Source of the DNA: Chloroflexota bacterium
GTDB lineage: Bacteria; Chloroflexota; Anaerolineae; DTLA01
Length of the DNA: 45,121 nt
Direction: 5' to 3'
Assembly: GCA_014874485.1 (NCBI GenBank)
Contig: JADBJK010000012.1
Span: forward strand, 1 to 45,121
Shown here: one piece after another, positions 1 through 45,121 of the stretch
How the letters are laid out: every line of letters starts with the position of its first letter
How positions within the stretch are numbered: position 1 is the stretch's first letter
The notes under the pieces: model-generated
What the model was told of the DNA's origin: nothing
What the model saw: only the letters and a program-made list of their open reading frames with translations
Databases searched by the model: none
Program-made: the position numbers and the translations under genes

Positions 1-187
1 TGTCATTGCGAGCGAAGCGAAGCAATCTCACGCTCCATCTGTCATGCTGAGCGAAGCGAAGCATCTCGGTTGACGAGATTCTTCGGCGCTCCGCGCCTCA
101 GAATGACAGCCTCCGGAGATTGCTTCGGGCGCTGCGCGCCCTCGCAATGACAATGGGGGCACATGTCATTGCGAGCGAAACGGGGCA
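1..187. repeat. Cluster of TGTCATTGCGAG palindromic repeats
   Basis: Several copies, in both orientations, of an element that begins TGTCATTGCGAGCGAAGC and reads GAGATTGCTTCG on the other side, with internal GC-rich dyads (GGGCGCTGCGCGCCC). Related copies lie at 3105-3192, 6668-6787 and 27255-27379. No gene is supported here; the short open frames are by-products of GC-rich repeats. Confidence 0.75.
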
Positions 188-350
188 CCAGCGAAGCGGA
201 GCATCCCTGCTGCCGACAGCCTCGTGGTCTCCCGGCCAGGCGTGGGTCTCCCGTGGGGGTTCCGGCGAGGGGCACGCCCAGAGGATCGGCGGCCGACGCA
301 TGCGGCCAACGCACGCCCCAGACCGGCCGGCAGCGTCCCCGCCAAACACG
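188..350. other. Non-coding stretch, nothing recognised
   Basis: GC-rich sequence between the repeat cluster and the hairpin that follows the MmgE/PrpD gene. I see no convincing ORF with a ribosome binding site, no tRNA-like fold and no promoter. It may be the decayed remainder of further repeat copies. Confidence 0.4.
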
Positions 351-388
351 CCGCGGCCGAGGCGGGATTCCCCCAACCTCGGCCGCGG
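351..388 (-). terminator. Hairpin downstream of the MmgE/PrpD gene
   Basis: A perfect 12-bp inverted repeat (CCGCGGCCGAGG / CCTCGGCCGCGG) with a 14-nt loop begins 18 bases past the stop codon of the leftmost minus-strand gene. In the transcript it is followed by CGUGUUU rather than a long U tract, so it is a weak intrinsic terminator at best, or a 3' end stabiliser. Confidence 0.5.
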
Positions 389-406
389 GTTGAAATGCGC
401 GTGCGG

Positions 407-1762
407 TTACAGGTCGCGCAACTGGGCCGTCAGTTCGCGGACATCGGGCACCTCGTCAAAATGCCACATCATCTCCACCAGGCGGTCGGTGCGCTTGTCC
501 CCTAGCATGGGCGAAACCAGCCAGCGGAATTTCTCCTCAATCCGCGCCTCGTCCCAGCCGGTCTGCGGGTAGTTGATGTTGCCTTCCACGATGCCCGAGT
601 AGAACTCGCGCCCGTCGTGCGTCCGGATGGCGACGGCGCAGGCGTACTTGCCGCTGAGGTCGCCCGTCTCGGCCAGGCGGTACAGGCGGTTCAACTCGTC
701 CGTCTCCACCAGCTCTATCTTCTCCACCAGCGCGCGAATCGCGGGATCGGCGTAGCGGTGCTCCAGAATCTGCTCCGGTCCCACCTCGCCGTCCACGAGA
801 ATGGCAGCCAGCGGCCACGCCATGTTGAACTGCGCCTCCTCGGTGGTGGTCGGCAGGCGCGTCCCCAGCCGCACGCCCACCCATGGCGACTCCACGCGGA
901 TGTGCGCGATGTCCGCGACGCGAATGCCGTGCTCCTGCACCAGGTCGGTGGCGGCCTTCAGCGCCGCGTGGGTCCAGGCGCAGCAGGCGTACCCTTTCCA
1001 GGCGATGCCGTGCGTCATGATGTAGTTCTGGCCGATGTCCTGCACCCAGTCGGCATATTCCGCCATCTCCAGGACGCTTGGGATGCCCGTGAAGCCCTCC
1101 TCGGCCAGTTGCGCCGAGATGATGCCGTTCATCGCGCCCCAGCCGATGCCGTGCTTCACCATCGCCGGATGGTCAATGTCGCGCATCATCGGCAGGTTGG
1201 GCGCGTGGTACTCGGCGATGCCCAGCGCGTGGCGCACGGTCTGCACCGTCAACCCCATGAGGTGCGAAGCCACCGCCGCGCACGCCACCGACCCCCACGA
1301 CCCGCACGCCTGGTACACCTCGTGCGTCGCGTGCCAGATGCGCGCCGTGCGGTGGGCCACCTCGTACCCCACCACCAGGCCGGTCAGCATCTCCGCGCCG
1401 CTGCGCCCCAGCGACTCCGCCACCGCCAGCGCCGTCGGGAACAGTTGCGCGCCCGGGTGCCCTTTGGTGAACAGGCCGCAGTCGTCAATGTCAATCCCGT
1501 TGGCCGCGTAGCCGTTGGCGAAGGCCGCCCCGATGGCCGAAGCCCGGCCCCCGTACAGCAGAATCGTCGCCGAGTCGCCGGGCCATGTCTTCGCGGCGTA
1601 GCGGGCGGTGATGCGGCTCACAGGCGTGCGCGTCCCGGGAATTGTCGCGCCGAGGGTGTCCATCGCGGCCATGCGGGCCATCCGCTGCACGGCGGGCGGC
1701 AAATCCTGCCACCGTGTGCCCACAACGAACCTGGCGGCTGCGTCCGAGCCATCCCAAGCCAT
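407..1762 (-). CDS. MmgE/PrpD family protein
   Basis: A 451-residue protein of the MmgE/PrpD superfamily, which includes 2-methylcitrate dehydratase, cis-aconitate decarboxylase and iminodisuccinate epimerase. The family hallmarks are visible in the N-terminal helical domain: an early AxDTLGATIPG-like segment and NGYAANGIDIDD followed by GHPGAQLFPTALAVAE (about residues 82-115). The length is typical. The start ATG follows AAGGAGG with seven bases between. It begins 11 bases after the stop of the PLP-enzyme gene and so is the last gene of the mttB1 operon. The substrate cannot be told from sequence; a prpD role is doubtful because prpB and prpC are not nearby. Cytoplasmic. Confidence 0.85.
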   Translation of the reverse strand: MAWDGSDAAARFVVGTRWQDLPPAVQRMARMAAMDTLGATIPGTRTPVSRITARYAAKTWPGDSATILLYGGRASAIGAAFANGYAANGIDIDDCGLFTKGHPGAQLFPTALAVAESLGRSGAEMLTGLVVGYEVAHRTARIWHATHEVYQACGSWGSVACAAVASHLMGLTVQTVRHALGIAEYHAPNLPMMRDIDHPAMVKHGIGWGAMNGIISAQLAEEGFTGIPSVLEMAEYADWVQDIGQNYIMTHGIAWKGYACCAWTHAALKAATDLVQEHGIRVADIAHIRVESPWVGVRLGTRLPTTTEEAQFNMAWPLAAILVDGEVGPEQILEHRYADPAIRALVEKIELVETDELNRLYRLAETGDLSGKYACAVAIRTHDGREFYSGIVEGNINYPQTGWDEARIEEKFRWLVSPMLGDKRTDRLVEMMWHFDEVPDVRELTAQLRDL

Positions 1763-1773
1763 GTCAAGCCTCC

Positions 1774-3021
1774 TTATAGTTTTGCGAGCGCCTGCTCCAA
1801 ATCGCGGATGATGTCATCGGGGTCTTCAAGCCCCACCGACAGGCGGATGAGGCCGTCGTCAATGCCAGCCGCCGCCCGCTCCTCAGGCGTCATGTGCTCG
1901 TGCGTGATGGTGGGCGGGTGCATGCAGATCGTGCGGCTCGTGCCGAAAGTAACGGCGTGCGTGATGAGTTGGAATGCGTCTATCACCGTCGCCGCGCCCT
2001 TCATCCCACCGCGCACCACGAAGGACAGCAACCCGCCGCCCGCCTTCATCTGCCTCCGCGCCAGGTCGTACTGGGGATGGGTGCGCAGCCCCGGATAGTT
2101 GACCCGTTCCACCTTCGGGTGCGCGGCCAGGAACTCGGCCACCTTCTGGGCGTTCGCGCTGTGCCGCTCCATCCGCAGCGACAGCGTCTCCAGGAATTGC
2201 AGCGTCATCCACGAGTCAAACGGCTGCATGATGGCGCCGACGAACTCGGTGGTGTTCCACCGGATGTCCTCCACCAGCGCCTCGGGCCCCACGATGGCCC
2301 CGCCCAGCACGGTGGCATTCCCGGCGAGGAACTTGGTGATGGACAGCAGCACGATGTCCGCACCGAGTTCCATCGGCTTCTGGAGCGCCGCGGTCGCCGT
2401 CGTGTTGTCCACCAGGAGCGGCACGCCGTGCGCGTGCGCCACCTCGGCCACCGCCGCGATGTCCGTTACGAACAGGCAGGGGTTGCTGGGCGTCTCCACC
2501 CACACCAGGCGCGTCCGGCGGTCAATCTCCCGATCCCAGGATTCGGGGCTGGCCGGGTCCTTGACGAAGCGGAACTCCACGTTGCACCGCTCCGGGAAGA
2601 TGGCCGCCGCCTGCTTGTACCCCTCGCCGAAGATGTGGAGGCTGGTAACCACGTTGTCGCCGGGCCGCGCGATGGTGAAGATGAGGTTAAACAGCGCCTG
2701 CGAACCCGACGCCGCCGTAACCGCCGCCTCGCCGCCCTCCAGCGACGCCAGGCGCTCCTCCAGCACGGCGGCGGTCGGCGTCTTGGTGCGCCCATAGACC
2801 GGATACGGAATCTTGTCAAACCGCTCGTAGGGGTAAGTCATGGACTGGACGATGGGCGGCACAAACGAGCGGAACTTCTCCAGGTCCTTGCCGGGCTTGA
2901 AGCCCGCATGGAGCGCGCGGGTATTGAACCCCAGGTCGGCATCCGCGCGACGGGGTGGCTTGCGACTCGGGTCATAGACCCAGGGCTTGCGCATGAAAAA
3001 GCGGTCGTCTTCGTGGGTCAT
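1774..3021 (-). CDS. Cys/Met metabolism PLP-dependent enzyme (cystathionine gamma-synthase/lyase family)
   Basis: A 415-residue fold-type I PLP enzyme of the trans-sulfuration family (cystathionine gamma-synthase, cystathionine gamma-lyase, methionine gamma-lyase, O-acylhomoserine sulfhydrylases). The PLP lysine is K230 in SITKFLAGN, the cofactor aspartate is D205 in LLVDNTTA, and the substrate-entry segment YGRTKTPTAAVLEERLASLEG (split here by its R-T) is at 77-96. At the position where most members have the Tyr of the YG(G/C)T motif this protein has F131 (IFGEGY), so the exact reaction is uncertain. The start ATG has AAGGAGA eight bases or so upstream. It lies between mttB1 and the MmgE/PrpD gene. 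It could release methanethiol or cleave another C-S or C-O bond. Confidence 0.85.
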   Translation of the reverse strand: MTHEDDRFFMRKPWVYDPSRKPPRRADADLGFNTRALHAGFKPGKDLEKFRSFVPPIVQSMTYPYERFDKIPYPVYGRTKTPTAAVLEERLASLEGGEAAVTAASGSQALFNLIFTIARPGDNVVTSLHIFGEGYKQAAAIFPERCNVEFRFVKDPASPESWDREIDRRTRLVWVETPSNPCLFVTDIAAVAEVAHAHGVPLLVDNTTATAALQKPMELGADIVLLSITKFLAGNATVLGGAIVGPEALVEDIRWNTTEFVGAIMQPFDSWMTLQFLETLSLRMERHSANAQKVAEFLAAHPKVERVNYPGLRTHPQYDLARRQMKAGGGLLSFVVRGGMKGAATVIDAFQLITHAVTFGTSRTICMHPPTITHEHMTPEERAAAGIDDGLIRLSVGLEDPDDIIRDLEQALAKL

Positions 3022-3221
3022 CGGCTTCTCCTTTCTGTTGCCATGGGCCTAGTAGGGGCAATTCATGAATTGCCCCAGGGACTTGATCAGAGAAAACTGC
3101 CCGTTGTCATTGCGAGCGAAGCGAAGCAATCTCCACTTGCGGCGCACCTCGGTTGACGAGATTCTTCGGCGCTGCGCGCCCTCGCAATGACACTCATCCG
3201 TGAATCCCTGCAACAATCATG
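3022..3221. repeat. Two palindromic repeats between mttB1 and the PLP-enzyme gene
   Basis: Contains the 22-bp perfect palindrome GGGGCAATTC/GAATTGCCCC (3055-3076) and an 88-bp element bounded by TGTCATTGCGAG (3105-3116) and CTCGCAATGACA (3181-3192), 12-bp terminal inverted repeats. No promoter was recognised, so the downstream pair probably depends on read-through from the mttB1 promoter. Confidence 0.7.
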
Positions 3222-4673
3222 TTAGCCCCTTGTGTTGATCCGTTCCTGCTCGCGCTCCACGATGCGGCGAATGGCACGCTGCACGTCTTCGGGCAGGGGT
3301 TCGGGCTTGTGCTCGGCCAGAATCTTGTCCACCTGCTGGGCGGCACGCTGCTCCATGGTCGTCGCGCCCATCTCCACCCACTGCGAGTACACGCGCTTGT
3401 CGGCCAGGCGCGAGTAGTACGCCTTCTTGAAATTGCGCAGCGTGTGCTTGTGCTCCAGGTAGTTGCCGGTCGGCCCCAGTTCGTCCACCACGTCCAGGGC
3501 CAGCGTCTCATCGTTGACCGGCACGCCCGCCGTCGCCGCACGCAGGAACCCGATGAGGTCATTGCAGATGGCCATGAGTTGCAGCGAGCCTTGAAGCCCC
3601 GCGTCCATGAACCCTACATCGTGCACGATGTTCGCCCCGTGCAAGAGCGCGGTGAACAGGCTGATGGTGGCCTCGGCGGCACACTGCTGGTCCAGCACTT
3701 TGGAATCGGTGGAGCCGCCGAGGCCGAAGACCGGCAGCCCGTAGAACTTGCCCATCTCGGTGGGCACGCCCTGCTCCTCGGCCAGCACGTAGTTGCCCAC
3801 CATCGTCTGCAAATTGTACGGGCCGCCGTTCCACCCGGGCACGGCCACCGGCGACCCCTCGCGCACCAGTTGCGCCAGCACGATGCCGAGCAGGGTGCCC
3901 GCGTTCATGGTCGCCGTGCAGCCCGCGGTCGTTACGGGCGAGTTGACGCCGCCCGCGTTCAGCGGGATGTACAGTTGGGGCAAGCCCTTCTCGGCGAAGT
4001 ACATGCACTTCTGAAGGGCCTCGGCGTTGGCGATGAGGCCCGTCGTAACGTTGATGTAGCACACGGCGAAGGGCCGCCGCTGGAAGGCTTCGGCCCCGCC
4101 CGCCACCGCCTCGCACATCTCCACCGCCGCCACGCACCCCTCAAAGTCCGGCGTAACGAACACGATGGGCTTGGTGGTGTTGTTCAGCATCACCTCCATC
4201 TGGTAGCGGTCGTAGACGCGCTGATCCACGTCCTCCGGCAGGAACATGGACATGACGAAGTCTATCTCCGACAGCGCGTCCTGCACCACGGCGGCATCCC
4301 GCACGTCGGCGAGCGTGGGCCTGCGGCGCTGGCCCGTCCGGTGATCCAGGATATTCAGGCAGTCCGAGCCGCCGCCGTAGTACGTGTTGTAGTCGCGGGC
4401 GCGGATGGCCACCTTGCCGTTGCGGTCGTAGAGCGTGATCTGCTTGGGCGTAACGGCCAGCGCCTTCATCACCATGTGCTCGGGGATGCGGACGCGGATG
4501 CCGTCGGCCTTGGCCCCGCCCTTCACCAGCAGGGCGCGGGCCTTCTCGTCGTGAACGTCCACGCCGACGCGCTCCAGAATCTCCAGGCTGGCCGCGTGGA
4601 TTTTCTCGCGCTCCTGTTGCCCCAGGCGCTGGTAATGCGCGCTGGTCATGCTCATCCCATGCGTTTGCAGCAT
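3222..4673 (-). CDS. MttB-family (COG5598) methyltransferase, non-pyrrolysine, paralogue 1
   Basis: A 483-residue member of the trimethylamine methyltransferase (MttB) superfamily. The known non-pyrrolysine members move a methyl group from a quaternary amine (glycine betaine, proline betaine, carnitine, gamma-butyrobetaine) to Co(I) of a corrinoid protein. Family segments seen: IHAASLEILERVGV near the N-terminus, GGGSDCLNILD (residues 95-105), NTTKPIVFV, and NIVHDVGFMDAG in the C-terminal half. No in-frame amber codon occurs. The ATG is preceded by GGGAGGGAGAAG. It has its own consensus promoter and operator (4690-4731) and heads an operon with the PLP enzyme and MmgE/PrpD protein. The pocket segment GWNGGPYNLQT differs from all other paralogues here, which suggests its own substrate. 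Confidence 0.9.
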   Translation of the reverse strand: MLQTHGMSMTSAHYQRLGQQEREKIHAASLEILERVGVDVHDEKARALLVKGGAKADGIRVRIPEHMVMKALAVTPKQITLYDRNGKVAIRARDYNTYYGGGSDCLNILDHRTGQRRRPTLADVRDAAVVQDALSEIDFVMSMFLPEDVDQRVYDRYQMEVMLNNTTKPIVFVTPDFEGCVAAVEMCEAVAGGAEAFQRRPFAVCYINVTTGLIANAEALQKCMYFAEKGLPQLYIPLNAGGVNSPVTTAGCTATMNAGTLLGIVLAQLVREGSPVAVPGWNGGPYNLQTMVGNYVLAEEQGVPTEMGKFYGLPVFGLGGSTDSKVLDQQCAAEATISLFTALLHGANIVHDVGFMDAGLQGSLQLMAICNDLIGFLRAATAGVPVNDETLALDVVDELGPTGNYLEHKHTLRNFKKAYYSRLADKRVYSQWVEMGATTMEQRAAQQVDKILAEHKPEPLPEDVQRAIRRIVEREQERINTRG

Positions 4674-4689
4674 CTTCTCCCTCCCATCC

Positions 4690-4703
4690 TGTGATATATC
4701 ACA
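4690..4703. promoter_or_regulatory. Palindromic operator candidate TGTGATATATCACA
   Basis: A perfect 14-bp palindrome placed directly after the -10 box of the mttB1 promoter, where a bound repressor would block transcription. Its core TGATATATCA recurs at the same place in the promoter of the ABC-transporter operon (26388-26397). The spacing between half-sites (TGTGA-N4-TCACA) is two bases shorter than a Crp site. The adjacent GntR protein is the best candidate binder (inference). Confidence 0.7.
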
Positions 4704-4731
4704 TTATAGGAGATAACACATTTGGTGTCAA
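4703..4731 (-). promoter_or_regulatory. Consensus sigma70-type promoter of mttB1
   Basis: On the minus strand TTGACA (4731-4726), a 17-base spacer and TATAAT (4708-4703): a perfect match to the housekeeping consensus. The ATG of mttB1 starts 30 bases after the -10 box, giving a short leader with GGGAGGGAG. Confidence 0.85.
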
Positions 4732-4741
4732 AGTTGGTGCG

Positions 4742-5180
4742 TCTGTACGCGACCCGCCCCCCGTACGGGCGAACCGTTGTGTTCGCCCGCGAACCTTTGT
4801 GTTCGCCCGCGAAACCCCCGTACGGGCGAACCTTTGTGTTCGCCCTTTGTGTTCGCCCCATGTGTTCGCCCGCGAACCCCCCGTACGGGCGAACCTTTGT
4901 GTTCGCCCTTTGTGTTCGCCCCACGTGTTCGCCCGCGAACCCCCCGTACGGGCGAACCTTTGTGTTCGCCCCATGTGTTCGCCCCATGTGTTCGCCCGCG
5001 AACCCCCCGTACGGGCGAACCTTTGTGTTCGCCCCACGTGTTCGCCCGCGAAACCCCCGTACGGGCGAACCGTTGTGTTCGCCCGCGAACCTTTGTGTTC
5101 GCCCGCGAAACCCCCGTACGGGCGAACCTTTGTGTTCGCCCTTTGTGTTCGCCCCACGTGTTCGCCCCATGTGTTCGCCC
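4742..5180. repeat. GTTCGCCC / CGTACGGG interleaved repeat tract
   Basis: About 440 bases made only of short units: nineteen copies of GTGTTCGCCC and seven of CCGTACGGGCGAACC, joined by CGCGAAC, TTT, CAT or CAC linkers. CGTACGGG starts at 4763, 4819, 4882, 4945, 5008, 5058 and 5115 (periods 56, 63, 63, 63, 50, 57). Units can pair as GGGCGAAC with GTTCGCCC. The tract has few stop codons in any frame, so long open frames on both strands are artefacts. It ends at the very base before the mttB2 stop codon. Confidence 0.9.
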
Positions 5181-6611
5181 TTACGCGCTCTTCAGAATGT
5201 ACTCCACCTCCGCCCGCACCGAATCGGGCAGCGGCTGCGGCTTGTGCTCCTCCAGGATGGCCAGCGTGCGCTCCTTCAGGCGCTGCCCAAGCCGCTTGCT
5301 CCCCTGCGCCACCCAGTCCTCCATCCGCTGGCGGCTGAACAGGGCCGGCTCCCACAGGTCGCGGAAGTGCTTCAACGTGTGCTTCTGCGTCAGGAAGTCA
5401 CCGCCCGGCCCCACCTTGTGGATCACGTCCACCGCCAGCGACTCGGCGTCCAGCGCCACGCCGCCCATGAACTTGCGCATCATGGAGATGACCTCGGCCG
5501 TGAACACGATCATCTCCGGCGACGTGGTCAGGCCCGCCTCCAGGTAGCCCACGTCGTGCACCAGGTTGTTGCCCGCGAGGAGCGCCACCAGGACGGAGAA
5601 CGTCGCGTCGGCGGCCGCCTGCTCGTCCATGGCGCAACTGTCCGAGTGGCCCGCGTAGCCCCACGTCGGCAGGCCGTAGAAGCGCCCCATCTCGGCCACG
5701 GCCACGCGAGCCAACTGGAACTCCGGCGCGCCGTACACGCTGATGGTCGTCTTCATGTCCATGTGGTGCAGGCCGCTGCCGTACACGAACGGCGCGCCCG
5801 GCCGCCTCAACTGGTGCATGACCAGGCTGGACAGCGTCTCGGCGTTGCCCAGGGCCAGCCCGCCCGCCAGGGTTACCGGCGCAGTCCCGCCCATCATCGG
5901 CGCGGGCGAGTGCACGATGGGCAGCATGTTCTCGGCCATGAACAGCAATTTGCCCGTCGCCGTCTCCGAATGCTTGAGCGGCGTGGACGGCTCGGAGTAC
6001 AGGAGCAGCGTCGGGTTCAGCCGCAGTTGCTCCATCCCGCCCGCCGCCGCAGCCGCCATCGCCGAGATCGCCTCGCAGTCGGCGCGGTCGTCGCAGACGA
6101 ACACGATGGGCTTCGTCGTGTGCTCCAGCATGAGGGCAAACTGGTGGCGGTAGGCATTGGCCGTCTTCAGGTCCGACGGGATGCCCATGGACATGCAGAA
6201 CTGCAACTCGGGGAGCGCGTCCACCACGTGGATGGCGTCCACCACATCCGCCACCGTGAACGGGCGAATCTGGCCGGTGCGCGGGTCTAGGTAGTTGGGG
6301 CAATCGGAGCCGGTGCCAAAGTTCACGTTGCGCCCTTCCAGCGCAGCGCCGACTTCACTCGTCCCCCGCTTGCACAGCGCGATGCGCGAAGGAGCCTGGG
6401 CCAGCGCCCACTCCACCAGCCCCGGCTGGAAGCGCACCAGGTTGCCGTCGCTGATGCTCGCGCCGGCCTCGCGCAACAGGGCCAGCGCCTCCTCGTGGTA
6501 CACGCGCACGCCCGTCCGCCGCAGAATCTCCAGCGACGCGCGGTGGATGATCTCGCACTGCTCCTTCGTGAGCATCTCCAATCTCGGAAATGCCTGGGTA
6601 CTGACGGTCAT
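5181..6611 (-). CDS. MttB-family (COG5598) methyltransferase, non-pyrrolysine, paralogue 2
   Basis: A 476-residue corrinoid-dependent methyltransferase of the MttB superfamily, with IIHRASLEILRRTGV near the N-terminus, GTGSDCPNYLD, EHTTKPIVFV, GLHHMDMK and NLVHDVGYLEAG. No in-frame amber codon. The ATG at 6611 sits eight bases after AGGAGG; a TTG two codons earlier is less likely. It is closest by eye to paralogue 4 (both have SEP(S)TPL/SSPL, APMMGGTAP/GPQMGATAP and GLHHMDM), so the two may share a substrate class. It is separated from the Mo-hydroxylase operon by 198 bases of repeats and from mttB1 by the GTTCGCCC tract, so it may be a monocistronic unit; no strong promoter was found. Expected to be cytoplasmic. 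Confidence 0.88.
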   Translation of the reverse strand: MTVSTQAFPRLEMLTKEQCEIIHRASLEILRRTGVRVYHEEALALLREAGASISDGNLVRFQPGLVEWALAQAPSRIALCKRGTSEVGAALEGRNVNFGTGSDCPNYLDPRTGQIRPFTVADVVDAIHVVDALPELQFCMSMGIPSDLKTANAYRHQFALMLEHTTKPIVFVCDDRADCEAISAMAAAAAGGMEQLRLNPTLLLYSEPSTPLKHSETATGKLLFMAENMLPIVHSPAPMMGGTAPVTLAGGLALGNAETLSSLVMHQLRRPGAPFVYGSGLHHMDMKTTISVYGAPEFQLARVAVAEMGRFYGLPTWGYAGHSDSCAMDEQAAADATFSVLVALLAGNNLVHDVGYLEAGLTTSPEMIVFTAEVISMMRKFMGGVALDAESLAVDVIHKVGPGGDFLTQKHTLKHFRDLWEPALFSRQRMEDWVAQGSKRLGQRLKERTLAILEEHKPQPLPDSVRAEVEYILKSA

Positions 6612-6667
6612 GACCAATTCCTCCTAGTTGTGTTATGTCAAATATCCGAAGTTCCGAAGCAATTCTA

Positions 6668-6787
6668 GGCGCGAGATTGCTTCGCTTCGCTCGCAATGAC
6701 ACGCGGCGGGTACGCCTCGCTTCGCTCGCAATGGCGGGCGCGAGATTGCTTCGCTCCGCTCGCAATGACACGCGGCGGGCAAGCCTC
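6668..6787. repeat. Two direct copies (69-bp period) of a GCGAGATTGCTTCG element
   Basis: GCGAGATTGC starts at 6671 and again at 6740, each followed by TTCGCT(T/C)CGCTCGCAATGACA and CGCGGCGGG(T/C). The sequence belongs to the TGTCATTGCGAG family also found at 1-187, 3105-3192 and 27255-27379. The remaining bases of the 6612-6809 gap show no confident promoter. Confidence 0.75.
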
Positions 6788-6809
6788 ACCACCCACCGAC
6801 AGCGCCGAA

Positions 6810-7697
6810 TCAACGTACAGCCGCTTCCACCGATGGTTGGGCGCGGCGCGTGGCCACTTCCAGCGCCTGGGCCACCATCTCCGGAATCAGGGCCAGGCGA
6901 TACTCGCGCGATGCCCGCGCCGGGCTGGTGCGCGGATTGCAGTCGCCGGTGATGATGCAGCCCGCCTCGGCGAACGCGGCGGCGTCGGGCGTCTTCCCGC
7001 GCAGGAATGCCTCCGCGTCCCTCGCGCGGTACGGTGTCGGCGCGACCGGCCCCAACGCGATGACGGCCTCCGCGACGGTGCCGTCCTCGTGCAGGCGCAG
7101 GCTCACGCCGCAATTGAGCGTGGGCAGCACCAGCGACTCGCGGCGGCCCGCCCGTGTCCACGCGCTCCCCCACAGGCCCGACGGCACGCGGAAGCGGATG
7201 TGGGTGATCACCTGGCGGCATGGATTCACCGCCGACACCCCCGGCCGCACGAATAGCGTCTCCACGGGCTTCCACCGCGCACCCTCTGCGTCCGCGATGC
7301 GGGCCTCGGCCTGCAGAGCCAGCGCGGCGATAGCGCCATCGGCGGCGGGCATCGCCTGCACGATGTTGCCCGCCCACGTGGCCGCGGTCTGGATGGGCAG
7401 CGCCCCCACCGAGCGCGCCGCTTCGGCCAGCACGTGCACGCGCTGCGCGATGAACGGGTGCCGGTGGATTTCGGCGAAGGTTACCGCCGCACCAACCTGC
7501 ACCCACTCGCCCTCCACCGAAATCGCCCGCAATTCCGGAATGCGCGTGATGTCCACCAGGCAGCGCGGCGCGATTCTCCCCTTGTGCATGTCCACCATCA
7601 CATCGGTACCGCCCGCCATGATGCGCGCCTCGCCCCCGTGCTCCTCCAGAATCTCCAGGGCTTCCTCAACCGATGCGGCCATGCGGTAGTGCGTCAT
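6810..7697 (-). CDS. FAD-binding subunit of a xanthine-dehydrogenase-family molybdenum hydroxylase
   Basis: A 295-residue medium (CoxM-type) subunit that carries electrons through FAD from the 2Fe-2S centres. The two FAD-pyrophosphate motifs are visible: IMAGGTDVM (about residues 26-34) and TWAGNIVQAMPAADGA (about 106-121). The ATG follows AAGGAGGGCTACG and overlaps the stop of the Mo/2Fe-2S gene by four bases (ATGA), so translation is likely coupled. It is the last gene of the long ABC-hut-mttB operon. Length is normal for the family. The substrate is not shown by this subunit. Confidence 0.92.
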   Translation of the reverse strand: MTHYRMAASVEEALEILEEHGGEARIMAGGTDVMVDMHKGRIAPRCLVDITRIPELRAISVEGEWVQVGAAVTFAEIHRHPFIAQRVHVLAEAARSVGALPIQTAATWAGNIVQAMPAADGAIAALALQAEARIADAEGARWKPVETLFVRPGVSAVNPCRQVITHIRFRVPSGLWGSAWTRAGRRESLVLPTLNCGVSLRLHEDGTVAEAVIALGPVAPTPYRARDAEAFLRGKTPDAAAFAEAGCIITGDCNPRTSPARASREYRLALIPEMVAQALEVATRRAQPSVEAAVR

Positions 7698-10453
7698 CGT
7701 AGCCCTCCTTGCCGTGCCGCCGCAAGGATTCGTTCGGGCGTGGCGGGAATCTCCCGAATGCGCGCCCCCACCGCCCGCGAGATGGCGTTGATGATGGCGG
7801 GGGCCGTGGGGAGAATGGGCGCTTCGCCCAGGCCCTTCGCGCCGAAAGGCCCCTGGTAACTCGGCACCTCCACGAAGATAACCTCTATGTCGGGCATCGT
7901 CTTGGCGGTGGGGATGTAGTAGTTGGAGAAGCCCGTGGTAACGCCCGGCACGAACTCCTCCATCAGCGCCGCGCCCAGGCCCATGACGATGGCCCCCTCC
8001 ACCTGCCCCCGTGCATCGCGCGGGTTGATGGCCCGGCCCACGTCGTGCGCGGCCACCACGTGGGTTACCCGCGCCTGACCGGTGGCAGTGTTCACCAGCA
8101 CCTCCGCCACCTGTGCACCGGTAACGAAGTGGGGCGTGTACACCTCCCGCTCGTAGTTCGGGAACTGGGCGCGCAGATCCAGCACGCCCATAACCTTGCG
8201 CGACTGCCCCAGCCGCTCCATCTCGGCGGCGACCTCGCTCAGCCGCAAGGAGCGGTGCGCGTCGCCCCCCGCCATCACGCGGTCATCCGCCAGGACGACG
8301 GCCGACGGCGGGCAGTCCAGCATCTCCGACGCCACCTCCGCCACCACCTCACGCAGCGCCGTTACCGCGCGGCACACGGCCCCGCCGACCCAGTACGTGG
8401 CCCGCGAGGCTCCGGGCACGCTGCTGTCCAGCGTCGTCGCCGTGTCCGCGTTCACCAGGCGGATGGCGTCGCGCGAAACGCCCAGCGTCTCGGCGGCCAG
8501 TTGCACGATAACCGTCGCGATGCCCTGCCCGTAGTCCGGCGCAGAGCAGTACACGATGAACCGCCCGTCCAGCCCCAGTTCCGCCTCCGCCGCCACGCGC
8601 GGAATCCCGTACTTGCCGAAGCGATACCACATCCCCGCCAGGCCCACGCCCTTGCGCCACGGGGTGTTGCGCTCGCCCTCGTTGAACGCGCGCGCGGCGG
8701 CCTCAAGCGCCTGGTAGCGCGGGCGGATGGCCTCCAGCACCTGCCGGTAGCCCAGCGACTCGGCCACGGGATAGCCCAGCCAGGTGGTCTCGTGCTGGGC
8801 AATCGCATTGCGCAGGCGAAACTCCACCGGGTCGTCGCCCAGGCGCTGGATCATCTCGTCCAGCGTGCACTCCAGCGCGAAGTTGGACTGGGGCGTGCCG
8901 TAGCCGCGCATCTGGCCCGCCTTCGGGCCGTTGGTGTACACGCTCTGCGCGAAAGCGTCCACGCCCCGCCAGCGGTACGCCCCGCCGCCCGCGACGATGG
9001 CGTAGTTGGGGATGTAGTACCCGCCGGAGTCATACGCGCCGGTGTTCGCCGTAACGCGCAGGCGCAGGCCCGTCAGCATGCCATCCCGCATGGCCCCGAC
9101 CGTGTAGTGGCAGACGTAGGGGTGGCGTTTCGGCGACGCGTCAAAGGATTCGCGGCGGGTGTAGGCAATCCTCACCGGCCGCCGCATGTGGTACACCGCC
9201 AACGCCGTCGCCGCCACCAGCCACGGGTCCTGCCGCTTGCCGAAGGACCCGCCGGTGGGCGGCATGATGACCCGCACCTGCGACGGCTCCAGCCCCAGCA
9301 CCGGCGCGGCGAAATCCCGATGCCAGTGGGGTTCGTGCGTCCCGCTGACGACGGTGATTCGGCCCTCTTCGTCTATGTATCCCAGCGCCGCCTCGCGCTC
9401 TATCGTGGCGTGCTCCAGATACGACGTGCGGTACGTTGCGTCCACGACCGCGTCGCTGGCCGCCAGGGCCGCATCGGCGTCGCCGTGGGTTATGGCGAAG
9501 GTGCTCAACACGTTGCCGTCGGCGTGGATGGGCACGGCGTCGGGGGCAAGGGCCTCTTCGGGGTCCAGCACCGCAGGCAGCGGCTCGTAGGCCACTTCCA
9601 CCGCCGCCACGCCCGCCTGGGCCGCTTCGGGCGTCGCCGCGATGACCAGCGCGACCGCGTCGCCCACCATCTTGACGGTGCCGCCCACGGGCACGAGCAC
9701 CGTTTCGTCTTTGCTGTACCCCTCAATGCTGTTCTCGCCGGGGATGTCGGCAGCCGTCAGGACGCGGAGCACACCCGACACTTCTAGTGCCTTCTGCGTG
9801 TCTACGGCAACCACGCGGGCGTGGGGATGGGGGCTGCGCACGACCCTCATGTGGAGCGCGTCGGGCATGGGCATGTCTTCCACGTACCGCGTGCGGCCGG
9901 TAACGCGCTCGGCGATGTCCACGCGCAGCAGGTCGCCGCCGATGGGCCTGGCCTGGGCCGCCGCGCCATCGGGCGACGCCTCGCCCCGCATCTGCGCCGC
10001 CGCCAGTTCCACGGCAGTGATAATCCGCGCGTAGCCGGTGCAGCGGCACAGGTTGCCCTCCAGCGCCTCAATGATGTCCTGGCGGCTGGGGTTGGGATTG
10101 CGTGCCAGCAGGGCCGCCGACGACATGAGCATCCCAGGCGTGCAGTAGCCGCACTGGACGGCCCCGGTCTCGGCGAACGCCTTTTGGAGCGGGTGCAGGC
10201 GGTCGGGGTCGCCAAGCCCCTCCACGGTCAGCACTTCGCGCCCCTCCACCTTGCCCGCGGGCGTCAGGCACGAGCGCACCGGCACCCCGTCCAGCAGCAC
10301 CGTGCAGGCCCCGCATTCGCCCTCCAGGTCGCACCCCTGCTTGGTCCCCGTCAGGCCCAGATCGTTGCGGAGCACCTCCAGCAGCGTGCGCATGGGGTCG
10401 GTGCGAACCGTTACGGCCTTCCCGTTCAGCGTGAAGGAGATGGTCGCCTCCAT
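7694..10453 (-). CDS. Molybdenum hydroxylase, fused 2Fe-2S and molybdopterin subunits
   Basis: A 919-residue fusion of the small and large subunits of a xanthine-dehydrogenase-family hydroxylase. Residues 1-150 are the 2Fe-2S part, with C41, C47, C50 and C62 for the plant-type cluster and C101, C104, C136 and C138 (QCGYCTPG, CRCTGY) for the second cluster. The rest is the Mo-cofactor part, with YGQG and, near the C-terminus, GAKGLGEAP holding the catalytic Glu (E877). Such enzymes add water-derived oxygen to a carbon of an N-heterocycle or aldehyde. Most family members keep these two parts on separate chains or in one three-part chain. It follows mttB3 by six bases and overlaps the FAD subunit gene. 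Substrate unknown; an imidazole, purine or pyridine ring is possible. Confidence 0.92.
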   Translation of the reverse strand: MEATISFTLNGKAVTVRTDPMRTLLEVLRNDLGLTGTKQGCDLEGECGACTVLLDGVPVRSCLTPAGKVEGREVLTVEGLGDPDRLHPLQKAFAETGAVQCGYCTPGMLMSSAALLARNPNPSRQDIIEALEGNLCRCTGYARIITAVELAAAQMRGEASPDGAAAQARPIGGDLLRVDIAERVTGRTRYVEDMPMPDALHMRVVRSPHPHARVVAVDTQKALEVSGVLRVLTAADIPGENSIEGYSKDETVLVPVGGTVKMVGDAVALVIAATPEAAQAGVAAVEVAYEPLPAVLDPEEALAPDAVPIHADGNVLSTFAITHGDADAALAASDAVVDATYRTSYLEHATIEREAALGYIDEEGRITVVSGTHEPHWHRDFAAPVLGLEPSQVRVIMPPTGGSFGKRQDPWLVAATALAVYHMRRPVRIAYTRRESFDASPKRHPYVCHYTVGAMRDGMLTGLRLRVTANTGAYDSGGYYIPNYAIVAGGGAYRWRGVDAFAQSVYTNGPKAGQMRGYGTPQSNFALECTLDEMIQRLGDDPVEFRLRNAIAQHETTWLGYPVAESLGYRQVLEAIRPRYQALEAAARAFNEGERNTPWRKGVGLAGMWYRFGKYGIPRVAAEAELGLDGRFIVYCSAPDYGQGIATVIVQLAAETLGVSRDAIRLVNADTATTLDSSVPGASRATYWVGGAVCRAVTALREVVAEVASEMLDCPPSAVVLADDRVMAGGDAHRSLRLSEVAAEMERLGQSRKVMGVLDLRAQFPNYEREVYTPHFVTGAQVAEVLVNTATGQARVTHVVAAHDVGRAINPRDARGQVEGAIVMGLGAALMEEFVPGVTTGFSNYYIPTAKTMPDIEVIFVEVPSYQGPFGAKGLGEAPILPTAPAIINAISRAVGARIREIPATPERILAAARQGGLR

Positions 10454-10459
10454 GGTCGC

Positions 10460-11917
10460 CTACTTGCCCCTCCGCTCCCGCGCCTCGGCCGTCTCCAGGA
10501 TGGCGTGGATGCGCGACTCGGTCTCCGCAGGCAGCGGCGGCACGCGGTGATTCGCCAGGATGTCCCGCAGTTTCGCGCGGATGCGCTCCAGCGTCGTCAG
10601 CGAACCGCCCTTCTCCCAGTTGACCCAGGGGTCGCGGTCAAAGATGGTGGGCATCCAGATTTCCGAGCGGCAGAGTTTGGCCGTCTCCTTGGTGGACAGG
10701 AACTCGCCGCCGGGGCCGACGCGGTCAATGACGTCCAGCATCATCGTCGCATCACTGACCTCAATCCCGCGCAGGATGCGCCGCGTCATGGCGATGATCT
10801 CGTCGTTCATGACCACGGATTCCAGCGAGCCAATGTCGGCGCAGTCCAGGAAGCCGATGTCGTGAACCAGGCTGGCCCCGCTCAAACCGGACAGGATCAC
10901 CTGCACGGTGCTCTCTATCGCCGCCTGCAGGTCCAGCACTTTCGCCTCGGACGCGCCCGCCGTGCCCATGAACGGCACGCCCAGATAGCGCGAGATGTCC
11001 GACATGGCCGCGCTGTACAGGCTCATCTCCGGGCCGCCGTAGGCCGGGCGGCCGGTGCGCAAATCTGTCGGCTCGGGCACGCCCCCGATGCAGATAGGCG
11101 CACCGCGCGCCTTCAGTTGCACCGCCACCAGGCCGGTCAGCGCCCCGGCCAGGTAGGACACCAGAAGCCCGGCGCCCGTGATGGGAGCCGTGCTGCCCGC
11201 CGCGCCCCCTCCCAGGTAGATGATCGGAACCCCGCGCTCGGCCATCCACAGCACGTTGCCCATGTCGTGGTCCGTCGCCATCAGCGGGGCCTGGAACGTG
11301 GCAAAAAACGCCAGGAACGGCCGCCGACGCAGGGCCTCCTCGCTGCCCGCCACCGCCACGGCCATGTCGTAGATGTCCCGCACGTTGTCCAGGTTGTAGG
11401 CCCAGGCCATGACGGGCTTGGTGGTGTTCATCACCATCTCGGCGAACTCGTACACGGGGGCCAGGTTGGGCGTTACGTCGCCGATAAGCCCCAGCCCCAT
11501 CACGTAGTCAATGTTGGGCAGGGCATCGCACACCTTGGCGGTCAGGCCAGGGTCGCCCTGCCGGGTCTTGCGCCGCTCGCCGGTCTCGGGGTCCACGAAG
11601 TTGGTGCTCGTCAGTCCGGGGCCGAAATGCACGCGGTCGGGCACCACCTGGATGCGCGGCTTGCCGTCGCGGCTCCAGAGCGTGAACGTGCGCGGCGTCG
11701 CGGCCACCGCGTCCTGCACGATGTGTGGCGGGATGCGCACCCGCACGCCGTCCACGCGCGCGCCGGCCCGCGCGAAGAGTTCTCGCCCCTCGGCGTTGTG
11801 CACGTCCACCCCCGTGCGGTTCAGGACCTCCAGCGCGGCGTAGTAGATGGTCCGCGCCTGCGCATCCGAAAGCACGCGGAACTGGGGTGTCTGATGAGCG
11901 CTGTAATTCGTATCCAC
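10460..11917 (-). CDS. MttB-family (COG5598) methyltransferase, non-pyrrolysine, paralogue 3
   Basis: A 485-residue MttB-superfamily protein with a GTG start preceded by GAGGG. Segments: IYYAALEVLNRTGVDVHNAEGRE near the start (shown here in part), NTTKPVMAW, SLVHDIGFLDCA. It departs from its neighbours in one place: the GxGSDC motif of paralogues 1, 2, 4 and 6 reads GPGLTSTNFVD here, so the Cys is missing. The pocket segment is GVPEPTDLRTG. No amber codon in frame. It sits 39 bases after mttB4 and six before the Mo-hydroxylase gene, so it is inside the operon. A methyl donor different from that of paralogue 4 is likely (inference). Confidence 0.88.
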   Translation of the reverse strand: MDTNYSAHQTPQFRVLSDAQARTIYYAALEVLNRTGVDVHNAEGRELFARAGARVDGVRVRIPPHIVQDAVAATPRTFTLWSRDGKPRIQVVPDRVHFGPGLTSTNFVDPETGERRKTRQGDPGLTAKVCDALPNIDYVMGLGLIGDVTPNLAPVYEFAEMVMNTTKPVMAWAYNLDNVRDIYDMAVAVAGSEEALRRRPFLAFFATFQAPLMATDHDMGNVLWMAERGVPIIYLGGGAAGSTAPITGAGLLVSYLAGALTGLVAVQLKARGAPICIGGVPEPTDLRTGRPAYGGPEMSLYSAAMSDISRYLGVPFMGTAGASEAKVLDLQAAIESTVQVILSGLSGASLVHDIGFLDCADIGSLESVVMNDEIIAMTRRILRGIEVSDATMMLDVIDRVGPGGEFLSTKETAKLCRSEIWMPTIFDRDPWVNWEKGGSLTTLERIRAKLRDILANHRVPPLPAETESRIHAILETAEARERRGK

Positions 11918-11956
11918 TTGAACCCTCTTTTCCTTCGTATCAGAGTATGCGCCGCT

Positions 11957-13396
11957 CTATTGGGCGCTGGACACAATCTCCCACACGCGCTGCTTCACAT
12001 CGGGCGGCAGCGGCTTGGGTTGGTGGTCGCGCAGGATGTCCCGCACCTTGGCCGCGAGCCGCTGGCCCAGGGTCGTGGCCCCCGCCTCCAGCCACTGGGG
12101 CCGCGTCCGCCGGTCCAGCAGGCTCGGGAACCAGAACTCGCGGAACCGCTTGAGCGTGGCGCGAGTGGCAAGGAAATTGCCGCCCGGCCCGACCTCGTCC
12201 AGTTCGTCCACCATGAGCGTGGCGTCGCTGACCTCAATGCCCTTCATCAGGTGGTCGGTCATCGCCACGAGTTCATCCGTGAGCACGATCATCTCAAACG
12301 AGGTCGTCAGGCCGCTCTCCATGTAGCCCACGTCGTGAATCAGGTTCGCGCCGCTGAGTTTCGCCATGAGCACCGACAGCATGGCTTCCAGCGCCGCCTG
12401 CTCGTCCATCACCTTCGCGTCGGAGCACCCCGCGTATCCCCACGTCGGCAGGCCGTACCAGCGCCCCATCTCGGCCACCGCCGCCTTGGTCAACTGGAAC
12501 TCGGGCGAGGCGTAGCAAATCTGCATGGCGCCCATGTCCATGTGGTGCAGCCCCGCGCCGAATACGAAGGGCGCGCCGGGCTTGCGCAACTGATGCACGA
12601 CCAGACTGCTCAGAATCTCCGCCAGGGACATGACGAGGCCGCCCGCCATGGTAATCGGCGCGGTCGCGCCCATCTGCGGCCCCGGCGAGTGCACCACGGG
12701 CAATTCGTGCTCAGCCATCAGCAGCAACTTGTCCACCGCCGTCTCCGATTGCTGGAGCGGCGACGACGGCTCGGAGTACAGTAGGATGTGCTGCTGCGCG
12801 CGCAGGGCCTCGTGCCCGCCCGCCACCGCTGCCGCCATGTCAATCGCCCGCCGACAACTGGCCCCGTCGTTGGTAACGAACACGATGGGCTTGGTCGTGT
12901 GCTCCAGCATCAGCGCCATCTGCACGTCGTAGGTGAGCGCCGGATCCACGTCCGACGGGATGCCGATGGACATGACGAAGTGGATGTTCGGCAGCGCGTC
13001 GCACAGGCGGTAGCCGTTCACGATGTCGGCCTGGGTGAACGGGCGATGCGCGCCCGTTTCGGAATCCAGCAGGTTGAGACAGTCGGAGCCGGTGCCGAAG
13101 TGCGTCTTCGTCCCTTCCAGCAGCATGGCCGGCGCGCCGTCCCGGTCGCACATGACGATGCGGCTCGGCGGCGACGCCAGCGCCTCGTCCACCAGTCGCG
13201 CGGGGAACTTCACCAGGTTGCCATCGGACACGAAGGCCCCGGCCTTCTTGAGCATCTCCAGCGCCCCTCGGTGATGGAAGCGGATGCCCGTGCGGCGCAG
13301 GACTTCCAGCGCGGCCAGGTGCAGGTCTTCCTTCTGGGTGTCCGACAGGAGCGCGAACTGCGGCGATGTGAATTCAATGCGGTCTGCGGATCTCAT
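11957..13396 (-). CDS. MttB-family (COG5598) methyltransferase, non-pyrrolysine, paralogue 4
   Basis: A 479-residue MttB homologue. The frame is open further upstream, but the ATG at 13396, eight bases after GGGGAG, matches the family N-terminus (LHLAALEVLRRTGIRFHHRG) and overlaps the stop of methylaspartate ammonia-lyase by four bases (ATGA). Motifs: GTGSDCLNLLD, EHTTKPIVFV, SEPSSPLQQSET, GAGLHHMDMG, GYAGCSDAKVMDEQAAL and NLIHDVGYMESG. It resembles paralogue 2 throughout. The tight coupling to the ammonia-lyase gene ties the demethylation step to amino-acid breakdown. It should deliver methyl groups to the only corrinoid protein in the window (30531-31163). Confidence 0.9.
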   Translation of the reverse strand: MRSADRIEFTSPQFALLSDTQKEDLHLAALEVLRRTGIRFHHRGALEMLKKAGAFVSDGNLVKFPARLVDEALASPPSRIVMCDRDGAPAMLLEGTKTHFGTGSDCLNLLDSETGAHRPFTQADIVNGYRLCDALPNIHFVMSIGIPSDVDPALTYDVQMALMLEHTTKPIVFVTNDGASCRRAIDMAAAVAGGHEALRAQQHILLYSEPSSPLQQSETAVDKLLLMAEHELPVVHSPGPQMGATAPITMAGGLVMSLAEILSSLVVHQLRKPGAPFVFGAGLHHMDMGAMQICYASPEFQLTKAAVAEMGRWYGLPTWGYAGCSDAKVMDEQAALEAMLSVLMAKLSGANLIHDVGYMESGLTTSFEMIVLTDELVAMTDHLMKGIEVSDATLMVDELDEVGPGGNFLATRATLKRFREFWFPSLLDRRTRPQWLEAGATTLGQRLAAKVRDILRDHQPKPLPPDVKQRVWEIVSSAQ

Positions 13397-14793
13397 GACG
13401 TTCTCCCCGTTGAGTTTGTATGGCATCTCTGACCGATCTCGGCCAGGGCGCGGCCCATCTCGTTCTGCGCCAGCATGACGGCCTCGTCCACGCCCATCCC
13501 CGGCTTCGCCATCACGATGTCCGGGCGGGCGGCCAGCGCCACGTGGACGCTCACGCGGGCCGAGATGTCCGTCTCGGCGCAACTGCCGCCCAGGAACGCG
13601 CCCACCCCGCTCTGCTTGCACACGAGCACGGCGTCCACCGTGTTGTGAACGCTGCCCAGGTCGGGCATCTTGATTTGAATCATGTCGGCGGCTTGGGCGT
13701 CCACGAAGGCGCGGATGTCGTCCAGCGTGTTGGCCCACTCGTCGGCCACCAGGTGCACGCCCATTCCCCGCGCCCGCACATACTGCCGGAGCGTGCGCAT
13801 GGCGTCTATCTGCGCGTCGCGGCTATCCATCATCACCGGGCATTCCACGCGCAACGCATACGGCCGAACTGCCGTCTCCAGCGCGTACAGGACGCCCAGC
13901 ACCTTGCCCAGGTTGTTGTCAAAGACCTGCCCCAGCGCCCCGTGCACGTCCAGGTGGATGGTGGGCCGATAGTCCGACCCCGCCAGTGCCTGGATGCGCT
14001 CCTTGACCCAGCGGGCGTACTGCACCAGTCCCGAACCGTCGCGGCCCAGTTGCTCCGGGATGTTGTCCACCAGCGCATGGGGAAGCGACGCCACGCGCCG
14101 GGCGATCATCTTGTCCACGTTCGCATACCGGTCGCCGCCCGACTGGGCGTGGATGGGCACCGGCTCGGACGGGAGCGGGAGTTCCCACTCTTCGGCGATG
14201 ACCTCGGCCATGGTCAGGCCACGCGCCAGGGCCGTAGCCTGGAGCAGCGCCTGGCTCACGCCGTACCGCACCGCCGTGTGCAGCGGCCGCGTTACCGCAA
14301 CCCGCTCCATCCGCGGTGACTCGCCGCCATCGCCCCGCAGGAAGCGGCCCGTGAGCAGGTCGCGGCGGGACACGCCACCCGCGCGCCGATCATGTGGCGC
14401 TTCGGCGGGCCGCTCCACGACGGCGGTCTCCACCAGGCCGTCTATCTTCGCGGCCAGCGTGCGGAACTCGGCCACCGACTGCCCTGCAAGCGCCGGAGCC
14501 ACAACCTGCCGCACCGCTGCGATGCCCTCGTCGGCGCGGAACACCGGCCAGCGCCCCGCCTTCCCGCTGTAGGCCACCGCCACGCAATCGCCCCACGCCA
14601 CGCGCCCGTTGTCCAGCACCAGTCCCACCGAGACCGCCTCGGCCACCTCGCGCACCCGCCGGAACCCGGGCGTAACGCCAGGCGCGGCGTATCGCTCGGC
14701 GACGGGCATGGGGCGCGACTGAAGGGCAGCCAGGTCTTCGCAGTAGTAGCCGCCCACCGAGGGCACGGCGAGGAGATGCGCAATCGTGGGCAT
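13393..14793 (-). CDS. mal: Methylaspartate ammonia-lyase
   Basis: A 466-residue enolase-superfamily enzyme that converts (2S,3S)-3-methylaspartate to mesaconate and ammonia, a step of glutamate fermentation by the methylaspartate route. Catalytic and metal residues line up: K375 in QIKMPDLG (general base), H215 in PVPIHAQSGGDRY, and Mg ligands D282 (HLDVHG), E317 (ECPVMMDSR) and D351 (VADEW). It is longer than the clostridial enzymes (about 413 residues), with extra sequence around residues 125-168. ATG at 14793 lies eight bases after the ferredoxin stop; the ribosome site is weak, so coupling is likely. Glutamate mutase, which makes the substrate, is not in the window. Confidence 0.93.
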   Translation of the reverse strand: MPTIAHLLAVPSVGGYYCEDLAALQSRPMPVAERYAAPGVTPGFRRVREVAEAVSVGLVLDNGRVAWGDCVAVAYSGKAGRWPVFRADEGIAAVRQVVAPALAGQSVAEFRTLAAKIDGLVETAVVERPAEAPHDRRAGGVSRRDLLTGRFLRGDGGESPRMERVAVTRPLHTAVRYGVSQALLQATALARGLTMAEVIAEEWELPLPSEPVPIHAQSGGDRYANVDKMIARRVASLPHALVDNIPEQLGRDGSGLVQYARWVKERIQALAGSDYRPTIHLDVHGALGQVFDNNLGKVLGVLYALETAVRPYALRVECPVMMDSRDAQIDAMRTLRQYVRARGMGVHLVADEWANTLDDIRAFVDAQAADMIQIKMPDLGSVHNTVDAVLVCKQSGVGAFLGGSCAETDISARVSVHVALAARPDIVMAKPGMGVDEAVMLAQNEMGRALAEIGQRCHTNSTGRTS

Positions 14794-14801
14794 AGTCCGT
14801 C

Positions 14802-15815
14802 TCACGGCATCCTGTCGGGGGCGGGGTCGAGCGGGCGCATGGCAATGGCCCCGGTCGGGCAGGAGTTGGCGCACAGCCCGCAGCCCCAGCACTTGGCGGG
14901 GTCAAACTGCACGTTGCGCAGGGCGATGCCTTTGCGGGTAACTTCTGCGCCATCGTGGTAGAACGCCCCGAAATGGCATCGTTTCACGCAAAGCCCGCAG
15001 AAAGAGCACGCATCGCGGTCGTAGGCTGCCACGTAGCGGCTGCGGGGCCAGACCCCCTTGCTGCCGATTTCGCGGGCGGCGTTGAACGGGTAGCAATCGC
15101 ACGCGCAGCAGTTGCAGATGGGCGACAGGCCGTGCGTCCGCCATTCGCTGTCGCCCGTGTGCATCAGGCCCTTCCGGTCGGCATGGCGCACCAGGGCCTT
15201 CGCCTCGCCGACGGTCAACCGCCGGCCGTGCCCCCTGTCCAACGCCTCGCGCGCCGACTTGTCCAGCCAGATGCACGTCTCCACCGGGCGGTCGCAGTTC
15301 TGGCCCAGGCGGCGGCAGTCGCACGGCTGAACCACGATGTCGGTGGCCGCGTCCAGCATCTCCTCCACCTCGTGCAGAAGGAGCACGTCGTTGTTGTGAA
15401 GCCCTTCCGCCGAGGGCGCGCCCGCCATCAACTGCTCCACCTTGGGCCGCACATGCGCGATGTACTCGTCCAGGTAGCGCCGATTGATGGCCTTGCGGGC
15501 CTCGGGCGGGATGTCGTCCCAGTTCTCAAACTTGGCGAAGACGTCCAGGCGGGAGTAGAAATCGGCCGCCGCGTAGGTCACAGCGTCGCCATCGCCCGAC
15601 CGGTTCACGATTCCCCGACGGTAGGCACGCTCAAGCAGGGCGCGCGCCTGCTCCTCGGGCAGCGCCAGTCGGCGGGCCACCTCGGCGGCGGTGAGCGCCT
15701 CGCCGTCCATCGCCACCACCAGCGCCATCTCCGCCTCGTCCACCATCATGGACAGGTAGGGCCGTGCCGGCTCCCAAACGTCAAAGATGCGGATGAATTC
15801 CTCTACAAGCGCCAT
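14802..15815 (-). CDS. Cysteine-rich 4Fe-4S ferredoxin with winged-helix N-terminus
   Basis: A 337-residue iron-sulfur protein. The frame is open upstream into the CBS gene, but the ATG at 15815 with GGGGA upstream is the sensible start. The N-terminal ~100 residues are helical and resemble a winged helix (LTAAEVARRLALPEEQARAL, split by family usage). Then come two cysteine groups, CDC...C....C (about residues 155-175) and CNCCACDC, and a C-terminal two-cluster ferredoxin: CSFCGLCVKRC and CWGCGLCANSC. That is 17 clustered cysteines, enough for more than two 4Fe-4S centres. It lies between the CBS-ACT gene and methylaspartate ammonia-lyase. A role as electron donor for corrinoid reactivation or for the lyase pathway is an inference. 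Cytoplasmic, no signal peptide. Confidence 0.8.
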   Translation of the reverse strand: MALVEEFIRIFDVWEPARPYLSMMVDEAEMALVVAMDGEALTAAEVARRLALPEEQARALLERAYRRGIVNRSGDGDAVTYAAADFYSRLDVFAKFENWDDIPPEARKAINRRYLDEYIAHVRPKVEQLMAGAPSAEGLHNNDVLLLHEVEEMLDAATDIVVQPCDCRRLGQNCDRPVETCIWLDKSAREALDRGHGRRLTVGEAKALVRHADRKGLMHTGDSEWRTHGLSPICNCCACDCYPFNAAREIGSKGVWPRSRYVAAYDRDACSFCGLCVKRCHFGAFYHDGAEVTRKGIALRNVQFDPAKCWGCGLCANSCPTGAIAMRPLDPAPDRMP

Positions 15816-15835
15816 GATGCCGTCCCCGGTGCGGG

Positions 15836-16489
15836 CTAGGTTTCCCGTATGTCCACAATCTGCTGGCCTTCCACCTGCGACAGGGCCGCAGCCACCTGTT
15901 CCTTCGCAACGTAGCGAATCTTGACCACCGCGTCCCACTTGCCGGGCTCGCGCGGGGCGGGCGCGCCACCCAGGGCCAGGATGCCCCACCCCTGCGCGGC
16001 GATGGCCCCCACCAGTTTCGCCAGTTCCCCGCGCACGTCGGGCATGCGCACCGTAACGCGCACCGCGGGCGTGGTGGCCGCCATCATCTGCATCAGGTGC
16101 GCCATCATGTCCACGTCGGTCAGGATTCCCACGACGAACTCGCCTTCCAGCACGGGCAGGCAGCCTACCTTGCGCTCCACCATCACACGGGCGGCGTCCT
16201 CTATCGTCGCGTCGGGGTGAATCGTGATCACGTCCCGCGCCTTGATCATCACGTCCCGCACGGTGAGCCCCGACAGGTAGCGGGCGATCTCCCACACGTC
16301 CAGGCTGCTCAGGCGGCGCGGGTCCACCAGCAGCGAACTCCGCGTAACCAGCCCCAGCAGCCGCTTGCCCTCGCCGACGACCGGCAGGTGGCGGATGCTG
16401 TTCTCGCCCATCAGCCGCTGAGCCTCCACGATGGACATGGACGGCTCGGCCAAAAACGGGTGGCGGGTCATGTAATCCTTGACTAACAT
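15836..16489 (-). CDS. CBS-domain pair with C-terminal ACT-like domain
   Basis: A 217-residue protein with two CBS domains (about residues 5-60, starting LVKDYMTRHP, and 78-135, starting TVRDVMIKARD) and a C-terminal ACT-like domain (about 142-215). The layout recalls AcuB-like proteins. CBS pairs bind adenosine nucleotides or S-adenosylmethionine; ACT domains bind amino acids. Together they suggest a small ligand-sensing regulator of a neighbouring enzyme, not a DNA-binding protein. AAGGAGG lies five bases before the ATG. It sits between hutH and the ferredoxin gene in the same operon. Confidence 0.82.
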   Translation of the reverse strand: MLVKDYMTRHPFLAEPSMSIVEAQRLMGENSIRHLPVVGEGKRLLGLVTRSSLLVDPRRLSSLDVWEIARYLSGLTVRDVMIKARDVITIHPDATIEDAARVMVERKVGCLPVLEGEFVVGILTDVDMMAHLMQMMAATTPAVRVTVRMPDVRGELAKLVGAIAAQGWGILALGGAPAPREPGKWDAVVKIRYVAKEQVAAALSQVEGQQIVDIRET

Positions 16490-16507
16490 GCGCCTCCTTC
16501 CGCAGGA

Positions 16508-18085
16508 CTAGCCCCTGCCCTCCAGGGCCTCCTCCACTGCCCTGGCCAACGCGCCGCTTGCCACGAGCGCGACAACCGATTCTATGTACGGGTACATCAC
16601 GTCATCCCGCTCCAGGAACGGGACATGCCGACGAATCAGCGCATAGGCGGCCTGAGTGCCCTTGCCCAACCGCGCCGACGGGCCCAGAACATCGCGGCGG
16701 AAGTCAATCCCCTGCGCCGCCGCCATCAGTTCCAGCGCCAGAATCCGCTCCACGTTGGCGGCGATTCGCCGCGCGTGCCGTGCCGCCGTCGGCCCCATGC
16801 TCACGTGGTCCTCTATGTTCGCCGACGTGGGGATGGTGTCCGCGCTGGCCGGATGGGCCAGGACTTTGTTTTCCGACGCCAGCGCCGCCGCCGTGTACTG
16901 CGTCAGCATGAAGCCGGAGTTCAGCCCGCCCTCGCGGGTCAGGAACGCGGGCAGCGTCTCCGCGTTGCTGGACTCATCGGTGAGGCGCGCCAGCCGCCGC
17001 TCGGAGATGTTGCCCAGTTCGGTCAGCGCCAGGCTCAGGTAGTCCATGGCGATGGCCAGCGGCTCGCCGTGGAAGTTCCCGCCCGAAAGCACCGTCGCCT
17101 CGCCCGTGGCCTCGTCAAAGAAGATAAGCGGGTTGTCCGTCGCCGAGTTGAGTTCTATGCTCAGCACCCAACGGGCATAGGCGATGGCGTCGCGCACCGC
17201 GCCGTGCACCTGCGGGATGCACCGCAGGGTATAGGCGTCCTGGACGTTCAGCGGGTCGTCGGGGCGGGTGAACGTGCTGCCCTCAATCAGGCGGCGCAGG
17301 TAGGCGGCGCACTCCACCTGGCGGGGGTGCGGCCTCACGGCGTGGATGCGCGCGTCAAAGGCCCGCGGCGTCCCGTAGGTGGCCTCCAGGGTCAGGCACC
17401 CCGCGATGTCGGCCACGCGCGACAGGTTCTCCGCCTGCCACGTGGTCAGCGCCCCGATGGCGGCCATGAGCGCCGTGCCGTTGGTCAGGGCCAGGCCTTC
17501 CTTCGCCTCCAGCGTCGCAGGCTGAAGCCCGGCGCGCGCCAGGGCCTCGGCCCCAGGCAGCCGCTCGCCCTGGTACACCGCCTCGCCCAGGCCGATGATG
17601 GGCAGCGCCATGTGCGCCAGGGGAGCCAAATCCCCGCTGGCCCCCAGCGACCCCTGCGACGGCACCACCGGATGCACGCCGCGGTTCAGCATGTCCAGCA
17701 GCAGTTGCAGCGTCTCCAGGCGGATGCCCGAATGCCCCTTGGCGAGGGCGTTGGCGCGGATGAGCATCATGGCGCGGACCGTCGGCTCGTCCAACGGCTC
17801 GCCCACCCCCACCGCGTGGCTCATGAGGATGTTGCGCTGGAGTTGGCGAACCTGGTCGGGCGGGATGATGCGCCCCTTGAACGCCCCGAACCCCGTGGTA
17901 ACGCCGTACACCACCTCGCCGCGGGCGATGAACTCCTGCACTGCCCGTTCGGCCCGCCGTACCCGCGCGCGGCTTTCCTCGGACAACGTAACTTCTATGT
18001 GCTCGCCCCTGGAAGGCGCGTAGGCCACCGCCACCACGTCTTCCAGGGTGAGGCTATTTCCGTCAATCACCAGCCGAGAACTCAC
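16508..18085 (-). CDS. hutH: Histidine ammonia-lyase
   Basis: A 525-residue MIO-containing lyase that converts L-histidine to trans-urocanate and ammonia. The self-cyclising Ala-Ser-Gly triad is in GSLGASGDLAPLAH (residues 149-151 from the start used), and the catalytic tyrosine is in VVYGVTTGFGAF (Y60). The frame is open to 18154, but the GTG at 18085 begins VSSRLVIDGNSLTLEDVV, which fits the family N-terminus, and has GGAG nine bases upstream. It follows hutU after 136 bases that hold a strong hairpin. HutI and later enzymes are absent from the window. Related aromatic ammonia-lyases act on other amino acids, so a methylated histidine cannot be excluded. Confidence 0.93.
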   Translation of the reverse strand: MSSRLVIDGNSLTLEDVVAVAYAPSRGEHIEVTLSEESRARVRRAERAVQEFIARGEVVYGVTTGFGAFKGRIIPPDQVRQLQRNILMSHAVGVGEPLDEPTVRAMMLIRANALAKGHSGIRLETLQLLLDMLNRGVHPVVPSQGSLGASGDLAPLAHMALPIIGLGEAVYQGERLPGAEALARAGLQPATLEAKEGLALTNGTALMAAIGALTTWQAENLSRVADIAGCLTLEATYGTPRAFDARIHAVRPHPRQVECAAYLRRLIEGSTFTRPDDPLNVQDAYTLRCIPQVHGAVRDAIAYARWVLSIELNSATDNPLIFFDEATGEATVLSGGNFHGEPLAIAMDYLSLALTELGNISERRLARLTDESSNAETLPAFLTREGGLNSGFMLTQYTAAALASENKVLAHPASADTIPTSANIEDHVSMGPTAARHARRIAANVERILALELMAAAQGIDFRRDVLGPSARLGKGTQAAYALIRRHVPFLERDDVMYPYIESVVALVASGALARAVEEALEGRG

Positions 18086-18162
18086 GGCCAAACGCTCCAC
18101 CGTTATGTGTACTTCTGGATTCGGTTCTGTCCCTTGTCGGTGAACTACCCGCACATTCTCTT

Positions 18163-18197
18163 CAAGTGCGACGCACCTGCGAGGTGCGTCGCACTTG
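18163..18197. repeat. Strong hairpin (GTGCGACGCACC family) between hutU and hutH
   Basis: A perfect inverted repeat with 16-bp arms (CAAGTGCGACGCACCT and its complement) around a GCG loop. Relatives occur at 30452-30488, 39370-39402 and, in part, 44930-44960, so it is a dispersed repeat. In the hut transcript it would fold into a very stable stem after hutU and could lower or separate expression of hutH and later genes. Confidence 0.8.
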
Positions 18198-18221
18198 ACT
18201 GGTACCGCTCCGCAGTTATGT

Positions 18222-19871
18222 CTACTTCAGCATGGGAATCTTGATGCCGCGCTCTTTGGCCACCTGGATGGCGCGCTCGTATCCGGCGTCCGCATGGCGC
18301 ACCACGCCCATGCCCGGGTCGGTGGTGAGCACGCGCTCCAGCCGCCGAGCGGCTTCGGGCGTGCCGTCGGCCACGATGACCATCCCCGCGTGCTGGCTGT
18401 AGCCGATGCCCACGCCGCCGCCGTGATGGAAACTCACCCACGTCGCGCCGTTCACCGCATTGATGAGCGCGTTGAGGATGGCCCAGTCCGAGATGGCGTC
18501 GGAGCCGTCCTTCATCCCCTCGGTCTCGCGGCGCGGCGACGCCACCGAGCCGGCGTCCAGGTGGTCGCGCCCGATGACGATGGGCGCCTTCACCCGGCCG
18601 CTCGCCACCAGGTCGTTGAACGCCAGGCCGGCCTTGGCGCGCTCGCCGTACCCCAGCCAGCAGATGCGCGACGGCAGCCCCTGGAACTTGACCTTCTTCT
18701 GCGCCATCTTGATCCACCGCACCAGGTGCTCGTCGTGCGGGAACAGGTCCATGATGACCTGGTCGGTTACGTAGATGTCTCCCGGATCGCCCGAAAGCGC
18801 CACCCAGCGGAACGGCCCCTTGCCCTCGCAGAACAGCGGGCGGATGTACAGCGGCACGAATCCCTGGAAGTCAAAGGCGTTCTTTACGCCCATGTCGTAG
18901 GCGCGCTGGCGGATGTTGTTGCCGTAGTCAAAGACTACGCTCCCCTTCTTCTGGAAGTCCAGCATGGCCTGCACGTGGGCCGCCATGGATTCCATCGCGC
19001 GGCGCTTGAACTCCTCCGGGTCGCGCTCGCGGAGGGCCTTGGCCTCCTCAAAGGTCATCCCGCGCGGGAAGTAGCGCAGTGGGTCGTGGGCGCTCGTCTG
19101 GTCGGTTACCACGTCGGGCACGACGCCGCGCTCCACCAGTTCGGGCAGCACCTCCGCGGCGTTGCCGATGAGGCCCACCGAAAGCGGCTGCTCGGCCCTG
19201 ACGGCCTCCTCAACCCACGTCATTGCCTCCTCTATGTTCTCGGCGATGCGGTCCAGGTAGCCGGTGCGGAGCCGCCGCTCGGCGCGCCATCGGTCAATCT
19301 CCACCACCAGCGCCACGCCCTCGTTCATGGTAACCGCCAGAGGTTGTGCGCCGCCCATCTCGCCCAGGCCCGCGGTCAGGACAAACTTGCCCTTCAGGCT
19401 CGGCCAGCCCTGGGCCTTGGCGCAGGCGGCCAGGGTCTCATACGTGCCCTGGAGAATGCCCTGCGTGCCGATGTAAATCCAACTGCCCGCCGTCATCTGC
19501 CCGTACATGATGAGGCCCTTGCGCTCCAGTTCGTCAAAGTAGTCCTGCGTGGCCCAGGCGGGCACCAGGTTGGAGTTGGCGATGAGGACGCGCGGGGCGT
19601 CGGGGTGGGTCTTGAACACGGCGACGGGCTTGCCGCTCTGGACCAGGAGCGTCTCGTCGGGTTCCAGGTTGCGCAAACTCTCCAGAATCGCGTCAAAGCA
19701 CTCCCAGTTGCGCGCCGCCTTGCCGCTCCCCCCGTACACGATGAGGTTATCGGGGTCAAAGGCCACGTCGGGGTCCAGGTTGTGCTGAATCATGCGGTAA
19801 GCAGCTTCAATGAGCCAGTTCTTGCAGGTCAATTGAGTACCCGTAGGCGGATGAATCACTCGCTTGGCCAT
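18222..19871 (-). CDS. hutU: Urocanate hydratase
   Basis: A 549-residue NAD+-dependent urocanase that hydrates urocanate to 4-imidazolone-5-propionate. Family segments: [17 protein letters not shown] near the N-terminus, [18 protein letters not shown] (in part), [13 protein letters not shown] for nucleotide binding, and [14 protein letters not shown]. The C-terminus has [19 protein letters not shown]. Length is normal. The ATG at 19871 is preceded by GAGGGAG; a TTG two codons earlier is less likely. It starts 12 bases after the ABC ATPase stop, so it is co-transcribed with the transporter. That link suggests the imported compound is histidine-related. Confidence 0.96.
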
Positions 19872-19883
19872 ATCCAACTCCCT

Positions 19884-21965
19884 CTAGTTGTCAGTTTTCT
19901 TCGGAACGGTAACGACCGCCTCCACCTTCCGCAATTCCTCCAGCGGAATGTGGCAGAAAATCCGATGTCCGTTGCCCGCATCCTGCCAGGGCGGGATCTC
20001 GCGCTCGCAAATCTCGCCGAGTTTGCGCGGGCAGCGCGTGTGGAATCGGCAACCGCTGGGCGGGTTCAGCGCGCTGGGGACCGAGCCGCTCAGACGGATG
20101 CTCTTCTGCTGCACCGTCGGGTCGGGGAACGGCACCGCCGACAGGAGCGCCTCGGTGTACGGGTGGTACGGCGGCGCGTAGATGGCTTCCGCGGGGCCCG
20201 ACTCTACCACGTGACCCAGGTACATGACGGCGATGTAGTCGCAGAAGAACCGCACCACGCTCAGGTCGTGGGCGATGAACACCATCGTCGTGCCCAGTTC
20301 GGCCTGAATCTCCAGCAGCAGGTTGAGCACCGCCGCCTGCACCGAAACATCCAGCGCCGACACCGGCTCGTCGCACAGCACCATGGCCGGCAGGCCCGCG
20401 ATGGCCCGCGCGATGCCCACGCGCTGCTTCTCGCCGCCGCTCAACTGCCGCGGCAGGCGGTCGTAGTACCGCTCGCCCAACTTCATCATCTCCAGCAGGC
20501 GGACGACTTCGCCGCGCACCTGATTGCGCGGGACCTTCCGGAAGCGGCGCAACGGCCAGGCGATCTGCTGCCCCACGCTGAACGACGGGTTGAGCGTGGA
20601 ATCGGGGTTCTGGAACACCATTTGCAGGTTGCGGATGACCTCCAGGCTGCGTTTGGAGACCGGCACAGAGATGTCCACGCCCATAAACTCGAACTCGCCG
20701 CCCGTCGCCTTCTCCATGCCCACGATGGTCTTGACGAGGGTCGTCTTCCCGCAGCCTGACTCGCCCACGATGCCCAGCGTCTGCCCGCGCTTCACCTCCA
20801 CGCTCACGCCATCCACAGCCTTCACCAGTTGCTTGCGGCCCATGAGTTGCCTGGACGGCACCTCGTAGTAGGTCCTGGCATCCCGCACGCGGAGCAGGGG
20901 CTTCTCGTCGGCGGCAGCGACGTGCGTGGCCGGCAGGCGGGTGGGCACCTCGTCGGACGGCGCCCAGACCGACTGCGCTACCTCCTCGGCGAACAGGCAC
21001 CGCGCCCAATGGCCCGATGCCACCTCGCGCAGTTCGGGACGGGTCATGGAACACTCGGGACGCGCATAGGGGCACCGCGGCTCAAAGACGCACCCAGGCG
21101 GCAGGTTGTCTGGCGGCGGCACTCGCCCCTTGATGGGGTACAGGTAACTGCTGGCCTTGTCCATGCCCAGCCTCGGCACGCACCGCATCAGCCCCTGGGT
21201 GTAGGGGTGGTGCGGCCGCAGGAACACCTTCTCCACCGATGCGCGCTCCACCAACTCGCCCGCGTACATCACGCCCACCGTGTCGGACACGCGCGCGATG
21301 ACGCCCAGGTTGTGGCTGATGTACATGATGGCGGTGTCAAAGTCCTTCTGCAGTTCCTCCACCAGGTCCAGCACCGCCGCCTCCACCGTAACGTCCAGAG
21401 CGGTGGTCGGCTCGTCCATGATGAGGAGTGCGGGGTCGTTGAGCAGCGCCATGGCGATGACCACGCGCTGCTGCTGCCCGCCCGACAGTTGGTGGGGGTA
21501 GCGCCGCATGACGCTGGCAGGGTCGGGCATGTACACGCGCTGGAGCATCTGGATGCACCGCTCCTCGGCCTCCTTGCGCTTCATTCCTCGGTGCACCACC
21601 AGCACTTCGCTCAATTGCTCGCCGATGCGCAGCGAGGGGTTGAGCGCCTGCATGGGGTCCTGGTACACCATGGCGATGCGGTCGCCACGCAACCGACGCA
21701 GTTCCTCCTCGGAGCGGCCCACCAGGTCCTGCCCCTGGAACAGGATGCGCCCGTTGGTGATGCGCCCGTTCCGTCCCAGGAAGTTGACGATGCCAAAGGC
21801 GACGGTGCTCTTGCCGCAGCCCGACTCGCCCACGATGCCCAGCGTCTCGCCGCGGCGTATCTCAAACGACACGTTGCGCACCGCCGTTACGTCGCCCTTG
21901 CGCGTCTCGTAGGCGATGGCCAGGTCGTGCACCTTCAGGATGGGAGCACTACGCGCTTGTTGCAT
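19884..21965 (-). CDS. Peptide/nickel-type ABC transporter, fused ATPase (DppD-DppF)
   Basis: A 693-residue protein holding two complete ABC ATPase modules in one chain. Module one has Walker A GESGCGKST, signature LSGGQQQR and Walker B ALLIMDEPTTALD; module two has GESGCGKTT, LSGGEKQR and MVLCDEPVSALD. Each ends with the cysteine-containing tail of the oligopeptide/dipeptide branch (FEPRCPYARPEC and FHTRCPRKLGEICE). It powers import by the two permeases encoded just upstream. GsiA and YejF are known fused examples. The ATG follows AAAGGGAC. Peripheral membrane, cytoplasmic side. Confidence 0.94.
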   Translation of the reverse strand: MQQARSAPILKVHDLAIAYETRKGDVTAVRNVSFEIRRGETLGIVGESGCGKSTVAFGIVNFLGRNGRITNGRILFQGQDLVGRSEEELRRLRGDRIAMVYQDPMQALNPSLRIGEQLSEVLVVHRGMKRKEAEERCIQMLQRVYMPDPASVMRRYPHQLSGGQQQRVVIAMALLNDPALLIMDEPTTALDVTVEAAVLDLVEELQKDFDTAIMYISHNLGVIARVSDTVGVMYAGELVERASVEKVFLRPHHPYTQGLMRCVPRLGMDKASSYLYPIKGRVPPPDNLPPGCVFEPRCPYARPECSMTRPELREVASGHWARCLFAEEVAQSVWAPSDEVPTRLPATHVAAADEKPLLRVRDARTYYEVPSRQLMGRKQLVKAVDGVSVEVKRGQTLGIVGESGCGKTTLVKTIVGMEKATGGEFEFMGVDISVPVSKRSLEVIRNLQMVFQNPDSTLNPSFSVGQQIAWPLRRFRKVPRNQVRGEVVRLLEMMKLGERYYDRLPRQLSGGEKQRVGIARAIAGLPAMVLCDEPVSALDVSVQAAVLNLLLEIQAELGTTMVFIAHDLSVVRFFCDYIAVMYLGHVVESGPAEAIYAPPYHPYTEALLSAVPFPDPTVQQKSIRLSGSVPSALNPPSGCRFHTRCPRKLGEICEREIPPWQDAGNGHRIFCHIPLEELRKVEAVVTVPKKTDN

Positions 21966-21995
21966 GTCCCTTTGCCTTTCCCCGAATCTGTCGCA

Positions 21996-22880
<885 letters not shown>

Positions 22881-22922
22881 GTGCGCCTCTCCTCGCGTCT
22901 TGCCCACTCCGACGGTCCCCGA

Positions 22923-24224
22923 TTACGTGTAACGAATGCGTGGGTTGAGGAATGTATAGATAATATCGGCCACCAGTTGCGTCCCGACGGCGAGGGCCAC
23001 CATGACCATTGCCCCCGCCTCAATGGCGTTGATGTCCTTGAACAGCGCCGAGTCCAGCGTGTACATCCCCAGGCCAGGATAGCCAAACACCGACTCCACG
23101 ACCACGATGCCGCCGATAAGCCAGTTCACATGGAGCATAATCACAGTGATGGGGGCCATGAGGGCGTTGCGAACGGCGTGCTTGAACACGATGCGCCAGT
23201 AGGGCAAGCCCTTGAGGAACGCCGTGCGGATGTAGGGCGCGTTCATGACCTCTATCATGCTGGCGCGCGTCATGCGGGTAACGTAGCCCACCTCCACCAG
23301 CGTCAGCGTGAGCACGGGCAGGATGAGCAGCTTGGGCTGCATGAACGGCGCCACGTCGCTCACGAACACCGCCGCGCCTGGCAAGACCTTCAGCCAGAAC
23401 GCGAACAGCAGGATGAGGAACACGCCGCTGGCAAACTCAGGCACCGAGGTGGTGATCAGGCTGAACAGCGAGATGGTGCGGTCCGCGGCGCGCCCCTCCT
23501 TCAGGCCCGCCAGGATGCCCAAGAGGAGCGCGATGGGCATGATGATGACGAAGGCGATGCCCGCCAAGACGAACGAGTTGCGCAGCCGTCGCACCAGCGT
23601 AGGCCCCACCGGCTTGTTGGTGCGGAGGGAGATGCCTGGGTCGCCCCGCAGCAGCCCCTTGCGGAGCGGGTAGTACTCCACGCCGCTGGCTTCGGTCATC
23701 GTGCGGCCTGCCGAGGCGGGGCCGACCTTCTGCGTCTCCTCGCCCTTGCGCCACAGAACCACGTGGTCGGCGGTGTCCACGCCCCAGAAGATTTCGCTCC
23801 CGTCCTCGGCCACCTTCCAGTCCTCAAACAGGACCTCCTCGCGGGTCCCATCGGGGCTGAAGCGAATCTCCACGAGGCCCGTGCCCTTCTTCATGCGCCA
23901 CTGCTTCAGCGTGCCGTCGGGCTCCACCGCGTACCAAGACGGGCTATCGTACTGCCCCACCTGCGTGTAGCGCAGGGGCTTGCCCACCAGCCGCCACAAG
24001 CGCCAGTCGTTGCCCACCAGCCAGTCCAGGTAGCGCACCACCACGCTCTGGTCCAGCCCCATCTGGTCGCGCAGCAACTCCACCTGCTCCGGCGTCGCGA
24101 ACTGGCCCAGGATGTGCCGGGCCACATCCCCGGGCGCCACCTCCGAGATGAGGAAGATGGCGATGGACACGAGGAGCATCGTCAGGAGCATGAATCCGAT
24201 TCGGCGCAGGATGTACTTGGCCAT
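22923..24224 (-). CDS. ABC transporter permease (DppB-like) with large periplasmic insertion
   Basis: A 433-residue permease, about 100-130 residues longer than usual DppB proteins. TM1 is at residues 9-29 and the family segment QVELLRDQMGLDQSVVVRYL at 47-66 is normal. The usual short loop before GDPGISLRTNKPV (194-206) is here expanded by about 115 residues (72-187), rich in charged and aromatic residues with no membrane helix, so it should lie outside the membrane. The five later helices and the ASMIEVMNAPYIRTAFLKG motif region are intact. The ATG follows GGGGAG. The insertion may help dock the binding protein or its ligand (inference). Confidence 0.9.
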   Translation of the reverse strand: MAKYILRRIGFMLLTMLLVSIAIFLISEVAPGDVARHILGQFATPEQVELLRDQMGLDQSVVVRYLDWLVGNDWRLWRLVGKPLRYTQVGQYDSPSWYAVEPDGTLKQWRMKKGTGLVEIRFSPDGTREEVLFEDWKVAEDGSEIFWGVDTADHVVLWRKGEETQKVGPASAGRTMTEASGVEYYPLRKGLLRGDPGISLRTNKPVGPTLVRRLRNSFVLAGIAFVIIMPIALLLGILAGLKEGRAADRTISLFSLITTSVPEFASGVFLILLFAFWLKVLPGAAVFVSDVAPFMQPKLLILPVLTLTLVEVGYVTRMTRASMIEVMNAPYIRTAFLKGLPYWRIVFKHAVRNALMAPITVIMLHVNWLIGGIVVVESVFGYPGLGMYTLDSALFKDINAIEAGAMVMVALAVGTQLVADIIYTFLNPRIRYT

Positions 24225-24319
24225 GCTACTCCCCTAACTGGACGGAACCGCGTCTTCTAGACAATGCCCAACAGGTTGCAAGGGCGGCATGGGTTTGGGC
24301 TGTGTTGTCGCTCCAAGTT

Positions 24320-24354
24320 CGGCTCCCATGCCCGGCGAGCGAGCATGGGAGCCG
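24320..24354 (-). other. Hairpin between binding-protein and permease genes
   Basis: An inverted repeat with 12-bp arms (CGGCTCCCATGC / GCATGGGAGCCG) and an 11-nt loop sits in the 199-base gap after the binding-protein stop. No U tract follows. Such intercistronic hairpins often protect the upstream message from 3' decay, giving more binding protein than permease. The rest of the gap (24225-24423) shows nothing else. Confidence 0.6.
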
Positions 24355-24423
24355 GGTGTGCATTGTTACCGATGACCCAGGTGCTGCACGGGTCGCTCCC
24401 AGGGCGGAGACGGACGAACCGCG

Positions 24424-26145
24424 CTAGGCCTCCGGGTCGTACCAAGCGTTGTACAGGATGTCGTAGTTGGTCGGGTGCGCGCCCACGTTCTTGAACTTCT
24501 TGTTGGCAATGTACCAGACATTGGTCCAGAACGCAATTCCGACCGAGCCGCGCTCCATCTGGATGTCCTCCAGTTTGCACATGATGGCGCGGCGCTTCTC
24601 CACATCCAGCGTCCGCTCGGCTTCCTTGAGCAGCGTGGTGAACTCGGGATCCACCCAGTAGGTCTCGTTCCAGGGCACGGGCTTGCCGGTGTCGTCGGCG
24701 GTGTAGGCTAGCGCCAGCACCATGGTGCCCAGCGGGCGGTGCGCCCAGATGGTGATGCCCAGCGGGACCTCGGTCCAGATGTCCCAGTACTGCGCCGACG
24801 GCAGGATGTTGAGTTTGATGTCAAACCCGCCCGCGGCAGCCGACTCACGCAGGGCCTGCGCCATGGCCGGTTCGGCGCGCGCCTGCTGCGTGGACAGTTC
24901 CACCGACAGGCCATTGGGGTAGCCGGCCTCGGCCAGCAGTTTCTTGGCCCCTTCCGGATCGTAGGGCGGGATGTCCTTCGGGCAGTACTCGGGGTGAATC
25001 GGCGCGACGTGCGCGTCGTGGCCCAGGACGCCCTCGCCGAACCAGGCCAGGTCCAGCATCTTCTGGCGGTCAATGCACTTCTTGAGCGCCAGGCGCACCC
25101 GATTGTCGTTCCAGGGCTCCTTGTCCACACGCATGCGGATGACGAAGGTCTGGGCTGTGGCCGTGGAGTACACCTTGACGGTGGGCAGGTCCTTCACCGC
25201 CTGCCAGATTTCCGCGGACGGGTTGAAGATGTTGTCCACCTGGCCGCTCTGCATGGCCGCGATGCGGGCCGCGTCGTCCTGGCCCAGGTCCAGGTACACC
25301 AGTTTGTCCAGGTACGGGTAGGGCTTGCCGTCGTCGGCCATCAGCCAGTAGTCCTCGCGGCGGCGGAACACGGCGCGCTCGGTCTCGCGGAACTCCTCCA
25401 GCAGGAACGGCCCCGTGCCGATGGGCTGCTTCGTGATGTCGCCCTCAAAGGTGCGCGGGACGATCATCGCGGGATAGTGGAACAGGTGCTCGGGCACGGC
25501 GATCTGCGGCGAGTCCAGGTGCAGTTTGATGGTGTAATCGTCCACCTTCTCAATGCCGGTCGGCTGGAGGTAACTCAGCAGGCCCAGCATGGACGAGCCC
25601 ACGTCCTTGTCCAGCCACTGCTGGAAGTTGAAGATGACGTCATCGGCGGTCAGTTCCTGGCCGTTGTTGAACTTGATGCCCTTGCGGATGTACAGCGTCC
25701 ACTCCTTGACCTCGGCGTCGGCCTCCCACTTCTCCAGCAGCCAGGGGTGCGTGATGTTGTCATAGTCGGTATAGGTCAGGTACTCGCAGACCTGGCGGAA
25801 CTGGTTCACGCCTTCAATCCACGACAGGCGGGCGGGATGGTCCACGCGGGGCACGCGGGTTGCGATGGTCATGGTGCCACCGCGCTTGGGGCCGGCCGGC
25901 TTCGGGGTCGCGGTCGGCGGAACGGGTGTCGGCTGTACGGCGGGTGGATTCGTGGGTGCGGTGGTCGGGGTCGCTTTGGTGCCGCATGCGGACAGGAAAG
26001 CGGTCGCACTGGCCAGGGACATGCCCAGCAACGTGGCGTTGCGAAGGAACTCGCGTCGGGTGATCCGCCCCTTCTTGTAGAGTTCCTTCAACTCGGGGAT
26101 GTACGGGTGCTCGTGCTGGTTCTCATCCTTCTTGATGATCTCCAT
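24424..26145 (-). CDS. ABC transporter substrate-binding protein (family 5, Tat-type lipoprotein)
   Basis: A 573-residue extracytoplasmic solute-binding protein of the DppA/OppA family. The N-terminal tail carries a twin-arginine-like signal (TRREFLRNATLLG) followed by a hydrophobic stretch and a lipobox ending LSAC, then a Pro/Thr-rich linker, as expected for a cell-surface lipoprotein. The body has family segments such as GIKFNNGQELTADDVIFNF and PIGTGPFLLEEF. The ATG at 26145 follows GAGGAGGAG; earlier in-frame starts lack this. First gene of the ABC-hut-mttB operon, read from a consensus promoter 250 bases upstream. The ligand is not evident; methylated amino acids or small peptides are candidates. 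Confidence 0.93.
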   Translation of the reverse strand: MEIIKKDENQHEHPYIPELKELYKKGRITRREFLRNATLLGMSLASATAFLSACGTKATPTTAPTNPPAVQPTPVPPTATPKPAGPKRGGTMTIATRVPRVDHPARLSWIEGVNQFRQVCEYLTYTDYDNITHPWLLEKWEADAEVKEWTLYIRKGIKFNNGQELTADDVIFNFQQWLDKDVGSSMLGLLSYLQPTGIEKVDDYTIKLHLDSPQIAVPEHLFHYPAMIVPRTFEGDITKQPIGTGPFLLEEFRETERAVFRRREDYWLMADDGKPYPYLDKLVYLDLGQDDAARIAAMQSGQVDNIFNPSAEIWQAVKDLPTVKVYSTATAQTFVIRMRVDKEPWNDNRVRLALKKCIDRQKMLDLAWFGEGVLGHDAHVAPIHPEYCPKDIPPYDPEGAKKLLAEAGYPNGLSVELSTQQARAEPAMAQALRESAAAGGFDIKLNILPSAQYWDIWTEVPLGITIWAHRPLGTMVLALAYTADDTGKPVPWNETYWVDPEFTTLLKEAERTLDVEKRRAIMCKLEDIQMERGSVGIAFWTNVWYIANKKFKNVGAHPTNYDILYNAWYDPEA

Positions 26146-26390
26146 CGGATACTCCTCCTCTTGTGTAGAGAATCTGCCCACTCACGTGGGGTTCGGAAAC
26201 CTCCTTTGGCTCCGAAATCCGAGTCATCGCAGGAATCTGTCCGAGAGCACCTCCTTTCTACCCGCTGATGGGGATGTGAAACCGGGATGTCTTCGGCTAC
26301 GCTATGAGAGTGGTCCCTAGGATTGCCGCCTCATTCCGTTGCCTGCCTGTCCGCAGTCCGCCGACGGAGATATGGAACGGGCAGTTCTGA
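26146..26390 (-). other. Long 5' leader of the ABC operon
   Basis: About 245 bases separate the predicted transcription start from the binding-protein ATG. The leader RNA has two AAAGGAGG tracts with no obvious gene behind them (complements at 26251-26258 and 26200-26207), and a small hairpin CCCAC-GUGA-GUGGG with a GNRA-type loop (26177-26190). I do not recognise a known riboswitch; in particular no B12-box was seen. It might allow translational control of the operon. Confidence 0.45.
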
Positions 26391-26397
26391 TATATCA
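26388..26397. promoter_or_regulatory. Operator candidate TGATATATCA at the ABC operon promoter
   Basis: A perfect 10-bp palindrome that begins at the base after the -10 box of the leftward promoter. The same core lies one base after the -10 box of the mttB1 promoter (4692-4701). The GntR gene is divergent from it, which is the usual place for a GntR target. Confidence 0.65.
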
Positions 26398-26426
26398 ATT
26401 ATAGCACATGCTGTGCTACCTGTCAA
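26398..26426 (-). promoter_or_regulatory. Consensus promoter of the ABC-hut-mttB operon
   Basis: On the minus strand TTGACA (26426-26421), a 17-base spacer and TATAAT (26403-26398), a perfect sigma70-type match. The spacer holds the inverted repeat TAGCACA-TGC-TGTGCTA (26402-26418), a second possible operator. The arrangement with TGATATATCA downstream copies that of mttB1. Confidence 0.85.
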
Positions 26427-26431
26427 GAGAG

Positions 26432-26443
26432 ATACGCGCGTAT
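26432..26443. promoter_or_regulatory. Palindrome ATACGCGCGTAT at the gntR -35 region
   Basis: A perfect 12-bp palindrome touching the -35 box of the gntR promoter, followed by a looser dyad ATTGC-N6-GCAAT (26442-26457) across the spacer. Either could be an autoregulatory site. The half-sites differ from TGATATATCA. Confidence 0.45.
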
Positions 26444-26471
26444 TGCCAAATAGCAATTTTTGTGGTATAAT
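26443..26471 (+). promoter_or_regulatory. Promoter of the GntR regulator gene
   Basis: TTGCCA (26443-26448), a 17-base spacer and TATAAT (26466-26471), with TGG just before the -10 box (extended -10). The gene's ATG is 67 bases further on. This promoter is back to back with that of the ABC operon. Confidence 0.75.
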
Positions 26472-26537
26472 GTATGCGCAAACTCGTTGCGGAATCGGGC
26501 ATGTCCCTGCAGAACCGTATTCGGACAGGAGGTTCTC

Positions 26538-27212
26538 ATGGCGACCACACAACCCGGCGAAACGTCCAAATCGGTCATCTACAAGCAGTTGCGCCGCGCC
26601 ATCATCATGGGCCACCTCAAGCCCGGCCTGAAACTGGACGTGGACGAACTGGCCCGCAAGTACGGCACCAGCGTTACGCCCGTCCGCGACGCCCTGCAGA
26701 TGCTGGGACAGGAAGGGCTTGTAACCATCAAGTCCCGCTCCGGGTACTTCGTTACCTATACCACCCTCAAGGAACTGCGCGACCTGCTGGACCTGCGCGA
26801 GATTCTGGAAGTTGCCGCCGTGGAGCGCGCCATCGGCCGCATCACCGAAGAGCAGTTGGAGCAACTGGCCCACGTCCACGCCCCCTACACGGGCGACGAT
26901 GACGAGTCCTACGACCGTTACACCGACGAGAACCGCCGCTTCCACTATCTTCTGGCCAAAGCGTCGGGCAATGACCAATTGGCCGAAACCCTGGGCCGCC
27001 TCCACGACCGCCTGGCCCGCTTCATGGTGCTGCGCCACGCCGGGCGCATCCAGCCCGAAAGCCACGCCCGCATTCTGGAAGCCATCCGCCAGCGCGACAG
27101 GGACCGGGCCGTTGAACTGACCCGCCAGGAACTCAACGCCACCCGCGACGCCATACTGGAGCGCGTCATGCAGGAAGAGGCCGCCAACTGGCCCGTCGGC
27201 GCCATCCGCTGA
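26538..27212 (+). CDS. GntR-family regulator with FCD ligand domain
   Basis: A 224-residue FadR-subfamily transcription factor. The winged helix is at about residues 10-75 (VIYKQLRRAIIMGHLKPG, then GTSVTPVRDALQMLGQEGLV in part); the FCD ligand-binding domain follows from about 80, with the RFHYLLAKASGN and ESHARILEAI segments. Metal-site histidines H136 and H176 are present, but the third His expected some 22 residues later is not there (E198/N200), so its ligand mode may differ. ATG at 26538 is five bases after AGGAGG. It is divergent from the ABC operon and is the best candidate to bind the TGATATATCA sites there and at mttB1. Confidence 0.92.
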   Translation: MATTQPGETSKSVIYKQLRRAIIMGHLKPGLKLDVDELARKYGTSVTPVRDALQMLGQEGLVTIKSRSGYFVTYTTLKELRDLLDLREILEVAAVERAIGRITEEQLEQLAHVHAPYTGDDDESYDRYTDENRRFHYLLAKASGNDQLAETLGRLHDRLARFMVLRHAGRIQPESHARILEAIRQRDRDRAVELTRQELNATRDAILERVMQEEAANWPVGAIR

Positions 27213-27254
27213 CCGTTTTCCACACTACTGCTTCACCACATCCCTTTGACTGTA

Positions 27255-27379
27255 TGTCATTGCGAGGGCGCGCAGCGCCCGAAGTAGGGACAATTCATGA
27301 ATTGCCCCTACGGTCATTCTGAGGCGCGAAGCGCCGACGAATCTCCCAACCGAGAGACTTCGCTCCGCTCGCAATGACA
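27255..27379. repeat. Nested palindromic repeats between convergent genes
   Basis: An element bounded by TGTCATTGCGAG (27255-27266) and CTCGCAATGACA (27368-27379) contains inside it a copy of a different repeat, GTAGGGACAATTCATGAATTGCCCCTAC in outline (27284-27311). It lies between the stops of gntR and mttB5 and could form stems in both transcripts, so may act as a bidirectional 3' end. No separate terminator is seen in 27213-27405. Confidence 0.75.
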
Positions 27380-27405
27380 AGGAACAAACTTCTCTGCGGT
27401 CAGGA

Positions 27406-28845
27406 CTACTCCAGCCAAATGCGGAACTCGCGGCGGATGGCCGCGTCCACATCCACAGGCCATGCGGGCGGCTGATGCGCCGCCAGAACCGCCGCCACCC
27501 GCTCGCACGCCCGCGCGCGGGCATCCCGCTTGCCGTCCTCCTCCCACATGGCGCGGGTCTGGCGGTCGGCCACGCGCGGGTAGAAGAACTCCCGCCGCAT
27601 GTGCCGCACCGTGTGCGCGTCCATGAGGTAGTGCCCGCCAGGCCCCACCCGACCGATGGCCTCCTGCGCCATCGTCTCCTCGGTTATGTCAATCCCACGC
27701 AGCACCCGCATCGCCATGCCCACGATCTCGTCGTCCATCACGGCCTGCTCCATGGAGACCGCGCTCATGTTGGTAACCATGCCGATGGCGTGGTGGATGT
27801 AGTTGCACCCGCCCATGGCCGCCAGCAGGAACGTCGCCATCTTCTCGTAGCCCGCCTGGGCGTCGGGAATCTTGGCGTCGCTCATCCCGCCGGAGCCGTA
27901 GATGGGCACCCCGTAGAAGTGCGCCAACTGCGCGGCCGCCGCCTGCATCATCCCGAACTCCACGGCCCCGCCCAGGTATCCGCCGGTCTTCATGTCGGCC
28001 ACGCCGGGGATGTACCCCGCGAGAACCGGCGTGCCGGGCCGCGCCAACTGGGTGAGCACGATGCCGCTCAACTGCTCCGCGTTCAGTTGCACCAGCGTCC
28101 CGGCCAGCGTTACCGGCGACGTGGAGCCGGCCATGGGCGCCGACGACAGCGCCACCGGAAGCCCGTGCCCGCACCATTCCAGCAGGATGTCCGTAACCTC
28201 GGTGTCCAGGCGCAGCGGGCTGACCATCCAACTGGTGATGGCCGAAATAAAAGGGCGCGCCCGCAGGCGGTCTTCTCCACCCGCCAGGAGCGCGCCCAGA
28301 CGAATCACCTGCCGCGCGCCCGCCACCGAATCCACGCCGCCCATGACGTGCTTGCCCGTGTTGCGCAGGCAGGTGTAGAATCGGTTGACCGGCACGTCTT
28401 CTCTCGGTACGTCCGTGGGGTACAGGGGCGCGACCACGAAGTCGCAGTGCGCCAGCGCGTCCGCCAGCCGCGCCATCATCGCCAGGTCCTGCAGCGTGCC
28501 GGGGCGCGGCGTGTCGGCCCCGGCGTCCAGAATCATGGTGGGCGAGCCGCCCGTGCCCGCGTACACGCGCCGGCCCTCCAGCACGATGTCGTCCGCCTCC
28601 GACCGCCCGGCCAGCAGCACCCGGTGCGGCACGGTCTTCAGCGCGGCCTGCACCATGGCGGGCGGGATGCGCACCCGATGGCCGTCCACCAATGCGCCGC
28701 CCTCGCGGTACAAGCGCAGCGCCGTCTCGTTCTCCACCAGGACGCCCGTCGTCTCCAGGACCGCCAGCGAGGCCCGGTGAATCTCCCGCACCTGCTCATC
28801 GGTCAGCGGACGATACTGCCCGCCCTCAGGACCCGGACGCGCCAT
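27406..28845 (-). CDS. MttB-family (COG5598) methyltransferase, divergent paralogue 5
   Basis: A 479-residue MttB-superfamily protein, the most divergent of the six. The N-terminus (EIHRASLAVLETTGVLVENE) and overall length fit the family. However the GxGSDC motif reads GTGGSPTMILD, TTKPIVFV is replaced by NTGKHVMGGVD, and the HDVGY segment found in the other five reads NYIHHAIGMVTN. The pocket segment is GYIPGVADMKTGG. No amber codon in frame. It starts 13 bases after mttB6 and is the last gene of the corrinoid operon. It may use another methyl donor, or have a structural or binding role. Confidence 0.85.
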   Translation of the reverse strand: MARPGPEGGQYRPLTDEQVREIHRASLAVLETTGVLVENETALRLYREGGALVDGHRVRIPPAMVQAALKTVPHRVLLAGRSEADDIVLEGRRVYAGTGGSPTMILDAGADTPRPGTLQDLAMMARLADALAHCDFVVAPLYPTDVPREDVPVNRFYTCLRNTGKHVMGGVDSVAGARQVIRLGALLAGGEDRLRARPFISAITSWMVSPLRLDTEVTDILLEWCGHGLPVALSSAPMAGSTSPVTLAGTLVQLNAEQLSGIVLTQLARPGTPVLAGYIPGVADMKTGGYLGGAVEFGMMQAAAAQLAHFYGVPIYGSGGMSDAKIPDAQAGYEKMATFLLAAMGGCNYIHHAIGMVTNMSAVSMEQAVMDDEIVGMAMRVLRGIDITEETMAQEAIGRVGPGGHYLMDAHTVRHMRREFFYPRVADRQTRAMWEEDGKRDARARACERVAAVLAAHQPPAWPVDVDAAIRREFRIWLE

Positions 28846-28858
28846 GCCTTGCCCCCTG

Positions 28859-30304
28859 TTATTTGCCCGCGCGACGCCGCAGCACGGCCCTGATCTCCTC
28901 CTCCGCCGCCTCGGGCAGCGGCGGGACGTCGTGCTCGGCCAGGATGCGGCGCGCCCGTTCGTTGGCGCGGGCCGCCATGTCCTTGGCGCCCCTCTCGGCC
29001 CACTCGTCGTAGCGCGAGCGGTCCATCACGCGAGGGCGGAACTGCGCCCACTTCCAGTTGCGCAGCGTGTGCTCGTCGGCCAGGAACCCGCCGCCGGGCG
29101 TCGCCCGATGGATGGCCTCCCGCGCCAGAGTCCGCTCGCTCACCTCCACGCCGTTCATAATGAACCGAACGTCGCGGATGATCTCGTCGGCGATGACCAG
29201 CATCTCCATGGACGACGTGGAGCCGTACTCAATGTACCCCACGTCGTGCACCAGGTTGCAGCGGGTCAGGAAAGCCGTCATGATGCTGATGGCGGCTTCC
29301 AGGCCCGCCTGGGCGTCCACCACCTTGCTATCGGTGGCCCCCGCCGCGCCCCACACCGGCAGACCGTAGTACCGCGCGATGTCGCACCAGGCCGCCATGC
29401 CCGTGGGCCACTCGGGCGCGCCGTAACTCACGATGGCCGAGCGCATGTCCAGCGCCGCCGTGTTCATCCCGTACAGGAACGGCGTCCCGGGGCGCACCAA
29501 CTGCGTGAGCACAAGCCCCACCAGGCACTCGGCGTTGCCCAGCGCCAGCGCCCCCGCCAGCGTGATCGGCCCACCGCCGCCCGTGTTCGGCGAGGGCGGG
29601 TACGTTACCGGAATCCCCTTCTCGGCGCAGAACAGCAACTTGTCCACCGACTCGTCGGGGTACAGCAGGGGCGAGATGGATTCGGCGTACAGCATGAGGA
29701 AGGGCCGCTCGCGCAGGCGCTGCTCGCTGCCCGCCACGGCGCACGCGATGCGGTAGATGTCCTCCATGTCGCCCCGATGGTTGGCCGTGTACACGTTGGG
29801 CTTGACCGACCCGCGGATCATGCCGACAAACCCGTGGATGTACACATCCATCGGCGGGACGTCCGACGGGTTGCTCATGGACATGACGAAATCCATCTCG
29901 TCCAGGCCATCGGTCAGGCGTGCGATGCGGTACACGTCGTCGTAGGTGGCCTTGCGCCGCCGGCCGGTCTCCACGTCAATCGTGAACACGCAGTCGGAGC
30001 CGCTGCCGAAAAACACGTTCCCGCCTTCCAGCGGCATGGTCAGTTCGCCCAGGCGGTTGTACATGGGGATGCGCGACGGGGCCGACCCGATAGCCGACAT
30101 CACCAGGTGTTCCGGTATCTTGATGCGGCCGTCGGATTCCCAGGCCCCGGCGTCCAGAAGCAAGCGCCGCGCCTTCTCGTTCTTCATGACGATGCCGGTG
30201 CGGGACAGGATGTCCAGGCTGGTGTTGTGAATCGCCTGTATCTGCTCGTCCGACAGCATGCGGATGGTGGGGTGCAGCGTTTCAATCGGTACCTGTTCGG
30301 ACAC
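28859..30304 (-). CDS. MttB-family (COG5598) methyltransferase, non-pyrrolysine, paralogue 6
   Basis: A 481-residue MttB homologue in the same operon as the corrinoid protein. The frame is open 19 codons further upstream, but the GTG at 30304 lies six bases after GAGGAG and gives the usual N-terminus (IQAIHNTSLDILSRTGIV). Motifs: GSGSDCVFTID, SPLLYPDESVDKLLFCAEKG, GMNTAALDMRS and NLVHDVGYIEYG. No amber codon. It begins 227 bases after the corrinoid-protein stop, a gap that holds a dispersed hairpin repeat. It is the best candidate for the main substrate methyltransferase of this operon. Confidence 0.9.
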   Translation of the reverse strand: MSEQVPIETLHPTIRMLSDEQIQAIHNTSLDILSRTGIVMKNEKARRLLLDAGAWESDGRIKIPEHLVMSAIGSAPSRIPMYNRLGELTMPLEGGNVFFGSGSDCVFTIDVETGRRRKATYDDVYRIARLTDGLDEMDFVMSMSNPSDVPPMDVYIHGFVGMIRGSVKPNVYTANHRGDMEDIYRIACAVAGSEQRLRERPFLMLYAESISPLLYPDESVDKLLFCAEKGIPVTYPPSPNTGGGGPITLAGALALGNAECLVGLVLTQLVRPGTPFLYGMNTAALDMRSAIVSYGAPEWPTGMAAWCDIARYYGLPVWGAAGATDSKVVDAQAGLEAAISIMTAFLTRCNLVHDVGYIEYGSTSSMEMLVIADEIIRDVRFIMNGVEVSERTLAREAIHRATPGGGFLADEHTLRNWKWAQFRPRVMDRSRYDEWAERGAKDMAARANERARRILAEHDVPPLPEAAEEEIRAVLRRRAGK

Positions 30305-30530
30305 AGGACACTCCTCAATATATAGTTTGACCACCGAGTTGCGTACTCGTAAGCCGGGCATCCTGCCCGACCGAACGTGGCCAGGCCACGGAACCCGCGC
30401 GAGCGGCAGCCCGTCCTCGCCCGCGCCGATTCGCGTCCAATCGCGGCAGATTCAGGTGCGACGCACCCGCGAGATGCGCCGCACCTGACCACACTCTCCA
30501 ACAGACTTTGGAGCCGAGCGCAGTTCCCGC
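30305..30530. other. Gap between corrinoid-protein and mttB6 genes
   Basis: Holds an imperfect inverted repeat (30452-30488, arms TCAGGTGCG...CGCACCTGA) of the GTGCGACGCACC family and an AT-rich CTATATATT segment (about 30317-30325) just before mttB6. The AT-rich part could be a -10 region on the minus strand, but I find no good -35 box. Otherwise nothing recognisable. Confidence 0.5.
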
Positions 30531-31163
30531 CTACGCCAACTTGCGGGCCACGTCCACGGCGGTAGCCGCGTCGGGCGCGTAGGCGTCGGCCCCGATCTGC
30601 TGGGCGAAGGCCGCCGTAACGGGCGCGCCGCCCACCATGATCTTGACCGAATCGCGCAGGCCCGCCTCTTGCAGCGCGTCAATGGTGGACTTCATGTTCA
30701 CCATCGTCGTCGTCAGCAGGGCGCTCATGCCCACGATGCGCGGCTTGTGCTCCTGCACGGCCCGCACGAAGGCCTCGGGCGCTACGTCCGTGCCCAGGTC
30801 CACCGTCTCAAACCCCGCGCCTTCCAGCATCATCTTCACCAGGTTCTTGCCGATGTCGTGCAGGTCGCCCTTCACCGTGCCGATGACGTACTTGCCCACC
30901 GTCGGCGAATCGCTTGCCGCCAGCAGCGGGCGCAGGACGTTCATCCCCGCGTGCATGGCGCGGGCCGCGATGAGCACCTCGGGCACGAACAGGTCGCCGG
31001 CCTTGAAATCCTTGCCCACCTGGTCCATGCCGGCGATGAGGCCGTCCTGGAGGATTTCCTTCGGCGTCAGGCCCGAATCCAGCGCCTGCTGCACCAGTTC
31101 GGCGACCTCTTCGTCCTCGCCCTCGTACAGTTTGCTCGCGATCTTCTGTAGAATGTCTGCCAT
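30531..31163 (-). CDS. Corrinoid (cobalamin-binding) methyl carrier protein, MttC/MtbC family
   Basis: A 210-residue carrier that cycles between Co(I) and methyl-Co(III). The N-terminal ~90 residues are the four-helix cap (LVQQALDSGLTPKEILQDGL in outline); the Rossmann-like B12 domain follows, with the cobalt-coordinating motif D100-x-H102-x-x-G105 in GDLHDIGKN and a C-terminal VGGAPVT. AAAGGAGG lies nine bases before the ATG. It is the only corrinoid protein in the window, so all six MttB homologues may have to share it or use carriers elsewhere. Placed between the ASKHA ATPase and mttB6. Confidence 0.96.
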   Translation of the reverse strand: MADILQKIASKLYEGEDEEVAELVQQALDSGLTPKEILQDGLIAGMDQVGKDFKAGDLFVPEVLIAARAMHAGMNVLRPLLAASDSPTVGKYVIGTVKGDLHDIGKNLVKMMLEGAGFETVDLGTDVAPEAFVRAVQEHKPRIVGMSALLTTTMVNMKSTIDALQEAGLRDSVKIMVGGAPVTAAFAQQIGADAYAPDAATAVDVARKLA

Positions 31164-31206
31164 GTTCTCTGTCCTCCTTTATTGTGTTTGTGGTCTATGC
31201 TCACAC

Positions 31207-33222
31207 TCACCGCGCCGGACTTGGCCGCCCGGCAGCCGTGAACGTAAGTTCCGTGCAAAGGTAGATTTCCTGTCCCCATCCCGCCTGGGCCACGGCGACG
31301 CGGTCTTCGCGCGCCACGTGCACCTCCACGTGTGCCGCGCCCGCCCGACGCACCGCCGCCTCCAGCACTGCGGGAACCGTCCGCTCGGCGTAGGCGACCG
31401 CGTCCTCCACGGTGGGGAAATCGCGCACGCCATCGGGCAGGTGCGCCCGAAACGCCTCGCCCCCCGGCAGCGGCTGCACCATGACGCGCCACCGCTGGAC
31501 AACCCCGCCCGCGACCGCGCCGACCGCATTGGCCACGTCCGCGTGCCGCGGGATGATCAGGTCCGTGTGCAGGAGTTCGGCCACGCGGGGCATGTACGCT
31601 TCCGCCGGCGCGCCGATGCCCACGACCGGCTCGCGCAGGTAGAGCCGGCAGCCCAGGCTGGAGTCCCCGTCGTTGCCCGCGGCCCGCGCGAACAGGGCGT
31701 CCACCGCGGGGGCCGTCCAGTCCACGGCGATGCCCTCGTCGCCCATGACCTTCGCCACCAGTTCCCGCGCGACCCGTTCGGACACCTCGGCCACCACCCG
31801 CTCGCAGAACGCCTCGGGGCTGCACCCCAGCCGCGCCGCGAGAATCCGCGCACCCGCCAGCGACGCCCGCCCGTCCCAGCGGCGGAACCGCCCCAGCGCG
31901 TGGAGCGCGTCAGTCGGTGTGAACCCGGCCCGCATGACCAGGCGCATCGCTTCCAGCCGCTCCAGCCGCCGCAGCGCCACCAGCGGGTACGCCCCCTCGC
32001 GGAGCAGCGCGGTCAGCGGCCTCGGCCCGCGCTCCAGGCTCCGCAGCAGCGACGCCTCCTCGTCCGACAGCGCGTTCCCTGCCCGCCCGTGCGCCAGGGC
32101 AAACTGCCCAACCCACGGCTCCTCGCGGTCGGCCGCCGCGTCGCGCTCCAATTCGGCCAGGACTTCCGGGTGTTGCGACGCCAGCAGGCACAGCGGCACC
32201 ACGCGGCCCGGCCCGATGTGCAGCCGCCGCTCGCCGTCCAGGCGCACCAGACTGTCGCCGCCCAGGCCCGTCGTGCGGACGTCCACGGCTTCCACCATCG
32301 TCTGCCACTGGCCCACGCGCGCGCCTTCGGGGTTCAGGTGCGGGCGACCGCCGCGCAGCGCAGCGATGTCGGTCGTCGTGCCGCCCACGTCCACCACCCA
32401 CACGTCCTGGCGGCCCGCCAGATGCCACGCGCCCACCGCGCTGGCCGCCGGGCCCGACAGAATCGTCTCCACCGGGCGGCGCATGGCCCACTCGGCGCGC
32501 ACCAGCGACCCGTCGCCCTTCACCACCATCAGCGGCGCGGAAACCCCGTGCTCCGCCAGCGTCCGCTGCACCGTCGCGATGAGGTCCTGCAGCAGGGGGA
32601 TGAGCCGCGCGTTCAGCGCCGCCGTCGTCGCCCGCCGCACGGCGTTCAGCCGCACCGACAGTTCGTGCCCGCAGGTTACGGGCAGCGGACGGCCATCCTC
32701 CGACGCCCGCGCCGTCATCCCCTCAATGATGGCCCGCGCCCGCAGTTCGTGCGTCGGGTTGCGCGCCGCGAAGTAGCCCGACACGGCGAAGGCCGCCACC
32801 CGCCCGATGCGCGACGCGACCGCCTCGCGCAGGGCCTCCTCATCCAGCGGCTCCACCTCGTCGCCCACGGCGTTGTGCCCGCCCCGCACGTACACCACGT
32901 CAGGCGTTACCAGCGCGCCCTCAAACCCGAACTCGCGCATCAGGTCGCGGTCGTAGCCGATGAGGACTAGGCACACGGGGCTGCCCTGCCCCTCCACGAT
33001 GGCGTTGGTGGCCAGCGTCGTGGACAGGGCGACCAGGCTCACGTCCGAGGGCGAGGCCGTCCCCGAACCCAGCACCGCCGAAATCGCCTCGCCGATGCCG
33101 ATGGCCAGGTCCCAGCGGGTGGTCAGCGCCTTGGCCGAATGGAGCACCTCGCCCGTGTCCTCGCGCACCAGCACGGCGTCGGTGTACGTCCCGCCCGTGT
33201 CAATGCCCAGCGCGATGGTCAT
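31207..33222 (-). CDS. Hydantoinase/oxoprolinase (HyuA-like) ASKHA ATPase, possible corrinoid reactivator
   Basis: A 671-residue HyuA-family protein with ASKHA ATPase signatures: IALGIDTGGTYTDAVLV at the N-terminus and VWVVDVGGTTTDIAALRGG mid-chain, plus GPAASAVGAWHLAG. The ATG at 33222 overlaps the stop of the MetH-like gene by four bases. Known relatives open hydantoin or oxoproline rings using ATP, usually with a HyuB partner, which is missing here. Other ASKHA proteins (RACo) use ATP to re-reduce Co(II) corrinoids. Lacking HyuB and embedded in a corrinoid operon, this protein is more likely an activator than a hydantoinase; that is an inference. It has no N-terminal 2Fe-2S domain as RACo has. 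Confidence 0.85.
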   Translation of the reverse strand: MTIALGIDTGGTYTDAVLVREDTGEVLHSAKALTTRWDLAIGIGEAISAVLGSGTASPSDVSLVALSTTLATNAIVEGQGSPVCLVLIGYDRDLMREFGFEGALVTPDVVYVRGGHNAVGDEVEPLDEEALREAVASRIGRVAAFAVSGYFAARNPTHELRARAIIEGMTARASEDGRPLPVTCGHELSVRLNAVRRATTAALNARLIPLLQDLIATVQRTLAEHGVSAPLMVVKGDGSLVRAEWAMRRPVETILSGPAASAVGAWHLAGRQDVWVVDVGGTTTDIAALRGGRPHLNPEGARVGQWQTMVEAVDVRTTGLGGDSLVRLDGERRLHIGPGRVVPLCLLASQHPEVLAELERDAAADREEPWVGQFALAHGRAGNALSDEEASLLRSLERGPRPLTALLREGAYPLVALRRLERLEAMRLVMRAGFTPTDALHALGRFRRWDGRASLAGARILAARLGCSPEAFCERVVAEVSERVARELVAKVMGDEGIAVDWTAPAVDALFARAAGNDGDSSLGCRLYLREPVVGIGAPAEAYMPRVAELLHTDLIIPRHADVANAVGAVAGGVVQRWRVMVQPLPGGEAFRAHLPDGVRDFPTVEDAVAYAERTVPAVLEAAVRRAGAAHVEVHVAREDRVAVAQAGWGQEIYLCTELTFTAAGRPSPAR

Positions 33223-33926
33223 TCGGCGTCCTCCCGCCTGCGCCAGCAGGTGTCGGCCAGGGAGCAATAGCGGCACAGCGCGCCCACGTGCGCCGACGCG
33301 AACCCAGGCCCGCTGCCAATGAGCGCCGAACACGACTTGAACGGCCGCAGGATGTTGTAGGGCGTCAGGGTTACGCCCACCGAATCCAGCGGCAGGAGCG
33401 CGCACAACTCGCGCTGCCCGTCCACCGGCCACCCTGCCAGCGACCCTGGGCTGAGCGCGGGCGACACGCCCCAGTGCTCTACCGCCGCACGCTCCTCGGC
33501 GATCCGCCGCACCGCCTCGCCCACCGCCCCCAGGACGAGCACCCCCGCCGTGTCCAGCATGTAGGACAGCAGGGCGTCTCCCCCCTGGTACAGTTCGGTG
33601 GCCCGCGCCTCCAGGTCAGGCCCGATGGTCCACACGGCCACGAAGGCGCGGCGCGCCTCGCGCAGAAGCGAGACCCCGTGTCCCATCTTCAGGCTGCGCG
33701 TGCCGTCGGCGGTGTGCAGGGTCAGCATCTCATCTGACACGCCCGCGACCGCAAACTCGTCCCAGACCGCCGCGGGGCGCGCCAAATCCAGCGCCATAGC
33801 CGCGGCCTGCTCAGCCGCCTGGCGTGCCATGGCGCTCTGGGGCGCGCGGCGACCTTTGCGCACCTGGGACTCCAGGATTGCGTCGGCGGTCAGCGTGATG
33901 GGAATGTCGCGCACGACGGTGGGCAT
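33219..33926 (-). CDS. MetH reactivation-domain-like protein with C-terminal Cys motif
   Basis: A 235-residue protein related to the S-adenosylmethionine-binding activation domain of B12-dependent methionine synthase. The telling segment is SPGSLAGWPVDGQRELCALL followed by SVGVTLTPYNILRPFKSCSALIG, which matches the MetH order (SPGY...W...Q / GVTLT...M.P.KS.SALIG). The C-terminus has CRYCSLADTC, three cysteines that could bind a metal or cluster, not part of MetH itself. ATG follows GAGGAAG. In MetH this domain lets SAM and an electron re-methylate inactive cobalt; here it may dock on the corrinoid protein during reactivation. It is translationally coupled to the ASKHA ATPase gene. Confidence 0.85.
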   Translation of the reverse strand: MPTVVRDIPITLTADAILESQVRKGRRAPQSAMARQAAEQAAAMALDLARPAAVWDEFAVAGVSDEMLTLHTADGTRSLKMGHGVSLLREARRAFVAVWTIGPDLEARATELYQGGDALLSYMLDTAGVLVLGAVGEAVRRIAEERAAVEHWGVSPALSPGSLAGWPVDGQRELCALLPLDSVGVTLTPYNILRPFKSCSALIGSGPGFASAHVGALCRYCSLADTCWRRREDAE

Positions 33927-33957
33927 CGGCTTCCTCGTGAGAACCGCCTGCGGGCCG

Positions 33958-34830
33958 CTACTTGGCCTGCGCGGCCTTCAGGCGCTTCTTGTAGTCCTTC
34001 AGGTAGCGCATGGCGTACTCATCGCGGCCCAACAGCAGGTCGGTCGCCAAGACGGCGGGCCGCACCTTCGCCACGTCCACAATCGGGCAGTTCACGCCGC
34101 GCTGAATGGCCATGGCGAGGAACGCCCAGTTGATGGTCTCGCGCTCGGGCAGGCCAAAGGAGACGTTGCTGGCCCCCAGGGTCATGTTCACGCCCAACTC
34201 CTCGCGCACCATGCGGATGGCGTCCAGCGTAACGAGGCCCGCGCGCGAATCGGCCCCCACGGTCAGCGCCAGGCAGTCAATGACCACGTCCTCGCGGGGG
34301 ATGCCCATGGCCTCGGCGCGCTCCACGATGCGACGGGCGACGGCCAGGCGGCCTTCCGCCGTGGGCGGGATGCCCTGCTCGTCCATCGCCAGGCCGATGA
34401 CCGCCGTGTGGAACTCGGCGACCAGGGGCAGGACGCGCTCCATGCTGGCCGCCTCGCCGTTGACCGAGTTGACCAGCGGCTTGCCGTTGGGGACCAACTC
34501 GCGGTACAGGGCGAGGGCGGCGCGCAGGGCGTTGGGGTTGGCGCTGTCCACGCACAGGGGAACGTCCACCGTCTCGGCCACCAGTTTCACGGCCTTGGGC
34601 AGCAAGTCCACCTCGTCAATGCCGGCGGCACCCACGTTAACATCCAGCACGTCGGCGCCGGCTTCCACCTGCGCTTCGGCCTCCTGGCGCACGATGTCCA
34701 GGTTGCCCTCGGCCAGCGCGGCAGCCAGGCGCTTCTTGCCGGTGGGGTTGATGCGCTCGCCGATGAGGACCGTCGGCTTGTCCGGGCCGATGACGACGGT
34801 TTTGCGGGCACTCCTCAGAACAGTCTCCAT
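33958..34830 (-). CDS. Methyltetrahydrofolate:corrinoid protein methyltransferase (MtrH/MtgA/AcsE-type)
   Basis: A 290-residue pterin-binding TIM-barrel enzyme that exchanges a methyl group between a methyl-corrinoid protein and tetrahydrofolate. Family segments in order: LIGERINPTGKK, ADVLDVNVGAAG, LCVDSANPNAL, KPLVNSVNGE and GASNVSFGLPERETIN. Length is typical of DhaS/MtgA/AcsE MeTr proteins. AGGAG lies six bases or so before the ATG. Transcribed right after the IclR gene and ahead of the activation genes. Together with MttB proteins it completes a three-component demethylase route into the C1-folate pool. Confidence 0.95.
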   Translation of the reverse strand: METVLRSARKTVVIGPDKPTVLIGERINPTGKKRLAAALAEGNLDIVRQEAEAQVEAGADVLDVNVGAAGIDEVDLLPKAVKLVAETVDVPLCVDSANPNALRAALALYRELVPNGKPLVNSVNGEAASMERVLPLVAEFHTAVIGLAMDEQGIPPTAEGRLAVARRIVERAEAMGIPREDVVIDCLALTVGADSRAGLVTLDAIRMVREELGVNMTLGASNVSFGLPERETINWAFLAMAIQRGVNCPIVDVAKVRPAVLATDLLLGRDEYAMRYLKDYKKRLKAAQAK

Positions 34831-34870
34831 AAGCGTCTCCTATGACAGAAGAATCTGCCGGGCAGTCCCG

Positions 34871-35659
34871 TCAAGGGGACCCGACGCCCGGTCTATACCC
34901 CAGCTCAGCAGAGATTTTGCCGCAGGTCTCCACCAGCAACGTCGCCAGGTGCGGGAACAGGGCAGGCGGAATGCGGAACGCCGGCCCTGCCAGACTCGCC
35001 GCGGCGCGCACCGCACCCGTGTGGTCGTAGATGGGCGCGGCCAGGGCGTTCAGGCCGTCCTCCAACTCCTCCTCCGCGGTGGCGTACCCCTGGGCGCGCA
35101 CGCGCTCCAGTTCTTCGCGCAGGCGGTCAGGGTCGGTGATGGTGCGGGGGGTCAGGCGCTCCAGCCGCGACTGCAGGAACCGCTCCAGTTTGTCCGGTGG
35201 CAGATGGGCCAGCAGCACCTTGCCCGCCGCCGTGCAGTGGGGCGGCATCCGTCGGCCCACCCAGCCGATGTTCTTGACGCTTCGCACGGGCGGCGCGAAC
35301 TGCTCCAGGTCCATCACCTGGCCTTCGTGCAGGATGGCGAGGTTCACCGTCTCTTGGCAACGTTCGGAAAGGTCGCGCAGGTGGGGACGGGCGATCTCGC
35401 GCACGTCCATGTGCTCCACCACCTGCGCCGCGAGGACGATCAGGTCCAGCCCCAGGCGATACCGTTCGGTCTCGGGGTTGCGGGCCACCAGGCCGTGGCG
35501 CTCCAGCGTCGCCAGAAGGCGGTACACGGTGCTCTTGTGGATGCCGAGTTCGCGGGCGAGTTCGCTCACGCCGCGCTCGGGCCGTTCGCGGGAGAAGGAG
35601 CGCAGGATTGCGACCGCCCGCTCCACGGATTGCACGCTGGGGTCTCGGCGGTTGGCCAT
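34871..35659 (-). CDS. IclR-family transcriptional regulator
   Basis: A 262-residue regulator with an N-terminal winged helix (SVERAVAILRSFSRERPERG then SELARELGIHKSTVYRLLATLERHGLV in outline, residues 10-60) and a C-terminal GAF-like effector domain (CTAAGKVLLAHLPPDKLERFL region). The ATG at 35659 follows AAGGA and fits the family start; the frame is open 27 codons further upstream but crosses the predicted promoter. It is the first gene of the corrinoid operon, 40 bases before the MtrH-type gene, so it probably controls its own operon through the dyad at 35685-35721. Confidence 0.93.
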   Translation of the reverse strand: MANRRDPSVQSVERAVAILRSFSRERPERGVSELARELGIHKSTVYRLLATLERHGLVARNPETERYRLGLDLIVLAAQVVEHMDVREIARPHLRDLSERCQETVNLAILHEGQVMDLEQFAPPVRSVKNIGWVGRRMPPHCTAAGKVLLAHLPPDKLERFLQSRLERLTPRTITDPDRLREELERVRAQGYATAEEELEDGLNALAAPIYDHTGAVRAAASLAGPAFRIPPALFPHLATLLVETCGKISAELGYRPGVGSP

Positions 35660-35684
35660 TGGGACCGTCCTTGCTGGGCCGCAT

Positions 35685-35721
35685 GTTGCGCAATGCGGCA
35701 CGCCGTTACACGTCGCGCAAC
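35685..35721. promoter_or_regulatory. Inverted-repeat operator candidate of the IclR operon
   Basis: GTTGCGC (35685-35691) and GCGCAAC (35715-35721) form a 7-bp inverted repeat separated by 23 bases, directly downstream of the -10 box. The left arm lies in the self-complementary TTGCGCAA. The position over the transcription start suits autorepression by the IclR protein. Confidence 0.6.
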
Positions 35722-35722
35722 G

Positions 35723-35750
35723 ATTATACGCGCCCCGCACGCGCTGTCAA
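35723..35750 (-). promoter_or_regulatory. Promoter of the iclR-corrinoid operon
   Basis: On the minus strand TTGACA (35750-35745), a 16-base GC-rich spacer and TATAAT (35728-35723). The IclR ATG is 64 bases beyond the -10 box. A good match to the sigma70 consensus. Confidence 0.8.
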
Positions 35751-35823
35751 ATCGCACCCGCGGGGAAAAGCGGTAGGTACGATTCGCGCACAACCCGCAG
35801 CGCACCGCCGCGCGTTGAACATA

Positions 35824-35990
35824 AACCGTAGGGGCAATTCATCAATTTCCAGGCGCGACTCGCGGACGAACGTGCGATGCCCCGCCGTGCGTTGAATATA
35901 AACCGTAGGGGCAATTCACGAATTGCCCCTACGGTTTCGCGCCTTTCGCGCCCGTTCGCGCCTTTCGCGATCCAAACGCCCCGCGCCGAA
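35824..35990. repeat. AACCGTAGGGGCAATTC palindromic repeats and CGCCTTTCGCG tract
   Basis: One half copy (35824-35848) and one full copy (35901-35936; 17-bp arms around AC) of a dispersed palindrome, followed by TTTCGCGCCTTTCGCG-type repeats. Full relatives lie at 39269-39304 and 41165-41200, and a core at 3055-3076. Found between the divergent iclR and restriction-enzyme genes. Confidence 0.8.
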
Positions 35991-36029
35991 TCCGAACCCA
36001 GAACGGATGAGCGCAATCGCCAAACCTGT

Positions 36030-36038
36030 GGTATAATG
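36030..36038 (+). promoter_or_regulatory. Extended -10 promoter of the restriction-modification gene
   Basis: TGGTATAAT, an extended -10 box, lies 40 bases before the ATG. No clear -35 box is present. The wider sequence TGTGGTATAATG is the same as at the gntR promoter. Confidence 0.65.
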
Positions 36039-36078
36039 GGCGCAGGACAACCGTCCCTTGTCTGTTCGGGAGCGTGTC

Positions 36079-39000
36079 ATGGACCCAATCCGAGCCTATC
36101 TTCAAACCCTGGAGGCCAACCTGCGGGCGGGCGACGCCACCGAGCACACCCACCGCCCGGCGCTGAAAGCCCTGCTGGAATCCATGGCGCCCGGCACCCT
36201 CGCCGTCAACGAACCCAAGCGCGTGGAGTGCGGCGCGCCCGACTTCTCCGTTGCCCGCGTCCCAGGCCCCGTTACCGTCGGCTACGTGGAGACCAAGGAC
36301 GTGGGCCACTCGCTGGACGAGGCCGAGCGCTCCGAGCAGTTGGGCCGCTACCTGCGCTCGCTCCCCAACCTCATCCTCACCGACTACCTGGAGTTCCGCT
36401 GGTATGTGGACGGGGAGTTCCGCAGTTCGGTACGGGTCGCGCGGGTTGGGGCAGGGGGAAAGTTGCTCCGCGACAAATACGGCGCAAAGGCGCTGCCCGA
36501 ACTCCTCAAGGACTTCCTGTCCCACAAGCCCGCGCCCATCGCCACGCCCAGGGAATTGGCCGAGCGCATGGCCCGCCTCGCCTTCCTCATCCGCGACGTC
36601 ATCATGGAAGCGTTTGCCCTGGACATGGCGTCGCCCATGCTGCGAGACCTGCGCCACGCCTTCGCCCTCACCCTGCTCCCCGACCTGGACGAACCCGAGA
36701 AAACGGGCGAGTTCGCCGACATGTACGCCCAGACTTTGGCCTATGGCCTGTTCTCGGCGCGGGCCATGGACACCGCCAAGGGCTTCACCCGCCAGGATGC
36801 CCAGAATCTGATTCCAAAGACCAATCCCTTCCTTCGCAACTTCTTCTACCAGATCACCGGCCCCGACATGGACGAGGAGCCTCACGCGGGATTCGTGGAC
36901 GACCTGGCGCACCTCTTGGAAAACGCCGACATGGCCGCGATTTTGGCCGACTTCGGCAAGCGCACACGCCAGGAGGACCCCGTCGTTCACTTCTACGAGA
37001 CGTTCCTGGCCGCCTACGATCCGCAACTGCGCGAGACGCGCGGGGTGTACTACACGCCCGAGCCGGTGGTGTCGTACATCGTGCGCTCGGTGGACGCGCT
37101 GCTCAGGAGCCGCTTCGGGTGCCCGTGGGGACTGGCCGAGATGCAGAAGGACGTGTACATCCTGGACCCCGCCACGGGCACGGCCACGTTCCTGTACTTC
37201 GTCATCCAGCGAATCCACGACGCGCTGGTGGAACTGGGGCAGGGCGGACTGTGGCCCGGCTACGTGGAGGACAACCTGCTGGACCGCGTCTTCGGGTTTG
37301 AACTCCTGATGGCCCCCTACACCGTGGCCCACATGAAACTCAGCGTCCTGCTGCGCGAGTTGGGCTACCAGCCCAGCGGCAAGAAGCGCCTGGGCATCTA
37401 CCTGACCAACACCCTGGAGGAAGCCGAGCGGCACGTGGAGACCCTGTTCGGCCCACTGCGAGCCATCAGCGAGGAGGCCCAGGAAGCCGCCGCGGTCAAG
37501 CGTGAAAAGCCCATCATGGTCGTCCTGGGCAACCCGCCCTACTCCGGCCACTCGGCCAACCGCAGTTGGCAGATCAAGGACGGCAAGCGCGTCCCCACCT
37601 TCATCGGCAACCTGCTGCGCGACTACTACTTCGTGGACGGCAAGCCGCTGGGCGAGCGCAACCCCAAATGGCTGCAAGATGATTATGTAAAGTTCATCCG
37701 CTGGGGACAGTGGCGCATTGAACAGACCGGCGCCGGCGTCCTCGCCTTCATCACCAACCACGGCTACCTGGACAACCCCACCTTCCGCGGGATGCGCCAG
37801 CGGTTGATGCAGGCGTTCACCGACATCTACATCCTGGACCTGCACGGCAACGTGAAGAAGCGGGAGACCGCGCCCGACGGCTCCAAGGACGAGAACGTGT
37901 TTGACATCCAGCAGGGCGTCGCCATCGGCATCTTCGTCAAGGAGCGCGGCAAGTCCGGCCCTGCCCGCGTCCACCACGCCGACCTGTGGGGCCTGCGCGA
38001 CGGCAAGTACCGCGCGCTGTTTGAGATGGACGTGAACACCACGCCGTGGCAGGAGTTGTCGCCGCGCTCCCCCTTCTACCTGTTCGTGCCGCGAGATGTG
38101 GACTTGCTCGCAGAGTACGAGCGCGGATGGAAGGTAACCGACGTTTTCCCGGTGAACTCGGTGGGGATCGTAACAGGTCAAGACGCCAACACCATAGCGT
38201 TTGACCGGAAATCGGCAGAGGACCTTGCCCGTGGTCTTGGCATTCCAAAAGACACTGTTGCACCAATCCTTTACCGGCCATTTGACAGCCGCTTCGTCGT
38301 CTACGACCCCGCAGTGGTAACGAGGCCCCGCCCCGAGGTCATGCGCCACATGCTGGCGGGCAAGAACCTGGGGCTTTGCGTGGGTCGGCAAGGGCAAGTT
38401 GTTGGCGGAGATGAGTGGAACCTTGTGTTCTGTTCGCATGGAATCATTGATTTCAATCTATTCTACCGTGGTGGCAACGTAAACTTCTCTCTCTACCTCT
38501 ACACCGAGAGCAAGCAGGAGAAGCCACTGCGCGGGGGCGGCAAGGTCATCATGATGACGCTGCTGGAGCCTGGGGCCGGGTACGCCACCCGCCGCGCCAA
38601 CCTGTCGCGCGAGTTCGTCGCCGCCCTAGCCGAGAAGTTGGGCCTGGAGTACGTGCCCGACGGCAAGGGCGACCTGCAGGCCACCTTCGGCCCCGAGGAC
38701 GTGTTCCACTACATCTACGCGGTCTTCCACTCGCCCACCTACCGCGACCGCTACGCCGAGTTCCTGAAGACCGACTTCCCTCGCGTGCCGCTCACGTCGG
38801 ACGTGGCCCTTTTCCGCACGCTGGCGGCGAAGGGCGAGGCGCTGGTGGCGCTCCACCTGATGGAGTCACCCACGCTGGACGCCCTCATCACCCAGTTCCC
38901 CGTGGAAGGCGACAACGAGGTTACGAAGGTCCGGTACCAGGAGCCGCTGGACTACGTGCCGGGCCGCGTGTACATCAACAACGCGCAGTACTTTGAGGGC

Positions 39001-39192
39001 GTGCCGCCGGAGGTGTGGGAGTTCCAGGTAGGCGGGTATCAGGTCTGCGAGAAGTGGCTCAAGGACCGCAAGGGCCGCCGTCTGACCGGGCAGGAGGTGC
39101 TGCACTACCAGCGCATCGTGGTGGCCCTGCACGAGACCATCCGCCTCATGGGGGAGATTGACGAGGCCATCCCCGACTGGCCGCTTCCGTGA
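36079..39192 (+). CDS. Single-chain restriction-modification enzyme (Type IIG/ISP-like adenine methyltransferase with N-terminal nuclease)
   Basis: A 1037-residue protein with the parts of a one-chain restriction system. The N-terminus has a PD-(D/E)XK nuclease pattern: PD at 54-55 and ETK at 71-73 in GAPDFSV...GYVETKD. The N6-adenine methyltransferase core follows, with motif I DPATGTATF near residue 362 and motif IV NPPY near 485. The C-terminal ~450 residues fit a target-recognition region of the Type ISP kind. No helicase domain is present, unlike LlaGI-type ISP enzymes. The ATG at 36079 follows GGGAG; an upstream TTG is less likely. It stands alone, without a separate methylase or specificity gene. 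Confidence 0.88.
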   Translation: MDPIRAYLQTLEANLRAGDATEHTHRPALKALLESMAPGTLAVNEPKRVECGAPDFSVARVPGPVTVGYVETKDVGHSLDEAERSEQLGRYLRSLPNLILTDYLEFRWYVDGEFRSSVRVARVGAGGKLLRDKYGAKALPELLKDFLSHKPAPIATPRELAERMARLAFLIRDVIMEAFALDMASPMLRDLRHAFALTLLPDLDEPEKTGEFADMYAQTLAYGLFSARAMDTAKGFTRQDAQNLIPKTNPFLRNFFYQITGPDMDEEPHAGFVDDLAHLLENADMAAILADFGKRTRQEDPVVHFYETFLAAYDPQLRETRGVYYTPEPVVSYIVRSVDALLRSRFGCPWGLAEMQKDVYILDPATGTATFLYFVIQRIHDALVELGQGGLWPGYVEDNLLDRVFGFELLMAPYTVAHMKLSVLLRELGYQPSGKKRLGIYLTNTLEEAERHVETLFGPLRAISEEAQEAAAVKREKPIMVVLGNPPYSGHSANRSWQIKDGKRVPTFIGNLLRDYYFVDGKPLGERNPKWLQDDYVKFIRWGQWRIEQTGAGVLAFITNHGYLDNPTFRGMRQRLMQAFTDIYILDLHGNVKKRETAPDGSKDENVFDIQQGVAIGIFVKERGKSGPARVHHADLWGLRDGKYRALFEMDVNTTPWQELSPRSPFYLFVPRDVDLLAEYERGWKVTDVFPVNSVGIVTGQDANTIAFDRKSAEDLARGLGIPKDTVAPILYRPFDSRFVVYDPAVVTRPRPEVMRHMLAGKNLGLCVGRQGQVVGGDEWNLVFCSHGIIDFNLFYRGGNVNFSLYLYTESKQEKPLRGGGKVIMMTLLEPGAGYATRRANLSREFVAALAEKLGLEYVPDGKGDLQATFGPEDVFHYIYAVFHSPTYRDRYAEFLKTDFPRVPLTSDVALFRTLAAKGEALVALHLMESPTLDALITQFPVEGDNEVTKVRYQEPLDYVPGRVYINNAQYFEGVPPEVWEFQVGGYQVCEKWLKDRKGRRLTGQEVLHYQRIVVALHETIRLMGEIDEAIPDWPLP

Positions 39193-39481
39193 AAACAAAC
39201 CGCAGGCGCGATTCGTGAACAACCCGCGCCGCACCGCCGCGGGAGACAGGCGACATGTTATGAAAACAAACCGTAGGGGCAATTCATGAATTGCCCCTAC
39301 GATTTCGCACCTTTCGCGCCCTTTCGCGGATCTCGCGATCCGAACGCTCCCTCACCCCGTGCGGAATGCACCTGCGACGCACCTCGGAGGTGCGTCGCAG
39401 GTTTACCCCTCACCCTAACCCTCTCCCGACGGGCGAGGGAATGGGCGGCCGGCCCCCGCGTCCCAGCCTGACCAAGGCCCC
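39193..39481. repeat. Intergenic repeats after the restriction enzyme
   Basis: Contains a full AACCGTAGGGGCAATTC palindrome (39269-39304), a CACCTTTCGCG-type tract, a perfect hairpin with 15-bp arms ACCTGCGACGCACCT around CGG (39370-39402), and an ACCCTCTCCC/GGGCGAGGG dyad (about 39417-39439). The hairpins could end both converging transcripts, though no U tract is seen. No gene is supported. Confidence 0.75.
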
Positions 39482-40108
39482 CTACCGCCCGGCCAGGATT
39501 CTCTCCACGGCCTCACGGATGTTCAGAATCTCAATCCCGTATTTGGCCGCGATGTCTTTGAGCGGAGCCTTGACGTCCACATCGGCGGGCAGCCCCGCTT
39601 CCGCAATGATCTGCTCCACCGGTATCCCGTACATGCTGGCAACCTCGGCCAGCGTGTTCTTGCCCTTGATCTCCTCTGTGGACAGCGAGCCACTCGCAGG
39701 GGTCTCGCTCGGCGCCTGCGTCGGCTGCTCTGGCGCGGTGGCGGTACCCTGTGGCTCCGGGGCCCCGCCGGAGAGTTCCGCACGGTACGCTGCCACGGCG
39801 TCGCGCACCGCGCTCACCTCAAATCCGCCCACCAGCGCCTCTATGTCCTTGAGGGCCGTATCGGCGGGCAGGTCCGCAGGCAAGTTCAGGCGCGACCAGA
39901 GTTCCGCTTCTGGAATCCCGTAGATTTCGCTGACATCGGCCAGCGTCATCCACCCCTTGATGCCTTCCGGATCGGCCACGCCCGACGCATCCAGCGCCAC
40001 CTTCGTCCGTCCGCTCGTGGACCAGTAGCCGGTCGCCTTCGCAACCAGGACGCTCCCCAGCAGGCTTGCGATGAGCACCAGCGGCAACACATAGCGATGC
40101 ACTTTCAT
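39482..40108 (-). CDS. Membrane-anchored protein with two copies of a TLAEVA-YGIP domain
   Basis: A 208-residue protein with an N-terminal membrane helix (residues 6-25) and two related domains of about 60 residues, at 49-110 and 146-206, joined by a Pro/Thr/Glu-rich linker. Each repeat reads IKGxxTLA(D/E)V(A/S)xxYGIPxxx, LPAD, LKDI, then a final helix with (V/I)R(D/E)AV. I do not know a biochemical role. The small four-helix look resembles helix-hairpin or SAP-like binding modules. The ATG at 40108 follows GGAGG and overlaps the stop of the NapH-like gene by four bases, so the two proteins are made together. Probably faces outside the cytoplasmic membrane. Confidence 0.75.
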   Translation of the reverse strand: MKVHRYVLPLVLIASLLGSVLVAKATGYWSTSGRTKVALDASGVADPEGIKGWMTLADVSEIYGIPEAELWSRLNLPADLPADTALKDIEALVGGFEVSAVRDAVAAYRAELSGGAPEPQGTATAPEQPTQAPSETPASGSLSTEEIKGKNTLAEVASMYGIPVEQIIAEAGLPADVDVKAPLKDIAAKYGIEILNIREAVERILAGR

Positions 40109-40962
40109 GCGATTCCCTCCTTCGGCGCCGATGTCGTGCCTGCCGGCTCCACGATCAGCCCCACGTACAGCGTGTCCTTGACCGGGCATGTCTCCACGCA
40201 CTTCAGGCACGAGATGCAACCGGCCGTTACGCTCTTCTTCTGCGAAACCTGAATCCCGACGGGACACACCTTGTCGCACTTCTTGCAGTGGATGCAGGTC
40301 GCGGGGGTGCGGCGGATGCGGAACAGGCTCACCCGCTGCACCAGGCTGATGACCCCGCCGAGCGGACACAGGTACCGGCACCAGAGCCGCGGCACGAAGA
40401 ACGCGCCCACGATAACGGCCAGGCTGACCACGTAGGCAGGCCACGCCTCGGCCCAGTTGAACTCAAACAGCCAGCCCAGGCTGAAGATGGTTCGGTACGG
40501 ATCGTAGTCCGCGAACCACATTTTGCCGGTCTGAACCGTGGCGTAGAGGATGCCCCCCAGCACCACGTAGCGCCCGAACCCCAGCACCCTGTCCACGCGG
40601 GCCGGCACCTTGAGTTCGGGAAGGTGCAGCCTCTGCCGGACCCAGGTCAGCAGGTCTTGCAGCCCACCGAACGGGCAGACCCAGCCGCAGAATGCGCCCC
40701 CGACCAGCACCGTGCCTACCAGCAGGCCCAACGCGAGGACGATGTTGGAAGGATGCGTCTTGGAGATAAACGTGCCCTGGGTTGCCAGTTTCCAGAGCGT
40801 CTCCAGCCCGCCGAACGGGCAATAGGCGTCTGTGGACGGCAGCGCGCCGTCGGTGCTTGCCAGGGCGTGGCGGATGCTTGCCACTAGGATGAAGACCCCG
40901 AACGCCAGTTGACTCAGACGCTGAAGCAGCGGCGTCCACGATTTGTCTTTGCGCTTGGTCAT
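40105..40962 (-). CDS. NapH/NosR-like membrane 4Fe-4S ferredoxin
   Basis: A 285-residue polytopic membrane protein of the NapH/NosR/CcoG type. Membrane helices alternate with CGWVCPFGG and CRYLCPLGG (the CxxxCP motifs of this family) and a further AYCPFGG; the cytoplasmic C-terminus has two 4Fe-4S motifs, CIHCKKCDKVCP and CISCLKCVETCP. Such proteins move electrons between the quinone pool and periplasmic or soluble partners. The ATG at 40962 is five bases after GGAGG; an earlier start lacks a site. No nap or nos catalytic genes are nearby, so the partner enzyme is unknown; the co-translated anchored repeat protein is the only clear partner. Confidence 0.9.
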   Translation of the reverse strand: MTKRKDKSWTPLLQRLSQLAFGVFILVASIRHALASTDGALPSTDAYCPFGGLETLWKLATQGTFISKTHPSNIVLALGLLVGTVLVGGAFCGWVCPFGGLQDLLTWVRQRLHLPELKVPARVDRVLGFGRYVVLGGILYATVQTGKMWFADYDPYRTIFSLGWLFEFNWAEAWPAYVVSLAVIVGAFFVPRLWCRYLCPLGGVISLVQRVSLFRIRRTPATCIHCKKCDKVCPVGIQVSQKKSVTAGCISCLKCVETCPVKDTLYVGLIVEPAGTTSAPKEGIA

Positions 40963-41164
40963 TCGTACCTCCGCTCCCATGTTTGAATGCGTCCGTAATC
41001 ATAGCGCCGCCTTGTGAAGGGAGGTTGAACGACCTGTGTAGATGTTGTGAAGATGCCCGTGAGGGCCTGGACCCAATGGACGTTGGGGAAACAAACCGCA
41101 GGGGCAATCCATGGACAACCCGCAACGCCCCACCGCGGGAGATAGGCGAAATGTTATGAAAACA

Positions 41165-41200
41165 AACCGTAGGGGCAATTCGTGAATTGCCCCTACGGTT
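41165..41200. repeat. AACCGTAGGGGCAATTC palindrome
   Basis: Another full copy of the dispersed 36-bp palindrome, with 17-bp arms, about 200 bases upstream of the NapH-like gene. It is followed at once by the TTTCGCGCCTTTCGCG tract and the 158-bp tandem array, an order also seen in outline at 35901 and 39269. Confidence 0.8.
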
Positions 41201-41242
41201 TCGCGCCTTTCGCGCCTTTCGCGATCCGAACGCCCTGCCCCC

Positions 41243-41815
41243 GCCCGAGGCTGAAGCCGTCGGGCTGAACGGGCAAAGCCCTGCGGGCTGCCCGTAGAGG
41301 GCCCAGCATGCTGGCCCAGCCCCAACGGGGCTTCGCTCCTTCAGCGCGGGGGTTCAGCCCCGCGCAGCCCGCGCCTTTCGCGATCCAAACGCCCCGCCCC
41401 GCCCGAGGCTGAAGCCGTCGGGCTGAACGGGCAAAGCCCTGCGGGCTGCCCGTAGAGGGCCCAGCATGCTGGCCCAGCCCCAACGGGGCTTCGCTCCTTC
41501 AGCGCGGGGGTTCAGCCCCGCGCAGCCCGCGCCTTTCGCGATCCAAACGCCCCGCCCCGCCCGAGGCTGAAGCCGTCGGGCTGAACGGGCAAAGCCCTGC
41601 GGGCTGCCCGTAGAGGGCCCAGCATGCTGGCCCAGCCCCGAAGGGGCTTCGCTCCTTCAGCGCGGGGGTTCAGCCCCGCGCCGCCCGAGGCCCAAGCCGT
41701 CGGGCCGATTCTAGGCGCACCACACGCTGCATCCAGCCCCAACGGGGCTTCGCTCCTTCAGCGCGGGGGTTCAGCCCCGCGCAGCCCGCGCCTTTCGCGA
41801 TCCAAACCCCAAACC
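41243..41815. repeat. 158-bp tandem repeat, three near-identical copies plus a degenerate fourth
   Basis: GCCCGAGGCTGAAGCCGTCG starts at 41243, 41401 and 41559, an exact 158-base period; a shortened, changed copy (GCCCGAGGCCCAAGCCG) runs from about 41686 to 41812. Each unit contains the dyads GGGCCCAGCATGCTGGCCC and GGGGTTCAGCCCC and ends with GCGCCTTTCGCGATCCAAACG. The array stops next to the SDR stop codon. Open frames across it are artefacts of few stop codons. Confidence 0.9.
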
Positions 41816-42844
41816 CTACGCGCCGCCCTCGGCGGTCTTCGGCTCCCGCGGCTTCGCCCCCAATTTCGCCAGCCACCCCCACCCCTTGCGGGGCATGTAG
41901 GGCGACTTGCTCAGCAGGTACAGCCGCACGATGGGCCGAAACAGCCGTATGAGGTACCGACGGAACCCCAGCAGCGCCGTCAACTCCTGCACGTAGTCGC
42001 CGAAGTCGTAACGCTGGTACTGGAGAATCTTCTGGCTCTCCGTCGTGTCCAGCCAGTCGGTAGCGAACGGCTGCTTGGCGAACGCCTCTTCGGGGAGCAT
42101 CCCGATGCCCATCGCCTCCAGCAGGCGCGACGCCATCTCGCGGAAGTAGAACTGGCAGCGGGGGCCGCCTCCGATGTGCAGCGTCTTACCCCACACCTTG
42201 TCGGAACTCACCGCGTTGGCGATGGCCAGCCCCACGTCGCGCGTGTGGACAAACTCCATGCGGTTGTCCAGCGGCACGTCAAACATCCCAGGGTCCGGCC
42301 GCAGCGACAGCGGAAACGCCGCCCCGAACCGCAGGATGCTCCACTTCAGGCCAGATTTGCGAATCATCTGCTCGCACTCTATCTTGTGGCGCGTGTAGTG
42401 GTCAATGCCCTGCGTGGGGTCCGACACCTTTCGCGGCGGGCGCTTGTGCTGCGTGAGGCCGTACACATGCAGCGACGAGGAGAAAATCAGCCGCGGGGGC
42501 TTGGGCTGGGCCTTCATCGCCTCAATCAGGTTCCGCGTCCCGCCCACGTTGATCTCCCACGCCCAGTCCGGCCGGTCCTCGCAGCCCACGCCCGTGGCCG
42601 ACAGTTTCGGGATGACGAAAGCCAGGTGCACCACCACATCCTGGTCGCGCACCGCCTTCGCAACATCTTCGGGCCGCCGCAAATCGCCCCAGATGACCTC
42701 GGCTCGCCCCTTGTACCGCTTCGCGGCCTTCTGGTTCGTCTTCGTCTTCACGTCAAAGCACGTTACCTCGTGGCCCTGGGCCACCAGTTTCTCCAGCGCG
42801 CTGGTGCCGATGTTCCCGAACGCGCCTGTGAGCAACACCTTCAT
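41816..42844 (-). CDS. NAD-dependent epimerase/dehydratase (extended SDR)
   Basis: A 342-residue short-chain dehydrogenase of the extended type. The NAD-binding motif GAFGNIG is at residues 8-14, FSSSLHVYG supplies the serine of the active site, and YTRHK the catalytic Tyr and Lys. The family covers nucleotide-sugar epimerases and many other oxidoreductases; the substrate cannot be named. GGGAGG lies several bases before the ATG. It follows the TetR gene by 22 bases and is probably under its control. Confidence 0.88.
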   Translation of the reverse strand: MKVLLTGAFGNIGTSALEKLVAQGHEVTCFDVKTKTNQKAAKRYKGRAEVIWGDLRRPEDVAKAVRDQDVVVHLAFVIPKLSATGVGCEDRPDWAWEINVGGTRNLIEAMKAQPKPPRLIFSSSLHVYGLTQHKRPPRKVSDPTQGIDHYTRHKIECEQMIRKSGLKWSILRFGAAFPLSLRPDPGMFDVPLDNRMEFVHTRDVGLAIANAVSSDKVWGKTLHIGGGPRCQFYFREMASRLLEAMGIGMLPEEAFAKQPFATDWLDTTESQKILQYQRYDFGDYVQELTALLGFRRYLIRLFRPIVRLYLLSKSPYMPRKGWGWLAKLGAKPREPKTAEGGA

Positions 42845-42866
42845 CGTGTCGCACCTCCCATCCTTC

Positions 42867-43463
42867 TCATGTTGCCTGCAAACTCTCCAGAATCATCTCT
42901 ATTCCCTGGAGCAGCGAGTGGCTCCAGTCTGCGCCGCTTGAATCCAACAGCCCCTGCAGGATCGTGCCGACAGCCAGCGACACGATGACCTGCGCGGCGA
43001 CCTCCGCATCCACCGGACGGAGCGACCCCTCGGCCACGCCCGCCTGCACCAACTGCACGAAGAACTCGCGGTACCTGCGGTATGGCGCGATGGTCGCGGC
43101 CCACACGTCCGGGTCGCGCGATGCCTGCGTCCAGAACTCCAGGAACATGGGCAGGCGCTCGCCCGCGGAACTCAGCACAAACCCCACCATCCCCGCCATG
43201 TCCCTCAGCGCCTGGGGCACGTTGGCCGCCTGGGCCTGGACCGACCGAAGCCCTGCGTCCAGCCCCTCCAGCCAGTCGTTCAACAGCGCCATGAACAGGT
43301 CCTGCTTGCTGGGGAAGTGGTGGTAGAACGCGCCCTTGCTCACGCCCGCCCGCTCGCAGATTTCCGCGACGCTGGCGGCTTCGTACCCATGCTGGGCGAA
43401 GCAATCGGCCGCGGCGTTCAGAATCCGCGCGCGGGTCTCCTCGGCTCGCTGCTGTACGGGCAT
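42867..43463 (-). CDS. TetR/AcrR-family transcriptional regulator
   Basis: A 198-residue repressor with the typical N-terminal helix-turn-helix (SVAEICERAGVSKGAFYHHF, residues about 31-50) and an all-helical ligand domain. The ATG at 43463 follows AAGGAGG; earlier in-frame starts lack this. The operator-like dyad ACCGAC-CA-GTCGGT lies at 43485-43498 over its own transcription start. It heads an operon with the SDR gene and is divergent from an MFS exporter, a common layout for efflux control. Confidence 0.94.
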   Translation of the reverse strand: MPVQQRAEETRARILNAAADCFAQHGYEAASVAEICERAGVSKGAFYHHFPSKQDLFMALLNDWLEGLDAGLRSVQAQAANVPQALRDMAGMVGFVLSSAGERLPMFLEFWTQASRDPDVWAATIAPYRRYREFFVQLVQAGVAEGSLRPVDAEVAAQVIVSLAVGTILQGLLDSSGADWSHSLLQGIEMILESLQAT

Positions 43464-43484
43464 GTCGCCTCCTTGTGAAATCAA

Positions 43485-43498
43485 ACCGACCAGTCGGT
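43485..43498. promoter_or_regulatory. TetR operator candidate ACCGACCAGTCGGT
   Basis: A 6-2-6 inverted repeat of the kind bound by many TetR/AcrR proteins, placed three bases after the -10 box of the tetR promoter and before its ribosome binding site. Confidence 0.75.
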
Positions 43499-43501
43499 AT
43501 G

Positions 43502-43530
43502 ATTTTACACCAACCCGCGCCCCGCGTCAA
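43502..43530 (-). promoter_or_regulatory. Promoter of tetR-SDR operon
   Basis: On the minus strand TTGACG (43530-43525), a 17-base spacer and TAAAAT (43507-43502), leading straight into the operator. Confidence 0.7.
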
Positions 43531-43552
43531 ATCGCGTCCGCGCGGTGAGGGG

Positions 43553-43626
43553 TTTCACCGCAGAGACGCGGAGTTCGCAGACAAATCTAGGTTTTCCTCT
43601 GCGTTCTCTGCGTCTCCGCGGTGAAA
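43553..43626. repeat. TTTCACCGCAGAGACGC inverted repeat
   Basis: A 21-bp left arm (43553-43573) and a matching right arm (43606-43626) with two mismatches and a 32-base loop. It lies between the divergent tetR and MFS promoters. No gene is supported in this gap. Confidence 0.8.
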
Positions 43627-43653
43627 CAGGAATATGCAGCGCCGCGCCGCCTG

Positions 43654-43662
43654 TGGTACAAT
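43654..43662 (+). promoter_or_regulatory. Extended -10 promoter of the MFS gene
   Basis: TGGTACAAT, part of CTGTGGTACAATAG, 33 bases before the ATG. It is one base different from the extended -10 boxes at 26463 and 36030. No good -35 box. Confidence 0.6.
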
Positions 43663-43695
43663 AGCGCACCGTCGCACAACCTCAAGGAGCACGCC

Positions 43696-44901
43696 ATGCG
43701 GCACACCGAAGCCACATCGCCGTCGCAATCCACCGCCCGCCTCATCGGCGTGGGGCTGGGCACCCGCCTGCTGGTGGACACCGCCAAGCAGATGTTCGGC
43801 CCGTTCCTGGCCATCTTCGCCGCGGGCATGGGCATGGACATCGTCGCGCTGGGGAAACTCCTGGGCGCGCGCAACGCCGTGGGCATCACCGCGCCCGTCT
43901 TCGGCGCGCTGGCCGACCGCCTCGGCTACCGCCCCATCCTGCAGGCCGAACTCCTCATCTCCGGCGCGGGGATGCTCCTCATCGGCGCGTCGGCGTCGCT
44001 GCCCGCGCTCACGCTGGGCATGCTCATCGTCGGCATCGGCACCGCGGCGTTCGTCCCCTCGCTTCAGGCGTACCTGAGCGCCCGCCTGCCCTACGACCGG
44101 CGCGCGCGGGGCCTGGGCATCGTGGAGTACGCCTGGGCGCTGTCCAACCTTGTCGGCCTGTCGGCCATGGGGTACCTGATCCAGCGCACCGACTGGCGCG
44201 CGCCGTTCTACATCCTGGGCGCGGGGCTTATCGCGTCGGCGCTGGCGTTCCAGGGCGCGCCGCCCGTAGCACCCCCGCCGGACGCCGGGCCAGGGGCAGG
44301 GGATGACCACCGATCTCTCGCGGCCCGACTGCGCGGCGCCGTCGCCTTCCGGGCCAACGGCACGTCGGCATGGGCCACCATCGCCGTCATGGGGCTTCTC
44401 GTCCTGGCCGGGATGAACGTCTCCATCGTGTACGGCGCGTGGCTTCAGGGGCGGTACGGCCTGGACGCGGCGGCCCTGGGCGCGACCGCCATCGTCGTCG
44501 GCGCGGCGGACCTGGTAGGCAGCGTCCTGGTGAGCATCGCCGCCGACCATCTGGGCAAGCGGCGCAGCGTGCTGGGCGGGCTGGGCCTGTCGCTGGCCGC
44601 TTATGCGCTGCTGCCGGTGCTGAACCGCGGGCTGGCCCCCGCCCTGGCGGGCATCGCCCTGATGCGCTTCGCCTTTGAGTTCTCCATCGTCAGCCTGATT
44701 CCCCTGTTGAGCGAGCAAGCGCCCACGGAGCGCGGCAAGGCGCTGGGGCTGGGCGCGGTGTCGGGCCTGGCGGGCGCGAGCGTGGCCGCCGTCTCGGGGC
44801 CGTGGGCGCTCACGCACCTGGGCGTGGCGGGACTCGCGGCCATCTCCCTCGGCGCGGCGGTCGCGTGCGTGGCGGTCGTCGCCGCCTGGGTACGGGAGTA
44901 G
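43696..44901 (+). CDS. MFS transporter
   Basis: A 401-residue major facilitator with about twelve hydrophobic helices and a hydrophilic central loop (about residues 190-225). The MFS loop motif is visible as GALADRLGYRP (about residues 72-82), with a weaker second form (ADHLGKRRS) in the C-terminal half. The ATG at 43696 is six bases after AAGGAG; the frame is open further upstream but crosses the promoter. Divergent from a TetR gene, so drug or metabolite export is plausible. Substrate unknown. Confidence 0.92.
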   Translation: MRHTEATSPSQSTARLIGVGLGTRLLVDTAKQMFGPFLAIFAAGMGMDIVALGKLLGARNAVGITAPVFGALADRLGYRPILQAELLISGAGMLLIGASASLPALTLGMLIVGIGTAAFVPSLQAYLSARLPYDRRARGLGIVEYAWALSNLVGLSAMGYLIQRTDWRAPFYILGAGLIASALAFQGAPPVAPPPDAGPGAGDDHRSLAARLRGAVAFRANGTSAWATIAVMGLLVLAGMNVSIVYGAWLQGRYGLDAAALGATAIVVGAADLVGSVLVSIAADHLGKRRSVLGGLGLSLAAYALLPVLNRGLAPALAGIALMRFAFEFSIVSLIPLLSEQAPTERGKALGLGAVSGLAGASVAAVSGPWALTHLGVAGLAAISLGAAVACVAVVAAWVRE

Positions 44902-45121
44902 CGCGACGCCCCCGCGCGGTTGCGACACGCCTCAAGGTGCGCCCAAGGTGCGACGCACCGATAACCCAACCGCGCCCGTGCGCTAGGCGCATTTCCGTTT
45001 TGGGGTGAGAACGACCGAATGTCGTTAGGTCGTCGCGCAGAATCCACCTCACCTATCCCCACCCCGGCCCTCCCCTTTCCTCTCCGCGGGCGGAGAGGAA
45101 AGGGGAGGGTGTGGGAGGGGT
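44902..45121. repeat. Right-end intergenic region with strong inverted repeat
   Basis: Holds a partial GGTGCGACGCACC element (about 44935-44960) and a perfect inverted repeat with 19-bp arms around CGGG (45068-45109; arms CCCTCCCCTTTCCTCTCCG). The latter could be the end of the MFS transcript, but no U tract follows before the window ends. No gene is supported. Confidence 0.7.

Follow-up and report, generated by a model that had tools for sequence, protein, structure and literature searches.

Enzymes of the MttB superfamily decide the fate of quaternary amines, directing them toward methyl-tetrahydrofolate or toward trimethylamine, and single genomes can carry around 40 copies. According to the accessible parts of PMC12155760, six members have an identified physiological substrate. 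Non-pyrrolysine MttB proteins methylate the Co(I) form of a corrinoid protein from a quaternary amine, which in the available text of PMC12155760 and PMC8604678 has so far been an acid-bearing one. The two relatives with solved structures used here are both methyltransferases: MtgB of Desulfitobacterium hafniense for glycine betaine (PDB 9yce, 2qne) and MttB of Methanosarcina barkeri, which contains pyrrolysine, for trimethylamine (PDB 7xcl). Four further non-pyrrolysine first methyltransferases of the superfamily, MtpB, MtcB, MtyB and MthB of Eubacterium limosum, act on proline betaine, carnitine, gamma-butyrobetaine and phosphocholine (PMC8604678, PMC12155760, accessible parts); these are likened to the protein studied here by description only. 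In MttB, the corrinoid receives hydrogen bonds from Gly372 and from the peptide Gly110-Thr111, and activation of pyrrolysine 334 is aided by Tyr364 (PMC9842639, in the part available). For MtgB, docking led to the proposal that Y94, N199, R309, H345 and F353 hold glycine betaine, a prediction rather than a measured pocket (PMC6855144, in the part available). Our literature search on MttB in Chloroflexi and Anaerolineae turned up gene inventories (PMC11264602 and PMC11650866, available portions), and the available portions of PMC12478193 contain nothing at the level of residues.

Here we analyze six MttB paralogs (P1–P6) in a stretch of 45,121 nucleotides from a Chloroflexota genome (hereafter the window). 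An earlier note on this DNA had singled out P5 as having lost three motifs conserved in the other five paralogs, and had suggested that this could mean a new methyl donor, such as a sulfonium or aromatic methyl compound, or a non-catalytic partner.

P5 is a full-length member of the MttB superfamily

P5 (positions 27406-28845, minus strand) is encoded by an open reading frame of 479 codons with an ATG start, a purine-rich AGGGGGC just 5' of it and no internal stops. The reading frame, Pfam match and AF2 model mark the 479-residue product as a putative MttB-superfamily (PF06253) non-pyrrolysine methyltransferase. The Pfam MTTB profile matches with 382.5 bits (cut-off 25) over positions 24-489 of 500, bearing out the earlier description of P5 as full length, and this score is the highest among the seven MTTB genes of the genome (3.74 Mb, assembled into 122 contigs). 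The seventh of these genes (G000:C102:51304-52710; L005) lies separately, is very divergent (end branch 1.88) and has its own variant motifs.

Among solved structures, the nearest to P5 is MtgB (E 1e-87), followed by MttB (6.6e-69). Against TIGR02369, the equivalog model of pyrrolysine MttB, P5 scores 445.5, under the cut-off of 525; the position of MttB pyrrolysine 334 is occupied by M321 (27883-27885, minus strand), and there is no amber codon in the 479-codon frame. P5 is an ordinary member of a known superfamily and most likely a working enzyme.

The motifs absent from P5 are also absent from MtgB and MttB

The altered letters that had drawn attention to P5 can be read directly from its sequence: GTGGSPT (residues 97-103; 28537-28557, minus strand), NTGKHVM (residues 162-168; 28342-28362, minus strand) and IHHAIGM (residues 350-356; 27778-27798, minus strand), the last segment having one residue more than its counterparts in P1-P4 and P6. 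Conservation of the corresponding motifs in those five is less uniform than had been supposed: HD(V/I)G(Y/F) is indeed present in all five, but GxGSDC is found in four (P1, P2, P4 and P6, with P3 reading GPGLTST) and TTKPIVF in three (P1, P2 and P4, with TTKPVMA in P3 and SVKPNVY in P6).

All three motifs are likewise absent from MtgB (PGYGAPF, NSDKCFM, LHTAGI) and from MttB (GTGVKVC, NTAKHFH, IYGAGM), and they are therefore not required by the family. Nor can they be called lost from P5, whose alternative letters are fixed across its own clade (see below). Comparison with the five window neighbors alone was misleading.

P5 belongs to a separate subfamily with its own signature

MttB-family matches to P5 occur in 156 of 298 genomes of the class, and tblastn picked up relatives in records titled Anaerolineae, Dehalococcoidia, Bacillota, Deltaproteobacteria, Methylomirabilota, Gemmatimonadetes and Spirochaetes. 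A 109-row tree combined class genomes, relatives from the named records and Bacillota-side genomes. The two acetogen-like Bacillota genomes examined encode several pyrrolysine MttBs. The Gemmatimonadetes and Spirochaetes relatives were left out of the trees, and rows with fewer than 430 aligned residues were excluded from alignment, trees and counts (including L008, the split frames of L011 and L017, the Spirochaete L019 and L020, L022 and L023). Three divergent rows (L091, L092 and the second of the L019 ORFs) are also missing from the 109-row tree, as are some duplicates. The characterized references placed in the trees were MtgB and MttB. In the Gemmatimonadetes homolog of P5 (L017:7977-9259), which is 64% identical, the coding sequence runs across two overlapping frames, with a frameshift or an assembly error as the probable cause.

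In the 109-row tree, P5 falls inside a 42-row clade (SH-aLRT 97), and P1, P2, P3, P4 and P6 group together in a 40-row clade (SH-aLRT 99), of which we know no characterized member. A 58-row tree made without the motif columns served as a separate check on this placement. It recovered a P5 subfamily of 14 rows (support 100/99), a 22-row clade containing the other five window paralogs (100/99) and, apart from the P5 subfamily, a clade of the MtgB rows (100/100). A two-side split put MtgB on the side of P5 and pyrrolysine MttB on the other. The tree placement that the earlier note had proposed as a check thus sets P5 in a subfamily apart from the other five, while the branch joining it to the MtgB side reaches only 93/86. 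Our literature search for a characterized member of the P5 clade, or for evidence of activity within it, found none.

Because the 42-row and 40-row groups were picked from the 109-row tree, the following counts describe the two clades and are no independent test of them: GTGG occurs in 42/42 P5-clade rows versus 0/40 in the other clade and [IVN]H[HDEN][AS]xG in 42/42 versus 2/40, while HD[VILM]G occurs in 0/42 versus 39/40 and GxGSD in 0/42 versus 33/40. Likewise, [TS]xKH is present in 37 of the 42 P5-clade rows and [TSG]xKP in all 40 rows of the other clade, and the loop residue 353 is present in every P5-clade row and in none of the 40 others. Patterns were sought anywhere in each protein, and a few matches fall elsewhere. 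A further segment, SWMVSPL (residues 205-211; 28213-28233, minus strand), carries a one-residue insertion, W206, which is found in 28/28 rows of an inner P5 clade and neither in the 40 other-clade rows nor in MtgB or MttB. In two further Bacillota-side genomes, the strict combination of GTGG and IHxA was seen in three of nine ORFs that had P5 as best query, and HDxG in none of the nine (neighboring loci overlap, and some ORFs are possibly counted twice); the strict signature therefore marks the sampled clade and is not universal among P5-like proteins.

By these sequence criteria, P5 belongs to a distinct, well-conserved MttB subfamily with its own signature, on the MtgB side of the tree. As P5 comes from another branch, it did not lose what its window neighbors have, and its oddness is a subfamily difference. 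The view of P5 as a paralog degenerated by motif loss is thus contradicted by its having a subfamily of its own on the motif-free tree and a signature held by all 42 rows.

The predicted fold is intact and the gene is under purifying selection

An AF2 model of P5 based on an alignment of 37 sequences (A1) had a pLDDT of 95.8 and a pTM of 0.93; this alignment was used in place of the single sequence, which had given a pLDDT of 37.9. Compared by VIA, the model matches MtgB (9yce) with a Z of 54.9 and MttB (7xcl) with a Z of 55.7, at 1.5 Å rmsd over 463-467 residues, and its TM values to solved structures are 0.93-0.94 (0.93 to MtgB 9yce). The model thus predicts an intact MttB TIM barrel. The altered segments coincide with the predicted strands E95-98, E166-169 and E349-354 or with their ends, where the active site of MttB is located.

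P5 is under purifying selection, with a dN/dS of 0.169 against its G040 ortholog (479 codons) and of 0.126 against its G001 ortholog (404 codons). Its neighbors gave 0.088 (P6 against G040), 0.067 and 0.093 (P3 and P4 against G001). Comparisons of P6 and MtgC with L055, and of P3 and P4 with L054, were not used, as these are paralogs or fragments with no ortholog on the contig. In the same genome pair, the value for P5 (0.169) is about twice that for P6 (0.088), which argues for a somewhat weaker constraint.

Predicted active-site residues point away from glycine betaine and trimethylamine

Residues G97, G99, K165, H351, G355 and W434 of P5 are each found in 82/82 rows of the two clades. G97-T98 align with the corrinoid-contacting Gly110-Thr111 of MttB and are kept. 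Met360 of P5 stands at the position of MttB Gly372, which is Phe in MtgB; H351 aligns with MttB Tyr364, and M321 with pyrrolysine 334. The adjacent H352 aligns with MtgB His345, a position held by Asp in 40/40 other-clade rows.

P5 and MttB share the family and fold, the Gly-Thr-Gly corrinoid contact, NTxKH (the [TS]xKH form of this segment is also that of pyrrolysine MttB), an SDAKxPDxQAG segment and the equivalent of Tyr316. They differ in pyrrolysine versus Met321, Tyr364 versus His351 and a loop that is one residue longer in P5. With MtgB, to which it is about 35% identical, P5 shares the family and fold, the absence of GxGSDC, TTKPIVF and HDVG, the loop length, the His at the His345 position, Gln306 and Asp371, whereas MtgB has Tyr94, Asn199, Arg309 and Phe353 where P5 has Gly, Ser, Tyr and Met, reads PGYG instead of GTGG and lacks the W206 insertion. 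From the clade of the other five paralogs, with which it has the superfamily, the gene cluster and the invariant residues in common, P5 is set apart by that clade's GxGSD (33/40), HD[VILM]G (39/40), Asp at the His345 position and loop shorter by one residue (both 40/40).

Only one of the five residues proposed by docking to bind glycine betaine in MtgB is kept in P5 (Y94 to G100, N199 to S205, R309 to Y316, H345 to H352, F353 to M360), whereas in four MtgB-clade relatives the Y, N, R and H are all retained and position 353 is Tyr. Four differing docking residues and a missing pyrrolysine suggest that the donor of P5 is probably a quaternary amine other than glycine betaine; on the predicted pocket and the missing pyrrolysine, both glycine betaine and trimethylamine are disfavored. 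In the comparison of active sites proposed earlier, family invariants and the Gly-Thr corrinoid contact are kept and four of the five glycine-betaine docking residues are changed. The idea of a new methyl donor stands insofar as one other than glycine betaine or trimethylamine is plausible, but nothing in this analysis points to a sulfonium or aromatic compound. As a betaine-active homolog of the kind that the earlier note regarded as telling against a new donor, MtgB goes part of the way: it also lacks the motifs and has the same longer loop with His, but only about 35% identity.

P5 recurs next to a paralog from the other clade

P6 (28859-30361, minus strand), an MttB paralog of the other clade, adjoins P5, 13 bp upstream. 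P6 is preceded in turn, at a distance of 169 bp and in the same orientation, by the gene for an MtgC/MtbC-type corrinoid protein (30531-31163, minus strand; TIGR02370 226.8 versus a cut-off of 215.3), the presumed methyl acceptor; MtgC models score best with this protein, yet under their cut-offs. From this arrangement we infer co-expression of P5, P6 and the corrinoid protein. The same gene run continues upstream with a hydantoinase/oxoprolinase-A-like protein placed by family match (31207-33241, minus strand) and a protein that matches no Pfam family (33219-33926). At 33958-34830 (minus strand) lies the gene for an MtgA-like pterin-binding methyltetrahydrofolate:corrinoid methyltransferase (PRK07535 275.2 versus 259), the presumed second methyltransferase. 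RACo-type activators are encoded elsewhere in the genome. An ABC importer of the Opp/Dpp type (OppA, B, C and fused ATPases; 19884-26181, minus strand) recurs near P5 homologs. P1-P4, of the clade of P6, span 3222-13438 on the minus strand (P1 3222-4673, P2 5181-6617, P3 10460-11917, P4 within 11957-13738). Between P1 and P2 lies a tandem repeat array (4769-5182; periods of ~63 and ~126), whose minus strand reads as a low-complexity ORF of 172 codons, and between P2 and P3 a molybdenum hydroxylase (6810-10453) with fused 2Fe-2S and Mo domains and a separate FAD subunit.

Pairing was counted on fetched contigs whose P5-like gene has at least 52% identity, excluding the window and counting any contig fetched twice as one; L055, which ends inside P5 and is unscorable, and G054:C200 were left out, and 13 contigs remain. 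A P6 homolog stands directly beside P5 in nine of these (L054, L056, L057, L059, L060, L061, L062, L065, L066), while the P5-like gene has no adjoining P6 in four (L058, L063, L064, L017). At Deltaproteobacterial loci, too, P6 is not alongside the P5 homologs. A corrinoid-protein homolog is part of the cassette in 7/13 (L011, which shares its contig with L062, together with L054, L056, L061, L064, L065 and L066), and in 7/13 contigs Opp-type transporter genes are nearby. Some cassettes have a second P5-like copy (L056, L060), and the order in L056 (corrinoid protein, P5-like copy, P6, P5) suggests an older three-methyltransferase cassette. The recurrent pairing of P5 and P6 across two different clades is the one curious point.

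At one Deltaproteobacterial locus (L012:4020-9443), the P5 homolog follows genes for an MR_MLE-type dehydratase, glycerate 2-kinase and enolase and precedes an Opp-type transporter; the dehydratase, glycerate 2-kinase and enolase were considered as pointers to a single substrate and gave none. A glycerate-kinase-like gene is also found near the P5 homolog of L018.

Discussion

We favor, with a probability of about 0.78, the reading that P5 is a catalytically competent non-pyrrolysine first methyltransferase of a distinct MtgB-side subfamily, with a quaternary amine as the most likely donor. The TIM-barrel pocket would bind a quaternary ammonium compound that is not glycine betaine and is perhaps imported by the neighboring Opp-type importer; P5 would methylate, with one of its methyl groups, the Co(I) form of the adjacent corrinoid protein of the MtgC type, from which the MtgA-like enzyme would then move the methyl to tetrahydrofolate. 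Methyl transfer, donor class and methyl path are proposed here by analogy with characterized family members.

That P5 is instead a glycine-betaine methyltransferase like MtgB is unlikely. MtgB is its top solved-structure match and lies on the same side of the tree (93/86), H352 stands at the His345 position in a loop of equal length, and MtgC models give the neighboring corrinoid protein its best scores, albeit under their cut-offs; yet P5 keeps one of five docking-proposed residues, of which four MtgB-clade relatives retain Y, N, R and H. An assignment to glycine betaine from the structural match alone was dropped, given that four of the five proposed pocket residues differ. Sulfonium donors such as DMSP, or methylated aromatic compounds, are quite improbable. 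Sulfoniums are near isosteres of betaines, and the pocket of P5 is unlike that of MtgB. On the other side, the neighbors' family matches give no pointer to sulfonium or aromatic catabolism, the substrates named for the superfamily in the available text of PMC12155760 are trimethylamine, carboxylated quaternary amines and phosphocholine, and PMC13222342, in the part available, assigns O-demethylases and CdmB to the UroD superfamily.

A role as non-catalytic partner or scaffold of P6, as the earlier note had entertained, is just as improbable: a P6 homolog adjoins the P5-like gene in 9/13 contigs and dN/dS is about twice that of P6, but the family invariants and the corrinoid-contacting Gly-Thr are kept, the predicted fold is intact, dN/dS (0.13-0.17) is well below 1, and P5-like genes also occur without P6 (L058, L063, L064, L017 and the Deltaproteobacterial loci). 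We consider it extremely unlikely that P5 is a decaying copy with lost active-site motifs; the three motifs of its neighbors are absent and its dN/dS lies above those of P3, P4 and P6, yet its alternative letters are fixed in 42/42 clade rows under purifying selection, with an intact predicted fold, and the same motifs are missing from MtgB and MttB. A more specific proposal, slightly less doubtful than a scaffold but still unlikely, is that P5 and P6 form an obligate pair, as a mixed hexamer or a two-step relay, demethylating a histidine-derived betaine such as hercynine, whose product would enter HutH-HutU, HutI, glutamate mutase and methylaspartate ammonia-lyase. HutH, HutU and methylaspartate ammonia-lyase are encoded among the MttB genes (13393-19877), and glutamate mutase GlmE and HutI elsewhere in the genome (G000:C51:6212-7558; G000:C56:53053-54186); from the gene content, the route from histidine to methylaspartate looks present for those steps, and a histidine-derived betaine is conceivable. 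Among the loci examined, HutH/HutU occur near P5 only in the window and in two genomes of the same genus (L054, HutU; L055, both). The link being confined to one genus, we do not take a histidine-type substrate as the main reading. Of the literature matches listed for MttB with hercynine or histidine betaine, none has MttB in its text.

As the motif difference is one between subfamilies, motif loss as first stated does not matter. P5 represents a subfamily for which we found no characterized member, and it gives a clear target together with a conserved partner gene; the single feature that deserves testing at the bench is the pairing of P5 with P6, from different clades.

Follow-up and report, generated by a model that had tools for sequence, protein, structure and literature searches.

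A HyuA-subfamily ATPase (P0001) and a small protein that is a detached MetH-type activation domain by homology and fold (P0002) are encoded by two overlapping genes inside an operon for corrinoid-dependent methyl transfer. They lie in a Chloroflexota DNA stretch of 45,121 nucleotides, called here the window. That both proteins are linked to corrinoid methyl transfer is well supported. The pair could form an ATP-dependent module that reactivates or maintains the corrinoid protein of MttB-type methyl transfer; this reading is preferred because it is the most economical one, and its chances are about even. Methanogenesis, acetogenesis and the aerobic breakdown of betaine are fed by corrinoid methyltransferases, every one of which needs its cobalt to be re-reduced. 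The HyuA-subfamily ATPase is probably a hitherto missing component of the apparatus by which these systems keep their B12 cofactor active and, if this is true, many genes now called hydantoinase would be re-annotated.

The operon and its surroundings contain the following features:
24424..26181, minus strand: extracellular solute-binding protein of a dipeptide/oligopeptide-type ABC transporter (PF00496)
27406..28845, minus strand: second MttB-superfamily methyltransferase (PF06253, E 6e-114)
28859..30361, minus strand: MttB-superfamily methyltransferase, a continuous ORF (PF06253, E 1e-97)
30531..31163, minus strand: MttC/MtgC-type corrinoid protein P0004 (B12-binding_2, B12-binding, TIGR02370)
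31207..33222, minus strand: HyuA-subfamily ASKHA ATPase P0001, 671 aa (Pfam Hydant_A_N and Hydantoinase_A)
33219..33222, minus strand: ATGA stop/start overlap of four bases between the P0002 and HyuA (P0001) genes
33219..33926, minus strand: stand-alone MetH-activation-domain-like protein P0002, 235 aa, with a C-terminal CxxCx5C (profile and fold)
33958..34830, minus strand: methyl-THF:corrinoid methyltransferase (MeTr) P0003 (NF005719, Pterin_bind)
34871..35740, minus strand: IclR-family regulator at the operon head (PF01614, PF09339)

The genes follow each other in a tight run on the minus strand, in the order IclR, MeTr, P0002, HyuA, corrinoid protein, MttB, MttB, and all three parts of the three-component MttB/MttC/MeTr methyl transfer are present. 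The ORF coordinates agree with the original prediction on the four-base overlap of the pair and on its position between MeTr and the corrinoid protein. MeTr reaches 275 bits with NF005719 (cut-off 259) and falls slightly below the cut-off of MtrH (PF02007), while P0004 reaches 226.8 bits with TIGR02370 (cut-off 215.3). The MttB at 28859..30361 has no in-frame stop and is of the non-pyrrolysine type. In a genus-level relative (L025), the gene order from MeTr to MttB is the same and a PF00496 solute-binding protein gene also lies downstream of MttB. The P0002/HyuA arrangement is not due to chance, since it is found again in the relatives L025, L028 and L033.

P0001 matches Hydant_A_N (PF05378; 127 bits, E 7e-37, cut-off 25) and Hydantoinase_A (PF01968; 109 bits, E 3e-31, cut-off 23). 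Its AF2 model (pLDDT 92.5) matches over its full length the acetone carboxylase beta subunit, acetophenone carboxylase, caprolactamase and N-methylhydantoinase (NMHase), the Z scores with HyuA-type proteins ranging from 20 to 31 over more than 500 residues. The phosphate motifs DTGGTYTD and DVGGTTTD are both intact. DTGGTYTD, GGH and GLGGDS make up a subfamily signature that is missing from the genuine hydantoinase A of Ca. Formimonas warabiya, which has DIGGTFTD and GAGGGS instead. P0001 belongs to a distinct HyuA subfamily that comes without HyuB. A tree of 119 homologues, rooted on HyuA adjoining HyuB (an outgroup on a long branch), places members of this subfamily in Chloroflexota, Bacillota, Methanomassiliicoccales, Desulfobacterales and Proteobacteria.

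The claim that this HyuA has no HyuB partner holds. HyuB (PF02538) was not found in the window's genome, and a search beside hyuA in relatives, where a hyuB gene would have spoken against a corrinoid role, detected a HyuB-type ORF in 0 of about 129 related loci. This search works, since the same profile detects a genuine HyuA-HyuB pair in DCMF (Ca. Formimonas warabiya). Among 45 genomes with a subfamily HyuA, 22 have a HyuB elsewhere.

P0002 itself has no match in Pfam or NCBIfam and does not reach the gathering score of PF02965. A search with the single sequence gave a weak match to TM0269 (1J6R; E 0.027), while a profile built from seven sequences reached 1J6R at E 9e-9 and also touched MetH C-termini. 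The AF2 model (pLDDT 81.7) superimposes on 1J6R with a Z of 17.7 (rmsd 2.8 over 190 residues) and on MetH activation domains with a Z of 13-16, the next fold being at about 5. Furthermore, homologues from Sporomusa ovata (27.9) and Smithella (31.1) pass the PF02965 cut-off of 25. On account of these profile and fold matches and of these homologues, P0002 is a detached MetH-type activation domain, and the resemblance to this domain that had been noticed from the sequence is thus borne out. The Cys-rich end that had also been reported is indeed present: the protein terminates in ...CRYCSLADTCWRRREDAE. The three cysteines of this tail (Cys 218, 221 and 227, CxxCx5C) are invariant in an alignment of P0002 homologues (40/40); the tail is disordered in the AF2 model (pLDDT <50) and may carry a metal or an Fe-S cluster.

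TM0269, which serves MetH, is comparable to P0002 as a detached activation domain of the same fold. Unlike TM0269, P0002 lacks the AdoMet motif, bears a CxxCx5C tail and is encoded in an MttB operon, in a genome devoid of full-length MetH. RxPGY, the AdoMet-binding motif of MetH (R1134...Y1139 in E. coli), is not kept in the aligned P0002 homologues (Arg in 5/40, Tyr in 0/40), whose conserved positions include the xPG loop and a P-x-K-S-x-S stretch. An activator of MetH itself was also considered; it is unlikely, no full-length MetH being found in the window's genome (95.7% complete).

Co-occurrence, a check proposed in the original prediction, was studied in 199 genomes of the window's class and in 240 alphaproteobacterial genomes, and HyuA tracks MttB in both classes. 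In the alphaproteobacteria, MttB is present in 15/15 genomes with HyuA vs 36/225 without it (p 1e-11, ignoring kinship; still 3e-10 after removal of two genomes already known to have HyuA). In the window's class, MttB is found in 38/46 genomes with HyuA vs 69/153 without it (p 4e-6), and a P0002-like gene in 32/46 vs 22/153 (p 3e-12), both values again ignoring kinship. The neighbourhoods point in the same direction. A corrinoid-system gene (corrinoid protein, MeTr, MttB, RACo or UroD-type gene, within 10 kb) accompanies HyuA in 26/56 loci of the window's class vs 1/20 control windows, and directly adjoins it on the same strand in 17 of these 56 loci. Over the whole tree, such clustering is seen for 39/119 HyuA homologues, about two thirds being non-clustered. 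No shared substrate gene was found near the non-clustered HyuA genes, whose commonest neighbour encodes an OpuAC glycine-betaine binding protein (6/65). An OpuAC-type gene of this kind precedes non-clustered HyuA in several Chloroflexota (L078, L081, L101, L172, L177 and L183).

P0002-like genes are not always paired with HyuA. Among 43 that were examined, 7 lie near HyuA alone, 9 near RACo alone, 1 near both and 26 near neither; a universal P0002-HyuA pairing is therefore rejected, as it concerns a minority of loci only. The homologues near RACo are often 4 bp away from it, and the four RACo neighbours that were scanned all have Fer2 as well as the middle and C-terminal domains. One kind of small protein thus goes with two different ATPases and, since its homologues pair with RACo elsewhere as P0002 does with HyuA here, the pair is tied to corrinoid reactivation. 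In L034, L036, L037 and L039, 4 to 69 bp separate the P0002-like gene from RACo, and MeTr and a corrinoid protein are often encoded there too; the papers that were found do not discuss such a MetH-activation-like partner of RACo.

The known reactivators RACo, RamA and RACE (DUF4445, PF14574 ASKHA) are, like P0001, ASKHA-fold ATPases encoded with a corrinoid protein and methyltransferases, and RACo is accompanied by P0002-like proteins in the nine loci mentioned above. Unlike them, P0001 is a HyuA relative in which Pfam detects none of the RACo_C_ter, Raco_middle, Fer2 and ferredoxin domains, and it often coexists with RACo or RamA. No PF14574 ASKHA domain with an N-terminal 2Fe-2S or a C-terminal ferredoxin was found by Pfam in P0001 or P0002. 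An Fe-S motif is also absent from P0001, whose fold is that of hydantoinase/carboxylase A subunits, not that of RACo. No protein fusing P0002 to an ATPase was found among the ORFs scanned.

It should be noted that the absence of RamA and RACo, as initially reported, is true of the operon but not of the genome, in which another contig (C91) holds two RACo genes (L064 and L065; PF14574, E 8.5e-106 and 5e-77). One of the two adjoins a CODH/ACS-type methyltransferase gene and probably serves that pathway alone; near the other, there is no corrinoid-system gene. RACo or RamA is also present in 14/15 alphaproteobacteria with HyuA, where HyuA is therefore an addition and not a substitute, and HyuA lies directly downstream of RACo/RamA in several loci (L144, L105 and L145). 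The proposal that HyuA stands in for a missing RamA or RACo is thus weakened, and strict replacement is rejected, owing to the two genomic RACo genes and to the frequent coexistence of HyuA with RACo/RamA. HyuA seems to be an ATPase component that is added to RACo/RamA, more than one that strictly replaces them.

In Phaeobacter, a RamA-like protein and a DUF1638 protein were genetically implicated in B12 reactivation (Price et al. 2018, PMC5764234). This situation is comparable to that of the window, with an ATPase, a small accessory protein and split corrinoid methyltransferases, and HyuA is operonic with both in the Lysobacterales locus L144, a single run of corrinoid protein, DUF1638, MeTr, RamA-like and HyuA genes in which HyuA starts 2 bp past the RamA-like gene. 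The window differs in that its accessory protein is a MetH-activation homologue and its ATPase is of HyuA type.

Relatives of P0001 are also found in published clusters. The glycine-betaine cluster of DCMF encodes MtgC, MtgB, MtgC, MtgB, an 'Unknown' protein of 668 aa, MtgA and MtgB; the 'Unknown' is more abundant on glycine betaine (log2 change -7.20), and the text names one cluster gene N-methylhydantoinase A/oxoprolinase (Holland et al. 2022, PMC9768040, Table 2). This order was found in L237, where the fifth gene encodes a HyuA-subfamily protein of 668 aa with 39% identity to P0001. Ca. Formimonas warabiya has at least two copies of the subfamily (L130 and L237), of which the L237 copy alone lies in the betaine cluster; L130, initially taken for the published gene, is a paralogue. 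Some 9 kb downstream of the L237 cluster, there is also a RACo gene. The HydA protein of the Sporomusa cluster (38% identity) belongs to the same subfamily and, like P0001 and the DCMF protein, is encoded beside MttB, a corrinoid protein and MTII; no function was proposed for these proteins (PMC9768040). The S. ovata cluster (L124) comprises MeTr, a P0002-like gene, glycine-reductase-type genes, a corrinoid protein, two MttB, HyuA and a BCCT transporter. Unlike in the window, its P0002-like gene is 7 kb from HyuA, with no overlap. In the literature searched, no paper was found linking B12-enzyme reactivases and hydantoinases. A conserved ATPase that accompanies MttB in every HyuA-bearing alphaproteobacterium of the sample, shares operons with known reactivators and is strongly induced on glycine betaine marks a gap, open to direct testing, in a pathway of wide use.

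In the proposed mechanism, P0002 would dock on the corrinoid domain, as its homology and fold suggest. As the AdoMet motif has been lost, it probably does not remethylate cobalt with AdoMet; an electron could instead reach cob(II)alamin via a metal or Fe-S cluster held by the CxxCx5C tail. The HyuA-subfamily ATPase, working without HyuB, would couple ATP binding or hydrolysis to the corrinoid step, either by driving the low-potential reduction of Co(II) to Co(I) as RACo and RamA do, or by an opening or refolding of the corrinoid protein that would allow its re-reduction. Across the tree, HyuA would usually act in addition to RACo/RamA, with coupling to P0002-like proteins in certain lineages and to RACo/RamA elsewhere. 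More generally, and with chances somewhat below even, the HyuA-derived subfamily could be a widespread core component of bacterial and archaeal corrinoid methyl transfer which, with a detached MetH-activation protein, would form a reactivation system distinct from both RamA/RACo and MetH/AdoMet.

Several points count against such a module: the absence of an Fe-S motif from HyuA and its hydantoinase/carboxylase-type fold, the small share of P0002-like genes near HyuA alone, the large share of non-clustered HyuA homologues, the co-occurrence statistics that ignore kinship and the disorder of the Cys tail in the model. In addition, HyuA is not sufficient or not equivalent, because most alphaproteobacteria in which it occurs also have RACo/RamA, and the two genomic RACo could reactivate the corrinoid protein of the window in trans. 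It is conceivable, if rather unlikely, that P0002 and a RACo acting in trans carry out reactivation while HyuA plays another ATP-dependent role, such as loading the cofactor, exchanging damaged corrinoid or repairing the protein, as ASKHA chaperones do for B12 enzymes. The P0002 homologues near RACo and the coexistence of HyuA with RACo/RamA would fit this, as would the N-terminal similarity of P0001 to proteins of MutL/GlmL type and the diol-dehydratase reactivase among its structural matches. However, such similarities to MutL and diol-dehydratase reactivase are common to the ASKHA fold at large, the translational coupling of P0002 is with HyuA and not with RACo, here and in relatives, and one genomic RACo probably serves the CODH/ACS-type pathway.

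The fold and family that P0001 shares with the HyuA of ATP-dependent hydantoinase, caprolactamase and acetone carboxylase, including ATP motifs, would also suit a catabolic enzyme, an amide, lactam or hydantoin ring opener or a carboxylase acting on the demethylated substrate or on hydantoin-5-propionate from the histidine pathway of the window, where hutH, hutU and a xanthine-dehydrogenase-like enzyme are encoded. Solved HyuA relatives work with a HyuB-type or a further subunit, whereas HyuB is missing here from the genome and from the surroundings of relatives. The motifs of the subfamily differ from those of genuine hydantoinase A, and its neighbours (MttB, UroD/MtaA-type and glycine-betaine genes) share no common ring substrate, so that a catabolic role is improbable. 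P0002 could also behave like the activation domain of MetH, binding AdoMet and methylating cob(II)alamin reductively with flavodoxin or ferredoxin, HyuA being incidental. Its fold, its xPG loop and its P-x-K-S-x-S stretch are in line with this, but the loss of RxPGY makes it highly improbable.

The remainder of the window also carries genes related to methyl transfer. Four more MttB-superfamily genes are found on the minus strand (3222-4673, 5181-6617, 10460-11917 and 11957-13738), together with methylaspartate ammonia-lyase (13393-14892), hutH (16508-18154), hutU (18222-19877) and the xanthine-dehydrogenase-like gene. The region from 3222 to 19877 perhaps encodes a pathway for methylated histidine (hercynine, for example) in which MttB would carry out the demethylation. 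Between the MttB/methylaspartate lyase genes and hutH, a minus-strand ORF (14802-16295), whose first 160 residues or so are probably not coding, encodes in its C-terminal part a helix-turn-helix-like region followed by a 2x[4Fe-4S] ferredoxin domain, and its product is a possible electron donor for corrinoid reduction.
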